64,000 nucleotides of DNA. Source: Acidobacteriaceae bacterium (GTDB lineage Bacteria > Acidobacteriota > Terriglobia > Terriglobales > Acidobacteriaceae). This document shows, in pieces, positions 1 through 64,000 of the stretch (its first letter is position 1; each line of letters opens with the position of its first letter). Location: the NCBI GenBank assembly GCA_028283655.1, contig JAPWKE010000002.1, forward strand, positions 40,501 to 104,500, read 5' to 3'. The notes under the pieces were generated by a model. That model was not told the DNA's origin. It worked only from the letters and a program-made list of their open reading frames with translations, and searched no databases. A program made the position numbers and the translations under genes.

Positions 1-456
1 GGCGAGTTGCGGATTCATGTGCCGGTTCTGACGAGCGAGTTGGTGGAGTTTGTTGTCGCGAACCGGCAGTTGCCGCTGCGTGCGGGCGAGGCGTGGTTTG
101 TGGACTTTTCGCAGCCACACAGGATTTACAACGGCGGGGCTGAGCCTCGGGTGCATCTGGTGATCGACGGCACGGTGAATGCGTGGGCAGAGGAGCTTCT
201 GCAGCGAGCTGTGCGCAACGTCCGAACGGAGACGACGCAGCCGCGAGGCATCGCCGAGTTTGAGCGTTTTCGCGCTGTGCTGGATGAGGACGAGGCTTTG
301 CGTAGAGAGCTGGCGGGGTATTTTGCTCCGCATGAACTGGTGCAGGCCGTGGTGAGAGCTGGCCGAGAGCGCGGGTTTGCGCTCGAAAGCGAGGACGTGA
401 ACTCGGTGCTCATGGCTAATCGCAAAGAGTGGAACGGCAGGGTCGCATCGCTTTGA
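1..456 (+). CDS. Asp/Asn beta-hydroxylase family protein, C-terminal part (cut by window edge)
   Basis: The reading frame is open to the left edge of the window, so the N-terminus is missing; the TTG at 7 is an internal codon, not a convincing start. The first visible residues match the C-terminal half of the aspartyl/asparaginyl beta-hydroxylase fold: RIHVPV, then LRAGEAWFVDF, QPHRIYNGG and RVHLVID. The His residues in IHVP, QPHR and RVHLV are the type of residue that binds Fe(II) and 2-oxoglutarate in this family. The last 85 or so residues are a separate helical module with the pattern FERFRAVLDEDEALRRELAG followed by VRAGRERGFALESEDV, which resembles a Nif11-type leader domain. The family hydroxylates Asp or Asn in proteins or peptides; the substrate here is unknown. 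It overlaps the following sulfotransferase start, which suggests translational coupling. Confidence 0.8.
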   Translation, partial: GELRIHVPVLTSELVEFVVANRQLPLRAGEAWFVDFSQPHRIYNGGAEPRVHLVIDGTVNAWAEELLQRAVRNVRTETTQPRGIAEFERFRAVLDEDEALRRELAGYFAPHELVQAVVRAGRERGFALESEDVNSVLMANRKEWNGRVASL

Positions 457-1412
457 ATTTTTCGGGATGGATACCTTTACGTTTCTTCTGGCGGGATGGT
501 GCACCAGTGGTGCACTGGACGGAGCTTGGTGGCAAGCGCCTGCTGCAACCGTTCTTTGAGCAGGACCTGCAGGGCCACATGCAGCAGCCGTTTCATCAGC
601 TCTTTCGCCGGGAGACCGGAATAGAAGAGCTATTGGAGTGGGGTGAGCAAAGCGCTTCGCTGCCTCTGCGCGGAGTAATTCTGCATATGTCGCGGTGTGG
701 GTCGACGCTGATTTCGCAGATGCTGGCGGCGGTGCCACATTATGTCGTTGCTTCGGAGCCGTCGCCGCTTGATCAGGTACTGCGCTCGCAGGTGCACGCC
801 CCCGGGCTTTCGCGCGAGATGCTGGTGCGGTGGACACGGGCGATGGTGGTGGCGCTGGCGCAGCCGCGAGCAGGTGGCGAAGATGGTTTCTTTGTGAAGC
901 TGGATTGCTGGCATCTGCACCAGGTGGATCTGTTGCGCGAGGCGTTTCCTGATGTGCCGTTTGTCTTTCTGTATCGTGAACCTCTTGAGGTGATGGCCTC
1001 GCATGCTCGGATACCTGCGGCGTGGACGGTGCCGGGCCTGCTGCATCCGCTGATACTCGGCCTGCAGCAGGAGGACTGGCAGCCGCAGGCGCTTGAGGTG
1101 TACTGCGCTCGGGCGTTGCAGAATATTTGCGAAGCCGGGGTCGTAGCCGCGGAGCGTTATGGAGCACTGCTGCTGAACTTCACAGAACTTCCTGCTGCGA
1201 TGTTTGGACGCGTGGCCAGGCACTTTGATCTGCGGCTGGAGGACTTTCCTGCGATGCTGGAACAGTCGCGGCGGAATGCCAAGGAGCCGATGATGCCGTT
1301 CGTTTCTGACAGTTCAGAGAAGCGTGCGTCGGCTTCTCTGCAGGTAAAGGCCGCGACGGAGACGTATCTGCGCGATGTGTATGAGCGGCTTGAGGCGGCG
1401 CGACTTGCTTAG
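429..1412 (+). CDS. P-loop sulfotransferase-like protein
   Basis: The 327-residue product has the two nucleotide-binding signatures of PAPS-dependent sulfotransferases. The 5'-phosphosulfate loop SRCGSTLIS lies at residues 88-96, and a 3'-phosphate-binding type motif FLYREPLEVMASH begins near residue 181. This predicts transfer of sulfate from PAPS to a hydroxyl or amine acceptor; the acceptor cannot be read from the sequence. The start is uncertain: GTG at 429 overlaps the hydroxylase gene by 28 bases, while an in-frame TTG at 453 forms a TTGA overlap with its stop codon. Either implies coupled translation with the hydroxylase. The end overlaps the convergent APS kinase gene by four bases. 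The kinase makes the PAPS co-substrate, which supports the assignment. Confidence 0.75.
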   Translation: MERQGRIALNFSGWIPLRFFWRDGAPVVHWTELGGKRLLQPFFEQDLQGHMQQPFHQLFRRETGIEELLEWGEQSASLPLRGVILHMSRCGSTLISQMLAAVPHYVVASEPSPLDQVLRSQVHAPGLSREMLVRWTRAMVVALAQPRAGGEDGFFVKLDCWHLHQVDLLREAFPDVPFVFLYREPLEVMASHARIPAAWTVPGLLHPLILGLQQEDWQPQALEVYCARALQNICEAGVVAAERYGALLLNFTELPAAMFGRVARHFDLRLEDFPAMLEQSRRNAKEPMMPFVSDSSEKRASASLQVKAATETYLRDVYERLEAARLA

Positions 1413-1960
1413 CTCTGATGGAGCGCAGCGAGGACGAGAGAGCAGCTTTCTTCGACGGATTCGATGCCGGTGCGGCAATGAACGTCAGGCTGGGTCGGCA
1501 CTTCGTAGGGCGCGTCGATACCGGTGAAGGCTGAGAGTTCGCCGGAGCGCGCGCGGCGGTAGAGACCCTTGGGGTCGCGGGCTTCACAGAGTGGAAGAGG
1601 AGCGTCGACGAAGATTTCCAGGAAGCGAACGGGGCTGCTGCGGCGAAACTCTTCGCGCAGGGCGCGGAAGGGGCTGATCGCGGCGACGAGTACGGTGGTG
1701 CCTGCGAGGGCGTGCTCGGAGGCCAGTGTGGCGAGTCGGCGCATGTTGGTCTGGCGGTCGGTGGAGGAGAAGCCGAGGTCGGCGGAGAGCGTACGCCGCA
1801 CTTCGTCGCCGTCGAGCAACAGCAAGGTGCGACCACTGTTGCTAAGGGCACCCGCGACGGCACGGCTGAGCGTGGTTTTCCCGGAGGCGCTGAGCCCTGT
1901 AAACCAGAGGATGATGCCACGGGAGCTATCCGCGTGTGTCCGGAAAGATTCTGCTTGCAT
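1409..1960 (-). CDS. cysC: Adenylyl-sulfate (APS) kinase
   Basis: The 183-residue product is a full-length APS kinase. The Walker A loop GLSASGKTT is at residues 22-30, followed by the DGDEVR motif near residue 50, the FSSTDRQTNMRR segment that binds APS, and the lid sequence KGLYRRARSGE with FTGIDAPYE. It phosphorylates adenosine 5'-phosphosulfate to PAPS in the cytoplasm. No ATP sulfurylase (cysD/cysN) lies beside it, so it is not in a standard assimilation operon. Its convergent, overlapping position next to a sulfotransferase suggests that here PAPS feeds sulfation rather than sulfite production; this is inference from context. Confidence 0.93.
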   Translation of the reverse strand: MQAESFRTHADSSRGIILWFTGLSASGKTTLSRAVAGALSNSGRTLLLLDGDEVRRTLSADLGFSSTDRQTNMRRLATLASEHALAGTTVLVAAISPFRALREEFRRSSPVRFLEIFVDAPLPLCEARDPKGLYRRARSGELSAFTGIDAPYEVPTQPDVHCRTGIESVEESCSLVLAALHQS

Positions 1961-2012
1961 GTTGTTGAGTTACTGCGAGTAAGATAGCAGCATTCTTTCC
2001 TCAGGTGCCTCC

Positions 2013-2543
2013 ATGTCTACCCGTCGCCGCTTCCTCTCTCTTTCGGCCGCATCCGTTTCTGTGCTGGCTTTGCCGAAGCGTCTTTTCGCGCTGACTTCGC
2101 AGAATACCTTTGCCAATGCCAGCCTTGGGGCGTACACGCAGGGGTTGATGACCAAGCAACACCTGGAAGCGCTGGTGGGTTCGACGTTCACGGTGTTTCT
2201 GAGTGATGGTGGGTACTCGCAGATCCGCCTGCGCGAGATCAGTACGCCGACGGAGAAGACCGATACCGAGCGGACGGAAGAACGCAAGAAGTACACGGTT
2301 GCACCGGCAGGGGCAGATTTGTCAGCGGTACGGGCCGCGTTGCAGCCGTCTCCGTTCACACTGCGCTTCGATGTCTTAGGGAAAGATTTTCCGCAGGACA
2401 GCTATCTGCTGGATAACGGAACTCTTGGCCGCGTGACGATGTTCCTGGTGCCGGGCGGCCCTGGCAAGTGTACGGCGACGTTCTGCAACTTTGTCATCGC
2501 AACGGCTGCACCCGTGCACAAAAGTGGGTTGATGACGTTCTAG
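2013..2543 (+). CDS. Tat-exported protein with DUF6916-like domain
   Basis: The 176-residue product starts with a twin-arginine signal (STRRRFLSLSAASVSVLAL) and is therefore probably exported folded. The rest is one small beta-rich domain: a segment LEALVGSTFTVFL, a linker, then FTLRFDVLGKDFPQDSY and a closing strand RVTMFLVPGG. The same domain pattern is present in the C-terminal half of the convergent GNAT gene at 2554-3381 (FVLRFHGP, then LPNDTLDLETE and FPLFLSPIG). I believe this is the family catalogued as DUF6916, often near tail-collar or microcystin-dependent proteins in Acidobacteriota and Bacteroidota; that name is from memory. Function is unknown. Confidence 0.7.
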   Translation: MSTRRRFLSLSAASVSVLALPKRLFALTSQNTFANASLGAYTQGLMTKQHLEALVGSTFTVFLSDGGYSQIRLREISTPTEKTDTERTEERKKYTVAPAGADLSAVRAALQPSPFTLRFDVLGKDFPQDSYLLDNGTLGRVTMFLVPGGPGKCTATFCNFVIATAAPVHKSGLMTF

Positions 2544-2553
2544 GTTTTCCGAG

Positions 2554-3381
2554 TTACCCCATGCGGTTGAAGATGGCGTTGTACTCCGTGGCTTCCTGGT
2601 CCTGCCCGATGGGGGAGAGGAAGAGGGGGAAACGCTCGCCTGCTTCTGTCTCAAGGTCGAGTGTGTCGTTGGGCAGAATGGGCGACAGGGGGCCGTGGAA
2701 GCGAAGGACAAAGCTGCTGCCTTGCCTGACGCCTGCGTTGTGCAGCAGGTGTGCTGCTGCCAGAGGCTCTATGGCAAACAGCTTGAGGGGGACAGGAGTG
2801 TCTTGGCCGGGAGTGTGGGCGAGAAGTGTTTGCCCGAGAAGCGTCTTGAAGTAGCTGGCACTTTCGCCTACGAGCTCCGGCTCTGCTTCCGGCTCGTCGC
2901 TGCGAGTGCTCGCAGAAGCGTTGTATTCCATCTGCAGATGCAGGCCATCACCTTCGTTCGTCAGTACGAAGCCTTCGCGCTCGTAGAGGCGACGCGCGGG
3001 GTTATCAAAGCGCACCGTCAGGCGGAGAGGAAGGCTGCGTGTCCTGGCTTGCTCGGCGAGGCTTTGCAGGATGCGTGCGCCTGCTCCCTGTGAGCGGAAG
3101 CGCGATAGCAGCGCGATGTCGATGAGGCGAATCTCCCGGTCGTTGCGATCGACGAGGATGCGGCCGATGCGCTCGTCACCTGCCCAGAGGATGGTGTGCG
3201 TGGCCTGCGGGAACTGTGAGGCAAAGCCCATGGTCTGCGCACGAAACTGCATGTCGAGAAGCTGGGTGAGCGCTTCGGCGGGGAGCTGAAGCGGAGCGAA
3301 CTCCGGCGCGTACACCTCGGTGTAGAGCTCGCGCAGAAAGCTTTGGTCGGCGTCGGTGAGTGGGACGAGTTGAAACTCCAT
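2554..3381 (-). CDS. GNAT acetyltransferase fused to a DUF6916-like domain
   Basis: The 275-residue protein is chosen to start at the ATG at 3381 because the sequence before it overlaps the upstream TPR gene and is low-complexity. Residues 1-155 form a GNAT fold: VPLTDADQSFLRELYTEVY, ILWAGDERIGRILV, then the acetyl-CoA loop FRSQGAGARIL and the C-terminal YEREGFV. Residues from about 170 repeat the domain of the neighbouring Tat-exported protein (LLGQTLLAHTP, FVLRFHGPLSPIL, FPLFLSPIG). It follows the membrane glycosyltransferase gene by 16 bases on the same strand and is probably co-transcribed. A cytoplasmic acetyltransferase acting on a surface protein or its glycan precursor is possible but unproven. 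Confidence 0.8.
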   Translation of the reverse strand: MEFQLVPLTDADQSFLRELYTEVYAPEFAPLQLPAEALTQLLDMQFRAQTMGFASQFPQATHTILWAGDERIGRILVDRNDREIRLIDIALLSRFRSQGAGARILQSLAEQARTRSLPLRLTVRFDNPARRLYEREGFVLTNEGDGLHLQMEYNASASTRSDEPEAEPELVGESASYFKTLLGQTLLAHTPGQDTPVPLKLFAIEPLAAAHLLHNAGVRQGSSFVLRFHGPLSPILPNDTLDLETEAGERFPLFLSPIGQDQEATEYNAIFNRMG

Positions 3382-3397
3382 GAGTCCTTTGGCTGCG

Positions 3398-5704
3398 CTA
3401 GTGTGCGCCTGCGGCTTTTTGTGACTGTGCCCAGGCGAGGTTGTTCTTCGCGAGCTGCATGCCGGGGTTGAGCGCAACGGCGTGTTGTGCGGCGACGATG
3501 GCAGCGTCCCAGTGATGCAGCGCGGCGTTGCCTGCGGCGATGTTATTCCATGCCTCGGCGGAGCGGGGATCGAGTGCGACGGCGTGCTTCGCTGCGGTGA
3601 TGGAAGCGGCGAAATCATTGGTGCGATAGAAGCCGAGTGACTGATCGATGAGGCTGGCGACGGTGGGGGAAGCTGGCGCTGCGTTCTTCTGGCGCGTGTA
3701 CGCGTCGAGGTTGTTCTTTGCGATCTCGAGCGAAGGCTTGAGGGTCAGCGCCTGCTTTTCTGCGGCGATGGCGAGTTCCCACTGCTGCATGGCGCCATAG
3801 GCCGCACCGATGTTGTTCCAGGCTTCGGCAGAGTGAGGGTTGCGTAGCAACGCTTGCTGTGCGGAGGCGAGCGAGTCTTTGTACTGGCCTGCGCGGTACT
3901 GCGCGAGCGAACGGTTGAGCCAGAAGGCGTCGTTCTGCTGCACGGGATGCGCTAGTTCGTTGGCCGCAACCTGGTCGCCGGGGAAGGCCGCTGCGGTTGT
4001 GACGGCAGCAGCGTGGGCGGCAGCCTCATCTCCGTCGGCGATGTAGGTCTCGATCAGGAGGTCGTGTTGAAAGCCGCGGGAGGGGTTGAGCTCGATGGCT
4101 TGCTGCAGCGCGTGCCTGGCTTCGTCGAGACGGCCCTGCTGCAGCAGCCAGCGACCGTAGAAGGCGTAGGTGGAGTCGTCGTGCGGAGCGAGCGCGATGG
4201 CGCGCTGGAAGTGACGTTCGGCTTCGGCAGTGCGGGGCTTGTCGCCGGATTCGGCCATGGCTCCGTTCAAAACGCCGAGGTTGATTTCTAGCACAGAATA
4301 GTTGGGTGTGTAGAGAAGGGCGCGGGTGAAGAGGTCGAGCGCTTCCGGGTAGTTGCCCGCGGACATCTTGGTCAGGCCGTAGGTCATCAGACCGCGACCG
4401 TTGTGCGGGCTTTTGGCGACGTCGTCGCGCCACAGAGAGGCTTCGTCGTGCCAGACGGCGTTGCGCAGATGCGCTCCGTAACCGTAGGCGGCGAGCAGAA
4501 GGAAGAGCACGGCGAGCGAGGCGTTACGCACGAGAGACGTGAGCGCGAAGCGTTGCCAGAGCAGCCAGCCGCACCACACGACCGCGAGCATAAGGCCCGG
4601 GAACGAGAAGAACATGCGGTGGTCGTTCTCTACTTCGCTGAGCGGATAGAGCGACGTTGGAAGCTGCGTGATGAAGAACCAGAGCAGGCCAAAGGTGACA
4701 GGCCACCACTGCCTGCGTCTCCAGGTGAGGACGATGATTGCGATGAGTACGGCGGTGACGAGGAGGCCGAGGAGGACGGTGCTGTCGAAGCCCGCAACAA
4801 CGTGCAGATCGCTGTCGACGTTGAGGTGAATGGGCAGGAAGAGCGAGCCGAGGTAGCGTGCCCAGACGAAGGGCTGCGTCAGGCGGTAGAGGTTCGGATC
4901 AAGCTCGGAGGGCTGGAAGGTCTTCGGCGTCATGGCGCTTTGCAGGCGCAGCAGTGCGATGGTGACGACGACGGAGGGAATGATGGCGAGGGTGGAACGC
5001 TTCCAGCGAGCGGCTTCGGTTTCTGTGGGCGCGGGACGCTCGAAGAAGTACGTCCAGAAGAGCAGCAGAACAGGGAAGACGGCTGAGGGCGGCTTGGAGA
5101 GCAGCGCCGCGGCGAAGGGCAACAGGTAAAGTCCGAAGCGGCGAAGGCGAGGGAGGCGCGTCCAGATCACCAGGGCGGCAAGGCAGCCGAGCGTGCAGTA
5201 AAGGTCGCCTCGCTGGATGACGTAGTTGACCGTTTCAGCCATCGCGGGATGCAGCCCGAACCAGGCCGCGCCGAGGAGTGCGGGCAGGAAGTGGTTGCAG
5301 GAAGGCTGAGTGTGGTCCATGGCGGCTTCGAAAAAGCGACCGGTAAGAAGGATGAGCAAAAGAAAAAATACAAACGTTCCGAAATGAAACCAGAACGGTT
5401 TCAGACCGTGGCCGAGCGCGTAGTCGATGGCGAGCGTGGTGGAAACCAGCGGGCGATACGTGCGGTTGGTGGGGTAGACGCTGAAGGTGGAGGTGTCGGT
5501 GAAGAACCGCGGAATGTTGGAAAGCGAGCGAATGGCGGGGTTATCGACGACAGTGTGGCTGTCGTCGAAGTGAAAGCCATTGCCGAAGGAGTTGCTGTAC
5601 GCAACCGTAACGGCCACGAAGAGCAGCGCGATCCAAAGAAAGCGTGTGCGCGCGGAAAGGCCTTGTCGCTTTGCGACGGAGGACGGGCCTTGTTGAACAG
5701 CCAT
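3398..5704 (-). CDS. TMTC-like membrane glycosyltransferase with C-terminal TPR repeats
   Basis: The 768-residue protein starts at the ATG at 5704, preceded by GGAG eight bases upstream; the frame stays open far upstream only because of GC-rich antisense sequence. The N-terminal half carries about ten membrane segments. The first external loop reads FHFDDSHTVVDNPAIRS, followed by YRPLVSTTLAIDYALG; this acidic-pair loop is typical of GT-C enzymes of the TMTC/DUF1736 type. The C-terminal half has about six TPR motifs (SAEAWNNIGAAYGAMQQWE and similar). Eukaryotic TMTC proteins transfer O-linked mannose to folded extracellular proteins; bacterial relatives are poorly characterised. It is divergent from a large collagen-like protein with Thr-rich repeats, an attractive but unproven target. 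Confidence 0.75.
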   Translation of the reverse strand: MAVQQGPSSVAKRQGLSARTRFLWIALLFVAVTVAYSNSFGNGFHFDDSHTVVDNPAIRSLSNIPRFFTDTSTFSVYPTNRTYRPLVSTTLAIDYALGHGLKPFWFHFGTFVFFLLLILLTGRFFEAAMDHTQPSCNHFLPALLGAAWFGLHPAMAETVNYVIQRGDLYCTLGCLAALVIWTRLPRLRRFGLYLLPFAAALLSKPPSAVFPVLLLFWTYFFERPAPTETEAARWKRSTLAIIPSVVVTIALLRLQSAMTPKTFQPSELDPNLYRLTQPFVWARYLGSLFLPIHLNVDSDLHVVAGFDSTVLLGLLVTAVLIAIIVLTWRRRQWWPVTFGLLWFFITQLPTSLYPLSEVENDHRMFFSFPGLMLAVVWCGWLLWQRFALTSLVRNASLAVLFLLLAAYGYGAHLRNAVWHDEASLWRDDVAKSPHNGRGLMTYGLTKMSAGNYPEALDLFTRALLYTPNYSVLEINLGVLNGAMAESGDKPRTAEAERHFQRAIALAPHDDSTYAFYGRWLLQQGRLDEARHALQQAIELNPSRGFQHDLLIETYIADGDEAAAHAAAVTTAAAFPGDQVAANELAHPVQQNDAFWLNRSLAQYRAGQYKDSLASAQQALLRNPHSAEAWNNIGAAYGAMQQWELAIAAEKQALTLKPSLEIAKNNLDAYTRQKNAAPASPTVASLIDQSLGFYRTNDFAASITAAKHAVALDPRSAEAWNNIAAGNAALHHWDAAIVAAQHAVALNPGMQLAKNNLAWAQSQKAAGAH

Positions 5705-5923
5705 GTAAAAATCTCCGGGTTCTTCAAAAAGCATTTTGACAGACAGCGAGGCAGGCTGTACGTTTGTCGAGAACCAAAAAGCTGTGAGGAGTTTCAGTGC
5801 CACATTATTGTGGTCAGGCCCTTTGTTTGGCATGGGATAGGTGTTTCCATGCTTTGCTGTCTGTTTCGGGGCTCCTTGCGGTTTGGATGGTCCTTTGCTG
5901 AGTCCGACCCGTCCACGAAGTAG

Positions 5924-9318
<3,395 letters not shown>

Positions 9319-9355
9319 GTTGGTTGCGTTGTTGGACCTCATGAGGAGTTTCGTT

Positions 9356-11608
9356 TTGAGCCAGGCTTGGAAGATCAGGAAAGATCGGTCGTCGCGCGTA
9401 CCTTTTGTGGGTAGCCTGAGCGTGCTCGTGGGGCTGGGGTTGTTGGCTGGCGCGATGTCGGCGCATGCCCAGGGACTTTTGACGGTGACTCCGGCGCGGT
9501 CGGCCTCGACGGTTGCGGGGACGGGGACGGTAGGTTTTTCAGGTGATGGCGCCTCCGCGACGGGTGCGACGCTGGCTTCGCCGAGTGCGGTGGCGTATGA
9601 CGCTGCGGGCAACCTGTACATCGCGGATGCCAACAACCACGTCATCCGCGAAGTTGTGAAAGCCTCGGGCGCGATCTCGACGATTGCGGGTACGGGTGTT
9701 GAAGGCTATGACGGCGATGGCGGTGCGGCAACCTCCGCGCTGCTGGATACGCCGACTGGCATTGCCGTGGATGCGAGCGGCAACGTCTACATCGCGGACT
9801 CGCACAACCAGCGCATTCGCAAGGTAAGCGCGGGTGTGATCACGACGATTGCGGGTACAGGTGTTGCAGGGTTTTCGGGCGATGGTGCGGCTGCAACGGC
9901 TGCGACGCTCAATCTGCCGAGTGCTGTTGCGGTGAGTTCTGCAGGCGTGGTCTACATCGCCGATACGGACAACCAGCGCGTGCGGCAGGTTAGTTCGACG
10001 GGTGTGATCACGACGATTGCGGGTACGGGCGATCAGGGATACACGGGCGACGGCGCGGCTGCAACGGCTGCTGCGCTGGATAGCCCGACCGGCGTGGCGA
10101 TTGGCTCGACGGGTATCGTCTATGTTGCGGACTCGCACAACCAGCGTGTGCGTGCGATCAGCGCGGCTGGCACGATGTCGACTCTGGCAGGTTCGGGCAC
10201 GCCGACTTTTTCGGGTGACTTTGGCGGCGATGGTGCGTCTTCGACGGCGGCATTGCTGGCGAAGCCGACGGGCGTCAGCGTAGACGCAAACGGCAATGTA
10301 TACGTCGCCGACACGAACAATCAGCGCGTGCGCCAGCTTGGCGGCGGCGTGATTCAGACGGTAGAAGGTTCGGGCGGTCAGGGTTTTGGCGGCGATGGTG
10401 GAGTGGCAACGGCTGCGGTTCTGAACGCGCCGAAGGCAGTAGGTGTGAACGCTGCGGGCGACGTCGCTGTGGTCGATACGCTTGACCAGCGCGTGCGCGG
10501 CGGGCTGCTGCCGACGATCACCTTTGGTGCGCAGGGTGTGGGTGTGGCGAGCGCAGGGCAAGCTGTGACGGTGGCAAATACCGGAACGGCGGCGATCACG
10601 GTCAGCTCCATTACGTTTACCGGAACGTTCCAGACGACGACGGGCGGGACGTGCTCGGTTGAGCCGATTTCGCTGGCTGCTGGTGCGAGCTGCACGCAGA
10701 ATGTTGCGTTCCTGCCGACGGCGGTGGGTGCGATGAGCGGCTCGGTCATCTTTGGCGGAACGGGCGTTATCAACCAGACGATTCTTCTTGCGGGCACGGC
10801 CGTGCCGGCGTCCACGACGACGACGGTGACGACGAGCCTGGCGCAGGTGCTGGCGCAGCAGTCCACGACCTTCACGGCGCAGGTGCTTCCGGCTGGCCTG
10901 GGAACGCCTACGGGAACCGTGCAGTTCTACGCGAACGGCACGGCGATTGGAGGTCCGGTGACGCTTCCGGCTTCCGGCCTCGCCGCGCTGACGACTTCGT
11001 TTGCAACCTCAGGCAGTTATGCGATCACGGCTATCTACTCCGGCGACGCAAACTTCCTGACGAGTACCTCGACGGCGGTGACAGAGACGGTGGCGGACTA
11101 CACGCTGGCGGCTACAGGGACGACCGCGTACACGGTTCAGCCGAACCAGTCGGCATCGTATACGTTGCAGGTTGCGCCGTTGAACGGCGCGTTCAACTAT
11201 CCGGTTACGTTCGCGGCCTCGGGCGTTCCTGTGGGGACGACGGTGACGTTCTCTCCGACGACGGTGACGCCGGGTTCGGCGGCAGCCAGTGTGACGATGA
11301 CGCTGAAGGCTCCGCCGTTGCAGGCTGCGCTGTCGCATCATGGATTGTTTGGCGGTGGAACGATCGCTCTGGCGCTTCTGCTGCTGCCGTTCGGTCGCCG
11401 CTTCCGTCGCAGTGGTCGCAAGATGCGTCCGGTGCTGATGGTGCTCACGATGCTGGGATCGTTCGGTGTCCTGAGTATGGCGGGTTGCAGCTCGGGCTTC
11501 TTCGCGCAGTCGGTGAAGACTTATACGGTGACCGTTACGTCAACGGCTTTGGGAACAAACGGCGCCACGCTGCAGCATACGACGCAGGTAACGCTGACGG
11601 TGGAGTAA
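9356..11608 (+). CDS. Secreted NHL-repeat and Ig-like protein with unusual C-terminal tail
   Basis: The 750-residue product is assigned a TTG start because GAGGAG lies seven bases before it; an ATG at 9341 has no such site. A signal peptide ends at SAHAQ. Six NHL repeats follow, each with TIAGTG, GDGGAAT and NVYIADSHNQRIRKV-type segments, expected to form a beta-propeller. Then come an ASPM/SPD-2/Hydin-like beta domain and a bacterial Ig-like domain (TFTAQVLPAG, GTPTGTVQFYANG). The C-terminus has a hydrophobic helix, a basic cluster FGRRFRRSGRK, a second hydrophobic helix ending in MAGCSSG, and a short beta tail ending VTLTVE. The same tail occurs in the protein at 55237-57486. The role is likely extracellular binding or scaffolding. 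Confidence 0.8.
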   Translation: MSQAWKIRKDRSSRVPFVGSLSVLVGLGLLAGAMSAHAQGLLTVTPARSASTVAGTGTVGFSGDGASATGATLASPSAVAYDAAGNLYIADANNHVIREVVKASGAISTIAGTGVEGYDGDGGAATSALLDTPTGIAVDASGNVYIADSHNQRIRKVSAGVITTIAGTGVAGFSGDGAAATAATLNLPSAVAVSSAGVVYIADTDNQRVRQVSSTGVITTIAGTGDQGYTGDGAAATAAALDSPTGVAIGSTGIVYVADSHNQRVRAISAAGTMSTLAGSGTPTFSGDFGGDGASSTAALLAKPTGVSVDANGNVYVADTNNQRVRQLGGGVIQTVEGSGGQGFGGDGGVATAAVLNAPKAVGVNAAGDVAVVDTLDQRVRGGLLPTITFGAQGVGVASAGQAVTVANTGTAAITVSSITFTGTFQTTTGGTCSVEPISLAAGASCTQNVAFLPTAVGAMSGSVIFGGTGVINQTILLAGTAVPASTTTTVTTSLAQVLAQQSTTFTAQVLPAGLGTPTGTVQFYANGTAIGGPVTLPASGLAALTTSFATSGSYAITAIYSGDANFLTSTSTAVTETVADYTLAATGTTAYTVQPNQSASYTLQVAPLNGAFNYPVTFAASGVPVGTTVTFSPTTVTPGSAAASVTMTLKAPPLQAALSHHGLFGGGTIALALLLLPFGRRFRRSGRKMRPVLMVLTMLGSFGVLSMAGCSSGFFAQSVKTYTVTVTSTALGTNGATLQHTTQVTLTVE

Positions 11609-11636
11609 GTGCTTCCGGGCACGCAGGAGAGAACGC

Positions 11637-12212
11637 TTGAAGATGTCTGGATGCAAGGCCGTGTTGATGTTGGCAGCTGCCCTGGCGGCGGTGCCGATGA
11701 AGGCGCAGACGCAGAAGAAGGCTGACCTAGATCTGGGCATAACGTTCGCGGCACAGCGCTCGTTCAACGCGGGTACGGGCCAGCCGTTCTGGATGACGGG
11801 TGGGCAGGCTGAGCTGGGTGCTTCGCTTTGGCATGGGCTGGGCGCGGCGCTTTCTGTCTCGGGCACGCATACGAACTCGATTGCGGCGAGCGGTATTCCG
11901 TTGTCGTTTGTGGTGTGGACGGCGGGCCCGCGTTATCGCTGGCACGGCGGGCATCGCGTGTCGGCGTATGGCGAAGTGATGGCCGGTGAGGCGAACGGAT
12001 TTCACAGTCTGTTTCCTGCTCCCGGAGCGGCGCAGTCAAACGCGAACGGCCTGGCGTTTCGCGCAGGGCTCGGTGTGGATCTGGCGGTGAAAAAGCACTT
12101 TGCGATTCGCGCGCTGGAGGCGAGCTATCTGCGGACGCAACTGCCGAACGCGGACAACAATGTGCAGAACATTTTGCAACTGGGCGCTGGTGTCGTCTTT
12201 CGCTTCCACTAA
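11637..12212 (+). CDS. Small outer-membrane beta-barrel protein
   Basis: The 191-residue product starts at a TTG with GGAGA six bases upstream; an ATG lies two codons further. It has a signal peptide ending at MKAQ and alternating beta-strand sequence throughout (LDLGITFAAQRSF, FWMTGGQAELGASLW, VWTAGPRYRW, VSAYGEVMAGEANG). It closes with ALEASYLRTQLPNADN and LGAGVVFRFH, a C-terminal aromatic strand typical of outer-membrane barrels. The last 40 residues closely resemble a segment in the OmpA-like protein at 32340-33641 (EVQYLHTALPNAVNG, LLGAGLVIKFG), so both share one barrel family. It follows the NHL gene by 28 bases. Confidence 0.75.
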   Translation: MKMSGCKAVLMLAAALAAVPMKAQTQKKADLDLGITFAAQRSFNAGTGQPFWMTGGQAELGASLWHGLGAALSVSGTHTNSIAASGIPLSFVVWTAGPRYRWHGGHRVSAYGEVMAGEANGFHSLFPAPGAAQSNANGLAFRAGLGVDLAVKKHFAIRALEASYLRTQLPNADNNVQNILQLGAGVVFRFH

Positions 12213-12233
12213 GCTGGGAGCGAGGCGAGCAGG

Positions 12234-13274
12234 GTGGAGTTCTTCGATCAGATCGCGGTGCTGATTCCGGCATGGAAGCCGGAGCCGCAGCTTGTGGAGC
12301 TCGTGCGAGCGTTGCGGGCCGCTGGCTTTGCGACGGTGTTGCTGGTGGACGATGGCAACGAGGGGGACGCTCGCGAGTTACTGGAGCGCGCTGCTGCGGA
12401 AGGCGCAAGCGTTGTGCGCCATGCCGTGAATCTGGGCAAGGGTCGGGCGTTAAAGACGGGCTTCAACGCGCTGCTGAATGGGTTTCCTGAGATCTCTGGC
12501 GTAGTGACTGCGGATGCTGATGGCCAGCATCGCGTGGAGGACATCTGCGCGGTAGCTGCTGCGTTTGCAGGCCGAACGGATCGCGTGGTGCTTGGTTGCC
12601 GCAGCTTTGCGAAGGACGTTCCAATGCGTAGTCGGTTTGGCAATCGGCTGACGAGGATCGTATTTCGTCTGGCGAACGGCTCGGATGTTTCGGACACGCA
12701 GACGGGGCTGCGGGCGATTCCACGGGCTTTGTTGCTGGAGTTGATGGCGCTCGAAGGCGAGCGGTATGAGTATGAAATGCGCGTATTGGCGCATATCTGT
12801 CGCGCTTATGAACGGCCGCGTGAGGTTCCGATTGCGACGGTGTATCTCGAAGGCAATCGCTCGTCGCACTTTGATCCGGTACGTGATTCGATGCGTATTT
12901 ACTTTGTACTGCTGCGGTTTTACTCGTCGTCCCTGCTGGCTGCTGCCGTCGATCTGGTGGGCTTTTCGGTGACGTACTCGCTGAGCAGGAATTTGTTGCT
13001 GAGTGTCGTGGTGGGGCGGCTGAGCTCGCTGCTGAACTACGCATTGAATCGAGGCTTTGTGTTTCGTACAAAGGGCTCTTTGATCTCATCGCTCGGTCGT
13101 TATTATGCGCTGGCGCTGGGGTTGGGCACGATGAGTTACGTGCTGCTGTCCCTGGCGGTGAAGCGGCTCGGGTGGCCGGTGGTTCCCGCGAAGATTGCGA
13201 TCGAAGTGTTGCTGAGCCTGCTGAGTTTTGCCGCGCAGCGGACGTTTGTTTTTCGCCGAACGCAGGAAGGTTAG
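12234..13274 (+). CDS. Glycosyltransferase family 2 fused to a GtrA-like membrane domain
   Basis: The 346-residue protein begins with a GT2 domain (IAVLIPAWKPEPQLVELV, LLVDDGN, LGKGRALKTG, VTADADGQH with the DxD-type acidic pair, DTQTGLRAIPR). This is the polyprenyl-phosphate hexose synthase subtype. From about residue 225 there are four hydrophobic segments with the GtrA signature (FYSSSLLAAAVDLVGF, LNYALNRGFVF, FAAQRTFVF). Such fusions make a lipid-linked sugar and flip or deliver it across the inner membrane. It could supply donor sugar for periplasmic glycosyltransferases such as the TMTC-like protein at 3398-5704, but no operon links them. GTG start at 12234. Confidence 0.85.
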   Translation: MEFFDQIAVLIPAWKPEPQLVELVRALRAAGFATVLLVDDGNEGDARELLERAAAEGASVVRHAVNLGKGRALKTGFNALLNGFPEISGVVTADADGQHRVEDICAVAAAFAGRTDRVVLGCRSFAKDVPMRSRFGNRLTRIVFRLANGSDVSDTQTGLRAIPRALLLELMALEGERYEYEMRVLAHICRAYERPREVPIATVYLEGNRSSHFDPVRDSMRIYFVLLRFYSSSLLAAAVDLVGFSVTYSLSRNLLLSVVVGRLSSLLNYALNRGFVFRTKGSLISSLGRYYALALGLGTMSYVLLSLAVKRLGWPVVPAKIAIEVLLSLLSFAAQRTFVFRRTQEG

Positions 13275-13283
13275 TGCCGCTGT

Positions 13284-14318
13284 TTACGCGTGGATCGCCT
13301 GGCGGAGAGTTTTGGCTGCGCTTTCGGGCGTGATGTCGCGCTGCGGTGAGCCGAGAAGCTCGAAGCCGACCATGAACTTGCGTATGGTGGCGGAGCGCAG
13401 CAACGGCGGAAAGAAGTGTGCGTGGAGCTGCCACTCGGCGTGTGGTTCGCCGTCGGCTGGTGCGGGGTGGAAGCCCATCGAATAGGGAAACGGTGTATCG
13501 AAGACGCGGTTGTAGCCGGCTGTCAACGTCTTCAGCATGGCGGCAAGTCCGTCACGCTGTTCCGGGGACAACGTATGCAAGTGCGCGCTGTGTGTGCGGG
13601 GGAGAACGAGCAGCTCAAAGGGCCAGACGGCCCAGAACGGCACAAGCGCCACCCAGGTTTCGTTCTCTGCCACGATGCGCTCTGCCTGTGCGAGTTCCAG
13701 CCGAAGGTACGCGAGCAATAGCGGCTCGTTGTGTGTGGCAAAGTACTGTTGCTGCGTCGCGAGTTCGGTTGCGGGATCGTTGGGGACGTGTTCTGTGGCC
13801 CAGATTTGCCCGTGCGGATGTGGGTTGCTGGCGCCCATCATGCTGCCGCGGTTTTCAAAGATCTGGACGTAGCCCACATCGGGGCGCGCCCCGAGTTCGG
13901 CTTCCTGCTCGGCCCAGACGTTGACGACGCGACGGATGCCGCTGACGGGCATAGTGGCGAGCGTGAGGTCGTGGCGCGGGTCGAAGCAGAGCACGCGGCA
14001 GATGCCTCGCTCGGTGCTGGCGCGCAGCAATCCGGCGTCATCGAGATCGAAGCTGGCTGCGGGTACGTCCGACTTTAGCGCGGCGTAGTCGTTTTCGAAG
14101 ACGAAGGTTTCGGTGTATTGCGGAGTGGTGTGGGCGCCGGCGCGCGTGTTGCCGGGGCAGAGGTAGCAGGTGGGGTCATAGGCGGGCGGTGCAGGTGGCG
14201 CGGTGTCCTCGGTCTGGCCCTGCCAGGGGCGCTGCGTGCGGTGGGGAGAGACGACGACCCATTCGCCACGGAGAGGGTTCCAGCGTCGGTGGGGCTGTTG
14301 CAGGAAAACTTCGTTCAA
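13284..14318 (-). CDS. galT: Galactose-1-phosphate uridylyltransferase
   Basis: The 344-residue product is full length for GalT. It shows the active-site motif [10 protein letters not shown] with the nucleophilic His, the zinc-binding CYLCPGN segment near residue 51, and the C-terminal [11 protein letters not shown] segment. It converts galactose-1-phosphate and UDP-glucose to UDP-galactose and glucose-1-phosphate in the Leloir pathway. The start overlaps the galK stop by four bases, so the two genes are translationally coupled. It is convergent with the GT2-GtrA gene, with nine bases between the stop codons. No galE or galM is seen nearby. Confidence 0.95.
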
Positions 14319-15466
14319 CGGGTAACTCCTTCGGTGGCGAGGACTTCGGGGTGCAGGGCGACGGCGCCGTCCGTGGCGTTGCAGACGTAGGTGGCTGCAT
14401 CAATCTTCCACTGCGCTTTGTAGGCTGCGGTGAGTTGCTTGAGGAAGGCGGGGACGGCGTTTTTGCGGACGAGGTTTACGGTGCAGCCTCCGAAGCCTCC
14501 GCCGGTAAGCCGTGCTCCGAAGCAGCCGTCGAGGGTTTCGGCGGTGGCGACGAGGGTGTCGATCTCCGGGCAGCTTGTGCCGAGATCGTCGCGCTGGCTG
14601 CGGTGGCTCGCGAGCATGAGTTGGCCCATGCGCACGACGTCGCCGGATAGCATCGCCTCGCGGGCTTCACGGACACGAGCATTTTCGGTAATGACGTGGC
14701 GGCAGCGCAGGTAGGATTCGTGCGCCATCTGCTCGCGACAGCTTTCGAGCTGTTCGACGGTCGCCAGGCCGAGGTTTTGTGCGCTGGGAAAGCGTTCGCG
14801 GAGGATGCTTTGCCCGGCCTCCATCTGCTGGCGGATGAGGCCGTAGGTTCCTGTGGCGACGGAGTGCTTGACCTCGGAGTTGCAGATGACGATGGAGGCG
14901 TGGCGAAGCTCGCCACGGTCGAGCGGGAGGAGCTCGAAGCTGAGGTCGGCGGTGTGCAGCAGCAGTGCGTGGTCGCGGGTGGCGGCGGTGATGACGGCCT
15001 GGTCCATGATGCCGCAGGGGGAACCGACGAAGCGGTTTTCGGCGCGCTGGCAGAGCAGGGCAATTTCGGGCAGAGAAAGCTTGGCGTTGGCCCAGCGCAG
15101 CAGGGCAACGCAGGTGGCGACTTCTACCGACGCAGAAGAGCTGAGGCCGGCACCGAAGGGAACGTTCCCAGACAGTGACAAAACAAACGGTGGCGGTGTG
15201 ATGCCGAGTGCTTGTAGCTCGCGGAGGACGCCGACGGGGTAGTCGCTCCAATCGCCGCGTGGCTCAGGGTGTTCGTCGTGCCGCAGGGTGCGCTCTCCTG
15301 CGAAGGTTGCTGAGTGGAAGGTGTAGCCGTCGGTGGCTGCGCTGAGTTCTGCGGTGGTGGCGAAGGGGATCGCCATGGGAAGTACCAGGCCGCCGGTGTA
15401 GTCGGTGTGTTCGCCGAGCAGGTTGACGCGGCCGGGGGCGGAGGTTTGCTGCGAGCGAAGATCCAT
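14315..15466 (-). CDS. galK: Galactokinase
   Basis: The 383-residue protein is assigned the ATG at 15466, which puts the galactokinase signature [17 protein letters not shown] at the N-terminus and matches family length; AGGAAAA lies about a dozen bases upstream. The GHMP kinase loop [15 protein letters not shown] and the C-terminal [12 protein letters not shown] motif are present. It phosphorylates galactose at C1. It is the first gene of a two-gene operon with galT, and is divergent from the carboxylesterase across 229 bases. Galactose released from polysaccharides by hydrolases elsewhere on the chromosome is the likely substrate. Confidence 0.95.
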
Positions 15467-15695
15467 CGGGTGGGCTGTTTTCCTGTTACTGAAGAAAGTG
15501 AGAGCGTTTTGCTGCAGCGGCAGCGACGCTTTAGTGATCACAAGCAGCGTACGTGGGGTTCGCGATTGAGGCAATCTGCCTAACGGATACCTCCATTTGC
15601 AAGGCCTGTGGGAAGTGTTGGTCGTGGTGGAGTTCGTTAAAGTCGTAGGGAGGGGCTGCGCTGGCGGAGACCATGCCCAGCCGAAAGGATGATGG

Positions 15696-17213
15696 ATGCT
15701 TACTCGCCGCCGCTTTCTTGCGAACTCCGCTCTTGCCTGCGTGGCAACGGGCTACGGATTTGCCGCTTCTCCAACCGTGGACGTGAAGACGCCGCTGGGT
15801 GTTGTGCGTGGGGAGCGGATGGAGGGTGTGCGGCTGTTTCGTGGCGTCCCGTTTGCGCAGCCTCCGGTGGGTGAGTTGCGGTTTCGTCCTCCGCTGGAGC
15901 CGATGCCGTGGAGCGGCGTACGCAATGCCCTGCAGTTTGCGCCTGCCGCAGTGCAACCTAACGGGGATGCGAAGGAGCAAAGCGAAGACTGCCTCTATCT
16001 GAATGTCTGGACCCCGGATACGCCTGGACCGCACCCGGTGTTTGTCTGGGTGCATGGTGGTGGCTTTACAGGCGGCAGGTCGTCGGAGGCGATGTTCGAT
16101 GGGAGCACATTTGCGCGTGAAGGCATCGTGTGCGTGACGGTCGCGTATCGGCTTGGTGTGTTTGGCTTTATGGACTGGTCGCCCATGCTGGGAGAAACCT
16201 ATGCGGGCTCTGCAAACAACGGTCTGCGTGATCTGATTGCGGCGTTGAACTGGGTGCAGAAGAATATTGCTTCGTTTGGGGGCGATCCCAAAGCGGTGAC
16301 GCTTGGCGGAGAGTCGGCGGGCGCGAAGCTCACGGATATTCTGATGGGCGTGCCTGCGGCGCGGCCGCTTTTTCACCAGATGATTTCAGAGAGTGGTGGC
16401 GCGGAGCGCGTGTGGTCGAAGCAGGATGCTCGCAAGATTGGGGAAGGCTGGCGAGCGGCCTGGATGCAGGCCGCGATGCCTTCGTCCACGGAGGCGGCGC
16501 TGACGGCAGACAGTAGCCAGATTGTGAAGCTGCAGAAGCAGTTTGAACATGACTGGCCGGCGCACTTCCCTTTGCGTCCAGAGCTGGACGACACGTTGAT
16601 GCAGCGGTGGCCGCTGGAGGTTATCCGCGCAGGTGCCACGCGAGGCAAGCGGCTGCTGCTGGGAACGAACCTGGATGAAAGCTCGGCGTTTATCGGCCCG
16701 CATCCCGCAAAAGACCCCGGCGCTGGGGACCTGGGCAATCTTCCTGTGGACACCTTTGCAAAGATCGCGGCGAAGTATCAGACGGTCTATCCAGAGATGC
16801 CCGTTGAGTTGCGGCGCATCCGCAGCACGACGGCCGAAGAGTACTGGGTTCCGTCGATCCGAGTGGCGGAGGCGAACATCGCAGGCGGTGGGGAATCCTT
16901 TGTCTACCGGTTGGATTTTCCGGAGGAAAAGGGACGTCTTGCGGGCTTCGCGTTCCACAGTTATGAGCTGCGCTTTGTGTGGGAGCACTTCGAACACCGG
17001 CCCTCTGAAGCCGCGCTGGCGCTGGCAAAAACGATCCATGAGGCGTGGGTGAGCTTTATCAAGGGCGATGTGCCTGCCGCGCCGGGGCTGCCGCAGTGGC
17101 CGATATTTACCCCGCACGGGCAGAAGACGATGATCCTGAACAGCCGCAGTCGTGTCGAAGATCGTCCACATGCCGCTGAGTTAGGGCTCTGGAACGGAAA
17201 ATTGATGCAGTAG
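15696..17213 (+). CDS. Tat-exported type B carboxylesterase
   Basis: The 505-residue product has a twin-arginine signal (TRRRFLANSALACVATG). The type B carboxylesterase landmarks follow in order: FRGVPFAQPPVGELRF, EDCLYLNVW at 97-105, the oxyanion loop HGGG at 120-123, and the nucleophile elbow GGESAGA with Ser at 208. The acidic residue lies in the TNLDESSAF region and the catalytic His near FHSYELRFVW. It hydrolyses carboxylic esters in the periplasm or outside the cell. Substrate cannot be told; these enzymes act on aryl esters, phthalates, feruloyl or acyl-sugar esters. Confidence 0.9.
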   Translation: MLTRRRFLANSALACVATGYGFAASPTVDVKTPLGVVRGERMEGVRLFRGVPFAQPPVGELRFRPPLEPMPWSGVRNALQFAPAAVQPNGDAKEQSEDCLYLNVWTPDTPGPHPVFVWVHGGGFTGGRSSEAMFDGSTFAREGIVCVTVAYRLGVFGFMDWSPMLGETYAGSANNGLRDLIAALNWVQKNIASFGGDPKAVTLGGESAGAKLTDILMGVPAARPLFHQMISESGGAERVWSKQDARKIGEGWRAAWMQAAMPSSTEAALTADSSQIVKLQKQFEHDWPAHFPLRPELDDTLMQRWPLEVIRAGATRGKRLLLGTNLDESSAFIGPHPAKDPGAGDLGNLPVDTFAKIAAKYQTVYPEMPVELRRIRSTTAEEYWVPSIRVAEANIAGGGESFVYRLDFPEEKGRLAGFAFHSYELRFVWEHFEHRPSEAALALAKTIHEAWVSFIKGDVPAAPGLPQWPIFTPHGQKTMILNSRSRVEDRPHAAELGLWNGKLMQ

Positions 17214-17252
17214 TCGCTGTTGGAAGTGTCCGGGCTTCGGTATTCTGGATTT

Positions 17253-17649
17253 ATGGATATATCAGCAATTCTGCGAGATGTTGACGCGGAGATCGCAAAG
17301 TTGCATCAAATGCGTGAGATCGTACTTACGCTGGCTGGCCCGGTTGCTCCGGTTAAGCTTCGCGAAAATAAAGATGAAGACTACACAGCAGGCGCCGGTT
17401 CATGTGGAGATTGCGCCGCCTGTGCTTGTGATTCTGCCACCCAAGAAACAACGAGAGACAAGGACACGCGTGAAGCCAGTTGTAGAAGAACAGAATGCCT
17501 TGTCGGCGAAGGTCCCCGATCGCCCAGTGTTTGTGCCGAAAACGGTAGTTGTGATGCCTGCTCCTGAGCCTGTCGATCAGCCGGTTGTGCTGGACGCGGC
17601 TGCGGTGGAGATGGCGATGCGGCATAACTTTCTCGGCCGTAACTCCTAG
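17253..17649 (+). pseudogene. Small conserved-type protein gene with a single-base frameshift
   Basis: The frame beginning at the ATG at 17253 encodes MDISAILRDVDAEIAKLHQM and reads to about PVAPVKLRE. This resembles a helical N-terminus of small acidobacterial proteins that begin MDxSAIL and predict Ile/Leu-rich DNA-associated or regulatory helices. After position 17363-17378 the protein-like sequence continues in the +1 frame as KTTQQAPVHVEIAPPVLVIL, a Pro/Val/Lys-rich linker, and ends AAAVEMAMRHNFLGRNS at 17649. Removing one A from the AAAA run in GCGAAAATAAAG joins them into a product of about 131 residues. In the unshifted frame the protein turns Cys/Thr-rich and ends at 17567. This could be a recent mutation, a sequencing error or two overlapping genes. 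Confidence 0.5.
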
Positions 17650-17733
17650 TCATCAACTCCTAGTTATCGAAAGCTTGCGGAGCTTCTGCCAAGGCGGAGG
17701 CCGCAGTTTTGTTACTCCCGCCCGAAGGTAAAC

Positions 17734-19698
17734 ATGCGCCATCGTTTTCTCTCTGCAGCCGTTCTTGGACTGTCTTGTGTTGGAAGTGCATGGGCTCAAC
17801 TGGAGCGTGGCCCGCTTCCGGTAGCGATGCCTCCTGCGATCGAATCCCCGAGAGATATCCCGTTTCCGGGCAGCATCTCGTTGAAAGTGGATGGCAGAGA
17901 CGTCACACATCGTGTGATTGCGGTGCGGGAGAGCGTTCCTGTTGTGCCGGGGAAGCTGACGATGCTGTATCCCGAGTGGATCCCGGGCTATCACTCGGGT
18001 TATGGGCCGATCCAGAGAGTGGGCGGGCTTGCGTTCACTGCTGGCGGAAAGCGGCTGGCATGGCGCCGTGACAGCGTGAATATGTACGCGTTCCATCTGG
18101 ATATCCCCGCAGGTGTACAGACGCTTGAGGTGAGCTTTGACTACCTGACTGCGGTTGGGCCGGGGACTGGTCGCGTCGAGTTCACGCCGCAGATGCTGGA
18201 CCTTTCGTGGAACACGGTGCTGCTCTACCCGGCCGGTTATTTCTCTCGGCAGATTCATTTTGTTCCGTCGGTGCAGTTGCCGAAGGGGTGGCAGTTTGCC
18301 TCTGCGCTGGAGAAGGCTTCGCAAGCTGGCGACACGACGCACTTTCAGGATGTGACGCTGAATACGCTGGTGGATTCGCCGCTGGTTGCGGGCAAATACT
18401 TTGAGCGTCTTGATCTATCGCCAAACGCTGCCGTGCCGGTCCACCTGGATGTCTTTGCGGATGAAGCAAAGTATCTGAAGATGGAGCCTGCGCAGTTGGA
18501 AGAGCACCGCAAGCTTGTCGAAGAAGCTCTCAAGCTTTTCGGCTCTCATCATTATCAGCACTATGATTTTCTGCTGATGCTGAGTAACGCCATCGGTGGC
18601 CAGGGGTTGGAGCATCACCAGTCGAGCGAGGATGCCACCGAGGCGGACTACTTTACGAACTGGGCGGCGCAGACGCCGAAGAATGATCTGCTCGCGCACG
18701 AATTTGTGCACTCGTGGAATGGCAAGTTTCGCCGCCCGGATGCATTGTGGACGCCGAACTTCAACGTTCCGATGCGCAACGAAATGCTCTGGGTGTATGA
18801 AGGGCTCACGCAGTATTGGGGCTATCAGCTGGCGGCGCGTTCAGGGCTGCGAACGGCTGAGACCACGAAGGATCTTCTTGCGGCGGTTGCTGCCGGTATG
18901 CAGGACAATCGCGGGCGGGAGTGGCGTTCAGTCGAAGATACGGGAAACCAGCCGATCCTCGGGCAGCATGGTGCGAACAGCTGGCCGAGTTGGGAGCGCC
19001 AGTCGGATTACTACATGGAAGGCGTGCTGGTCTGGCTCGACGTCGACATGAAGATTCGCGAACTCTCGCACGGATCACGGAGCCTCGACGATTTTGCGAA
19101 GCGCTTCGCCGGTGTTCGTGACGGCAGCGTTGTTACCGACGTGTATAACTTCGGCGATATCGTCGCCCTGCTGCAGAGCCTGCAGCCCTATGACTGGAGC
19201 AGCTTCCTGCACTCGCGAGTGTATGACGTGCAGTGCTCGATTCCCGAAGGTGGCTTTGTGGATGGCGGCTATCGGCTTGTCTATAACGACACGATGCCTG
19301 CATGGATGGCTTCGGCAAAGCCTGCGTACATTCCCGGCCAGAACGTTGCGGCCCTTGGCTTCACAGGCAATGGAAGCTACGGCACATCGCTTGGTTTCAG
19401 CATCACGCCCTCTGCCACGCTGAGCCGGGTGTGGTGGAACAGCCCGGCGTTTCACGCGGGTCTGCTGCCTGGAATGCAGGTGATAAGCATTAACGGGCAG
19501 GCCTATACGGAAGAGGTTCTTCGGAAGGCGATTACTGATGCGGAGGGAGGCTCCAAGTCACCGATCGTCCTGACGGTGAAAGAAGATGGCCAGCTCCGCG
19601 AGGTAACGCTGGCGTATCACGAAGGACTTCGCTATCCGCATCTCGAACGGATACCTGGAACGGCTGATCGCCTGAGCGAAATGCTCGCAGCGCACTAG
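17734..19698 (+). CDS. M61-family metallopeptidase with PDZ domain
   Basis: The 654-residue product has a signal peptide ending at SAWAQ. An N-terminal beta-sandwich (LTMLYPEWIPGYH, GRVEFTPQMLDLSWN) is followed by the gluzincin core: HEFVHSWNGKFRRP at residues 322-335 gives the HExxH zinc site, with the third ligand in WVYEGLTQYWG about 30 residues later. These are the marks of the glycyl aminopeptidase family M61. The last 130 residues form a PDZ domain (NVAALGFTG, FHAGLLPGMQVISINGQAY). It acts as a periplasmic or secreted aminopeptidase. It stands alone, convergent with the GGDEF-EAL gene. A short direct repeat (AACTCCTAGT) sits just upstream, at the end of the preceding gene. Confidence 0.9.
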   Translation: MRHRFLSAAVLGLSCVGSAWAQLERGPLPVAMPPAIESPRDIPFPGSISLKVDGRDVTHRVIAVRESVPVVPGKLTMLYPEWIPGYHSGYGPIQRVGGLAFTAGGKRLAWRRDSVNMYAFHLDIPAGVQTLEVSFDYLTAVGPGTGRVEFTPQMLDLSWNTVLLYPAGYFSRQIHFVPSVQLPKGWQFASALEKASQAGDTTHFQDVTLNTLVDSPLVAGKYFERLDLSPNAAVPVHLDVFADEAKYLKMEPAQLEEHRKLVEEALKLFGSHHYQHYDFLLMLSNAIGGQGLEHHQSSEDATEADYFTNWAAQTPKNDLLAHEFVHSWNGKFRRPDALWTPNFNVPMRNEMLWVYEGLTQYWGYQLAARSGLRTAETTKDLLAAVAAGMQDNRGREWRSVEDTGNQPILGQHGANSWPSWERQSDYYMEGVLVWLDVDMKIRELSHGSRSLDDFAKRFAGVRDGSVVTDVYNFGDIVALLQSLQPYDWSSFLHSRVYDVQCSIPEGGFVDGGYRLVYNDTMPAWMASAKPAYIPGQNVAALGFTGNGSYGTSLGFSITPSATLSRVWWNSPAFHAGLLPGMQVISINGQAYTEEVLRKAITDAEGGSKSPIVLTVKEDGQLREVTLAYHEGLRYPHLERIPGTADRLSEMLAAH

Positions 19699-19716
19699 TG
19701 CCATGGTGGTTGAAAG

Positions 19717-21345
19717 CTAGACCATCTCCGTGCGTGCAGGAATGCGGAAGAGCCTGCCTTTGGTTTCCTTCTTCGCATTGGGCAGGCCACGCTCCAGCAG
19801 ACCGATGATCTGGTCGAGAGGGACAGGTCGGCTGAAGAGATAGCCCTGGGCGATGGCGCAGCCAAGTGATAGCAGCTCTGTTTCCTCATGGGCTGTTTCG
19901 ACACCCTCGGCGGTTACATTTGTTCCGCTGGCGTGGGCCAGCTGCACGATGAACCGCACGATGTCCCGGTTCAGGGGAGACTCTCTCATACGCCGAACAA
20001 AGGTCTGGTCAATCTTCAACGTGTCGATGGGATAACGCTCCATATAGCTGAGCGAAGAGTAGCCCGTACCGAAATCATCGAAGGCGATCTTTACGCCGAG
20101 GGAGCGAATCTCCTGAAAGAGTGCGCCGATGCGTGCGGTTTCTGAAGCAAGAATGCTCTCTGTCAGCTCAAGCTGGAGGCTGGCCGGCTTGATGTTGCTT
20201 TCTATGAGTGTCTCGCGCAGGGTGCTTACAAAGTCGCTGAGTTCAAGCTGACGGGCCGAGACGTTGACGCTTAGAACGAGGTTCCCATCGAGGAGTTCCT
20301 GCATTTTCTTGTGGTCTTCGCAGGCTTGCTTCAAACCCCATGCGCCGACTTCGACAATTTGCCCACTCTCTTCCATCAGCGAGATGAACTCGTAGGGACC
20401 AACAATACCTTTGCGAGGATGGTTCCAACGGATGAGAGCTTCCACGCCGTAGATAGAGTGGTCGCGCATGTCGATCAGGGGCTGGTAGAAGAGGACAAAC
20501 TCCTTATTACTGATCGCGGATTTGATCTCCTGCTTGGCCCGCATCGTGGCCAGGGCTTCTTCGTGAATCGTCGAATCAAAGATGACGACTCGTGAGCCTC
20601 CCTCGCGCTTGGCGCGGTAGAGGGCAAGGTCCACGTTCCGCAGTACGACGTCCGGCGAGGTGCAGTCCTGCTGCACGCGGCAGAGACCGATGGACGCGGC
20701 CGGGGTGAAGGCCAGGCCTGCAAGGTCAATCTGCTCTTCTATTAGAGTGAGCAATCGCTGCGCCAGGCGGAAGGCCCTGTCGACGCTTTGTGCGTTGCGC
20801 ATGAGCACGCCGAACTCGTCGCCGCCAACACGCGCGACAACGTCTTCATCCCGCACCGCCGCCTGGATGCGCTTGCCGATCTCCTGCAGCATGACGTCGC
20901 CATAGCGATGGCCGAGCATGTCGTTCACTGTTTTGAAGTTGTCGAGGTCGATATACAGAAGCACGATGACGCCAGTTGGGCTCGGGCCTTTGTGTAACAG
21001 GCTCTGAATCTCCTCTGTCAGATAAGCCCGGTTACGCAGGCCCGTCACTGGATCGTGATAGGCCAGGTGTTTGAGCTTGGCCTCGGTCTTCTGACGTTCA
21101 CGCACTTCGAGGGTAAGGGCTTCGTTCCGCAGCGTGGTGACGCGTTGCGCTTCCAGCGCCTGCGAGAGCCGCTTTTCTTCATCCTGCAGCTTCATGCTGC
21201 GGCGTGAACGCGTCTCGCGGCGATAAAGAAGAATGGCGAGCGGGATTAACGCACCCAGCAGCACGGCTACAAGCAAAACGACTTCGACCGGCATGGGGAT
21301 CCGGGCGTGGTGGACGAAGTTTAGATACCAGCCAAAAAATCTCAT
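19717..21345 (-). CDS. Membrane-anchored GGDEF-EAL cyclic-di-GMP enzyme
   Basis: The 542-residue protein has one N-terminal membrane helix (VEVVLLVAVLLGALIPLAILL), a short coiled coil, then a GGDEF domain with an intact GGDEF at 174-178 and an inhibitory-site RDED at 165-168, exactly five residues upstream. The EAL domain follows with EALIRW at 302-307, ELTES, DDFGTGYSS and LKIDQTFV all intact. It may both make and degrade cyclic di-GMP; which activity dominates cannot be read. There is no recognisable sensor domain beyond the helix. It is divergent from the flp pilin gene across 388 bases, which points to cyclic-di-GMP control of Tad pili. Confidence 0.92.
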   Translation of the reverse strand: MRFFGWYLNFVHHARIPMPVEVVLLVAVLLGALIPLAILLYRRETRSRRSMKLQDEEKRLSQALEAQRVTTLRNEALTLEVRERQKTEAKLKHLAYHDPVTGLRNRAYLTEEIQSLLHKGPSPTGVIVLLYIDLDNFKTVNDMLGHRYGDVMLQEIGKRIQAAVRDEDVVARVGGDEFGVLMRNAQSVDRAFRLAQRLLTLIEEQIDLAGLAFTPAASIGLCRVQQDCTSPDVVLRNVDLALYRAKREGGSRVVIFDSTIHEEALATMRAKQEIKSAISNKEFVLFYQPLIDMRDHSIYGVEALIRWNHPRKGIVGPYEFISLMEESGQIVEVGAWGLKQACEDHKKMQELLDGNLVLSVNVSARQLELSDFVSTLRETLIESNIKPASLQLELTESILASETARIGALFQEIRSLGVKIAFDDFGTGYSSLSYMERYPIDTLKIDQTFVRRMRESPLNRDIVRFIVQLAHASGTNVTAEGVETAHEETELLSLGCAIAQGYLFSRPVPLDQIIGLLERGLPNAKKETKGRLFRIPARTEMV

Positions 21346-21733
21346 CGAGGCTCTCTACTTCCACTATTCGGTGCGCTCGGGCATTTGTAACGGTACTAAG
21401 GTTACCGCCGCTCGAGAGCGCTATCGGCAAAAAACATACTAACGTGATTCTCTCGAACGACGATAAATCCATTAGCTAAAGGGTCTTTGTAAGAAGTTGT
21501 ATCGCTTCCGGAGGCGTAATGAAGGGTAATCCGGTGATTTCCAGCCATGGATATCACCTGTGATATCAAAACCTTTCCTTATTTGCTTTCGTCCCATTTT
21601 GGGACTTATTCCGGTGTTACGCTTCCGCCATAGTTACCAAGACCCCTGCTCGAAAGCCCTATTCCGAGCCTAACAAAGCTAAGAAATACGCTCCCTGGCA
21701 AACACTAGGAGCGTAACACCTAAGGAGACTCAC
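21346..21733 (+). other. Divergent intergenic region upstream of flp
   Basis: This 388-base region separates the GGDEF-EAL gene from flp and must hold both promoters. I see no gene in it. Visible structure: a paired GATATC element at 21550-21567, an inverted repeat GTCCCA-TTT-TGGGAC at 21591-21605, an A/T-richer stretch between them, and a strong ribosome binding site AAGGAG eight bases before the flp ATG. About 130 bases of possible leader follow the second inverted repeat. No sigma-54 site or riboswitch was recognised. Confidence 0.6.
21550..21567. promoter_or_regulatory. Paired GATATC palindrome upstream of flp
   Basis: The sequence GATATCAC-CT-GTGATATC is an inverted repeat with 8-base arms and a 2-base centre, 166 bases before the flp start. 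The same GATATC-N6-GATATC arrangement occurs at 38318-38335. It looks like an operator for a dimeric regulator; the regulator is unknown. Confidence 0.45.
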
Positions 21734-21919
21734 ATGAAGAACATTTGCCTCACGTTCAAGAAACTCATCGCGGATGAGTCTGGGCAGGACCTGATCGAGT
21801 ACGCCCTTATCGCTGCCCTGATTGGTCTTGCTGCTATCGCATCCCTTCGGGCTTTGGCTACTTCCATCCAGAGTGTCTTCTCTTACATTCAGACACAGCT
21901 TGGCAGCGCTATTTCCTAA
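21734..21919 (+). CDS. flp: Flp-type type IVb pilin
   Basis: The 61-residue prepilin has the Flp layout: a short basic leader, then the processing region ADESGQDLIEYALIAALIGLAA with Glu and Tyr in the mature N-terminus, and one hydrophobic helix that packs in the pilus core. It is the major subunit of the tight-adherence pilus. An AAGGAG ribosome site gives strong initiation, as expected for the structural subunit. It is the first gene of the Tad operon and is followed after 56 bases by the prepilin peptidase gene. Confidence 0.93.
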   Translation: MKNICLTFKKLIADESGQDLIEYALIAALIGLAAIASLRALATSIQSVFSYIQTQLGSAIS

Positions 21920-21975
21920 GACAACCCCGTACAAGAACGTTACCTACAAGACATCCTCGTCGGAGCTGTTCGATT

Positions 21976-22512
21976 ATGCAGGCAATTTCGAGTATTGAAC
22001 TTAGCTTTACGGCGGCGGTCGTTTTCGTAGGCGCTTGTACGGACGTGTACAGCCGTCGGGTCCCTAACTGGCTAACGCTTCCCGCTTTGGCAATCTCCCT
22101 CGTCCTGCAGGGGATGCATGGTTTCATCCCCTGCATGGAGGCCCTACTGGCAGTTGTGATTGCGGGTGGCATCTTTCTGATTTTTTTCCTCGCTGGAGGC
22201 ATGGGGGGCGGTGATGTGAAGCTGATCGCCGCTGCCGCTGCCGGAGTTGGCCTTAGCAGGCTTCCTGCTTTGCTTGTGTTTACTTCTCTGATCGGAGGGG
22301 CTATGGCGATCTTTCTGGCCGTGCGTCACCGCCGGGTAAAGTCGACGCTGCTCAATATTGCTTCTCTTACGGCACATCATGCTTCCGCCGGTGTGCTGCA
22401 ACCGCATCCCGAGCTTCATGTCCGCAACCAGCAGGCACTGCGTCTTCCATACGCTGTCGCTATTGCTGCGGGCACTGTTTTGGCGCTATGTGCGCAGGGA
22501 GTAAAGGGATAA
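21976..22512 (+). CDS. cpaA: Prepilin peptidase (A24A) of the Tad system
   Basis: The 178-residue polytopic membrane protein has the two aspartates of A24 peptidases: one in CTDVYSRRVPNWLT and one in GGMGGGDVKLI. It lacks the N-terminal methylase domain of PilD, which is normal for CpaA/TadV. It cleaves the Flp leader and probably the TadE-type pseudopilins encoded downstream. The loop between its central helices is longer and His-rich compared with the minimal family. It precedes cpaB by four bases. Confidence 0.9.
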   Translation: MQAISSIELSFTAAVVFVGACTDVYSRRVPNWLTLPALAISLVLQGMHGFIPCMEALLAVVIAGGIFLIFFLAGGMGGGDVKLIAAAAAGVGLSRLPALLVFTSLIGGAMAIFLAVRHRRVKSTLLNIASLTAHHASAGVLQPHPELHVRNQQALRLPYAVAIAAGTVLALCAQGVKG

Positions 22513-22516
22513 CAGA

Positions 22517-23350
22517 ATGGTGAAACGACGCTTGTTGCTTGCGCTTGTGATTGCGCTTGCCATCTCCGGATTATTTACGTTCTGGCTTAGCCACATGTTC
22601 GCGCGGTCTGCGCGACATGACGCAGGCAAGCTTCGCTATGTCGCTCCTATTCACCCGATGAACGCCGGCGATCTGATCGGAGCGGAAGATGTACACCTGG
22701 TTTCCTGGAGCGGAAGTGTTGCGCTGGCGGGGGCCTATACCAAGCCTGAGGATGTCACCGGCAAGATGCTGTTGTATCCGATCGCGGTAGGAGAACCTAT
22801 CCTGGATCGCCACATCAGCACGGCAGGGGCAGGGCTCTCGGCTCATATTCCCGCAGGAATGCGTGCTCTCTCTCTGCGTTCGGATGAAGTGGTGGGTGTC
22901 GCTGGATATCTTCTGCCGGGAACGCGAGTCGATGTGCTCGTTACGCTTCGCCCAACGACGGTTAGCCAGGATCCTTTAACGTCCACAGTTCTGCAGGACG
23001 CCCAGGTACTGACCGCCGGGCAGAAGATGCAGCCCGACCCTGAAGGCAAAGCCACACGCGTGGATGTTGTCACATTACTGGTCTCTCCTCAGGATGCCGA
23101 GCGCGTCGTTCTGGCGAGCTCGCAGGGCACTCTTCACTTCGTTCTTCGCAATGGCCTGGATCGTGCGGTGGCTCCGGATAGTTCGGTTAGGCTCTCTTCG
23201 CTCGCACCTGATCTCAAACCGGCGGTGCAGACTCGCGCACCGTCTGAAGCTGCTCATGCCAAACCTGTGCGTGCGCCCCTGCCTCCGTCTCCGCCACGTT
23301 ACAGCGTGCAGATGATTCGTGGTGATAAGCAGTCCGTGGAGACATTCTGA
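22517..23350 (+). CDS. cpaB: Flp pilus assembly protein CpaB/RcpC
   Basis: The 277-residue protein has one N-terminal membrane anchor (LLLALVIALAISGLFTFWL), then an SAF domain (IHPMNAGDLIGAEDVHLVSW, LLYPIAVGEPILDRHIS) and the RcpC/CpaB core (GMRALSLRSDEVVGVAGYLLPGTRVDVLVTL, given here as consecutive segments of the family consensus). It works in the periplasm with the secretin. A Pro-rich C-terminal tail of about 45 residues is outside the conserved core. Its stop codon overlaps the cpaC start by one base. Confidence 0.9.
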   Translation: MVKRRLLLALVIALAISGLFTFWLSHMFARSARHDAGKLRYVAPIHPMNAGDLIGAEDVHLVSWSGSVALAGAYTKPEDVTGKMLLYPIAVGEPILDRHISTAGAGLSAHIPAGMRALSLRSDEVVGVAGYLLPGTRVDVLVTLRPTTVSQDPLTSTVLQDAQVLTAGQKMQPDPEGKATRVDVVTLLVSPQDAERVVLASSQGTLHFVLRNGLDRAVAPDSSVRLSSLAPDLKPAVQTRAPSEAAHAKPVRAPLPPSPPRYSVQMIRGDKQSVETF

Positions 23351-24843
23351 TGACGCACCGTATCTCACTCTCCTTCGCTTCGGCCATGCTGGTTTTGGCC
23401 GGATCCCTCGCGGGCACTTCAACAGGTTTCGCCCAAAGTTCTTCTGCTCAACCGGAGCTTGTGAGCGGAGCGGCAGCTTCGACATCGTCTGCCGATGGTG
23501 CTGCAGCCTCGGGGTTTATCAGCGCGGAGTTCAGCGATGCGCCGATGCATCTGGTCGTTGGCCACTCCGCAACGGTCAGCTCAAAGCAGAGGCTGAGCAA
23601 GATCTATGTAACCGATCCGACCGTGCTCTATGCCTACACGGCGTCTCCTGGTGAGGTGCTGGTAACCGCAAAGCAGCCTGGTGTCAGCTCTCTTGTCGTC
23701 TGGGACGAAGATGGCGCGATGCGTTCCTATCTCTTCTCCTCAGATATCGATGTGTCCTCGCTGAAGAGAGCGTTGCATGATGCGATGCCGCGGGAAAATA
23801 TTCAGGTCAACTGCACGCAGGACCACCTGGTTCTAACCGGTACGGTGAGCACGCATGCTTATTACGATGCAGCCGAGCGTTTAGCCGGGATGTACGCGAA
23901 GAGCGTTTCGAACGCTCTGGTCATCAGTTCGTCCGCGGTGCAGCAGGTGCGCCTGAAGGTACGCATTATCGAAGTGGACCGTTCCAAGCTGGAGCAGTTG
24001 GGCTTCAACCTTTTCAGCGCAGGCGGCAATACGCTGGCGCAGTCGAGCACGACGCAGTTTCCTTCGTCGTTGAGCGCGACAACGAACGGAGCCTCGAGTT
24101 CGAGCGGTGGCACGACGGCAACGGCAGGGAATAAGACGCTTACGATCAGCAACCCTTTGAACTTCCTGCTCTATAACGCTCAGTTGAATATCGGCGCCAT
24201 GGTGCAGGATATGGAAACGCGGCAGGTGTTGCAGATTCTTGCAGAGCCAAACATCACGGCAATCAGCGGACAGAAGGCTAACTTCCTTGCCGGCGGCGAG
24301 TTTCCATTTCCTGTCGTTCAGGGAAGCACCGGCGGGTTGACTTCGATCAGTGTCCAGTTCCGCCCCTACGGCGTGAAGCTGGAGTTTACGCCCATCGTTA
24401 ACGACGACGGCACGATTCAACTTACGGTTGCTCCTGAGGTGAGTGCGTTGGATTACACCAACGCTGTGCAGATCAGTGGTTACACCATTCCTGCCTTGTC
24501 GACGCGACGTGCAGAGACGCAAGTCGTCCTGCAGAACGGGCAGACGTTTGCTATCTCAGGATTGCTGGATAACCGAATGACGGATCAGCTGGGGCGGACG
24601 CCTGGGATTGCCAGCATTCCGATCCTTGGTGCGTTGTTCAAGTCGAAGTCCATCAACCATTCGCGGACCGAGTTGATTGTTCTGGTCACGCCGGAGACGA
24701 TTGACCCGCTGCATCAAGCGGCTGTTCCCGCGTTGCCGAAGATGGCTGTTCCCGGGATCATGCCGGATGCATTTGATGCGGCATTGCCCAAGCAGAAAAA
24801 GGCGGAGCCTAAGCCAACAACAGAGGGAGTGCCGCAGCAATGA
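23350..24843 (+). CDS. cpaC: Tad outer-membrane secretin CpaC/RcpA
   Basis: The 497-residue protein has a signal peptide, an N-terminal domain of the pilus-formation type (LVVGHSATVSSKQRLSKIYV, GVSSLVVWDEDG), a BON-like segment (HLVLTGTVSTHAYYDAAERL) and the secretin domain (VRLKVRIIEVDRSKLEQLGF, VLQILAEPNITAISGQKANF, GGEFPFPV, and TELIVLVTPE at the C-terminus). It forms the outer-membrane pore for the Flp pilus. A Ser/Thr/Gly-rich insert of about 30 residues lies after LGFNLFSAGG. The gene overlaps both neighbours. Confidence 0.93.
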   Translation: MTHRISLSFASAMLVLAGSLAGTSTGFAQSSSAQPELVSGAAASTSSADGAAASGFISAEFSDAPMHLVVGHSATVSSKQRLSKIYVTDPTVLYAYTASPGEVLVTAKQPGVSSLVVWDEDGAMRSYLFSSDIDVSSLKRALHDAMPRENIQVNCTQDHLVLTGTVSTHAYYDAAERLAGMYAKSVSNALVISSSAVQQVRLKVRIIEVDRSKLEQLGFNLFSAGGNTLAQSSTTQFPSSLSATTNGASSSSGGTTATAGNKTLTISNPLNFLLYNAQLNIGAMVQDMETRQVLQILAEPNITAISGQKANFLAGGEFPFPVVQGSTGGLTSISVQFRPYGVKLEFTPIVNDDGTIQLTVAPEVSALDYTNAVQISGYTIPALSTRRAETQVVLQNGQTFAISGLLDNRMTDQLGRTPGIASIPILGALFKSKSINHSRTELIVLVTPETIDPLHQAAVPALPKMAVPGIMPDAFDAALPKQKKAEPKPTTEGVPQQ

Positions 24844-26093
24844 GCCGAAGCAATCAGGGTTTTCTCAACGTCATCGTTCTGACCGTAGGGACGGATATCT
24901 ATACGACGGACTCTTTGATGAGAGTGGCCAAAAGCCGTGCGTGGATGGTCGAAACGTTCCATTCGGAAGAGTACTTGTCTGCACATAAACGCCCGTCGTT
25001 TGGGCCGCAGTTACAGGACGCAGACCGGTGCGTCGCATTCCTCGACTTCGAGCGTTCGCCGGAGGCTGCTGCCGAGACGGCTCGCTTTCTTACGGAAAGC
25101 TACGGTAATAAGGTGCTCGTTGTGGCGGTGGTCAGAACGCAGCTTCCTGCGCTGATCGTGAGCGCCATGCGCTCAGGCTGCAATGAACTGCTCACCGAAC
25201 CGATTCAGCTTCCGGCTCTAGAGAGCATCTTTGACCAGATTGACCGTTTGTCTGCAGGGGAGTATCTGCCGCAGGCGCAGGAAGGCACTGTGCTTGCGAT
25301 CGTTGGTGCCAAGGGTGGTGTTGGAAGTACGGCACTGGCGGTGCATCTCGCGACGTTTCTGGCTAAGCGCAGCGGCAAACGTACCCTGCTGATCGACAAC
25401 CATACCTACGGTGGGCATGTGGCCGTCTACCTGGGAATTGATAGCAGTAACTACTTTGAAGAGGCTGTGCGGAATCTTTCTCGCATGGACAGCGAGCTGC
25501 TGAAACGCTTTGTGGTGCAGCATAGCAGCGGGCTTGAGGTGATGACGTCTCCCGATGTTTTTGATGCGGCGAGAATGATGGAGCCCGAAGCGGTCCGCCG
25601 GGCGTTTGAGTTTCTCCGTACGGAGTATGCGTACATCGTGGTCGATTGCTCGCGCGACGAACGTGCGATCAATCGTCCTGTATTTGCAGTCGCAAAGACG
25701 ATTTATCCGGTGACGACGCCTGATGTTGCCGCAGCTCGTGACCTCTCACGATTTATCGATGAGCTTGCCGTGATGGACGATTGGGCGGATAAGACTCGTA
25801 TTATTCTCAACCGCTCCAACTCTCCGCTGGCGATCCCTTCCGAGCAGATTGAACACGCCACGCGGCAACGTATTGCTGTGCGTGTACCCAATGGCTACCA
25901 GGAGTTGACGCGTGCGGCTAATCTGGGAGAGCCGCTCGATCCAAATAGCCACTCGGACTCTGCTGTGGCGCTGTCGCGCTGGGCGGACGAAGTCGCCGGA
26001 ACCGTTTCGCGAAAGCCGAAGTCGGCGAAAGAGGGTAAGGTTTTGTCCGCATTACGCCATCCCTTTACGCCACACAGCTCGTTTGGTTTGTAA
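24840..26093 (+). CDS. cpaE: Tad localisation ATPase CpaE/TadZ
   Basis: The 417-residue protein combines an N-terminal receiver-like domain without the phospho-acceptor pattern (residues 1-135) with a MinD/ParA ATPase. The deviant Walker A loop is [19 protein letters not shown], followed by [10 protein letters not shown] and a later [10 protein letters not shown]. TadZ proteins place the pilus machine at a cell pole. The gene starts four bases inside cpaC. The normal Asp of LLIDxD is replaced ([10 protein letters not shown]), a common variation in TadZ. Confidence 0.9.
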
Positions 26094-26118
26094 CTGCAGT
26101 CGATAAGACGAATGGATC

Positions 26119-26505
26119 GTGACGATGATCGACACATTTCAGGAACGCATTGAATCGCCCCTCACGCCACGTGCGCGGACGATCCCGGACTCTGTAGAGC
26201 AGAAGATCAAGTCGGCAGTTCACAAAGAACTGATCAATCGTCTCGACCTTGAGCGGTTGAGCGAGTTCAGCGAGACGCGTGCTGGACAGCAGCAGCTCTT
26301 CAGCATTATCAGTCGGATCATGTCGGAGCAGAAGTTTCCGATTAGCAGTTCTGAACGCGACAAGCTTACCCAGGAGGTGGTGGACGAGGTCTTTGGGCTT
26401 GGCCCGCTGGAGCCGCTGCTCAATGATCCTACGATCAGCGACATCCTTGTGAATACGCACCGCTCCGTCTATGTAGAGCGTCGTGGTGTGCTCGAGCACA
26501 CGTGA
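26119..26505 (+). CDS. cpaF: Tad secretion ATPase CpaF/TadA, N-terminal part of a frameshifted gene
   Basis: These 128 codons encode the N-terminal domain of CpaF: helices with [20 protein letters not shown], then [20 protein letters not shown] and [11 protein letters not shown]. The frame stops at a TGA at 26503-26505. In CpaF proteins the text normally continues as a T-D-x-x-F-K-D segment, and exactly that (DIVFKD) appears in the +1 frame. Ignoring the T at 26503 restores one continuous reading frame to 27463. The actual start may be the ATG at 26125. If the break is real the pilus motor is split; if it is a sequence error the operon is intact. Confidence 0.85.
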
Positions 26506-27463
26506 CATTGTCTTCAAAGATAACCGACATCTGATGCACATTATCGACCGCATCGTTTCGGCTGTAGGACGGCGCGTTGATGAGTCCTCGCCGATGGTGG
26601 ATGCTCGCCTGAGTGATGGCTCGCGCGTCAATGTGATCGTTCCTCCACTGGCGATTGATGGTCCTATTCTTTCAATTCGCCGATTTTCTTCCGGTCCGTT
26701 GCGCGCAGAAGACCTTCTTCGCTCGCAGATGCTGACACAACCCATGCTGGAGCTACTGCAGCGTGCGGTCGAAGCGCATTTGAACATCGTGGTTTCAGGT
26801 GGAACGGGCGCGGGTAAAACCACACTGCTCAACATGCTGTCCGGGTTCATCTCACCGCGTGAGCGCATTGTGACGATTGAGGACTCTGCCGAACTGCAAC
26901 TGCGGCAGCAGCATGTCGTGCGGCTGGAAACGCGACCGCCCAATATGGAAGGGCAGAAGGCTGTTCGGCAGCGTGAGCTGGTAATCAACGCTTTGCGTAT
27001 GCGACCCGACCGTATCGTACTTGGCGAGGTTCGTGGCGAAGAGACGCTCGACATGCTGCAGGCGATGAATACCGGTCATGATGGTTCGCTTACGACGATT
27101 CATGCCAATACGCCTCGCGATGCTCTCTCCCGCATGGAGACGATGGCATTGATGGGGGATGTGCGATTGCCTGATCGCGCGATCCGCGCACAGATCTCTT
27201 CGGCCGTTCATTTGATCGTGCAGGTCGCTCGCATGGGCGATGGTACCCGCCGTATCACGCACATCTCGGAGTTGACCGGGATACAGAGCGAGACGATCGG
27301 GATGAACGATCTCTTCCTCTTCGAGCGTCGAGGCATGGGGCCGCATGGCCGTGTGCTTGGCCGCTTTCATTCCACGGGCATCGTCCCGCGTTTCTTTGAG
27401 AAGCTGCAGGCTGCTGGCATTCCGTTGCCGGTTGGACTGCTCAACCATAGCGTGGAGGTCTAA
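26483..27463 (+). CDS. cpaF: Tad secretion ATPase CpaF/TadA, C-terminal part of a frameshifted gene
   Basis: This frame holds the rest of CpaF, with recognisable protein from about 26504. It has [18 protein letters not shown], the Walker A loop [13 protein letters not shown], the Asp and His boxes ([29 protein letters not shown]), and the Walker B region [12 protein letters not shown]. Together with the preceding part it gives about 447 residues, normal for the family. The hexameric ATPase powers Flp pilus assembly at the inner membrane. The first codons before DIVFKD are not family-like, so independent initiation here is unlikely to make a functional N-terminus. It is followed after eight bases by tadB. 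Confidence 0.88.
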
Positions 27464-27471
27464 GACTAGCC

Positions 27472-28440
27472 ATGCTTCTTCTTGTTATCTCGTTCCTTCT
27501 GATCGCCACGCTTTGCTTCTCGATCGTCATGCTGGTTCTTCGGCCGTCGAAGACTGCGCTTGCGACCGATCGCAGGCTGCGTAAGCTTCTCGCCGCGCCG
27601 GATCCAGCGTCGCTGGGCAAGAGAGGCGCAAGCTCCTCGGCTTCGGGAGGCCCACTTGTCGATCTGCTGGAGGCCGCAGTCAGGGATACCTCCTTGCTTC
27701 GTCGTCTGGAGGTTCTTCTGTTGCGTGCACAGAGTTCGCAGCGCCCCGGAACGATCATTGCGGCGAGCATCGGATTGGGGCTGCTGGTGCTGGTGGTTGC
27801 CCTGGCACTCAATGCGCCGCTACTCTTTTCGCTCCTGATAGCAGCGGGTTCCATAGCTATTCCTGTCTTTGTTCTGCGCTTTCTCGGGCAGCGTCGTCTT
27901 GCAGCGTTTGATCTTGTCCTTGCGGACTGCATTGATATGTGTGCTCGCGCGTTGCGTGCCGGGCATTCACTCACTGGAGCCATTGGTATGGTCGCGGACG
28001 AGGCGCCGGAACCGGCTAAGACAGAGTTTGCCGAAATTTTTCGCAAGCAGAGTTACGGCCTCGGTCTTCGCGAGGCTCTTATGCAGGCGCTTGAGCGTAT
28101 GCCTTCGGTAGATCTACAGGTTGTTGTTACCGGAATGCTGGTGCAGAAGGAAACCGGCGGAAACCTCGTGGAGTTGATGGAGAGGCTTTCAAGCCTCATC
28201 CGTGAACGAGCTCGCATTCAGCGTGAGGTTCGCACGCATACCGCGCAAGGGCGCATCACAGGATGGATTCTTTGCATGCTGCCGGTGGGTCTGCTGCTCA
28301 TCATCAACATCATGAGCCCGGGATACTCCAAGCCACTGTTTGAAGAAGAAGGTGGCAAGAAGCTTCTTTATATCGGCATGGGATTGCTGGCTGCCGGTGG
28401 CTTTACGATTCGCCGCATCGTCAGGGGGATTGAAGTATGA
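27472..28440 (+). CDS. tadB: Tad inner-membrane platform protein TadB
   Basis: The 322-residue protein has an N-terminal membrane helix, two central helices (IIAASIGLGLLVLVVALAL and the next), a T2SS-F domain (DCIDMCARALRAGHSLTGAI, LREALMQALERMPSVDLQ, GNLVELMERLSSLIRERARI) and a final pair of helices. This is the TadB layout. With TadC it forms the platform on which CpaF acts. Its stop overlaps the tadC start by four bases. Confidence 0.92.
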   Translation: MLLLVISFLLIATLCFSIVMLVLRPSKTALATDRRLRKLLAAPDPASLGKRGASSSASGGPLVDLLEAAVRDTSLLRRLEVLLLRAQSSQRPGTIIAASIGLGLLVLVVALALNAPLLFSLLIAAGSIAIPVFVLRFLGQRRLAAFDLVLADCIDMCARALRAGHSLTGAIGMVADEAPEPAKTEFAEIFRKQSYGLGLREALMQALERMPSVDLQVVVTGMLVQKETGGNLVELMERLSSLIRERARIQREVRTHTAQGRITGWILCMLPVGLLLIINIMSPGYSKPLFEEEGGKKLLYIGMGLLAAGGFTIRRIVRGIEV

Positions 28441-29351
28441 GTTACGCACACTGGATCTCCTGCATTCTCGGTGGGCTCACCGTCTTCTTCGGGCTGGCGG
28501 TAGCTGGGTTGCTGTGGGCGACAAAATCTTCACGCGAGGCGGAACGTCTGGAGAAGGTGATCTCTCATGCCCGTCCCATTCCTGTAGCGCAGCAAACACC
28601 TAGAGAAAAGCTGGAAGCCTCTATCGCTCGCTTTGCGGCTAAGCTTCGTGGTCGTATGGGCCTGAAGCTTAGCACCAAGTCGCAGGAAGATCTTCTGGCA
28701 GGTGGCTATCGAACGCCGTACGCGGCGGACATCTTTTTCGCGTTGCAGTACCTTACCCCGCTGGTGGGTATCCTGATCGGCAGCGTAATCAGCCAGAACA
28801 CGTTCTTTTGGATTCTTACTCTCGCTGCGGTTGGCTTTCTAGTTCCCAATATTTTTCTGAGCCTGGCTGTGCGCAGGCGCAAAGAGAAGATTGTGCGTGC
28901 GCTGCCGGACGCGATGGACTTGTTGGTTATCTGCGTGAATGCAGGTCTGGGGCTTGATCAGGCATTGCTTCGTGTCGGGGAAGAGCTTGCTGTCAGCCAC
29001 CGGGACATCCAGCAGGAGTTTACGCGGGTGCATCTGGAGCAGCGTGCCGGGGTGCCTCGTCTTGAGGCGTGGAACCACCTTGCGCAGCGTGTGAAGGTGA
29101 CGGAGATTACGACGTTCGTCAGCATGCTTCACCAGACCGAGCGGTTTGGTACACCGATTGTTCGTGCGCTTACGGAGTTTTCCGATGAGATTCGTTCGAA
29201 ACGCAGGCAGCGTGCAGAAGAAGCTGCGGCGAAGACGAAGGTCAAAATTGTTATTCCCCTGGTCTTTTTCATTTTTCCCTGTCTCTTCATTGTCTTGTTA
29301 GCGCCGGCTCTTATGGACATCTCCAATGTCTTCAGCGGACTAACAAAATAA
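28437..29351 (+). CDS. tadC: Tad inner-membrane platform protein TadC
   Basis: The 304-residue protein is a second T2SS-F protein, with a single N-terminal helix, two closely spaced helices (FFALQYLTPLVGILIGSVIS and FFWILTLAAVGFLVPNIFL), then LPDAMDLLVICVNAGLGLDQ and QTERFGTPIVRALTEFSDE, ending in a hydrophobic C-terminal helix. It partners TadB in the platform. It is followed by 60 bases with no gene other than a ribosome binding site before the next small gene. Confidence 0.92.
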   Translation: MSYAHWISCILGGLTVFFGLAVAGLLWATKSSREAERLEKVISHARPIPVAQQTPREKLEASIARFAAKLRGRMGLKLSTKSQEDLLAGGYRTPYAADIFFALQYLTPLVGILIGSVISQNTFFWILTLAAVGFLVPNIFLSLAVRRRKEKIVRALPDAMDLLVICVNAGLGLDQALLRVGEELAVSHRDIQQEFTRVHLEQRAGVPRLEAWNHLAQRVKVTEITTFVSMLHQTERFGTPIVRALTEFSDEIRSKRRQRAEEAAAKTKVKIVIPLVFFIFPCLFIVLLAPALMDISNVFSGLTK

Positions 29352-29411
29352 CTTAGCCAAAGGCTCTCGCGGCCGATAACCTCTTTGCGTTTTCAGGAAA
29401 GGAATTTCTCC

Positions 29412-29504
29412 ATGGATTCAGTTAGCCTTGTTCGTCTCGTTGCCGGTGTCCTGGCGGTTGTTGTTCTTGCGTTCATCGTCTATCGCCGCAGCCGCGCCCG
29501 CTAA
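29412..29504 (+). CDS. 30-residue membrane microprotein inside the Tad operon
   Basis: An ATG at 29412 is preceded by AGGAAAGGAA at good spacing and opens a 31-codon frame: an N-terminus MDSVSLVRLVAG, a hydrophobic stretch VLAVVVLAFIVY, and a basic end RRSRAR before TAA. This predicts one membrane helix with the positively charged C-terminus inside. The next gene starts five bases after the stop. The good ribosome site, tight spacing and position in a contiguous operon support expression. It has no name I know; it may be an accessory subunit or stabilising peptide of the Tad platform. Confidence 0.6.
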   Translation: MDSVSLVRLVAGVLAVVVLAFIVYRRSRAR

Positions 29505-29509
29505 CGTCA

Positions 29510-29887
29510 ATGTCCAGGCGTCTGTTTCGGGTGAGTCACCACATCTCGGGATCGACCGTCGCGCAGAGCGTTGAAGCTGCAGACACCTCGTGGACTCGTC
29601 TCCGCGGGTTGCTGGGGCGTCGTGGTCTTGATGTGGGAACCGGGCTTTGGATTCTTCCTAGCTCCGGAGTTCACACCATGGGCATGCGTTTTGCCATCGA
29701 CGTGATCGGTCTTGATCGCAACCGTAAGGTGGTACGGCTGTGGAGTAATCTCAGGCCGTACCGCTTGACCCCAATCGTGTTGGGGATGCATAGCGCGTTA
29801 GAACTGCCCGTAGGGACGATCGAACGCGCTGGCGTTGAAGTTGGAAGTGTTCTTTCGTTGGAAGAAGTGGAAGCCCTTCAGGCCTGA
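29510..29887 (+). CDS. DUF192 family protein in the Tad operon
   Basis: The 125-residue product is a single DUF192 domain: AQSVEAADTSWTRLRGLLGR, GLWILPSSGVHTMGMRFAID, VVRLWSNLRPYRLTP and LELPVGTIERAGVEVG. The SSGVHTMGM segment corresponds to the family's conserved HT/M core. The biochemical role of DUF192 is unknown. The absence of a signal peptide suggests a cytoplasmic protein. Its stop codon overlaps the next start (TGATG), so it is firmly inside the operon. Confidence 0.85.
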   Translation: MSRRLFRVSHHISGSTVAQSVEAADTSWTRLRGLLGRRGLDVGTGLWILPSSGVHTMGMRFAIDVIGLDRNRKVVRLWSNLRPYRLTPIVLGMHSALELPVGTIERAGVEVGSVLSLEEVEALQA

Positions 29888-31296
29888 TGAGACGACTACG
29901 CGAAATCCGAGAAGAGGACGGCCAGATCATTTTGATCGCGGCCATAAGTCTTACTGTGATCATGCTCTTTCTCGGTCTCGCGATCGATATCGGGCACGTT
30001 CGTCTGGAGAAGCGGCGTTTGCAGGGGGCTGCCGATGCTGCAGCTCTCGCTGCTTCGATCGAAGGACGGGTATGCGCGGATACCTATAGCTGTAGCGCGA
30101 TGAAGACCGCGGCGCAAAATGCTTTGGTGGAGAACGGCTACACCGGCAGCACGATCACAACTGGCTGCACGATCCCATCCTCCACTTCTCTAACCCTAAC
30201 GCTGAACCAGCCTCCATGTCTTTCGGCCAGCGACCCTAACAAAGGGAAAACGAATTACGTAGAGACATTGGTTTCGGAATCGGTGCCGACGTACTTTGCC
30301 CGCTTTGCGGGCTTCAATAGCTTTCACATCAACGTACGCGCAGAGGCGGGGCGAGGTCTTGGTGGACCTTGTATCTATGCGCTCAACCCAAGTGCTGCTG
30401 GTGCGCTCAACTTTGTCATCGGTGTTGGCTTTACGTTCAAGTGCGGGATCGTTGTGGAGTCTTCGTCTGCCGCTGCAATTACATGCCTGGTCGGCCTGCT
30501 GATGTCGGCTCCTGACGTTCGAATTACAGGAGGCTCAGCCTCTCTTCTTTGCCTGCTGAACACGCCGGTGTCGACAGGTGTGCCTGTGCCGACGCCCGCT
30601 GATCCGCTGGCTTACCTTCCTGCGCCTCCCAGCGCGACAGATGGATGCGGGACGGGCAGTGGTGACCTTTGGAACGGCTCGGCTACGCCCGTCAATAAAT
30701 TGCTTCTGCTGGGTGAAAAAGTCGTGTTCAATCCCGGAGTCTATTGCGGGGGGATCACTTTGACGGGCACCGTGTTGTCGAGTGTGGTGTTCAACCCAGG
30801 GATTTATGTGCTCCGAAATGGCAACTCTGTTGGTCTGCTCGGTATCCCCGGTCCAACAACCAGCGGCCTGGTGATCACGATCGGCCTGCTCTGCAGCATT
30901 CAAGGGAACGGAGTCATGTTTTACAACCAGGGGAACGCCGGCAGCTTCTCGCTGACCGGGCCTTCGCTGGCGCTGGGACTCGCGAACATTAACCTTACCG
31001 CGCCGACTAGCGGTGAGTATGGTGGCCTGCTCTTCTTTCAAGCTCACGGTGTCACGAATACAGGCACCTTTCTGGTGAGCGTCCTGCAGGGTGGCCAGAT
31101 GAACGGCGGCGTTTACATGCCGGATGCGTTGGTGAGTTATGGCGTAAGCGTTCTGGCTACGGACCACAATTACAACTTCATCGTGGCGGACCGCATTCAG
31201 TTCACCGCTTCGGTGCTGGGCTCCTTTGGTAACGACTATTCGACGTTGCAGAACGGCTCCCCGCTCAACGGAGACACCTCTTTCCTTGTGCAATAA
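29887..31296 (+). CDS. TadG-like pilus-associated protein
   Basis: The 469-residue product begins with the Tad/TadG-type N-terminus: EEDGQIILIAAISLTVIML forms a membrane helix after a short leader, followed by LEKRRLQGAADAAALAAS. The remaining 400 residues are a Gly/Ser/Thr-rich external region with several Cys pairs and beta-like repeats (GLWNGSATPVNKLLLLGEKV-type stretches; VVFNPGVYCGGITLTG and VVFNPGIYVLRNG). Such proteins are minor components or tip/anchor elements of Tad pili. The lack of a VWA domain separates it from classical TadG. Confidence 0.82.
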   Translation: MRRLREIREEDGQIILIAAISLTVIMLFLGLAIDIGHVRLEKRRLQGAADAAALAASIEGRVCADTYSCSAMKTAAQNALVENGYTGSTITTGCTIPSSTSLTLTLNQPPCLSASDPNKGKTNYVETLVSESVPTYFARFAGFNSFHINVRAEAGRGLGGPCIYALNPSAAGALNFVIGVGFTFKCGIVVESSSAAAITCLVGLLMSAPDVRITGGSASLLCLLNTPVSTGVPVPTPADPLAYLPAPPSATDGCGTGSGDLWNGSATPVNKLLLLGEKVVFNPGVYCGGITLTGTVLSSVVFNPGIYVLRNGNSVGLLGIPGPTTSGLVITIGLLCSIQGNGVMFYNQGNAGSFSLTGPSLALGLANINLTAPTSGEYGGLLFFQAHGVTNTGTFLVSVLQGGQMNGGVYMPDALVSYGVSVLATDHNYNFIVADRIQFTASVLGSFGNDYSTLQNGSPLNGDTSFLVQ

Positions 31297-31314
31297 CGTT
31301 CCGAGGTGATGACC

Positions 31315-31767
31315 ATGACGATGCTCTCTCGACAGATCCTCCTCCGCGACTCGCAGGCGTCGACGCTGATTGAAACGGCGCTGACGCTCCCGTTGCTTGT
31401 ACTTCTGTTGGTCATGGCCGTGGACCTTGGCAATGCTTTTAGCGCAGCGATTGCAACGAGCACGGCAGCTCAGGCCGGTGCGCTCTATGGCATTCAACAC
31501 CCCACCGACATTACCGGTATGGTTGCGGCCGCAAGGCTTGAAGCGCCAGGTCTGGCAACACTGGCGCCCGTCGCTACCTATGGATGTGAGTGTTCCGATG
31601 GCTCTTCGGCAACGTCAGGATGTTCGTCGGTCCCATCCTGCACTTACAACTCGATGTATTACGTCGAGCTGGATACGACTTCGACCTACACGCCGCTGCT
31701 CCCTTATCCGGGTGTTACCAGCGTCTTCACGTTGCATGGAAAAGCGAGGATGCGTGCTGCCCGCTAA
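31315..31767 (+). CDS. tadE: TadE-like pseudopilin 1
   Basis: The product is about 150 residues. I chose the ATG at 31315 because GAGG lies eight bases upstream; in-frame GTG/ATG codons at 31306 and 31309 are possible. The N-terminus DSQASTLIETALTLPLLVLLL carries the TadE pattern, a hydrophilic leader, Glu five residues into the mature part, and one helix. The external part has a Cys-rich loop (CECSDGS, GCSSVPSC). TadE-type proteins are processed by the prepilin peptidase and act as minor pilins. The end overlaps the next gene. Confidence 0.82.
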   Translation: MTMLSRQILLRDSQASTLIETALTLPLLVLLLVMAVDLGNAFSAAIATSTAAQAGALYGIQHPTDITGMVAAARLEAPGLATLAPVATYGCECSDGSSATSGCSSVPSCTYNSMYYVELDTTSTYTPLLPYPGVTSVFTLHGKARMRAAR

Positions 31768-32263
31768 TCAACAACAACGTTTACGCTTATCGCGCGAGTT
31801 TGCTGCGGAGAACTCTGGCAGCTCGATGGTTGAGTTTGCTGCCTCGGCCTCGGTCGTGTTGCTTCTATTGCTCGGAGTGATGGAGTGCTCGCGGGCCATG
31901 TATGTGCAGCACTTTGTCACCAACGCCGCGCGAGACGCCTCTCGCTACGCGATGGTGCGAGGCTCTTTCTGGAGTGGAACATCCTGCACCGGTGTGAGCA
32001 CTCCCAGTTGCATGGCCTCAAGCGATAACGTCAGCAGCTATGTGGCAAGCACCGTTCCGCCAGGCATTAAGCCATCCCTTTTGACCGTGACGACAACCTG
32101 GCCAGGAACCGCTGCTTCAGGAGCGTGTGACACAACGGATGGAAGCAACAGCAGCGGATGCCTTGTGCGTGTGGATGTGACGTACAACTTCACTATCTTC
32201 CTTCCTTTGCCCGTTCGCAGCATTCAGTTCAAGAGCAGGTCGGTGACGACGATATCCCGTTAG
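31754..32263 (+). CDS. TadE-like pseudopilin 2
   Basis: The product is about 169 residues. The frame is open far upstream but the protein-like part begins near the GTG at 31754 (VLPANQQQRLRLSRE); an ATG at 31736 is an alternative. The pseudopilin segment is NSGSSMVEFAASASVVLLLL, with Glu in the expected place, followed by GVMECSRAMYVQHFVTNAARDASRYAM, here described as one continuous amphipathic helix. A Cys-containing beta region ends at FKSRSVTTISR. It overlaps the first TadE-like gene by 14 bases and is the last gene before the operon terminator. Confidence 0.78.
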   Translation: MLPANQQQRLRLSREFAAENSGSSMVEFAASASVVLLLLLGVMECSRAMYVQHFVTNAARDASRYAMVRGSFWSGTSCTGVSTPSCMASSDNVSSYVASTVPPGIKPSLLTVTTTWPGTAASGACDTTDGSNSSGCLVRVDVTYNFTIFLPLPVRSIQFKSRSVTTISR

Positions 32264-32283
32264 AAGAAGATCTGCCGAAAAGG

Positions 32284-32320
32284 AGAATGGCCCTCCGCTT
32301 TATAAGCGGAGGGCCATTCT
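32284..32320. terminator. Perfect hairpin terminator at the end of the Tad operon
   Basis: Sixteen-base perfectly paired arms (AGAATGGCCCTCCGCT and its complement) flank a 5-base loop TTATA, followed by a T-rich GTTTGTGTT. It lies 20 bases after the last pseudopilin and 19 bases before the stop of the convergent OmpA-like gene, so it probably serves both. Confidence 0.85.
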
Positions 32321-32339
32321 GTTTGTGTTGCCTGGTTGA

Positions 32340-33641
32340 TTAGCGATGCATCTGGAAGGCAGCGCGGCGATTGCGGTGATAGCAGGTTTCCTTTGGCGTT
32401 GTGCAAACCTGCACGCCCTTGCCGTAGCTCACAACCTCGACGCGCTCGTCCTCGATGCCTGCTTGTATCAGCGCATCACGCACAGCGTTGGCACGCTTTA
32501 CGCCCAGGGCGATGTTGTACTCGGTCGAGCCACGCTCATCGGAGTAGCCACCGATCAGAACACTCATCTTCGGGTGCTCCTTCAGATAGCTTGCGGCCAT
32601 GGCGATGGAGGTGCTTGCTTCCGGCTTCAGGTCCCACTTGTCGTAGTCGAAGTACACGTCCTGCACATGCTCGTGGAAGTCACGCTCTGCATCCGTTGCG
32701 GGAGGCGGAGGAGGTGGCACAGGAGCAGGTGCAGCCTTCGGAGCTTCCATTACTCGGAAAGGCACTTCGCAGATCGCGTTCACTGAGTTATCGGTGAGCA
32801 ACTGCGCATGGGCTGTGACGTGATAAACACCGGGAGCGAGCCCCGTTGTATCGACAGAGACGGCGTTGGAGTTCTTCGAGATGGTTCCGAGGTTAGAGGT
32901 CCACACCAACTCGGCATCATTGCCATCATCGGTATGGGTAATGGCGGTAACTTCGACCGTTTCGCCTGCCTGCACGTTCCGTAGATTGGCAGAGCAGGTG
33001 ATGGCCAGCCTTCTCTTGGGTGTCACGACGGTCTGTCCACCGAGACGGCCAAAGTGGCCACCGAACTTGATGACCAATCCAGCACCAAGAAGGACTTGGT
33101 TCTGCGATCCGTTCACTGCGTTCGGTAGTGCTGTGTGGAGATACTGTACTTCGAACGGACGAAGTGCGAAGCGCCGCGTCAGTTCGTAGTCCATACCTCC
33201 GCCCATGGTTACGGCGAAGCTGTTCGCCGAGGTGGTGTACGAGGTGGCGGTGGGGAAGTAGGAGTCCATTGCATGGACTCCTCCAACCGTCACCTGGCCG
33301 AATTCACTAAAGCGGCTTTGACGAAGTGTTGCTCGTGGTCCGCCTGCGTATTCGAGCAGGGTCAGATTCTGCCCCAGGTTGCCGATCTGCTTTGCATGTA
33401 CGCCGTTGAACTCTCCGACGAGGCTAAGCCAGTTGTTGACGCTCACGGAGGCGGAGAGAAAGCCGCCGTTGGCAAAGAACCCTTCGCTGTTGCCCGGGGG
33501 GGCGTTCGCATCCAGAACGCTGTACCCCAGGGCTACGGTTGCGCGGGGCACCCACGGTGTGGGTGACCCATTCGCTTTCTGGGCCTGTGCTGCCGTCAGG
33601 CCCGCGGTCATAAGAAGCAGAAGTGATGCCGTGCGTTTCAT
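32340..33641 (-). CDS. Outer-membrane barrel protein with OmpA/Pal C-terminal domain
   Basis: The 433-residue protein has a signal peptide ending at QAQ, a beta-barrel region of about 190 residues, a bacterial Ig-like domain (ITCSANLRNVQAGETVEVTA, LVWTSNLGTISKN), a Pro-rich linker (APAPVPPPPPPATDAE) and an OmpA/Pal domain (DVYFDYDKWDLKPEA, GGYSDERGSTEYNIALGVKR, VEVVSYGKG). The last anchors the outer membrane to peptidoglycan. The barrel ends EVQYLHTALPNAVNG and LLGAGLVIKFG, the same signature as the small barrel at 11637-12212. It faces the Tad operon and may act as an anchor for the envelope around the pilus. Confidence 0.88.
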   Translation of the reverse strand: MKRTASLLLLMTAGLTAAQAQKANGSPTPWVPRATVALGYSVLDANAPPGNSEGFFANGGFLSASVSVNNWLSLVGEFNGVHAKQIGNLGQNLTLLEYAGGPRATLRQSRFSEFGQVTVGGVHAMDSYFPTATSYTTSANSFAVTMGGGMDYELTRRFALRPFEVQYLHTALPNAVNGSQNQVLLGAGLVIKFGGHFGRLGGQTVVTPKRRLAITCSANLRNVQAGETVEVTAITHTDDGNDAELVWTSNLGTISKNSNAVSVDTTGLAPGVYHVTAHAQLLTDNSVNAICEVPFRVMEAPKAAPAPVPPPPPPATDAERDFHEHVQDVYFDYDKWDLKPEASTSIAMAASYLKEHPKMSVLIGGYSDERGSTEYNIALGVKRANAVRDALIQAGIEDERVEVVSYGKGVQVCTTPKETCYHRNRRAAFQMHR

Positions 33642-33689
33642 TGAAGTCCTTTCGACCAGTTCGTAGGGGAAGCGGGACCTCCCGCCGCG

Positions 33690-36600
33690 CTAGTAAAGCA
33701 GCGCGACGGAAGGTGACGTTGTCAGCGGGTTGGTGTCCAGGATGACGAACTGGCCATTTGCGAGCGGGTAGACCACCGTCGGATAGAGCGCTCCAGAGGG
33801 CGTCAGCAGGTAACGTCCGGCAGTAGCGTCATTGAGGGTGTATGTTCCCGTGCTCGTGGTTCCCAACTGAATGATGTTGAGGTTGCCGACTCCTACGTTC
33901 GTGTCGAGGTTGCTGGTTTCATTGCCTGCACCATCTGCTACGACTGTTCCGCTTGCGTTGATGCTCGCCAGCGAAGCCGCAGGCTGCGTGCCGTAGATGA
34001 ACGTTCCCTTGAGGGTTGCGAGCGTATACGGTGCAGCTGCTTCCTTCGAGAGCAGACCGAGTCCGGCATATCCCGTTTCCAGGAAGTAGCCATTGTTCGG
34101 GCTGGTCAGGTAGGCAACGCGAGGTGCAGGGGGCTGAGCCGAAATTCCCAGCAGGCCGAGGAGGCCCGAGAGAAGGCTGCTCGGAACCGGATAGTTCAGA
34201 ACAGCGCGGCCTGTTGTCCCAACCGTGTAGGCACTGTTCCCCGTGGAGGAGTAGGTGCCCAGCAGATCCTGCAGCAGAGGAACGTTGACGCCCAGGATCC
34301 CCGTGACTCCGTTAAGCAAGCCAGTCAAGCCAGCCTGATCGACGTAGGTCGTGTTCAAAGTTCCTGTTGCGTTTGCCGTTCCGCGGAAGACAGTGGCTGT
34401 CGACAGATTGAGCACGTTCTGAAGAATCGTGCCAACCAGTCCAGGGTTGGTGGGTGAGTTTTCGTAGCCGACGTAAGCGCCGGTCAGCGATGCGTTGCTG
34501 AAGGTGGTCGTCGTCTGTGCTGTCAGCGAGCCAGCCAGCAGGCTATAGCTGGAGTGCTTGTCCGTCGACATCACAAAGGCATGGGTTGCGTCGATCATGT
34601 ACACCGCAAAGTCTGTGGGGTACGCGGACGACGGGATGGTTGGGTTCGACATCGACAGTTGCAGGCGGCCGCTACCGTCTGCGGTGCTTGCCGTACCGGT
34701 AACCGCTGCATTCGGATAGTTGGTCGTTGCGATGTTGGCGTCAGCCGTTCCGCTGAGGCTGCCGTTAGTGGTTACAGCGAACTGACCTACCGTTGCCAGA
34801 GGCCCGCCACCGAGGTTGACGGTGCAGGATACGAGGCAGGGTGTGTCGCCCGAGAGGCCGAAGGCAAAGCTGCCGTTCAGCGCCGTGGCGGTGGTCAGTG
34901 CAGTCTGAGCCTGGAACATACCCGAACCGCGAGTACCGACCAGACCGTTGCCGTCAGCTTCGATCAGCGTGCCGTTTCCGGACACCGTTGCCGGAGCCAC
35001 CGGAGCCTTCACTGCGATCGCATACGTTATCGTGCCGGACACCGTACCGTCGGCGTTGAACGAAGAGATCGTCAACGAACCCTGGTAGCTGGAGTTCAGC
35101 GTGTAGGTGCCGTGCGTGCTCTGCGTCGTCACCGTTGTGGTGGTGGGGTTGGAGGACTGGTGGTTCGAGTCCTGCTCGCCCATGGTGATGATGCCCATGC
35201 CGTTAGCGGTGAAGCTACCGACCGTCGACTGCTGGTAAGCCAGTACGCCGAGAACAACATCGTCATAGCCCTGCATCAGGAACGCGTACGGTCCTGTCAG
35301 AGCGCCGTCATACGGTGTGACCGGATAGTTGACGTTCAGCGTGAGTTGCAGGCTGGCCGTTACGACCGGGTTTTCGCTGTCGGTTGCTGTCACCGTAAAG
35401 GTGGTGGAACCAACCGCCGTCGGCGTTCCGCTGACGACACCGGTGGTAGAACTCAGCGACAGACCTGCGGGCAGGCTGCCGGTTGTTACCGCGTAGGTGT
35501 AAGGAGCTGTGCCACCAGTTGCTGCCAGCGTCTGCGAGTAAGCCACGCCAAGCGTTGCGTCCACCAGAGAGCCGGTGAAGGTGAGAGCGGCCGGACCATT
35601 CACAGTCATCGTGATGGACGCATCCTTCGACGTTGTCGGCGAGGAGGAGTCGGTCACTGTGACGGTAAACATTGGCGAACCAGCTGTTGTCGGCGTTCCG
35701 CTGATCACGCAGTTGGTTCCCAGCGTGAGGCCGGCAGGCAGAGTGCCCGACTTGAGCACGCAGCTGTAGGGAGCCGTACCACCCGAGACCGGGATCGGTT
35801 CGCTGTAGATCACGCCGACTGTAGCTGTCGGAGGTTGACCCACCGTGAGCACGACCGGTGCTCCGGAGATCGTGATTGACATCGCCTTCGTTGCCGTCAG
35901 CGCAGGTGAGCTTGCATCGGTTGTTGTTGTGGTGAAGTTGACGGTGCCAGCCGTTGTCGGCGTACCGCTGACTACGCAGCCTGCACCGAACGTGAGTCCG
36001 GCCGGAAGCGCTCCAGTGGTTACCGAGCAGCTATAGGGGCTTGTGCCGCCTGTAATAGCCAGCGTCTGCTGATAGGCCACGTTGACGGTGCCATCCGGCA
36101 GAGTGCCCGAGGTGATCACCAGGTTGTTGGCCGCCGACACCTTGATGGTGTAGGTGCCGTTCGCGCTCGTGCTGTTTGCATCCGTTACCTTCGCGACAAA
36201 GGTGTACGTTCCTACCGTCGTCGGCGAGCCCGAAACCGCCCCGGTTGCCGAGAGCGTAAGGCCCGGAGGCAGCGTGCCCGACAGCAGCGTCCAGCTGTAG
36301 GGGCTTGTGCCACCCGATGCTGACACGCTGGCGGTGTAGGTGGTACCAACAGTACCGTCTGCGAGCGTTCCGCCGGCGTTTACGAGCTGCGTTGCTTCAA
36401 TCAGCACGGTGTAGGTTGCGTTTGCGGTTACGTTGTTTGCATCCGTCACCTTCGCGACAAAGGTGTAGCTGCTTGCGGTGGTCGGTGTGCCTGTCAAAGC
36501 GCCGTTTGCGCCAAGCGTAAGGCCCGGAGGCAGTGTGCCTGAAACGAACGCCCAGGTATACGGTGTCGAGCCGCCGGTTGCCGTCACGCTTGCCGAGTAG

Positions 36601-38183
36601 GCTGTGCCTACCGTGCCGTTCGTGAGAGCGCCGCCAGCTGCTACCAGCGTCGCGTTCTGGATCAGTACGGTATAGGTTGCGTTTGCGGTCGCGCTATTTG
36701 CGTCCGTCACCTTTGCCATAAAGGTGTAGCTGCCCGCAGCGGTTGGCGTGCCCGTGAGCATGCCTGCGGGGGAGAACGTCAGACCCGAAGGCAACGTGCC
36801 GCCAACAACTGTCCAGCTGTAGGGTGTGGTGCCACCCGTAGCCGAAGTGCTTGCTGAGTAGGCTGTGCCAACCATGCCGTTGGTGAGAGCGCCGCCAGCT
36901 GCTACCAGCGTCGCGCTCTGGATCTGCACGGTGTAGGTTGCGGTAGCCGTCGCGCTGTTTGCATCGGTTACCTTGGCGACGAAGGTGTAGCTACCAACCG
37001 TGGTGGGGGTTCCAGCGAGAGCACCGCCTGCGCTAAGCGTGAGTCCCGGAGGTACTGTTCCCGAAACCAGCGACCAGGTGTACGGTGTTGCTCCGCCGGT
37101 AGCCGTTACGTTCGCGGTATAGGCGGTTCCAACAGTGCCGTTGGCGAGAGCTCCACCAGCCGCGACCAGCGTCGCGTTCTGGATCTGCACGGTATAGGTT
37201 GCGGTAGCCGTCGCGCTGTTTGCATCGGTTACCTTCGCGACGAAGGTGTAGCTTCCAGCGGTGGTTGGGGTTCCAGCGAGAGCGCCACCTGCGCTGAGCG
37301 TGAGTCCCGGAGGTATAGTTCCCGAAACCAGCGACCAGCTATAAGGTGTTGTGCCACCGGTAGCGGACACGCTCGCGGTATAGGCGGTTGCGACGGTTCC
37401 GTTGGGCAGCGCGCCGCCAGCCGCGACGAGTGTCGCTGCGCTGATAGTGATGCTCTGCGTGCTGCTGATGGAGTAGGGCACATCACTCTGGTCGCTTGCG
37501 CGGAGCACAAACGTGTAATTGCCGACAGTTGTCGGCGTGCCGGAGAGGAGTGCTGTAGCTGCATTGAACGTCAGCCCGGGAGGCAGCGTTCCTGAAGCGA
37601 GACTCAGGGTTACAGCGCCTGTACCCCCGGTGGTCGTGAGTGCGGCAGAATAGGCCGTTCCGACCTTGCCGGTTGCCGGCACGGTTGGGATCACCACCGC
37701 CGGATTGACCGTAATTGCTGCCTGAAGCTTATTGTTGGTACCCGCGATCTGCGCGTTCACGGTGACATGAATGGGAGCAGCGAGGCTTGCGGGAGCAACA
37801 TACACTGCGGAATTAGAGGAGACCGAAAGCGAACCACAGCTCGAGCCGCAGTCGCCGCTCAGGGACCACTGCATGGGCAGGCTGCCGGTGACGACGGCTT
37901 GCAGCGTCGCAGACTGACCGGCGTCGATGGTGTGGGCTGAACTGGTCAGCGAGGTAAGGCCCATGCCTGGGTATCCGCCTCCGCAGCCGCACATAACAAG
38001 CGTAAGCAGCAAGAACGCGAGGCTGCAGCTTAGCTTGGCGTAATAACGCCTGCCATGCAGCAGCATCTCTTCCAGGCCCTTCAAGTCGTTCGGTGCGAAC
38101 GACGTGTCTATCTTCCGATGACTCGCAGCTGCACGGGGCAGATTTGCGAGCGGCGTATGACGCGTTGCCTCAAAATGAGTCAT
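33690..38183 (-). CDS. Giant surface lipoprotein with nine putative-Ig repeats
   Basis: The 1497-residue product starts at an ATG with AGGAG eight bases upstream. Unusually, the lipoprotein signal is not at the very N-terminus: a hydrophobic stretch CSLAFLLLTLVMCGCGGG places the lipobox Cys at residue 65. A later start at residue 40 (MLLHGRR) would give a normal signal but has a poorly placed ribosome site. Nine repeats of about 88 residues follow, of the He_PIG type (GTAYSASVTATGG, PYTWSLVSG, LPPGLTL, GTPTTVGSYTF, VTDANSATA). The last 520 residues form a beta-rich domain found in Acidobacteriota surface proteins (LTGPYAFLMQGYDD, GTYTLNSSYQG). An adhesin-like role is likely. A paired GATATC element lies upstream. 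Confidence 0.82.
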   Translation of the reverse strand: MTHFEATRHTPLANLPRAAASHRKIDTSFAPNDLKGLEEMLLHGRRYYAKLSCSLAFLLLTLVMCGCGGGYPGMGLTSLTSSAHTIDAGQSATLQAVVTGSLPMQWSLSGDCGSSCGSLSVSSNSAVYVAPASLAAPIHVTVNAQIAGTNNKLQAAITVNPAVVIPTVPATGKVGTAYSAALTTTGGTGAVTLSLASGTLPPGLTFNAATALLSGTPTTVGNYTFVLRASDQSDVPYSISSTQSITISAATLVAAGGALPNGTVATAYTASVSATGGTTPYSWSLVSGTIPPGLTLSAGGALAGTPTTAGSYTFVAKVTDANSATATATYTVQIQNATLVAAGGALANGTVGTAYTANVTATGGATPYTWSLVSGTVPPGLTLSAGGALAGTPTTVGSYTFVAKVTDANSATATATYTVQIQSATLVAAGGALTNGMVGTAYSASTSATGGTTPYSWTVVGGTLPSGLTFSPAGMLTGTPTAAGSYTFMAKVTDANSATANATYTVLIQNATLVAAGGALTNGTVGTAYSASVTATGGSTPYTWAFVSGTLPPGLTLGANGALTGTPTTASSYTFVAKVTDANNVTANATYTVLIEATQLVNAGGTLADGTVGTTYTASVSASGGTSPYSWTLLSGTLPPGLTLSATGAVSGSPTTVGTYTFVAKVTDANSTSANGTYTIKVSAANNLVITSGTLPDGTVNVAYQQTLAITGGTSPYSCSVTTGALPAGLTFGAGCVVSGTPTTAGTVNFTTTTTDASSPALTATKAMSITISGAPVVLTVGQPPTATVGVIYSEPIPVSGGTAPYSCVLKSGTLPAGLTLGTNCVISGTPTTAGSPMFTVTVTDSSSPTTSKDASITMTVNGPAALTFTGSLVDATLGVAYSQTLAATGGTAPYTYAVTTGSLPAGLSLSSTTGVVSGTPTAVGSTTFTVTATDSENPVVTASLQLTLNVNYPVTPYDGALTGPYAFLMQGYDDVVLGVLAYQQSTVGSFTANGMGIITMGEQDSNHQSSNPTTTTVTTQSTHGTYTLNSSYQGSLTISSFNADGTVSGTITYAIAVKAPVAPATVSGNGTLIEADGNGLVGTRGSGMFQAQTALTTATALNGSFAFGLSGDTPCLVSCTVNLGGGPLATVGQFAVTTNGSLSGTADANIATTNYPNAAVTGTASTADGSGRLQLSMSNPTIPSSAYPTDFAVYMIDATHAFVMSTDKHSSYSLLAGSLTAQTTTTFSNASLTGAYVGYENSPTNPGLVGTILQNVLNLSTATVFRGTANATGTLNTTYVDQAGLTGLLNGVTGILGVNVPLLQDLLGTYSSTGNSAYTVGTTGRAVLNYPVPSSLLSGLLGLLGISAQPPAPRVAYLTSPNNGYFLETGYAGLGLLSKEAAAPYTLATLKGTFIYGTQPAASLASINASGTVVADGAGNETSNLDTNVGVGNLNIIQLGTTSTGTYTLNDATAGRYLLTPSGALYPTVVYPLANGQFVILDTNPLTTSPSVALLY
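35330..37740 (-). repeat. Nine tandem Ig-like (He_PIG) coding repeats
   Basis: Units of about 260 bases repeat in tandem. Units 2 to 5 (about 36.4-37.4 kb) are almost identical over long stretches, for example the VTDANSATATATYTVQIQ and LVAAGGAL segments, while units 1 and 6 to 9 have diverged. This gradient points to recent duplication or gene conversion in the middle of the array. Confidence 0.8.
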
Positions 38184-38541
38184 TGTTGGTTCTCCTGAAA
38201 AACCTGAAAGTTACTTGTGCAGAGTGAAATCAGTTACAAAGGACAAGTGACTTGGAGGCCAAATATAAGTCACCAATGAGCTCATTTTTCGCCTGAAAAC
38301 GAATAAACAGGCGTCGTGATATCGCCCCTGATATCCCTCCTCTGCGGAAGACGTCAAAAGCACCAACGAGCGCCACGCGGTTCATCAAAAGCCGTATTTT
38401 GACGATGATCGGAAGGGGTTTGGGCTATGCTGGCAAGCCGTGGACTGATGCCGCAAAAGTTGTATGGAGCAGAACTCGTCGCCAAGAGAGACTTTTCACG
38501 CAACCCTGGTTGAGAGCTATTAGGCTTCTAAAAAATAAAAC
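38184..38541 (+). other. Divergent intergenic region between the giant lipoprotein and a ribbon-helix-helix gene
   Basis: No gene is seen in these 358 bases. It holds the promoters of both neighbours, the ribosome site of the lipoprotein gene (AGGAG), the paired GATATC element at 38318-38335, and an A/T-rich tract just before 38542. A short open frame on the minus strand (38425-38667) overlaps the ribbon-helix-helix gene and has no protein-like features. Confidence 0.55.
38318..38335. promoter_or_regulatory. Paired GATATC element upstream of the giant lipoprotein
   Basis: GATATC-GCCCCT-GATATC has the same spacing as the element upstream of flp at 21550-21567 (12 bases from one GATATC to the next). 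It lies 134 bases before the lipoprotein start. A shared dimeric regulator is the simplest reading. Confidence 0.45.
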
Positions 38542-38784
38542 ATGATTGGAATATCTCCCATGCTGAGCAATAACAAGAGATCGCCAAGTTTTCCTCTTCG
38601 TCTTTCCCCAAGCGCACTGCAACTGGCTCGGACCGCTGCAGAAGCAGAAGGCCTCTCTCTTAACCATTTCGTCTCGATCGCTGTCACGGAGAAGCTGAGC
38701 CGGTTGGAACGTATGACCTGGATCAAGCGCCAGGCAGCCATGCAGCGTGAGACGGTGGGCCTCGCTCGCGTTATGCGTCCTTAG
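38542..38784 (+). CDS. HicB/Arc-type ribbon-helix-helix protein 1
   Basis: The product is 80 residues, or 74 if it starts at the ATG at 38560; neither start has a strong ribosome site. The core SFPLRLSPSALQLARTAAEA, EGLSLNHFVSIAVTEKL is a ribbon-helix-helix DNA-binding fold as in HicB antitoxins and Arc. No HicA-like toxin gene is adjacent. The paralog at 40486-40722 shares the pattern PLRLxPS and SLNHFxSxAxxEKxSR. It is a likely transcription factor rather than half of a toxin-antitoxin pair, and it ends 8 bases before a perfect palindrome terminator. Confidence 0.75.
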   Translation: MIGISPMLSNNKRSPSFPLRLSPSALQLARTAAEAEGLSLNHFVSIAVTEKLSRLERMTWIKRQAAMQRETVGLARVMRP

Positions 38785-38792
38785 GAAACGAG

Positions 38793-38824
38793 AATGGGTT
38801 CAGGTGATATCACCTGAACCCATT
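38793..38824. terminator. Perfect 32-base palindrome, bidirectional terminator
   Basis: The palindrome AATGGGTTCAGGTGAT and its exact complement lie between two convergent genes and are followed by a T-rich TCTTTGTTT. Its centre, GATATCACCTG, is identical over 11 bases to part of the flp upstream element, so it may also be a protein-binding site. Confidence 0.75.
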
Positions 38825-38859
38825 TCTTTGTTTCGAATCGCCTGACTATCTGCGGAACA

Positions 38860-40236
38860 CTACGCGACCAGAGATAAAGCTTCTGGAGAGCGCAGCATCG
38901 CTATGCAACTTACATCGAGCTTATCCGGAGCCATTTCGCTGATGAGTTGTAACACCTCATCGGCGGTGTGCTTGCTTCGATAGGCTCGTCCGGCTGCGAG
39001 CGCCTCTGCGACCTCTGCCACTGCAAGGATTCTGGCGAGCAGACTGATCGATTCTCCGCGTAGTCCGAACGGCTGACCTGAGCCATCCAGGCGTTCACGA
39101 TGCATGGCCGCAGTGGATGCGACTTCTTCGAAGCCCGGTATAGACGATAGTAGGTCGAGCGTCAGTAATGGTGCTCGGTTGATCGTCTCTTTTTCCTCTT
39201 CTGTCAGCAGTTCGGCCTTATCCAGCACCTCAGGCTCAACGGTAAGATTGCCGAGATCGTGCAGCAGGGCAGCCCGATGCACTGCTGTGGTCTGCCACTC
39301 GTTGAGTCCCATGTCTTTTGCAAGGTGCGCCGCCAGCTTTGCCACAGCCGTTGAGTGGCGCATCATATGTTGCGAACGCGTATCGATGACTTCCGCGAAG
39401 ACCTCGCACAAGCGATCAATCGAGTGCGTTTCGCCATCTTCTGCGTTTGGTTCCAGGGCCGTGACGACAGCGGTAAGATCCCCTTCGCGAAGCGGCTTCC
39501 ATGTCTCTTCCGAGTGGAACGTCAACATGGCTGCAGCAACCAGGCCGGGATCAAACAGACCTTTGCAGCGCCGATACAGCAGGTCGAGCGTTACTTTGCT
39601 GCCATAGGCCTCGTGCAGGAGCTCAAGCGTCTGGGCGAGCTTCACAATCTGCGCCAGAACGGCGATCGTTTCATTGCGAGACGAGGGAGTGCCGCCACCG
39701 TTCCACTTTATGTCCATGTATCCGATCGCGTCTGCGGTATCGTGGGACAGCCCCATATCCATCACTCGCTGTGAGCCGAGCACGCGCCTGCGACGCCGGA
39801 TTGCTTCCCCATGCAGCCGGTTGGACACGAACTTTTCCAGAAGCTGTTTGACGCCTGAGAACGTAGGCTGCTGCCGTAGTAGTGTGAGCGCGGCAGGAAG
39901 TACGCGGCGGCGAGGCAGAACAGCAGAGCCTTCGGTCCACAGTAGTGTTGCTTCGGCATCAGCCTCAGCCAGAAACTGCAGACCTGTTTCCTGCTCGCCC
40001 GTGGTGCCAATGTCTTTGAAGAGTAGCGCATAGAAGAGGCTGCGGAAGTCTTCAGGCCTCAGGCCCGCGCGTCGGCCTATCTTCATCCCGAGAATGCAGG
40101 CTCGAAGGGTATGTCCTTCAAGTCGGCCAGTAGCTTTATCCAGCGCAATGGACAGGCCGCAAGCGGTAGCGGCGAACGAGGGTTCTGTAGAGGACGGCCG
40201 AAACTTAGGCCGAAAACGCCGAATATTGGAAGGCAT
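38860..40236 (-). CDS. HD-GYP-like protein with altered catalytic motif
   Basis: The 458-residue protein starts at the ATG at 40236, with CGGAG five bases upstream. The C-terminal half is an HD-GYP domain: RHSTAVAKLAAHLAKDMGL, RAALLHDLGNLTVEPEVLDK, MHRERLDGSGQPFGLRGE and LAVAEVAEALAAGRAYR. The HD pair is intact, but HHE is HRE, GYP is GQP and the usual KHP before the third motif is RAP. The N-terminal half resembles a decayed HD module (GHTLRACILGMKIGRRAGL, YALLFKDIG, where the His of HD is lost). Standard HD-GYP proteins hydrolyse cyclic di-GMP; here activity may be reduced or changed. It is flanked by two ribbon-helix-helix genes. Confidence 0.82.
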   Translation of the reverse strand: MPSNIRRFRPKFRPSSTEPSFAATACGLSIALDKATGRLEGHTLRACILGMKIGRRAGLRPEDFRSLFYALLFKDIGTTGEQETGLQFLAEADAEATLLWTEGSAVLPRRRVLPAALTLLRQQPTFSGVKQLLEKFVSNRLHGEAIRRRRRVLGSQRVMDMGLSHDTADAIGYMDIKWNGGGTPSSRNETIAVLAQIVKLAQTLELLHEAYGSKVTLDLLYRRCKGLFDPGLVAAAMLTFHSEETWKPLREGDLTAVVTALEPNAEDGETHSIDRLCEVFAEVIDTRSQHMMRHSTAVAKLAAHLAKDMGLNEWQTTAVHRAALLHDLGNLTVEPEVLDKAELLTEEEKETINRAPLLTLDLLSSIPGFEEVASTAAMHRERLDGSGQPFGLRGESISLLARILAVAEVAEALAAGRAYRSKHTADEVLQLISEMAPDKLDVSCIAMLRSPEALSLVA

Positions 40237-40485
40237 AGACGCTCCGATGTACAAGCATGCGATAATTCGGAGCTAAAGAATCGTCCCAATCCAGAGCACT
40301 GATACATTTTCATGCGTTTTGATATCAGTTATGCAACCGCACTTATTCTTTCCTCCATTTCCGCTGCGAAAGCCCGCTATGCTTGTCTCCCTAAGGGGAC
40401 AGTTGCTTGATGCATCGCGCTTGCTCAAGTGCAGGCAGCTGTTTTCCGATGAACTACGGGTGAACCTCAAGGAGGGTTCCGCTTC

Positions 40486-40722
40486 ATGAATTCGGAAGAC
40501 GCTCGTCACAAAAGCTTTCCTTTGCGCCTCCCTCCGTCCTTGCGCCAGCAATCGACCGAACTCGCGCGGAATGAGGGTATTTCGCTCAATCACTTCATCA
40601 GCCTTGCCATCGCGGAGAAGGTGAGCCGAATGCACATCAGCGACGAAGGCGTACGGGAACAGGCGCGTCCAGCACTTGCTTTGGTCGCTCGTAAACCCGT
40701 CACAGAGAACCCGGGGGCATGA
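40486..40722 (+). CDS. HicB/Arc-type ribbon-helix-helix protein 2
   Basis: The 78-residue product is preceded by AAGGAGG at good spacing. The core SFPLRLPPSLRQQSTELARN, EGISLNHFISLAIAEKVSR matches the ribbon-helix-helix protein at 38542-38784. It has its own terminator about 90 bases downstream and no partner toxin gene. It is divergent from the HD-GYP-like gene across 249 bases that contain a single TGATATCA at 40320-40327. It is probably a DNA-binding regulator of nearby surface or signalling genes. Confidence 0.78.
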   Translation: MNSEDARHKSFPLRLPPSLRQQSTELARNEGISLNHFISLAIAEKVSRMHISDEGVREQARPALALVARKPVTENPGA

Positions 40723-40813
40723 TCGTTCTGGCACGCGTACTCTTCGCTCCGGAGCGCTTAGAACGCCTCCAGCTAGGGACTCTGCTTCCCTGAGGCTGCT
40801 TCGTCGGCGCAAG

Positions 40814-40849
40814 AGTTATCCCCTCTGCTAGTTAGCGGAGGGGATAACT
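40814..40849. terminator. Hairpin terminator after ribbon-helix-helix gene 2
   Basis: Twelve-base arms AGTTATCCCCTC and GAGGGGATAACT flank a 12-base loop that can add two more G-C pairs, followed by TTTTG. It ends the transcript of the preceding gene and lies about 100 bases from the stop of the convergent symporter gene. Confidence 0.75.
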
Positions 40850-40952
40850 TTTGCGGTTCAGGTTGAGTTACAAAAATTAGAATTTTCTAAGAAAGCATAT
40901 CTTTCGATCTAAGACGCCTCCGCGATGTTTGAAAACGAGGTGCGATCGTCCT

Positions 40953-42476
40953 CTAGTTATATTCTTCCGGCTGAGTTGCGTCCGGTAGCCTTGCGACCTT
41001 CGCAGCATCGAGCAGAAGGGTCATTAGCGTCGTCAGGATCAGATTGACGCCCAGGGCGATTACGCCAATGTACATGGGCACGATATGGTTGCCGAATGCG
41101 ATGGGATAGATGGCGCTCTGGAAGTGCAATTTCGCCAGAAGCCACAGAGAGAATCCCATACTGACGACCCAGCCGCCCAGCAACGCCCCATGATGAAATA
41201 GCCGCTTCCAGAGGCCGAAGACAATGGCTGGCAGTGTTTGGAGAATCAGAACGCCGCCGATCAACTGAAGGTTGATTGCATACTGCATGGGCACGAAGAG
41301 CACAAAGAGTAATGCGCCGGCGTTCACTGCAAGGGAGGAGTACTTCGCAATCTGCGCCTGGCTGGAGGGTGAAGCGTCTGGGCGGAGGTACTCTTTGTAG
41401 ATATTTCTGCTGAAGAGGTTGGCGGCAGCGATGGACATGATCGCCGCAGGGACTAAGGCTGCGACTGCAATTGCGGCGAAGGCGAAGCCCAGAAACCACC
41501 GCGGAAAGACGAGGCTGAACAGAGCTGGAACGAGATCTTTTGCGGAATGCAGATGCAGACCTGCGGCTGCTCCTACGATTCCCAGCAGAGCCACCAGCCC
41601 AAGCAGGAAGGTATAGGCGGGGAGCAGAACCGCGTTGCGGCGAATGACGTCAGAGCTGCCGGAGGCGAGCACGCTTGTGACGGTGTGGGGATACATGAAG
41701 GCTGCGAGCGCGGAGCCAAGTGCAAGTGTGGCGTAAGCGCTGAAGCCTGCAGGCATAAGGATGACGGAGCCTGTGCCTGTGCGGGCAAAGTGATCAGCAG
41801 CGTGCGCAAAGATCGTGTGATAGCCACCGAAGTGACGCGGTAGAAGGAAGACGGCTGCGAGCACAACGATGTAGATCATCGTGTCTTTTGCAAACGCGAT
41901 GGAGGCTGGTGCACGCAGCCCTGCGGTATAGGTAAACGTTGCGACGCAGGCGAATGCAAGGATGATTGGCATGGCGCGCAGCAGGGCCGTGCTGCCGGTG
42001 AATCCCATTTGCGCCAGAACCACTTCAATGCCGGTAAGTTGCAGTGCGATGTAGGGCATGAGCGCGATAACGCCTGTGGCGGCGACGGCAGTCGCCAGCC
42101 AGCGGCTGCCGTAACGAACGCGTACAAAGTCTGCGGGGGTAACGAGCCCATGCGCGCGGCTCACGCTCCAGAGTCGAGGCATGGTCGCGAAGACGAACGG
42201 GTACACGATGATGGTGTACGGCAGCGCGAAAAATCCTGCCGCTCCTGTGGCAAAGACCAGCGCTGGCACGGCAATGATGGTGTATGCCGTGTAGAAGTCG
42301 CCTCCCACAAGAAACCACGTCACCAGAGTTCCGAATTGTCGTCCGCCCAGCCCCCACTCTTCCAGTGCTCCGTGGCCGGTAGAGTGCCACCGCGACGCGA
42401 GTATCCCGGAGGCGCCGACCAGGAGCAGCACGAGAAGAAAGACTCCCAGAACAATCCCATTTCCATGTGTCAGCAT
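40953..42476 (-). CDS. Sodium:solute symporter (SSS family, MctP-like)
   Basis: The 507-residue protein has 13 predicted membrane helices with the SSS hallmarks EEWGLGGRQFGTLVTWFLVG near the N-terminus, FYTAYTIIAVPALVF, the segment GLVTPADFVRVRYGSRWLA after helix 3, and YKEYLRPDASPSSQ. It imports an organic solute, often a monocarboxylate, with sodium or protons. The ATG directly abuts the stop of the upstream DUF3311 gene. This two-gene arrangement is typical of MctP-like transporters. Confidence 0.88.
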   Translation of the reverse strand: MLTHGNGIVLGVFLLVLLLVGASGILASRWHSTGHGALEEWGLGGRQFGTLVTWFLVGGDFYTAYTIIAVPALVFATGAAGFFALPYTIIVYPFVFATMPRLWSVSRAHGLVTPADFVRVRYGSRWLATAVAATGVIALMPYIALQLTGIEVVLAQMGFTGSTALLRAMPIILAFACVATFTYTAGLRAPASIAFAKDTMIYIVVLAAVFLLPRHFGGYHTIFAHAADHFARTGTGSVILMPAGFSAYATLALGSALAAFMYPHTVTSVLASGSSDVIRRNAVLLPAYTFLLGLVALLGIVGAAAGLHLHSAKDLVPALFSLVFPRWFLGFAFAAIAVAALVPAAIMSIAAANLFSRNIYKEYLRPDASPSSQAQIAKYSSLAVNAGALLFVLFVPMQYAINLQLIGGVLILQTLPAIVFGLWKRLFHHGALLGGWVVSMGFSLWLLAKLHFQSAIYPIAFGNHIVPMYIGVIALGVNLILTTLMTLLLDAAKVARLPDATQPEEYN

Positions 42477-42716
42477 TTAGCGGGTGCTCCGGGTGTGGAG
42501 ATACACCGCGCCTGTCAATGCTGCGCTTCCAACGATCCAGGCGAACTGGTAGGCGTAAAAGAACGGCAGGCCAAAGATCTCGGGAGTGGCCTTTGCATAG
42601 AACGGTGGCCAGAGCAGCCCTGCAAACGGTGCAAGCAGAAGTGCCATGTGATACCAGCGAAGCGGTTTGGAGCGTTTCTCGGATCGTTGTTCTGGAGGAT
42701 TCATGTTGCTAGTCAT
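42477..42716 (-). CDS. DUF3311 small membrane protein, symporter partner
   Basis: The 79-residue product has two membrane helices (WYHMALLLAPFAGLLWPPFY and FFYAYQFAWIVGSAALTGAV) with the DUF3311 pattern of W-P-x-F/Y after helix 1 and F-x-Y-x-x-x-W in helix 2. This family is coded immediately before SSS-type monocarboxylate symporters and probably acts as a small subunit. The start at 42716 has only a weak purine-rich site; an ATG four codons further is possible. Confidence 0.85.
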   Translation of the reverse strand: MTSNMNPPEQRSEKRSKPLRWYHMALLLAPFAGLLWPPFYAKATPEIFGLPFFYAYQFAWIVGSAALTGAVYLHTRSTR

Positions 42717-42754
42717 TCTCTATCTTGCGGATTTCTTTTGTCGCTTCAAAAGTG

Positions 42755-44782
42755 TTAAGGGCGAACACCTAAATGACCGCCGTTGGTGGCAACATTCATG
42801 GGTGTGATGACGGGAGCAGCCGCGCCAACCAGAAAGAGGAGGCTTGACGTGGAGCCGGTGCCAACCCAGAGGTTGCCGGAAGGATCGATGGCAAGGCCAT
42901 GCGGGTAGGGCAGCGATCCTTTGCCGTAACAGACCGGCGAGAGCAGATTGCCTGTGCTGTCCAGCTGGCTGATGCAGCCCGTTGCCGACGTTGTGGAGTA
43001 ATTGGCTACCCATACCGTGTTGAGTCCATCGATTGCGACAAAGGCGGGTGCGTTCAGCTGTCCGCCACCGTTGAAGGGACTTCCCGGTGCATTGGCTCCT
43101 GTGTTATCCAGCTCTGTGATCGTGCTGGAACCATAGTTTGCAATCCATGCGTTGCTTGAGGAATCGAACGCCAGAGCAAAGGGTGCACTGATGCTGCTGC
43201 CGCTATAGGGACTGCCGGAGACGGCTGTGCCTGTCGAGGTCAGGCGTGCGATCGTATTAGAGATACGATTCGCGGCCCAGAACTCACCGGCATGGTTGAT
43301 CGAAAGGCCGTAGGGCTGGCTGGTTGTCGTAATCCCGCCGACATCGATAGGACCATTTGTCAGCGTCCCATCCGAGGCAAACACATTCAGGCCACCGGTA
43401 CCACTTGCTTGCGCCAGCGCCCAAATGCTTCCTGCGGCATCGATTGCAATGCCGCGTGGCGTTGAGCTTGTGGACAGGCTGCCTCCGGTAAAGGGTCCCG
43501 TTGCGATTCCTGTGCTGGAAATCTTCGAGATTCCACCTTTGCCACTGGCCGCGTTTGTCACCCATGCGTTGTCGCTGGCGTCGATGGCTATGCCGTACGC
43601 GCCAGCAATGCCGCCTCCGGTAAAACCTGTTGTGCCGGAGAGAAATGCTCCTGTGGGACTGATCTTCGTTACGGCGGAGGAGGTGCTGGCGTTGTTGGCT
43701 GCCCAGATATTGCCTTGGGAGTCGGCTGCGAGCTGGTCGGGGTAGTTCAGTCCTCCACCTGTCACTTTCACCAGCAGATTCCAGTCATTTGGTGCAGTGC
43801 TTAGAGCGGTCGGAAAGGGCGCAATCGCCGCTGACTGGTTGAAGATGGCGCCTACATTGTTTCCCGGGTTATGGGCAATATTCAAGATTGCCTGAGCCGT
43901 ATCGGAAGGCGTACTGCCAGTACTCGACTTTGCCAGCGCAAACAGTGTTGAGCACGCCGTACTTGTCGAAGGGTCGGAGTTCACGCAGTTCGCGAGTACG
44001 TTCGCCAGCGTATTGATGGTGGTGCTTGGAATGGTCAGGTTTGAAGGTAATCCTGCAAAATTGCCGCCTGCAACGGGTTGGCCAGAGCCCGGTGAGGTCC
44101 CGGTGGTGAAGTTCACCAGGTTATTTATCATGCCAAACGCGTTCGTCAATCCCAGGGCATTTCCCGGCAACGTTCCTGAAGGGCTGCTGTAGCCAAGGTT
44201 TGTGGGCGAGGTCATGAACTGTGCCAGAGCATACGCTGCTGCAACGGTGGTGACTTCGTTAACGTTTACGTTGATGGCGGCGGCGTTGTCTCTTAGAAAG
44301 GAGCAGGACCCGAGCGCAGACATCAGGCTGATGTTCGGGTTAGTCGTACCTGCTGCAAGTCCTGGATTTCCTCCCTGCGCCAGCAGGTAAACATACTGTC
44401 CTGCGGTGCAGTTGTAATCGCCCGTAAGGTTGAACGTGCCCGAGCCGTCCGTAGTTACATAGCCGTTGTTGTTTGTATCGAGCGTTACGTTCGTTGTGCC
44501 GCGGTTCGCAGCCGAAGCGATAGGGTCAAGCAGCGAGACGGAAGCGGCTCCGTAACCCGAAGTGCTGGCGGCATAAAGATAAACGGCCGCTCCAGTGACG
44601 GGTTGTTGCCCCCCGTACAGTTTTCCTGTAATCGAGATACTGCCGGCAGTCTCCGGTGAAGAAACGGTGTGCATGCCGGCACCGCAGCCTGCGAGAGCGA
44701 TAAGAGAAATTCCGAGGGCAACGAGTGTGCCGGTCGTCCGTAGTGTCAGTGTTCTTACAAAGTGCTTTTGAAGCAGAGTCAT
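42755..44782 (-). CDS. Secreted lipoprotein with NHL/Vgb-type repeats
   Basis: The 675-residue product starts at the ATG at 44782, with GGAG six bases upstream. A lipobox LIALAGC is at the end of the signal sequence. A carboxypeptidase-regulatory-like beta domain (SISITGKLYGGQQPVTGAAV) is followed by a Cys-containing helical region, then seven or so propeller repeats of the virginiamycin-lyase type (NYPDQLAADSQGNIWAANNA, GAYGIAIDASDNAWVTNAAS, YPHGLAIDPSGNLWVGTG). The repeats predict a beta-propeller exposed on the cell surface. Binding, rather than catalysis, is the likely role. It stands 57 bases upstream of no gene on the same strand other than the putative hydrolase that precedes it. Confidence 0.8.
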   Translation of the reverse strand: MTLLQKHFVRTLTLRTTGTLVALGISLIALAGCGAGMHTVSSPETAGSISITGKLYGGQQPVTGAAVYLYAASTSGYGAASVSLLDPIASAANRGTTNVTLDTNNNGYVTTDGSGTFNLTGDYNCTAGQYVYLLAQGGNPGLAAGTTNPNISLMSALGSCSFLRDNAAAINVNVNEVTTVAAAYALAQFMTSPTNLGYSSPSGTLPGNALGLTNAFGMINNLVNFTTGTSPGSGQPVAGGNFAGLPSNLTIPSTTINTLANVLANCVNSDPSTSTACSTLFALAKSSTGSTPSDTAQAILNIAHNPGNNVGAIFNQSAAIAPFPTALSTAPNDWNLLVKVTGGGLNYPDQLAADSQGNIWAANNASTSSAVTKISPTGAFLSGTTGFTGGGIAGAYGIAIDASDNAWVTNAASGKGGISKISSTGIATGPFTGGSLSTSSTPRGIAIDAAGSIWALAQASGTGGLNVFASDGTLTNGPIDVGGITTTSQPYGLSINHAGEFWAANRISNTIARLTSTGTAVSGSPYSGSSISAPFALAFDSSSNAWIANYGSSTITELDNTGANAPGSPFNGGGQLNAPAFVAIDGLNTVWVANYSTTSATGCISQLDSTGNLLSPVCYGKGSLPYPHGLAIDPSGNLWVGTGSTSSLLFLVGAAAPVITPMNVATNGGHLGVRP

Positions 44783-44839
44783 TGTGGGCTCCATACATTT
44801 CTGGCAAAGAGGAAAGTCGTTGGTCGATGAGTGCCCGGT

Positions 44840-46522
44840 TTAGGGCGCGATGCGGATGTAATCTGCTTCGAGATCGAAGTCTGTGCTGGCGGCGTTCTTA
44901 TTGCTTACGACGAGGTCGATTGTCTTGGCACCCTTGGACATCGTTCCGGTGTAGACGTTGTACGTCTGGTAACCCGTTGCGGAGCTATAAGTGTCATAGG
45001 TGCTGCCAAGCGAAGTGCTGTTAACCTTCACTGCAAATATCCCGTTCGTTGGCCCCGTCTTCATGCGTACGGAGAGCGTGTAGGTTCCGGTTTCCGGGAT
45101 GTATACGCTATAGGTCAGCTTTGAGTCGGTCGCCGCAGCTGTCAGTTTGGTTCCACGCCCTCCGGAGAGAGCTGGATCGGTCGTCTCGGTCTCCGTTACC
45201 GTGCTGCCAGCTGCCGGGCTATAGTGGTTTTCCGCCTCGTAGATGTATCTATAGTCAGTGAGGCTACTGGACATGATGCTTTGGAAGTAATTCCAGGTCT
45301 GCGTGTAATTCGTGGTCGTTGAGCCTGCGTCCTGAGGCCGAATCAGCCAGACTCCGTCGTAATACTGGTTGGGTGAGGTACCAACGAGGCCATTGGAGTA
45401 CAGCTCCCAGAACACGACCCACCGAGCGCCCCAACGCAGGGCGTACTCCACCTGCTGGCCCGTCACGACACGCGCTTTTGCGGAAGTATCGTCACTCCAG
45501 TTATTCCCTCCAGAGTAAAACTGCGATTCCGGGGTGCTGAACTCGCCGATATAGACGTTCTTCGAGCCATACAGTGCCGAATCCGTACGCTTGTTCTGGA
45601 TGTACGCCAGCATCCCGTACAGGTTGTACTCGCTGCCTGGAGTGTCGGCTGAATAGCAGGAGCAGGAGTAGAGGTCCATGGAGATATTCGGGATAACGAG
45701 GTCCACAATGTGCGGATAGTTCCAGGTCCGCGCAAACCCGGTAATGGCGTTCATCTCAGCCGCTGCCGCCACGGTGACGTTGGTCGAGTTTGATTCGCTT
45801 CGGGCTTCGGAGACACCATCCTGCCGCAACTGTAGCCAGAGGATCATGTTGCGTACGGCGATGCAGTAGTCCGTATTGGTTCCGGCGGGGCAGGTTTCGG
45901 TAGACGAAGGCGCCGGGCTGAACGCTGAGGGGTTCAGGTTGTTATCGCCCTCCCAGTGTTGCAGAACGAAGGTCTTGCCCGTGTTGTTATAGGTCGAAAG
46001 CAGAGAGGCGGCGAGGGTCTTGAACTCGTTCTTCACGCAGGCCTGCAATGTGGTGTTTGTCGCAAAGCTGGCGCTCTTCCAATCCGTGGCTGTCCAGGCT
46101 CCTTTGCTGGTCGTCTGGCAAAACTCGTTCGCTTCCAGAATGTAGGTGTTGAAGTTCGAGTCCGCAAAGGTATTTGCGTACGGCGTGGAGTTGGCCAGAT
46201 CTTTCATGGAGTTGATCGTTCCCCAGTTTGTGGTGTGGGGGTAGGCTGTGGCATAGGCGCTTGTGAACCAGAGCTTGATTACATGCGTCCCCAACCCCGT
46301 GCCGAACTCCGTCGATGTAGCCGCGAGCCTGTGTCGACCCTCGTCCATCAGCGACTCGGAGGTGTTGTATTGGTAGAGCGACGTTGTGTTGGTCACACCT
46401 ATCTGGTCCGCAAGGGTGGACGGGGCCTGCTGGGAGACAGCCGTCGTGGGCTGAACAATACTTGCGCCACAGCCGGCTAGAAGCACAGCGGTGAAGAGGC
46501 TCGAAATGCGGAGGCTTGCCAT
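44840..46522 (-). CDS. Putative glycoside hydrolase-like lipoprotein with C-terminal carbohydrate-binding module
   Basis: The 560-residue product starts at the ATG at 46522, with GAGG six bases upstream, and has a lipobox VLLAGC. Residues 40-420 match the Tat-exported protein at 48306-49565 segment by segment: VIKLWFTSAY, FVLQHWEGDNNL, MILWLQLRQDGVSEAR, AEMNAI, VDLVIPNISMDLYS, VYIGEFSTPESQF and WVVFWELYSNG. Four conserved Glu residues at strand ends suggest a clan GH-A-like TIM barrel, with AEMN and GEFSTPE as candidate catalytic positions. The last 140 residues are a CBM6/35-like beta-sandwich (YIYEAENHYSPAAG, FDLEADYIRIAP). The substrate is unknown. It is divergent from the FAD-dependent oxidoreductase gene at 46708. 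Confidence 0.7.
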   Translation of the reverse strand: MASLRISSLFTAVLLAGCGASIVQPTTAVSQQAPSTLADQIGVTNTTSLYQYNTSESLMDEGRHRLAATSTEFGTGLGTHVIKLWFTSAYATAYPHTTNWGTINSMKDLANSTPYANTFADSNFNTYILEANEFCQTTSKGAWTATDWKSASFATNTTLQACVKNEFKTLAASLLSTYNNTGKTFVLQHWEGDNNLNPSAFSPAPSSTETCPAGTNTDYCIAVRNMILWLQLRQDGVSEARSESNSTNVTVAAAAEMNAITGFARTWNYPHIVDLVIPNISMDLYSCSCYSADTPGSEYNLYGMLAYIQNKRTDSALYGSKNVYIGEFSTPESQFYSGGNNWSDDTSAKARVVTGQQVEYALRWGARWVVFWELYSNGLVGTSPNQYYDGVWLIRPQDAGSTTTNYTQTWNYFQSIMSSSLTDYRYIYEAENHYSPAAGSTVTETETTDPALSGGRGTKLTAAATDSKLTYSVYIPETGTYTLSVRMKTGPTNGIFAVKVNSTSLGSTYDTYSSATGYQTYNVYTGTMSKGAKTIDLVVSNKNAASTDFDLEADYIRIAP

Positions 46523-46707
46523 GAGGTACCTCATTTGCGTAGGGAATGATCCTGGGTTTTCCGCCGGAGGGCTATGCGTTCGAACGCTTGTCCTGGGGCA
46601 AATTGCAGACGACCTACCATCGACTCTTACTTGGGGAGAGTCAAAGTAATTGCAGTAATTAGCGGTAAATCCGCTCGGTAAGCAGGCGTTTTTCGCTATA
46701 ACGAGGC

Positions 46708-48309
46708 ATGCTTGATCGCACCATGACACGTCGCCAGGTACTTCGTTGGATTGAAGGCAGTCTCGTCGCTGCCACAGTTAGCGGCAGCATTCCGGCTCGC
46801 GCCTTCGCCGGCGTCGCGACCGTCGACCTCGTCGTCTACGGTGGAACCCCCGCCGGAATTATGGCGGCGGTGACGGCGGCTCATGCTGGTCTGCACGTCA
46901 TCCTGGTTGAGCCTTCAGATCGGCTTGGAGGAATGGTCACCGGTGGTCTTGGTTTGACCGACGTGGGCAACCGTCACCTGGTCGGCGGGCTCACGCTCAA
47001 GTTCTTCCGCCAGGTTGAAGCGCACTATGGAAGCCACGCCTGGAACCTTGAGCCGCACCTTGCACTTCAGTTCTTCGAAGACATGCTCCATGAAGCGAAC
47101 GTTGTGGTGCAGCGCGGCAAGCGCCTTCGCGAGGGGAAGGGAGTTCGAAAGAGCGGAGCAGTCATCGAAGCGCTTCAGTTTGAAGATGGCTCTACCCTCG
47201 AAGCGAGGATGTTCATCGATGCCACGTACGAAGGCGACCTTCTTGCGCAGGCTGCTGTCAGCCACGTTCTCGGGCGAGAAGGCGCTTCGGAGTTCGAGGA
47301 GCCTTGGGGCGGTGTGCAAACCTACCCCAGCAAATATCTACACCTTTCCCCTGCCGACATGAAGGGGCATCTGCTGCCGGAGATCTCTTCGCTTGTTGCA
47401 GCACCTGTGGGCAGTGCGGACAACAGGCTGATGGCCTATACCTTCAGGTTGTGTCTCACGTCGGATGCGAGCAATCGTCTGCCTCTGCCAAAACCACCGG
47501 GCTATGACCCTGCTCGCTACGCGCTGTTGGGGCGGATCCTGCAACATCACGCTCACCCGAACCTCGATGCGGTGGCGAAGTTGAGCCCTCTGCCGAACAA
47601 CAAAATTGATCTCAACAATGCCGGGTTCTTCTCCACGGACTACGTCGGCGGGAGCTCGAAGTACCCAACCGCCAGTTATCGCGAGCGGTCGCGTATCTGG
47701 CAGGAGCACTACAACTACGTTTCCGGCCTTCTCTACTTTCTTTCCAATGAGCCAACCGTCAGCGATGATGTTCGCGGGCGCATGGCGTCTTATGGCCTGG
47801 CGAAGGACGAGTTCACCGGTAGCCACGGCTGGCCAGGACAGCTTTATGTGCGTGAGGCCCGGCGTATGCGTGGGGTCTACACCATGACGCAACGTGACAT
47901 TACAACGGAGACAATCAAGGAAGACTCCGTGGGGATGGGCTCCTATCAGGCTGACTCGCACAATATGCAGCGGCTGGTGGTTGGGCCAGACATGATCGCC
48001 AACGAAGGTGGGATGTTCCATAAAACGGAGCCTTACGCTATTCCGTTCCGCTCGCTGCTCCCGAAACCGGCTGATGCCACCAATCTGTTGGTTCCGGTCT
48101 GCCTGTCGTCATCACATGTAGCGTTTTGCACGATCCGCATGGAGCCACAATGGATGATCCTCGGAGAAGCTGCTGGATTGGCGGTGGCTAAAGCTTTGCA
48201 GGGCAAGACCACGTTGCATCATCTGGAGCCTGCCGCGCTGACCGCCGCTTTGCGCGACCATGGCAGCGTCCTTTCACTTGCAGACGCTGCCATGGCTAAG
48301 AAAGGCTAA
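46708..48309 (+). CDS. Tat-exported FAD-dependent oxidoreductase (FAD_oxidored family)
   Basis: The 533-residue product has a twin-arginine-like signal (TRRQVLRWIEGS), a dinucleotide-binding start VDLVVYGGTPAGIMAAVTAA, then LVEPSDRLGGMVTGGLG and MFIDATYEGDLLAQA. The C-terminal part has YVREARRMRGVYTMTQRD and PEPYAIPFRSLLP-type segments typical of PF12831 oxidoreductases, and the closing FAD contact MILGEAAGLAVAKAL. These are often annotated xanthan lyase or FAD-dependent oxidoreductase near glycan genes; the substrate is likely a sugar or glycoside. The gene overlaps the convergent hydrolase-like gene at 48306 by four bases and is divergent from the one at 44840. Confidence 0.85.
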   Translation: MLDRTMTRRQVLRWIEGSLVAATVSGSIPARAFAGVATVDLVVYGGTPAGIMAAVTAAHAGLHVILVEPSDRLGGMVTGGLGLTDVGNRHLVGGLTLKFFRQVEAHYGSHAWNLEPHLALQFFEDMLHEANVVVQRGKRLREGKGVRKSGAVIEALQFEDGSTLEARMFIDATYEGDLLAQAAVSHVLGREGASEFEEPWGGVQTYPSKYLHLSPADMKGHLLPEISSLVAAPVGSADNRLMAYTFRLCLTSDASNRLPLPKPPGYDPARYALLGRILQHHAHPNLDAVAKLSPLPNNKIDLNNAGFFSTDYVGGSSKYPTASYRERSRIWQEHYNYVSGLLYFLSNEPTVSDDVRGRMASYGLAKDEFTGSHGWPGQLYVREARRMRGVYTMTQRDITTETIKEDSVGMGSYQADSHNMQRLVVGPDMIANEGGMFHKTEPYAIPFRSLLPKPADATNLLVPVCLSSSHVAFCTIRMEPQWMILGEAAGLAVAKALQGKTTLHHLEPAALTAALRDHGSVLSLADAAMAKKG

Positions 48310-49565
48310 GCTTTCAGCAGAAACTCTGCGGGTAACTTCTTCCCGGGGTTCTTCAGGAGTGCCTGAAGATACTTCGCCCCGATCCCAAGTGAGCCGTCTG
48401 GTTTGATAAGCCAGAATCCCGCGAGTCGGGAAAGATCTGTGACTGGCTTCTCCGCATCAGAAGTCTTGCCGACGGTTTCGTTGTCGTAAAGCTCCCACTG
48501 GAAGATGTATGGAATCTTCTTTGCGAAGAAGACAGCCATGGCCGTATCCCACCACTCGGTAATCAACTCCGGGGTTAGCCCAGGCCTCTGCTCTGGCAAG
48601 CCAACTTCGCCGATCATGACAAAAGGCTTCTTCGTACGGTTGAGGCCCGAGTGGTACTCGATAATGTCCAGCCCCTGCCAAGTTTTTACTGCGGAGCCTC
48701 CACCTGCTCCCATGCCGTCATAGCTGGACCAGGAAACGCCATCGACGTTCACATGCGGGATGACATCGGTGATGACGCCCGGCAGGCCATGTAGCGTGTC
48801 ATACACGCGGTTGACCTCGGACACATGGAAGACCTTGCAGGAGGAATGCGGGTTCGCTGCGCGTGCGCGCTCCACACCTGTCTGGCGGGCCTGCAGCCAG
48901 CGGATCATCGCGCCGGCGCGCTCAGAGGCGTCGACCTTGTTGCCGATCTTGTATTGGTCGCGGTCCTTGCCTCGCAGGATCCAATCGCCTTCCCAGTGCT
49001 GCAGGATGAACGTGACATCACGATCTTTAAAGGTATTGAGAAGGTAGTTTGCTAGCTCTTCGAACTGTGCTTCTTCTTGCTCAAAACTCGCCTTGCTGTC
49101 GAGTTCCTGTTTGCGAACTGCACCGACTTCAAAGCTGTATACCTCAAACGGCATGGCAAGCACATGCTGAAAAACCGGAAGCTTGATGATCTCGAGCAAT
49201 CGAGCGTGCGGCCCCAGCGGATACTTCCAGTGGAACTCATACCCTGACAGGCGAGTATCTAGCCATAGCTTGATGGAGCGCATCCCGAACGACTGCAGTG
49301 CCTCGGCACCTTCGATCAAGTAGGGCTTTTCGGTTAGCGAGTACTTCCCTCCGTAGTGTGTTGCGCCAAGCCGATGCAACATGTCGGAAGGGATCGTCGC
49401 CCCGTGTCGTGGGCTCGCTGCCAGGCAGGCCTTCTGGATGATGTCTGGATCTGTAAGGAACGAAGCGTTGGGGGGAGTGGTCTGGAGCCACTTTGCCCTG
49501 AGTGGTCCAGCCGCAGCCATGGACCCTGCGGCTGCGGCTCTTGTGAGAAAAGTACGACGGTTCAA
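48306..49565 (-). CDS. Tat-exported putative glycoside hydrolase-like protein
   Basis: The 419-residue product has a twin-arginine signal (NRRTFLTRAAAAGSMAAAG). It shares with the protein at 44840-46522 the motifs SIKLWLDTRL, FILQHWEGDWIL, MIRWLQARQTGVERAR, SEVNRVYD, DVIPHVNVDGVSWSSYDG, VMIGEVGLPEQ and YIFQWELYDNE. The conserved acidic residues in QHWEGD, SEVN and GEVGLPE are candidate catalytic positions of a clan GH-A-like TIM barrel, but I do not recognise an established family. It lacks the carbohydrate-binding module of its homolog. Its start overlaps the stop of the oxidoreductase gene upstream by four bases, so both are made together. Confidence 0.7.
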   Translation of the reverse strand: MNRRTFLTRAAAAGSMAAAGPLRAKWLQTTPPNASFLTDPDIIQKACLAASPRHGATIPSDMLHRLGATHYGGKYSLTEKPYLIEGAEALQSFGMRSIKLWLDTRLSGYEFHWKYPLGPHARLLEIIKLPVFQHVLAMPFEVYSFEVGAVRKQELDSKASFEQEEAQFEELANYLLNTFKDRDVTFILQHWEGDWILRGKDRDQYKIGNKVDASERAGAMIRWLQARQTGVERARAANPHSSCKVFHVSEVNRVYDTLHGLPGVITDVIPHVNVDGVSWSSYDGMGAGGGSAVKTWQGLDIIEYHSGLNRTKKPFVMIGEVGLPEQRPGLTPELITEWWDTAMAVFFAKKIPYIFQWELYDNETVGKTSDAEKPVTDLSRLAGFWLIKPDGSLGIGAKYLQALLKNPGKKLPAEFLLKA

Positions 49566-51667
49566 GGTTTCACCTCGGAATGATTGGCTGCTGTTGTTTT
49601 CATAGAGGCATTGGCCTGGAGCGCCGTCATCATCCGGTAAAGAATAAGCGCGGCATCTCCTCGTGTGAGTTTCGATTGCTCCCCCAGTGGCATCGCAGTT
49701 GGCACTTCTTCATACCCCTTCCGGTGATTCAGTAGATCTGCCGAGCGCAGGAACGAGTCGCGAGACGCGGACTCCGAAGGGCAGAACATGCCTTGCGTCT
49801 GGCAGGCAGTAACAGCCTTGAGGGCATACAGGCGCTCCACCGGAACAGAGAACCGGTCCCATAGTGGCACATCGCTAAACGTAGGATGAGTAACGACAGC
49901 AGGGCGGAATTCGTTGAACGGTTTCGCGATTTCATACGCCGCCGCAAGTAGCTCGGCAGCTTCGCCTCGGGTAACAACGGATTGCGGCTCAAACGCTCCC
50001 TTATGTGAGGACATCCATCCCTTTGTCTGCACAAACTCAACCGCTTTCCACAGCTCTGTGCCTGGCTCGACATCGGTGTTTTGCTCCTTCGCCAGCACGG
50101 CACCTGCGTCGAGCAACGTCCGCTGCACTACTTCGGGACGTACTTGTCTTGGTTGCAGATGCTCACGAACAGCGATTGCCGCCAAGGCTCCAGCCGCTTG
50201 CCCCGTAAGCATGGTGATGGGTTGCAGGCGAGTAGCACCGTTTGCCAGTCGTGACTGCGAGATGTTTTTCTCTGCAGCCAGCAAGCCATCCACACGAATA
50301 GGAATCAGGCTACCGAGAGGCACTTGAAATGGGCCGCCGCGGAATCCCGGCGGGCTATCCGCGGCGTGCTCGAGGCTGGGCTCCAGATTTGCTTCGCGAT
50401 TGCAGCCATGCAGATCGTCGGCGTAATCGCCTACTGCGATAGAGGAAGGGAAGTTCACTACGGCCTGCTGCGGATTGCCTTCTCGACGAATGTCACTGGC
50501 CGTCAATGTATAGACGCCAATGAGACGACGGCTCTCTCGGAAGTAAGGTATGGGCGGAAGATTGTTCTCGATCTCACGAAACTCCTGTGGAATGTTGGAG
50601 CATGAATGCTGCTCGTTATAACTTCCGTCGAAACCTTCATCGTTTGCCACGGACCAGTCGTGCTCGCCCATGTCGTGCTGAATGTAATAGACCATTTGCA
50701 GCGTTTTCAGCTTCGCTTGGCATACCTGCGTTGTCTTGTTGGCACCCGTGAAATCTCGAACGTAGAACGGAAAATCATTGAACCAGTTCAGCTCGCTCCG
50801 CGTGATTTCAGTGGGCTTGGTGATGTCGACATCGCCAGGAATAGAAGAGTCTGGCAGGCCGCGGTAGACGTTATGCATGGCAAGATCCACCGGTGGCACT
50901 TTGGTCGCTGCGTTGCCGTCCTTGCGCAGTACCATCTGCAGCCGTTTGCGAAGGGATTCGCTGTAGCCCGGGGGAGGCGTATGCATCTGCAACTCTTTCG
51001 GGACACCCTTCTTGTACTTCTTCATGACGGCCACATAGGTGATGCCTTGCACGCAGGCGCTCTGATCGATGTTGTCGCTGGTGGAGTTACCGATGCGATA
51101 GGCTGCGGGCGTTAGCGGAAGCACATCGCCTAGCTCCGTTGCGTCGATAAGCACTGCAGAATGCAGGGTCAACGCTGGCTCCAACACCGCACCCGTGACT
51201 GTATCTCCATCGGTAAGAACACGCACGATGCGATGCTGCAGATAGACATCAAGAACATGGTGCTGTGCGCGGGTCTCTTCAATCATGGAGTAGAGAACGC
51301 GCTGTGCGGCGGAGGGTTCAAAACAGTGCGACAGTATCGTGTAGTAGCAGGTGTGGATGGACTTTCCGCGCTTGTCGTAATACTTCGTCATCCGGTGAAG
51401 AAACTCGCCATAGATGCCGGAGTTTTGTGTGATCGTGCCGCCTTCATCCATCGTGCTTACGGAGGCCGCGGTCATCTGTCCGCCGATCCAGTCTGTCTCT
51501 TCCACGAGAGCAACGCGCGCGCCTAATCGTGCCGCCTGCAACGCTGCCGCGACTCCTCCTGTTCCTGCTCCGGCTATCACGACATCGTAGGTTTTTTCCT
51601 GAGCGTGCGCGGAACAGGCCGCAAGCAGAGTTACCGCAGCAAGTGTTTTCAAAAAGTTCAATCGCAA
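49562..51667 (-). CDS. FAD-dependent oxidoreductase with C-terminal SLH-like repeats
   Basis: The 701-residue product has a signal peptide ending at SAHAQ. Residues 25-510 are an FAD_oxidored domain: YDVVIAGAGTGGVAAALQAA, LVEETDWIGGQMTAASVST, VLIDATELGDVLPL, FRESRRLIGVYTLTASDI and MLTGQAAGALAAIAV. The last 170 residues look like two or three S-layer-homology repeats (ELWKAVEFVQTKGWMSSHKG, VTRGEAAELLAAAYEI, LTRGDAALILYRMM). SLH repeats bind cell-wall polymers, which would tether the enzyme to the envelope. It follows the TonB receptor by 16 bases and overlaps the hydrolase-like gene by four, forming an operon. Confidence 0.82.
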   Translation of the reverse strand: MRLNFLKTLAAVTLLAACSAHAQEKTYDVVIAGAGTGGVAAALQAARLGARVALVEETDWIGGQMTAASVSTMDEGGTITQNSGIYGEFLHRMTKYYDKRGKSIHTCYYTILSHCFEPSAAQRVLYSMIEETRAQHHVLDVYLQHRIVRVLTDGDTVTGAVLEPALTLHSAVLIDATELGDVLPLTPAAYRIGNSTSDNIDQSACVQGITYVAVMKKYKKGVPKELQMHTPPPGYSESLRKRLQMVLRKDGNAATKVPPVDLAMHNVYRGLPDSSIPGDVDITKPTEITRSELNWFNDFPFYVRDFTGANKTTQVCQAKLKTLQMVYYIQHDMGEHDWSVANDEGFDGSYNEQHSCSNIPQEFREIENNLPPIPYFRESRRLIGVYTLTASDIRREGNPQQAVVNFPSSIAVGDYADDLHGCNREANLEPSLEHAADSPPGFRGGPFQVPLGSLIPIRVDGLLAAEKNISQSRLANGATRLQPITMLTGQAAGALAAIAVREHLQPRQVRPEVVQRTLLDAGAVLAKEQNTDVEPGTELWKAVEFVQTKGWMSSHKGAFEPQSVVTRGEAAELLAAAYEIAKPFNEFRPAVVTHPTFSDVPLWDRFSVPVERLYALKAVTACQTQGMFCPSESASRDSFLRSADLLNHRKGYEEVPTAMPLGEQSKLTRGDAALILYRMMTALQANASMKTTAANHSEVKP

Positions 51668-51683
51668 AGGAGAATCCTTTCTT

Positions 51684-54461
51684 CTACCAGAACAACTTCA
51701 GAGCAGCCTGAATCTGGCGAGGCAGATTCTTCTGATTTGAAATAGCGCCAAAAGTGGACAAACCATAAGTCGTCGCCGGCTTGTCGAACTGCGTGCGGTT
51801 GAATACGTTGAACGCTTCGCCACGAAGCTGCAATCTGAGCGCATGGCCCAACTGAATATTTTTGATCCCTGAGAGATCAGAGTTGAGAACACCATGCGCG
51901 CGCAGGTTCGCTGAAAGCCTCGGCACATTGCCAAACTGGAAGGCGAGTGTGTACGCGAACGCAGCGGGGTTCAGATAAGCGACGCCGTTATTGCTGTCTG
52001 GCCCAAGACGGTTCTTCACCGATCCCGTGGTCAGCGCCGCAATGCCTGGAACCTTGTTCGGACGCGTGCCGGAAAGCAGCGGTCCACCCGAGGCTGTGAT
52101 GTTCAGCGGCAGACCGGTCTGCGCTGTGGTGATCGTCGTGATCGACCATCCCCCAATGACGGAGTCGAGCCATACGGGAGCACTATGCAGGAAGTAACGC
52201 CCACGCCCAACCGGCAACTGGGCAATAACCGCAGCGCTAAAACGCTGGGTCACATCTGTCGGGTCCACTGCTCGTTCGATGGCGAGGTTGTACGAGTTCT
52301 GATAACCCGGTGAGCCTGTATCCAGAAAGCTGGTGGTGTTGTTGTTGACGTTACCCAGGCTCTTCGACCAGGTATAGGCCAGGGTTGCGGTAAGGCCCTG
52401 CGCCTGATGACGAAGGCTTACCTGCAGGCTGTTGTAGGATGAAGAGCCGCGAGGCAGATACTGCTCTGTAACACTGGTGTACTGGGGAAACGCTGCGAGA
52501 AGCTGCTTCTGGGTAATCGTCGTTTTCGACAGTGAGCCCGTTGTAACGTACGGTGCAAACGGGTTCGCGTACGTTGCGTATTCCAGCTGGTTGACGGCTG
52601 CAGTATCGCCCAAGTTGCCGAAGTACTTTGGATTGATATCGTTTGCATCGAGATTGATCGGAAGGTGTACGCCATGGGCTCCGGCATAGGCCATGTTGAG
52701 CACGGTCATTCGGGTCAGCTGCGTCATCGCGCCGAAGTTCCACTGCTGCACATAGCCTGGCATGGAGTCGAAGAGCACACTCGAGATATCAGAGCCTGTT
52801 TGTGCTGTTGGTCCTGCGCTGGCGCCTGCAATCTGTGCAATGCCGGTGGGGTAAGGGTTCGAGATAGATCCCGATGCTGTTTGGCCGCCATTGATGGAGG
52901 CAACATAATCGGTGCTCACCGAGAAGCTCGGGTTACCTGCATCGAAGAGTCTCTGCGTGGTGGGAAGGTAGAAAATACCGTATCCACCACGGAGAACGAC
53001 AGATGGATTTAGCGTGTAGGCAAAGCCCACGCGCGGAGCAAACTCCGTCATAGGCATACGCCACATTCTGCGTGTACGCCCACCACTTCCGCCAAACTCG
53101 ATCGTGCCGGAGATTGGCATGTGGACCGCTGGTCCAAGCGGGTTCGCCGCAGTGGGGTTCAGTTGTGAAAGCTTGTTGTTGCGTTCGAGTGGACCGTTTT
53201 CCAGGTCATAACGCACGCCAAGGTTCAACGTCAGTTTCGACAGAATGCGCCAGTCATCTTGAAAGTAGAACGCGTTATACGGCTGAACGTAGGAGAACGA
53301 AGACACGGTCGTCATTGTTCCGGACGTAGGCAGGCCAAGCAGAAAGGACGCGAAGCCGTCGTACTGTGCCTGACCGGTGATGGCTTTGTCCGTACCCAGT
53401 GGGCCGACGGTGAATGTCGTGCTGTATCCGAACGAGCCAGGGCCAGAGGCCGCCGGGAAGACGTTGTTCAGAAAGATGCGGCCATCCCATCCTGCTTGCA
53501 GCGTGTGACGGCCGCGTTGTGACGTAACTCCTGCACCGAAGATCTGTGTGTAGTGACGCAGTTGGGTGGATGCCGTCTGGCTTGTTGCAAGGTAGCCACT
53601 CACACTATCGGTAGGGATGCCGGGAATCTGTTGCAGCGCTGCAAAGTTTGCGGGTAGGCCGTAATCTGTTGCCTTCTGGTTCAAGCCACCGCCGTGCATG
53701 AGGTTGCTCTGCCAGGCAAAGCCGTAGTGCGCATTCAGAACGGTCGAAGGAGTCAGTACGACGGTGTTGTCCCACTCGATCACAGATGCTTTCAGGGTCT
53801 GGGCCTGGGCATTCGCTTCGGTATAGGTGCCGAAAGGGCCACCGCGGTTATCGAGGTTTGTGCTGTAGGTTCCGCGTACCAGAAAGCTGTAGCGTGAATT
53901 GACCGTGCGATCGATGCGGCCGCTATATTGCCAGTCCGTATCGAACTGCTTGGCAAAGTAGCCATAGTTCAACGTGGAGCGCGGCTGCTGCGGATTGGGG
54001 AGGTTTGGCAGTGGCCACAAAGCCATCAGCTTCTGCGCGATCGGGTTCTGTCGATCCAGCGGGACGATGCAACACTTTCCTGCAGCATTGTTGGGCAGAG
54101 GCTGCCGCTGCACCACGCCGCCGACGGTTACCGTATTGCTCGGGTCATAGACGATGCCAGGCCCTTCCGAAAGATCGCCCGAACGCATCAGGGGAGTCGG
54201 AACTGTAATTTCCGTATAGTTACCGCGGCTCGAACGCACGCCCTCAAAGCCGAAGAAGAAGAACGTCTTTCTTCTATCCAGCAGGTGTGGAATCCATAGA
54301 GGTCCGCCTAGCGTTCCGCCAAACTGGTTGTAGACCAGAGGCTGGCGTGCTGCTCCGTTGTGGTTCGCAAACCAGTCGTTTGCGTCTACTGCAGAGTTGC
54401 GGATGTACTCGTAGAGATCACCATGCACTCGGTTGCCACCAGACTTCGTTGTAATGTTCAA
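51684..54461 (-). CDS. Oar-like TonB-dependent receptor, C-terminal part of a frameshifted gene
   Basis: This 925-codon frame holds most of the plug and the whole barrel. It opens with NITTKSGGNRVHGDLYEYIR, which in Oar-like receptors directly follows the G-G-V of the plug. Later come RQPLVYNQFGGTLGGPLWIP, FFFGFEGVRSSRG, NLGVRYDLENGPLERN, and a C-terminus with LQLRGEAFNVFNRTQFD and a terminal aromatic residue (LKLFW). The TTG at 54461 is not a credible start; the true start is at 55231 and the two frames meet at 54458-54466. The barrel is an outer-membrane transporter for a glycan or peptide, and neighbours suggest a glycan. Confidence 0.85.
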   Translation of the reverse strand: MNITTKSGGNRVHGDLYEYIRNSAVDANDWFANHNGAARQPLVYNQFGGTLGGPLWIPHLLDRRKTFFFFGFEGVRSSRGNYTEITVPTPLMRSGDLSEGPGIVYDPSNTVTVGGVVQRQPLPNNAAGKCCIVPLDRQNPIAQKLMALWPLPNLPNPQQPRSTLNYGYFAKQFDTDWQYSGRIDRTVNSRYSFLVRGTYSTNLDNRGGPFGTYTEANAQAQTLKASVIEWDNTVVLTPSTVLNAHYGFAWQSNLMHGGGLNQKATDYGLPANFAALQQIPGIPTDSVSGYLATSQTASTQLRHYTQIFGAGVTSQRGRHTLQAGWDGRIFLNNVFPAASGPGSFGYSTTFTVGPLGTDKAITGQAQYDGFASFLLGLPTSGTMTTVSSFSYVQPYNAFYFQDDWRILSKLTLNLGVRYDLENGPLERNNKLSQLNPTAANPLGPAVHMPISGTIEFGGSGGRTRRMWRMPMTEFAPRVGFAYTLNPSVVLRGGYGIFYLPTTQRLFDAGNPSFSVSTDYVASINGGQTASGSISNPYPTGIAQIAGASAGPTAQTGSDISSVLFDSMPGYVQQWNFGAMTQLTRMTVLNMAYAGAHGVHLPINLDANDINPKYFGNLGDTAAVNQLEYATYANPFAPYVTTGSLSKTTITQKQLLAAFPQYTSVTEQYLPRGSSSYNSLQVSLRHQAQGLTATLAYTWSKSLGNVNNNTTSFLDTGSPGYQNSYNLAIERAVDPTDVTQRFSAAVIAQLPVGRGRYFLHSAPVWLDSVIGGWSITTITTAQTGLPLNITASGGPLLSGTRPNKVPGIAALTTGSVKNRLGPDSNNGVAYLNPAAFAYTLAFQFGNVPRLSANLRAHGVLNSDLSGIKNIQLGHALRLQLRGEAFNVFNRTQFDKPATTYGLSTFGAISNQKNLPRQIQAALKLFW

Positions 54462-55231
54462 AAGCCGCCGCTCGAGCGCCCGTAGTTTGCTGGCGGAACG
54501 TTCGTCTGCACCTTGAACTGGGAAACGATATCGGCATTTGGAATCAGGGCTGGCTGTCCCTGGCAGCAGACTGTTACAGGAATGCCATCCAGAAGAATCT
54601 CGTTCATGCCTGCCACACCACCGTTGGCCCGGAAGTTATTGGCTCCTGCCGCAATTACCGCGCCACGATTGGTGGAAAGGCCAATGCCGAAGTCTCCACC
54701 GGGAAGAACTCCCGGTGCCAGTGCTGCCAGTGCAAAAACGTTGCGGCCATCGAGTGGAAGGTCTTCGACCTCACGTTGAGAGATCACGGTGCCAAGGTCG
54801 GACGTGTTGGTCTCAATCGTTACGCTATCCGCGTTCACTTCTACAACGGTGTCTGCTGAGCCGGCCCTGAGCCGGAAATCGAAGCGCTGCAACTGAGCAA
54901 CTTCGAGGTTGAATGTCGTCTCAGTCTTCGAAAACCCCGGTTTCCCAATGAGCAGGCGATACGATCCTGCCGAAACATTGGCGAAGGAGTAGATTCCCTC
55001 TCCGTTGGTTTTCATTGAACGCGAGAGGTTGGTGCTCGTGTCGGTCAGTGTGACGGCGGCGTTTGGAACCAAGGCTCCAGAGGCGTCGGAGACGCTTCCG
55101 CTGACAGAACCGTTGGCGGCTTGAGCAAACGCTCTATGAGCGAGCAGCAGGATGACGGCAGCCAGCAAGCAAACGACCCTGGAGCCTCTGCGACGCGTTG
55201 CATGTGTCTTTTGATGTACAAGAATCTTCAT
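54458..55231 (-). CDS. Oar-like TonB-dependent receptor, N-terminal part of a frameshifted gene
   Basis: The 257-residue product starts at the ATG at 55231, with GGAG eight bases upstream. It has a signal peptide ending at RAFAQ, a carboxypeptidase-regulatory-like domain (ANGSVSGSVSDASGALVPNA, GIYSFANVSAGSYRLLI) and the first half of the plug (ISQREVEDLPLDGRNVFALA, GGVAGMNEILLDGIPV). The frame ends at TGA after YGRSSGGF. One missing base in the TTTT run of GGCGGCTTTTGAAC on the coding strand restores the join to NITTKSGGN. It lies five bases after the NHL gene and is probably co-transcribed with it. Confidence 0.85.
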   Translation of the reverse strand: MKILVHQKTHATRRRGSRVVCLLAAVILLLAHRAFAQAANGSVSGSVSDASGALVPNAAVTLTDTSTNLSRSMKTNGEGIYSFANVSAGSYRLLIGKPGFSKTETTFNLEVAQLQRFDFRLRAGSADTVVEVNADSVTIETNTSDLGTVISQREVEDLPLDGRNVFALAALAPGVLPGGDFGIGLSTNRGAVIAAGANNFRANGGVAGMNEILLDGIPVTVCCQGQPALIPNADIVSQFKVQTNVPPANYGRSSGGF

Positions 55232-55236
55232 CTGTC

Positions 55237-57486
55237 CTACTCCACGGTCAGCACGACGGTCGTGCTGTGAGTGATGGCTCCAGAGGTGGCATTCACGGTG
55301 ATGTTGTAGGTCCCGGAAGCTACATTGGCATTGGTCTTCATGCTGCTTCCAGAGCAGCCGGCCGTAGCGCCTGTTATCGCAAGCAACGCTATGGCCAGCC
55401 ACGACGATGGTCGGCGGCGGAAGAAAAGCAAGCCAAAGCACAGGCTCGCGAGTATTGTGAGACCAGCCTGCCTTGCATTGATCGACGTTGCCGCGGAGGT
55501 CGTGTTGATCGCCAGAAGCGAGACGTAAGTGCCGTTGGTGGCCAGCGTCACGCTTGTTGGAGCGAAGCTGCAACTCATATTCGTCGGTAACGATGCACAC
55601 GATAGGGCAACCGTTCCTGAAAATCCGTAGATTCCTGTGACCGTGATTTTGGTTGCGTCCGTATGCCCCGCAGGCACGGATGCCGCTGGAATCCCCGGTA
55701 CAACGGTGAAGTCTGGCGCACCAGCGTAGACCGTCACGGTTGTTACGGTGGAAGTGGAGGGTTTATACGTTGGGTCACCGTTATAGGAGGCTGTGATGTT
55801 GTCTGTGCCTGTCGGCAAGGCTGTCGTCATTAGCGCGGCCGCACCGTTGACGATGCTGCTTGTGCCAAGTAAAGACACGCCGGAGTAAAAGCTGATCGAC
55901 CCGGTTGGCGTACCGCCAGTGGCAGAAACGACAGCGGACAAAGCAACGGCCTGCCCGGCGTAGGTTGTTTGCGTGGAGACTCTCAGCGTTGTTGCCGAAG
56001 CAACCGTCGCGTTATAAACACCGGTTCCCGTGAGGGAGACTGTTATCTGCCCGGAAGGTTCATTCGCTGCAGTCGTCGCGACCAGCAGGCTGGCATTTTG
56101 TACACCGTTGAGCGTAGGCGAAAACGTAACGCTGATCTGGCAGGTTGATAGCGGTGCCAGCGTTGTTCCACTGGCGCAATCGGTTCCACCTGAGGCCACC
56201 TGTTTGTAACCCGTCGGCACGATGATGCCCGTAATATCCAGCGCACTCGTACCTGTTGAAGTCAGCGTTACGGTCTGTGCGGTGCTGTCCTGTAACGCGA
56301 CGACCGTACCAAAGTTCAACTGAGTTGTCAGTGTGTTGACCAGGCGAACGCGCGAGTCACCGTAGTCCAGGATGTAGAGGTTCCCCTTGCTGTCCAGCGA
56401 GACGCTATGCGGCAGGTTGATCTCAGCGGCATTCGCATAGCCAGCGTCGCCCGTGTACCCGGCTGTTCCAGTACCGGCGATGGTAGAAATGATGCCCGTG
56501 CCATCGACGTAACGAATGCGATTGTTGTTGTAGTCCGCGATGTACAGATTGCCTGCTGGATCTGGGACGACATCCTGCAGCAGGTTCATGCTTGCTGAAG
56601 TGGCTGCTCCGCCGTCTCCTGCATAGCTCGCTGTTCCATTGCCGGCAACTGTAGACATGATGCCGCTCAGATTGATTTTGCGCACGCGAGCGTTTGTCGT
56701 GTCGGTGATGTAAAGATTTCCCGCAGCGTCTTTCCACATACCTTCCGGTAGTGCAAACTTGGCGGAGAGTGCGGGGCAGCCGTCGCCAACGGTGTTGGTA
56801 GCTCCACTACAGACGGTCGTGGCTCCGGCATACTTGGCGATCGTGCCATTCGTGATCGTCCGGATGCTGTTGTTGCCCGAGTCGGCGATATAGATAATTC
56901 CGGCTGCGTCGACATATACGCCGCGAGGAGCATTCAACGTGGCTGAGGTCGCCGCGCCGCCATCGCCGGTCGAGCCTGCCGTGCCCGTCCCTGCGATCGT
57001 GCTGATCACGCCGGCGGTCGTAATCTTGCGAATGCGATTGTCGCCCGAGTCGGCAACATAGATTGTCCCGTCAGCCGCCACATACAAACCGCGTGCGGTG
57101 GAGCTGAACTGCGCCTGAAGCGCTGGTCCACCATCGCCACAGGTGGAAGTCGATGGCGTGCAGGCTGTTCCGGTACCTGCTACCAGATTGATGTTTCCGT
57201 CCGTTGTGACTTCGCGGAGCTGAGCGTTCCCCGTGTCCAGAATGTAGACATTCCCTGCGGCGTCGGTTCGCACGGCGTCTGGGTAGTTGAGCTTTGCGGA
57301 GATCGCAGGCCCACCATTCCCTGTGCTGCCGCGAGTTCCCGTGCCGGCAAACGTGCTGATGATGCCAGGTGATACGGCTACGCTGGGCGACTGCGCATGC
57401 AGCGTTCCGCCAGCAGCAGCGAGCAGAGAAACGGCGCTCGCAAGGATGTAAGCGCAATAGGTTGGTTTGTTTCCGCTAAGGTCCAC
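55237..57486 (-). CDS. Secreted NHL-repeat and Ig-like protein with unusual C-terminal tail
   Basis: The 749-residue product is assigned a GTG start at 57486 because AGAAGGAG lies ten bases upstream; a TTG at 57540 has none. A signal peptide ends at LHAQ. About six NHL repeats follow (NVYILDTGNAQLREV, GTIYVADSGDNRIRKI, NLYIADYNNNRIRYV), then a beta domain and a bacterial Ig-like domain (PTGSISFYSGVSLLGT). The C-terminus repeats the architecture of the protein at 9356-11608: a hydrophobic helix, FFRRRPSS, a second helix ending TAGCSGSS, and a tail TYNITVNATSG ending VVLTVE. It precedes the TonB receptor and may help bind its ligand. Confidence 0.82.
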   Translation of the reverse strand: MDLSGNKPTYCAYILASAVSLLAAAGGTLHAQSPSVAVSPGIISTFAGTGTRGSTGNGGPAISAKLNYPDAVRTDAAGNVYILDTGNAQLREVTTDGNINLVAGTGTACTPSTSTCGDGGPALQAQFSSTARGLYVAADGTIYVADSGDNRIRKITTAGVISTIAGTGTAGSTGDGGAATSATLNAPRGVYVDAAGIIYIADSGNNSIRTITNGTIAKYAGATTVCSGATNTVGDGCPALSAKFALPEGMWKDAAGNLYITDTTNARVRKINLSGIMSTVAGNGTASYAGDGGAATSASMNLLQDVVPDPAGNLYIADYNNNRIRYVDGTGIISTIAGTGTAGYTGDAGYANAAEINLPHSVSLDSKGNLYILDYGDSRVRLVNTLTTQLNFGTVVALQDSTAQTVTLTSTGTSALDITGIIVPTGYKQVASGGTDCASGTTLAPLSTCQISVTFSPTLNGVQNASLLVATTAANEPSGQITVSLTGTGVYNATVASATTLRVSTQTTYAGQAVALSAVVSATGGTPTGSISFYSGVSLLGTSSIVNGAAALMTTALPTGTDNITASYNGDPTYKPSTSTVTTVTVYAGAPDFTVVPGIPAASVPAGHTDATKITVTGIYGFSGTVALSCASLPTNMSCSFAPTSVTLATNGTYVSLLAINTTSAATSINARQAGLTILASLCFGLLFFRRRPSSWLAIALLAITGATAGCSGSSMKTNANVASGTYNITVNATSGAITHSTTVVLTVE

Positions 57487-57614
57487 GACCGGACAACTCC
57501 TTCTGTCAAAGCCCAACCACTCTAGGGAACGGAGGGACAAAAGGAGAAGTTTCTTGCGGTTAGGTGGATGCCAGCTACCGTTAACTTGGCCTTACATCTT
57601 TGTTTCTAAATAGG

Positions 57615-58988
57615 TTACGGCTGGGCGGGAATCCAATGGTGCGTTACGTAATGGACGGAAACAACCTGGTTGTCCACGATGTCGACTTTCAATAAAATCT
57701 GCAGGCTCGAGCGTCCCTTCCTCGGAGCCGCCTCCTGCTTCAATTTGGCGTCCAGTTCAGCCAGGCTTTGCCGTTCAAGAATGAACTGCATTGCCCCTGC
57801 GGTCCCCAGCGTTCCAATGCCACCCACGCTCATAATGCTGCGGTTCGGTACTGTCCCGGGGATCACCGACACTAGGGCGTAGTCCACCGACGGGCCAACG
57901 TAGTTGCCCGAAGGATTATACGCTGCCTGCTCTCCGTTCCTCGGCGAGCGGTTCAGAATGCGGAGACCTCCGTCCGCATCTGGTGCCGTGGTGAAATCTA
58001 GGGGGCGCTCCAACTCGCTGTGCAGATCACGGAAGCGAAGCGAGGAGATGAAAATCACGTTGTCGGCGTGCAGGTCCTGCCATCGCGCATCGTGCGACGC
58101 CATGATCGACAGGTTGAGCGAAGAGGCGCTGAACGTTTTCGCCAACTGTCCTACGGCCAGCGCTTCGCCGATGCCGGTGTACACGTTGTACGCGTAGGCC
58201 GGCTTGCCAAACATGGTGGAAAGCTTCTGGATCGTCTGATCATTGCGAATCGACGCATCGTCGTTCAGGTTGGGCAGGCGGACAATTGCGGGTCCGATCG
58301 CCGCGCTGGAAGCAATCCCGACCATGCCAATTGCGTGCGTTTCACCATGCAGAAAGTTTGACCAGAGAACGCTTTGCCGCAGCGACGAGCTGACCGAGGC
58401 CTCTGCCGGGCGAACCGTCTGCGCGCGGCGAATCATCCAGCCACCTGCCGCCCCGATCAGAAGCGCAAGCAGAACCAGGCATGGAGTAACCCAGGCTCGT
58501 GCCGAAGCCCACGTGGATGCCGGTGCCGTTATGTGGGAGGGGGAAGAGGTCGCCTCTTCTTTTTCCGTGGCGACCTCAACGGCAGGAGCCGGTTCCGGAA
58601 GCAAGGGGTAACTGAACTCTGCCGAATAATGGCCGCGTGGGATCTGAATCACGACAGGGTCGTTCACGCCGATGCCGTTGTAGTACGCCGTTAGCCGACG
58701 GCGCAGCTGTCCTACTGTAACGCGAACGATCGCGTCGGTTCGAGGGTCGAAGTCCTGCGTGCGTTGGAACACTTCCAACCCGACTGAGTACTCTTTCAGG
58801 TTGCCACCCCGATCTTCCAAGGTTTCTTTCACCAGGAAGCGCAGCAGCCTCTGCTGCGACATGGCTGTACGGAACTCGTCGCTTTGTGCAATGCGTTCGC
58901 ACTCTTCCCAGACCTCATGTTTGGTGGGTTCCGGGGGCGTTGCGGGGAGATCGTAAGCGGTTGTGCTTAGTTCGGTTGCGGGAGTCAT
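57615..58988 (-). CDS. Membrane-bound winged-helix regulator
   Basis: The 457-residue product has an N-terminal DNA-binding region of the acidobacterial CadC/adenylate-cyclase-associated winged-helix type: RLLRFLVKETLEDRGGNLKE, YSVGLEVFQRTQDFDPRTDA, IVRVTVGQLRRRLTAYY and VVIQIPRGHYSAEF. A Pro/Ala linker leads to one membrane helix (CLVLLALLIGAAGGWMI near residue 170) and a periplasmic domain of about 260 residues without a known signature. The arrangement suggests ToxR-like signalling, sensing a periplasmic ligand and acting directly on promoters. Between GH2 and NHL/TonB genes on the same strand, it is the likely regulator of this locus. Confidence 0.8.
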   Translation of the reverse strand: MTPATELSTTAYDLPATPPEPTKHEVWEECERIAQSDEFRTAMSQQRLLRFLVKETLEDRGGNLKEYSVGLEVFQRTQDFDPRTDAIVRVTVGQLRRRLTAYYNGIGVNDPVVIQIPRGHYSAEFSYPLLPEPAPAVEVATEKEEATSSPSHITAPASTWASARAWVTPCLVLLALLIGAAGGWMIRRAQTVRPAEASVSSSLRQSVLWSNFLHGETHAIGMVGIASSAAIGPAIVRLPNLNDDASIRNDQTIQKLSTMFGKPAYAYNVYTGIGEALAVGQLAKTFSASSLNLSIMASHDARWQDLHADNVIFISSLRFRDLHSELERPLDFTTAPDADGGLRILNRSPRNGEQAAYNPSGNYVGPSVDYALVSVIPGTVPNRSIMSVGGIGTLGTAGAMQFILERQSLAELDAKLKQEAAPRKGRSSLQILLKVDIVDNQVVSVHYVTHHWIPAQP

Positions 58989-59037
58989 AGTAGCGGCAGT
59001 GCATATTTCTACCAGATAACACCCTCGACTCGCCTCC

Positions 59038-61659
59038 CTAAAACGCGTCCACCAGAGAAGTCACCTGTAAGGAGCCCTTTAGCGTGGCCAGTTTTGCCGG
59101 GCTGCTCACCTTCACCACTACTTCCTGGCCGGGCAGCAAGGTCATGAAGTTATCAGACAAAGAGGTGTTGTTGTCGCCAAAGGTCAGGTACACATTGCGC
59201 GCTAGCACGTCGCTGCGTAGCCGCACGTCATACTTTCCGTTTGCGCCGGTCAGCATCGCGGAAAGCGCTGGCTTCGCGAGCTTCAGGTTCTTCATGATGT
59301 CGAAGTAGACAAGGTTCCGCGACTCAATCTTCCCATTTGCGGGCTGTAGCAACTCGGCCACCAGTACTGTGTTCTCGCGAGACACCTTTGTGCCCAATAA
59401 CTCAGCTTCGCTCAGGGTGATTGCGTTCCGGCTCGTGTGGGCTGCTGCGATGACTTCCTGCTGCTTCTGCCACAGTACTTTGCCGGAGAAGTCCATCAGT
59501 TGCAAGCGCAGGTTCAACTTCGCAGGTTGGCTCAGATCCGAGATAACAAAAACTTTCACCTTGCCGTCATGGCGGTAAGGTGAAACCAGCAGGTCGTTAT
59601 AGAAGTCGCGTGCATAGTACTGCAGCGCCTTCCAGTGCCCCAGCGAATCGATGCTAGACCACGACGCTACTGGCCAGCAGTCGTTCAACTGCCAGTAGAG
59701 TGAACCCATGGTGCGCGGCATCTCCCGGCGAAGATGCTCGGCCCCAACCTTGATTGCCTCGGCCTGCTGCACCTGGCTCAGATAAACAAAGGACGCAAAG
59801 TCCTTTGGCTCACGGTACTCGCGCTGCATGTAGGTGTGGATGCGCGTGTTGCCGCCGTCGTTCTTCTGGTGAGCCCGCATCACGGGCGAGTCGATATTGA
59901 AGTCGGAGGGCTTGGCAAACGTCCTAATCGTCTGCATATCCGGAAAAGACTGGAAGCCGTACTCGGACATGAAGCGTGGCGAGTGTTCGTTGTACGCTTC
60001 AATAGGTTTCAGCCCGTGCCATACATCCCAGTAATGCCGATCCCCGTTCGTTTCGCTGTCTGGCGCTTCGTCATAATCTGCGCTTGGCGAGCTCGGCCAG
60101 TAGGGAACGCCTGCCCCTTCGCGCAACACCACACCCTTCAGCACATCGTTGAAGAGAAGCTGGTAATTCCGGTGAACGGCCTGCCTTTGTTCCGGCGTAA
60201 GGTCTTCCAGAAACTTCTTGTAGTTGCCCCAGTGCAACATGCCCGTTTCCAACTCATTGTTGCCGCACCACAGCACGATGCTCGGATGATCGCGGAGTCG
60301 GCGCACCTGTTCCTGCGCTTCCTGTGCGACGTTCTCGCGGAACTCTGCTCCGCCCGGAACCATCGCCCCACCGAACATGAACTCCTGCCAGACCATTAGC
60401 CCGAGTTCGTCGGCCGTGTCGTAGAAATCGTCCGACTCGTAATAGCCTCCTCCCCACGAACGGATCATGTTCATGTGAACGTCTTTTGCCGCCTGCAGGA
60501 TTTTGTGATGGGTCGCTGGCGTTACGCGGCTGGGGAAGCTATCGAATGGAATTGTGTCAGCACCTTTTGCGAAGACAGGTACGCCGTTCACCACGAACTC
60601 AAAGCTCTTGCCCCATTGGTCTGCCTTTCGACGCAGCTCTATGGAGCGCAACCCGGTCTTCACATCGGCGCTGGCTCCGGCAACCTCTACGTGCATTTTG
60701 TAGCGGTTTGGTTCGCCGTAACCGACTGGATTCCACAGCGCTGGCTTCGCGATGTCGAACGGGAGATCGAGTGTCGTGTCGCCTTTTTCAAGGTGAACGG
60801 TCTTATGCAGCGTCCGCAGGGTGCTGCTTCCTATCTGCTCGTAACGCAGCGTCAACTCGCGATCTCCGGCGGTGTCAGACTCCATCTCGACGTTGGCCCT
60901 CAGTTGCGCCAGGTCACTCGCAATCTTCACCTGCTCTATATGGAAGTCTGTAATCCGTGCACCATCCCATGTTTCCAACCGAACGGGCTTCCAGATGCCC
61001 TCGGTAACAAAACGCGGTCCCCAGTCCCAGCCAAAGTTGTAGGGAGCTTTGCGAAGATATGGGTCGGTCGCCACGCCATCTTCGCTCAGCACGGCCACCT
61101 GGCCCACCGTCGGCAGGTGATACGGCATTGCCTTCACGATCGGCAACATCGTCCGAATGGGAGAGTGAAACTGCACCAGTAATTCGTTATCGCCTTCGCG
61201 CAGCCGATCTCTTACTCCCGCACTCCACTGCCGAAACATGTTGTTGGCCTTGATCAGCGGCTGTCCGTTCAGCGTGACGTCGGCTAATGTATCCAGTCCG
61301 TCAAAGACCAGCTCCACATGCCCATGCGCCAGCTCTGATCGTGAGACCTTGAAGTGCAGGCGGTACTGCCAATCCGCCAGACCGATCCACTGCAGCCCGG
61401 CTTCGTTGGTTCCGTAGAACGGCTCGGGGATCAGCTTTGCTGCCAGAAGGTCTGTTTGCACCACTCCCGGAACCTCTCCCGGATGCCACTGCGCAGCTTC
61501 AGCCAACGGCGTCGCTGTGGTTGCGCGAAACTCCCATCCTGTCTTCAACTCACGGCTGGCCGCCATGGCAGGGAGGCTGCAGCCGAGCATGAGAAGAACA
61601 TTGCAAGCTGAACGAAAAGAAGGAAGGCGCATGAGGCCAACGATAGAGCGTCTTTCCAT
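59038..61659 (-). CDS. GH2 beta-mannosidase-like glycoside hydrolase
   Basis: The 873-residue product has a signal peptide ending PAMAAS; the ATG at 61659 is taken as start, though an ATG nine codons later would also serve. The GH2 sugar-binding domain (WQYRLHFKVSR, NMFRQWSAGV, PYNFGWDWGPRFVTEG) precedes the TIM barrel. The barrel has MIRSWGGGYYESDDFYDTAD, the acid/base Glu in VLWCGNNELETG and the nucleophile Glu in RFMSEYGFQSFP. These motifs match beta-mannosidases rather than beta-galactosidases. C-terminal beta domains follow. It removes terminal beta-mannose in the periplasm. It leads a run of six genes on the minus strand. Confidence 0.92.
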   Translation of the reverse strand: MERRSIVGLMRLPSFRSACNVLLMLGCSLPAMAASRELKTGWEFRATTATPLAEAAQWHPGEVPGVVQTDLLAAKLIPEPFYGTNEAGLQWIGLADWQYRLHFKVSRSELAHGHVELVFDGLDTLADVTLNGQPLIKANNMFRQWSAGVRDRLREGDNELLVQFHSPIRTMLPIVKAMPYHLPTVGQVAVLSEDGVATDPYLRKAPYNFGWDWGPRFVTEGIWKPVRLETWDGARITDFHIEQVKIASDLAQLRANVEMESDTAGDRELTLRYEQIGSSTLRTLHKTVHLEKGDTTLDLPFDIAKPALWNPVGYGEPNRYKMHVEVAGASADVKTGLRSIELRRKADQWGKSFEFVVNGVPVFAKGADTIPFDSFPSRVTPATHHKILQAAKDVHMNMIRSWGGGYYESDDFYDTADELGLMVWQEFMFGGAMVPGGAEFRENVAQEAQEQVRRLRDHPSIVLWCGNNELETGMLHWGNYKKFLEDLTPEQRQAVHRNYQLLFNDVLKGVVLREGAGVPYWPSSPSADYDEAPDSETNGDRHYWDVWHGLKPIEAYNEHSPRFMSEYGFQSFPDMQTIRTFAKPSDFNIDSPVMRAHQKNDGGNTRIHTYMQREYREPKDFASFVYLSQVQQAEAIKVGAEHLRREMPRTMGSLYWQLNDCWPVASWSSIDSLGHWKALQYYARDFYNDLLVSPYRHDGKVKVFVISDLSQPAKLNLRLQLMDFSGKVLWQKQQEVIAAAHTSRNAITLSEAELLGTKVSRENTVLVAELLQPANGKIESRNLVYFDIMKNLKLAKPALSAMLTGANGKYDVRLRSDVLARNVYLTFGDNNTSLSDNFMTLLPGQEVVVKVSSPAKLATLKGSLQVTSLVDAF

Positions 61660-61845
61660 ACCTGTCGATGTCGCTCGTCCGCGTGTGGGGTGCTGCAGAA
61701 ACGCTGTTAGTTTGCCGAAACCCTTCTCATTCTTAGGCCTGAAAGGAAAGTGATACGGCAGGGTGCACTCGTAAGCCAGCGGTTAGTAACGGTTACGAGC
61801 GTCTTTCAGAGCGACTTTTGCTTCTGCTTTCAGTCAAACTTCTGC

Positions 61846-62094
61846 ATGGTTCTTTCGCGGCTCGCCCTCGCAGTCAGTGTGTTCGTGTCCGGTTGTACCT
61901 TCGTGGTTTACGCTCAACGCCTGACTCTTCCACCCATCTTTGACGATCACGCCGTCCTCCAGCGAGGAGCGCCTATCGCCGTTCACGGCCACGGTATGGC
62001 TGGCGCAACAGGTATCGGCTACCTTCGATGGAACCACCGTCACCGCTGCTATTTCTTCTTCAGGTGCCTGGGAAGTGCGTTTCCCCGTACATGA
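61846..62094 (+). CDS. Sialate O-acetylesterase-like protein, N-terminal part of a frameshifted gene
   Basis: The ATG at 61846 gives a signal peptide ending VVYAQ and the family N-terminus LTLPPIFDDHAVLQRGAPIA with VHGHGMAGAT. After Thr the frame departs from the family pattern and ends at 62094. The next family segment (VSATFDGTTVTAAI) is in the +1 frame; removing one G at 62011-62012 joins them. The true protein would therefore be about 514 residues. Confidence 0.8.
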   Translation: MVLSRLALAVSVFVSGCTFVVYAQRLTLPPIFDDHAVLQRGAPIAVHGHGMAGATGIGYLRWNHRHRCYFFFRCLGSAFPRT

Positions 62095-63391
62095 CGCAGG
62101 CGGTCCCTACGTTCTGGACGTTTCTTCCGGAGCCGATCATCTTCATCTTCAGGATCTTATGGTTGGCGATGTCTGGCTGGCTTCCGGGCAATCGAATATG
62201 CACTTCACCATGCGCCCGTTTGCTCCGTGGACGGAGGGCGTCCTGGATTATGAGCGTGAGATCGCAGCCGCCAACAACCCCAATGTGCGTTTCTTCACGG
62301 TTCCGATCGAAGCTTCTTTTCCCGAAAAGACAGAAGAAAAGGGCTATTGGCAAGTCGCAAGCCCGGAAACTGCCTGCAACTTCTCCGCTGTCGCGTACTA
62401 CTTTGCGCAGAAGGTTCAGCAGCAAACGGGCGTTCCCATCGGCATCCTCTCTGCTGCCGTTGGCAGCACGTCCGTCAACTCCTGGATCGCCCCGTCGCGC
62501 TCCGATCCCGCAAAACTCCAGCATGACGAAGCCGTTCGCCACCAGCATGTAGCGGGTATGGCGACCTATGAGGCATCCCTGCCCGCCTACTACGCCGCTG
62601 CACGCGAAGCCCTGAGCTCCTGCACCGGAGCCCCCGTCGCTCCGCACCATGACCCCTTTCCGAACTTCATCTTCGAGACCGCCGGGGCCTATAACGCTAT
62701 GATCGCGCCGCTGCGATCGTTCCCGATCAAAGGAGTCATCTGGTATCAGGGAGAAGCGGACGCGCGCTACTCAGAGACTTATGCCGACAAGTTCCGCAAC
62801 CTCGTGGAGAGTTGGCGCGCCAACTGGCATAACCCCGATCTGCCTTTTTACTTTGTTCAGCTCGCGAACCGCGATTTTCGTGCGGCCGAGATCATGCACC
62901 ACGACTTCCGTGAGGGCAACTTCTCTCTGTTGCGCTATCAGCAGTTCAACGACTTGAGTATTTCGCACACGGGTTTGGCTGTTGCGACTGACGTTGGCGA
63001 CCCTGGCCTCATCCACCCGCGTAACAAAAAGCCCGTCGGCGAGCGCCTGGCGCTACAGGCTCTTCGCAAGACTTACGGGTTGCCAGTGATTGCGGATGGT
63101 CCCATCTTCCAATCCATCACAGTAGACGGTGACAAACTCGTCGTCCATTTTGCGACGAATGGTTCGCCTCTGGTCAACCGCACGGGCTCATCTGAACCGG
63201 CTGGTTTTGAAGTCGCCGGTTCAGACGGCTACTTCGTCCCTGCGCTTGCAAAGTTGCAGGGCGATACCGTCGTTCTTAGCTCTCCAGCTGTCCCTCAGCC
63301 AAAACACGCGCGTTACGCCTGGGGAGATGACCCAAGGCTTTCTATTTATAACGAGGCGGGACTTCCAGCCCCCTCTTTCCAGACACCGTAG
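61940..63391 (+). CDS. Sialate O-acetylesterase-like protein, main part of a frameshifted gene
   Basis: Recognisable protein starts at about 62012 (VSATFDGTTVTAAISSSGAW). It has VWLASGQSNMHFTM with the GQSNM Ser nucleophile block, PIGILSAAVGSTSVNSWIAP, FPIKGVIWYQGEADARYSE, and the catalytic Asp/His region with DVGDPGLIHPRNKKPVGERL. This is the SGNH-type family that removes acetyl groups from sialic acid or other sugars such as xylan or mannan. The first 24 codons before VSATF belong to the other frame and are not real coding. It is divergent from GH2 beta-mannosidase, so deacetylation of acetylated mannan is plausible. Confidence 0.85.
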   Translation: MTITPSSSEERLSPFTATVWLAQQVSATFDGTTVTAAISSSGAWEVRFPVHDAGGPYVLDVSSGADHLHLQDLMVGDVWLASGQSNMHFTMRPFAPWTEGVLDYEREIAAANNPNVRFFTVPIEASFPEKTEEKGYWQVASPETACNFSAVAYYFAQKVQQQTGVPIGILSAAVGSTSVNSWIAPSRSDPAKLQHDEAVRHQHVAGMATYEASLPAYYAAAREALSSCTGAPVAPHHDPFPNFIFETAGAYNAMIAPLRSFPIKGVIWYQGEADARYSETYADKFRNLVESWRANWHNPDLPFYFVQLANRDFRAAEIMHHDFREGNFSLLRYQQFNDLSISHTGLAVATDVGDPGLIHPRNKKPVGERLALQALRKTYGLPVIADGPIFQSITVDGDKLVVHFATNGSPLVNRTGSSEPAGFEVAGSDGYFVPALAKLQGDTVVLSSPAVPQPKHARYAWGDDPRLSIYNEAGLPAPSFQTP

Positions 63392-63473
63392 GTTATTTCT
63401 GCACTTAGTTGGGTTGAGCTGGGGAGTTCGATGTGGACTACGTGCGGAAGCTCTTACCAGTAGTGTGTGGCTA

Positions 63474-63650
63474 TCAGATCACTGAGACCGAGCCCGTATT
63501 GCCTCCGATAATTTCTACCCGGAGCACGGCTTCGAAGTTGTGCTCCAGGTTTCCCTGTGGCACGTTGCGGGCCAGTTCCCGCAGAGCGTCAAGGGAGACC
63601 ACGAACTCACCAGCAGCATCTGTTCCGTTGGAACGGATGCCGTCCACCAC
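63474..63650 (-). pseudogene. Short unknown coding fragment
   Basis: Between a TAG at 63654-63656 and a TGA ending at 63474 the minus strand has an open stretch of about 58 codons that looks protein-like: VVDGIRSNGTDAAGEF, VVSLDALRELARNVPQ, LEHNFEAVLRVEIIGGNTGS. A GTG codon at 63650 could start it, but there is no clear ribosome site. It reads like the C-terminal end of a larger protein cut off by a stop. I do not recognise the family. Confidence 0.4.
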
Positions 63651-63675
63651 GATCTAGATGGCATGTGGTGTCATG

Positions 63676-63923
63676 GGGGACTATTCCAATGCTGACTTTG
63701 TTTACTTCGCAACCAGCGCAGCAACAGGCTGCTCTACACCTGGCATCGCGGGCAGAGCCACACCTGGGTGGCTGGCTGATCTGGTTGATAGCACCGCTGC
63801 ACTTCGGGACAACCTGGGGCGAAGGGGGAAAGCTCTCTGGGGCTTACCCTTCCAGTTCTCACCGTCTCCGGTTTACTCCTGTACTGGAACCGCTGGCTTG
63901 GCAAGCGCTGCTCCCGCCTCTAA
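63676..63923 (+). pseudogene. Remnant of a PepSY-associated membrane protein
   Basis: The plus strand holds consecutive pieces of the C-terminal part of a PepSY_TM protein in changing frames: DYSNADFVYF, then RLLYTWHRGQSHTW, then WLIWLIAPLHFGTTWGEGG, and finally LTLPVLTVSGLLLYWNRWLG before TAA at 63921-63923. The order and motifs (HFGT, LPVLTVSGLLLYWNR) match the family, but at least three frame changes and the missing N-terminal half show a degraded or heavily mis-sequenced gene. Confidence 0.55.
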
Positions 63924-64000
63924 ATGTCCCGGAGAATCAAAGGGTGATCGTAAGTTATTGACTTTGCGATGGTATTCGGGCGTGCTCTTAGGCTACGTGG
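63924..64000 (+). other. Unannotated right end
   Basis: No coding or regulatory feature could be supported in the last 77 bases. Confidence 0.5.

Follow-up and report, generated by a model that had tools for sequence, protein, structure and literature searches.

The window considered here, the whole stretch of 64,000 nucleotides that was analyzed, comes from an Acidobacteriaceae bacterium and carries two genes of what we call the QHWEGD family. P0001 (44840..46522, minus strand) encodes a 560-amino-acid lipoprotein in which a QHWEGD-family barrel (approximately residues 40–430) is followed by a C-terminal beta-sandwich module, and P0002 (48306..49565, minus strand) encodes a Tat-exported protein of 419 amino acids with a single such barrel domain. 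An earlier note on this DNA had both sets of coordinates right but did not mention the strand. Its designation of P0001 as a lipoprotein and P0002 as a Tat substrate agrees with a lipobox (LLAGC, read by eye) near the N-terminus of the former and a match of the latter to TIGR01409 (19.0 bits, the cut-off being 16.7). P0002 starts with a TTG codon.

A gene encoding an FAD-dependent oxidoreductase (PF12831, E 2.5e-102; 46708..48309, plus strand) lies between the two, and a second (PF12831, E 4e-83; 49562..51667, minus strand) lies directly upstream of P0002, its stop overlapping the P0002 start by 4 bases. The window also encodes a TonB-dependent receptor (51684..55600, minus strand), read in two frames (51684–54461 and 54458–55600), a GH2 glycosidase of the beta-mannosidase type with Mannosidase_ig and Ig_mannosidase domains (59038..61659, minus strand), and a SASA-type carbohydrate esterase (61940..63391, plus strand; E 1.6e-21). 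The locus looks like a polysaccharide-utilization cluster for a mannose-containing polysaccharide. Around one relative of P0002 (L087) are SusD, two PF12831 proteins, an MFS protein, and two SASA proteins; GH2 and GH38 occur around a further relative, L057, and the surroundings of another, L085, include GH94, a PF06439 domain, and a solute-binding protein. A GH130 gene adjoins the relative L086, GH130 being present in 4 of 81 loci. The commonest families listed among 94 nearest neighbors are Aminotran_3 (7), Amidase (3), and GH28 (3), which are not specific to mannan or xanthan.

The homology of P0001 and P0002, proposed earlier from seven ordered motifs, was borne out both by BLASTP (70.5 bits, E 2e-17, with 71 identities over 254 aligned positions, or 28%) and by Smith-Waterman alignment, which scores 181, whereas 300 shuffles average 37 and reach 61 at most. 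The motifs occur in one order in both proteins: IKLW, QHWEGD, WLQ(L/A)RQxGV, (A/S)E(M/V)N, GE(V/F)xxPE, WELYxN, and WLI(R/K)P. The two are placed in separate subclades (SH-aLRT 100 and 96) of a quick tree built without bootstrap and with long-branch warnings for P0001, and a recent duplication was therefore rejected.

The AlphaFold2 model of P0002 is a (beta/alpha)8 barrel with its eight strands in barrel order (pLDDT 88.9, pTM 0.89), the TIM barrel on which the earlier note had staked its reading. The best 50 Foldseek matches listed from the PDB are glycosidases by title, headed by a GH5_18 enzyme (9y4v, E 1.4e-7, TM-score approximately 0.5); we take the PslG entry among them to be a glycosidase as well. 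The 50 matches listed by VIA-align are also glycosidases, with Z scores of 20.4–22.1 over 286–313 aligned residues at 3.4–4.2 Å. For P0001, the 50 VIA-align matches listed are again glycosidases, among them a GH164 beta-mannosidase (Z 21.4, 298 residues, 4.1 Å), and its Foldseek list, in which TM-scores are low, additionally includes non-barrel proteins matched by its module (carbohydrate-binding modules and Cry5B). These fold lists are long and tied, and structure rules out no other clan GH-A family. No characterized glycosidase was matched by sequence.

The second domain of P0001, a carbohydrate-binding-module-like beta sandwich (residues 451–558; 44849..45172, minus strand), is modeled with strands at 458–559 and with pLDDT values that are low to middling. 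It matches the xanthan-binding module MiXBM (7ehg) at E 1.1e-4 (6.4e-4 in another search) and a stretch of a Paenibacillus xanthan lyase (6f2p) at E 1.2e-4, which supports the earlier assignment of such a module to one of the two proteins. CBM6 and CBM35 structures appear in its Foldseek list, and the Pfam family Malectin only at E 0.062. Judged by sequence, the module appears to resemble a xanthan-binding one and is a candidate for the CBM84/CBM35/CBM6-like group.

A single scan of genome contigs with a six-row profile, in which the pattern W[EQ]G was required, revealed 119 further stretches encoding family members in bacteria and archaea; a scan with P0002 alone found none. The 80 of these 119 that were seen come from Planctomycetota, Verrucomicrobiota, Acidobacteriota, Bacillota, haloarchaea, and other taxa. 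Three RefSeq plasmid records that contain members annotate them as "hypothetical protein." The QHWEGD motif was not mentioned in the 5.39 million papers searched, and the listings and opening lines of abstracts on new GH-A and other GH families, on GH5_18, and on the host phyla contained nothing recognizable as this family. Nothing useful emerged from the literature on PF12831 proteins in polysaccharide utilization. The portion of PMC3526467 available to us contains nothing on conserved residues.

Residue conservation was counted across 81 aligned domains, in P0002 numbering. The predicted acid/base, E192 (48990..48992, minus strand), lies just after strand 4 (185–189) and corresponds to E191 of the QHWEGD motif in P0001 (45950..45952, minus strand; strand 4 at 184–188); it is Glu in 80 of 81 domains, a count partly predetermined, since most of the rows came from the scan requiring W[EQ]G. 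The predicted nucleophile, E320 (48606..48608, minus strand), lies in strand 7 (315–321) and corresponds to E327 of GEFSTPE in P0001 (45542..45544, minus strand; strand 7 at 323–328), and is Glu in 80/80. D194 (80/81) and W357 (79/79) are similarly retained. In clan GH-A enzymes, strands 4 and 7 each carry a catalytic acid at their C-terminal end, as described in the available part of PMC5725463. Conserved glutamates are present at both places, after strand 4 (E192) and in strand 7 (E320), and their catalytic role is predicted.

The strand-4 signature departs from what is typical of the clan, in which Asn directly precedes the acid/base Glu. None of the 81 domains has that Asn: position 191 is Trp in 81/81 (again partly imposed by the scan pattern), preceded at 190 by His (49 domains) or Asn (32), giving [HN]WEGD rather than Asn-Glu. 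With [HN]-W-E in place of Asn-Glu, E192 may sit away from the canonical position, and it is because this feature is missing that we call the family GH-A-like and do not file it as a member of the clan. The earlier note had also counted four invariant glutamates. That holds for the P0001/P0002 pair, but only three of them are family-wide, since the Glu of WELY is kept in 13 of 79 domains and replaced by Gln in 64.

Should these proteins be filed under a known name? That they are a very divergent branch of an existing CAZy family, GH5_18-like or part of some other clan GH-A family that Pfam does not model, we consider unlikely. GH5_18 supplies the first Foldseek match and is also the only glycosidase returned when the family profile was searched against PDB sequences (E 1.3, with the Glu of strand 7 and the Trp of strand 8 aligned in register), and the comparison extended only to Pfam, NCBIfam, and PDB sequences. 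Against this, that same PDB search gave no match with E below 1, and the strand-4 signature differs. Searches of 75 members against Pfam and NCBIfam yielded no convincing enzyme-family match; GH5 (PF00150) is not among the families reported at E up to 0.5 (25 of 30 listed, the remaining five being no better than E 0.17), nor does it match P0001 or P0002 at E up to 1.

Profile-profile comparisons give scores that do not reach significance (HHalign probability 21% for GH5) and are higher for GH5 (33.6) and GH42 (32.1) than for the non-GH-A barrel controls GH13 (22.1) and DHDPS (15.6); GH10 (23.1) is barely above these controls and GH39 (17.7) is not. In the GH5, GH42, and GH10 profiles, E320 aligns with a conserved Glu that we take to be the nucleophile of those families, whereas in the GH39 alignment the Glu is not paired. 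In the GH5 alignment a basic residue of strand 2 and the strand-7 Glu are in register, and the Trp of strand 8 misses its counterpart by one column. A barrel of non-GH type was rejected, the GH13 and DHDPS controls scoring lower than GH5 and GH42.

A third conserved glutamate lies in strand 5: E250 of P0002 (48816..48818, minus strand; strand 244–251), equivalent to E256 of the AEMN motif in P0001 (45755..45757, minus strand; strand 250–258). It raises the question of whether the barrel uses E250 as its acid/base, or a pair other than that of strands 4 and 7, in a mechanism unlike that of clan GH-A, with E192 and D194 binding substrate. E250 is Glu in 80 of 81 domains, as E192 is, and the search pattern had no bearing on the count for E250; in addition, the usual Asn before the acid/base has given way to Trp. 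In one relative (L005), however, E250 is replaced by Ser while E192 and E320 are kept, and E192 stands at the C-terminal end of strand 4, the site of a clan GH-A catalytic acid in the part of PMC5725463 consulted, and we regard this assignment as rather improbable. That the barrel binds glycans without catalyzing a reaction, or that an enzyme of a different class uses this fold, is very improbable: no activity is known for the family and one relative (L004) naturally has Gln in place of E192, but near-invariant acidic residues line the barrel mouth, the proteins carry export signals, and carbohydrate-active genes lie nearby in several lineages.

We return to P0001 and P0002 as likely glycoside hydrolases with the clan GH-A layout, whose catalysis we infer. 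The predicted fold is glycosidase-like, the surroundings resemble a polysaccharide cluster, and none of the protein-family libraries searched supplies a name; therefore the two probably belong to a new, undescribed enzyme family, where "undescribed" means without a sequence match in Pfam, NCBIfam, or solved structures, the CAZy and dbCAN models lying outside the comparison. Of the earlier proposal of an undescribed clan GH-A-like family, the barrel, the glutamates of strands 4 and 7, and the lack of a Pfam or NCBIfam enzyme match stand; the strand-4 Asn-Glu of the clan is missing.

In the proposed mechanism, E192, just after strand 4, would act as acid/base and E320, in strand 7, as nucleophile in a putatively retaining cleavage of a beta-glycosidic bond. 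The lipoprotein P0001, which also has a binding module, would attack the polymer on the cell surface, and P0002, exported as a single domain, would trim oligosaccharides in the periplasm, both localizations being predicted. The GH2 beta-mannosidase, the SASA esterase, and the FAD oxidoreductases might then complete the breakdown within one polysaccharide-utilization locus. Tentatively, the substrate could be an acetylated polysaccharide that contains beta-mannosyl residues or others in beta linkage, for instance an exopolysaccharide resembling xanthan or a mannan that is acetylated. A broader picture, speculative and on balance doubtful, is of a bacterial and archaeal GH family that has kept the GH-A barrel, rebuilt its strand-4 signature ([HN]WEGD, with Trp for Asn), made use of a third Glu in strand 5, and acts on acidic exopolysaccharides like xanthan, either on their side chains or on their backbone, partly in lineages without xanthan lyase.

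A family with 119 stretches from one scan and no Pfam or NCBIfam model found would imply that routine annotation overlooks a recurrent activity of sugar cleavage. If its strand-4 signature truly departs from Asn-Glu, it tests how tightly clan GH-A constrains the acid/base site. Activity should be readily testable, given two short, exported proteins, three glutamates open to mutation, and neighbors that point to a small substrate panel.

Among known systems, the beta-1,4-mannosidases of GH5_18 supply the best Foldseek match for the predicted barrel of P0002, and a sub-threshold sequence match (E 1.3) places the Glu of strand 7 and the Trp of strand 8 in register. The usual strand-4 (Asn-Glu) and strand-6 residues of GH5 differ from those of the QHWEGD family, which has [HN]WEGD at strand 4 and S-x-S at strand 6. 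The GH164 beta-mannosidase Bs164 resembles P0001 in its barrel (298 residues, Z 21.4, 4.1 Å) and is also multidomain, but identity is 10%, and the family profile matched none of the GH164 chains in the PDB at E up to 5. The first Foldseek match of P0001 is the endo-beta-1,3-glucanase CBM6E (8j3x), in which a barrel is likewise combined with a beta-sandwich module, identified as GH128 and CBM6 in the part of PMC10956234 available; it differs in its 11–12% identity, a TM-score of approximately 0.3 over the P0001 query, and the lack of any sequence relation seen. GH148 (EngU), as set out in the accessible part of PMC5725463 and compared here by description only, differs in having INNEN around its acid/base and an inserted carbohydrate-binding module. 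It was founded as a clan GH-A family without clear similarity to known families, and in GH148 as in the QHWEGD family the barrel logic of clan GH-A is accompanied by weak local similarity only.

The two exported members of the QHWEGD family in the window, both encoded on the minus strand, are P0001 (44840-46522), a 560-amino-acid protein with a lipobox read by eye, and P0002 (48306-49565), a 419-amino-acid protein with a TTG start and a Tat signal. They are homologous, as the earlier note had claimed from seven shared motifs: the motif order is identical in both, BLASTP aligns them at E 2e-17, and their Smith-Waterman score of 181 compares with at most 61 among 300 shuffles. Single-sequence searches gave no convincing match for either barrel in Pfam, NCBIfam or PDB chains.

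The note had also called for structure prediction, and AlphaFold2 returned a barrel. With the family alignment A3 as input, the P0002 model (pLDDT 88.9, pTM 0.89) has predicted strands at residues 66-69, 97-103, 142-148, 185-189, 244-251, 276-280, 315-321 and 354-357; the P0001 model (pLDDT 78.2) comprises a barrel and a low-confidence beta sandwich. Foldseek against the PDB gave 93 matches for P0002 at E <=0.001, the best 50 of which are glycosidases (PslG, among the matches, we take to be one). The top match is GH5_18 9y4v (E 1.4e-7, TM ~0.5, rmsd 6.6), followed by GH39, 1,4-beta-galactanase, GH5_4, beta-glucuronidase, mannanase and GH10, and all 50 matches listed by VIA-align are glycosidases (Z 20.4-22.1). 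For P0001, the top Foldseek rows are barrel-plus-CBM enzymes (TM ~0.3), with CBMs and Cry5B, matched by the C-terminal module, among the other rows; the 50 VIA-align matches listed are glycosidases, including a GH164 beta-mannosidase (Z 21.4). A common barrel by itself is no proof of function.

A3 comprises 75 rows (the two window proteins and 73 loci, two shorter loci being left out). In a Pfam scan of A3, each family among the best 25 of 30 was matched by no more than 4 of the 75 members, with a best E of 0.0022, and an NCBIfam scan of the 75 yielded the expected Tat match and five single-member families (E >=0.0031). The family profile found nothing at E <1 among all PDB sequences; its top rows were GH5_18 (E 1.3), with strands 7-8 aligned and the Glu and Trp in register. 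The earlier observation is confirmed, and its reading holds in the main point: these proteins represent a predicted glycoside hydrolase family of clan GH-A-like type, for which no model was found in Pfam or NCBIfam.

Members are encoded on three haloarchaeal plasmid records (tblastn over plasmids), where they are annotated "hypothetical protein". A six-row profile recovered 119 encoding stretches from 132 candidates in GTDB species genomes, and the best 80 were kept (two share one contig); IMG/VR added one member on one contig. This count is a lower bound, because a single peptide pattern, [TEV]F[IV][LIF][QL][HN]W[EQ]G, was used in the scan. By record title, Planctomycetota form the majority of the best 80, with Verrucomicrobiota, Acidobacteriota, Hydrogenedentota, Armatimonadota, Bacillota, Bacteroidota, haloarchaea and others also present. 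Within the window's phylum, matches were found in 2 of 297 genomes at E <=1e-6 and 2 of 247 at E <=1e-3, the window's own genome included each time, and in none of 12 other genomes of its genus or 8 of its order. A quick tree places P0002 beside two sequences from Verrucomicrobiota and one from Chitinophagaceae (SH-aLRT 100), and P0001, which drew long-branch warnings, with Lentisphaerota, Spirochaetota and Clostridia sequences (SH-aLRT 96); since they fall in different groups, the pair probably did not arise by recent duplication. The IMG/VR member (L089:4980-6038) is divergent (28% identity) and has a very long branch. L003 and L008, both from within the window's phylum, form a distant branch with LNWEGD and long C-terminal extensions; that of L008 has no Pfam match.

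PF12831 FAD oxidoreductases flank P0002 on both sides, the upstream one overlapping its start by 4 bases, and the cluster also holds a GH2 with beta-mannosidase Ig domains, a SASA esterase and a TonB-dependent receptor (51684-55600, minus strand). The receptor lies in two reading frames meeting at ~54458-54461, near a short T run, and the split may reflect a genuine frameshift, two coupled genes or an error in the sequence. The cluster's opposite end holds a 507-amino-acid protein (40953-42476, minus strand; no Pfam match) that by eye resembles a solute symporter with multiple membrane spans. A 457-amino-acid protein (57615-58988, minus strand; no Pfam match) with one membrane span, read by eye, is perhaps the cluster's regulator.

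The nearest relatives of P0002 have as neighbors SusD, two PF12831 genes, an MFS transporter and two SASA genes (L087), an SSF symporter and GH130 (L086), or GH10 and a sulfatase (L084). The L085 locus, from the P0001 subclade, combines PF12831, a solute-binding protein, a transport permease, GH94, and a gene matching PF06439 (E 2e-7), presumably DUF1080, alongside a similar Laminin_G_3 match. In the Paenibacillus record L057, the family ORF, taken from its first start codon, overlaps the preceding GH2 ORF by 4 bases, and next come a Beta-lactamase-family gene and GH38. Relatives of the L086 GH130 occur in 4 of the 81 loci (L086, L063, L027, L067; ~1.04 Mb for all 81). Of 99 whole genomes from the window's phylum, 24 carry GH130, the window's own not among them; the comparison is only indicative because the lineages differ. 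PF12831 relatives were found by BLAST in 4 of 81 loci (L087 and L085, and weakly L024 and L028). Among nearest neighbors (94 of 111 genes chosen under a size cap, which excluded most loci above L070), the commonest families, from the best 25 of >100, are Aminotran_3 (7), Amidase (3) and GH28 (3), counts that speak against a tight neighborhood theme; among wider neighbors (90 of 105 chosen genes, from 23 hand-picked loci), they are Sulfatase and BPD_transp_1 (4 each; best 25 of >100). Class-III aminotransferase is the top Pfam family among the nearest neighbors listed. Eight planctomycete loci (L012, L013, L015, L019, L024, L030, L037, L041) have in common, near the family gene, a ~434-aa and a ~755-aa gene, present in 11 and 10 loci in total, respectively.

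The P0001 C-terminus matches MiXBM, which we take to be a xanthan-binding module, in the single-sequence search (E 6.4e-4), and, when its 130 amino acids were searched alone, both MiXBM and a stretch of a Paenibacillus xanthan lyase (E ~1e-4). Passages of two papers (PMC10881899, PMC5673643) place GH38, GH94, carbohydrate esterases and ABC transporters in xanthan loci, and beta-mannosidases and a DUF1080 endo-xanthanase in that of a planctomycete without PL8. Because these gene types overlap those at L057, at L085 and in the window, a xanthan-like acidic polysaccharide would be a good first guess at the substrate, with acetylated beta-mannan as the second.

Residue conservation was assessed over 81 rows (74 kept loci, L089, the two window domains, L003, L004, L005 and L008); six of the 80 loci (L032, L065, L069, L073, L074, L079) were left out for an in-frame stop within the match. 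Around strand 4 (P0002 numbering), F186, W191 and G193 are conserved in 81/81 and E192 and D194 in 80/81, conservation that is partly imposed from T185 to G193 because the scan pattern spans those positions. Further along, R227, P270 and D275 are conserved in 81/81 and E250 and N252 in 80/81, followed by G319 and E320 (80/80) and W357 (79/79); D194, E250 and E320 are free of pattern bias. Three of the four Glu described earlier as invariant therefore stand, and the fourth, E358 of the WELY motif, does not, being Gln in 64/79 and Glu in 13/79. The four rows outside the window gathered without the pattern have W-E (L003, L005, L008) or W-Q (L004), and in L005 a Ser stands in place of E250. The L004 member (L004:9938-11842), on a haloarchaeal plasmid close to an integrase and a GH99-like gene, reads WQGD; its Gln replaces the predicted acid/base, so that nature itself provides a test of the catalytic assignment.

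Passages of the GH148 paper (PMC5725463) describe GH-A proteins as retaining enzymes built on a (beta/alpha)8 barrel, with one catalytic acid at the C-terminal end of strand 4 and another at that of strand 7. In the P0002 model, E192, the predicted acid/base, lies just after strand 4, and E320, the predicted nucleophile, at the end of strand 7. Profile-profile comparisons with sets taken from relatives (GH5, 17 rows; GH42, 16; GH10, 9; GH39, 20) scored 33.6, 32.1, 23.1 and 17.7, respectively, none significant, and only GH5 and GH42 clearly outscored the non-GH-A barrel controls (GH13 22.1, DHDPS 15.6). In these below-significance alignments, E320 pairs with a Glu conserved in GH5, GH42 and GH10, presumably their nucleophile, and not with a Glu in GH39; the strand-8 Trp is off by one column in GH5. 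The alternative that E250, rather than E192, is the acid/base is retained because the strand-4 signature departs from the usual one: in clan GH-A this is Asn-Glu, whereas in the QHWEGD family a Trp directly precedes E192.
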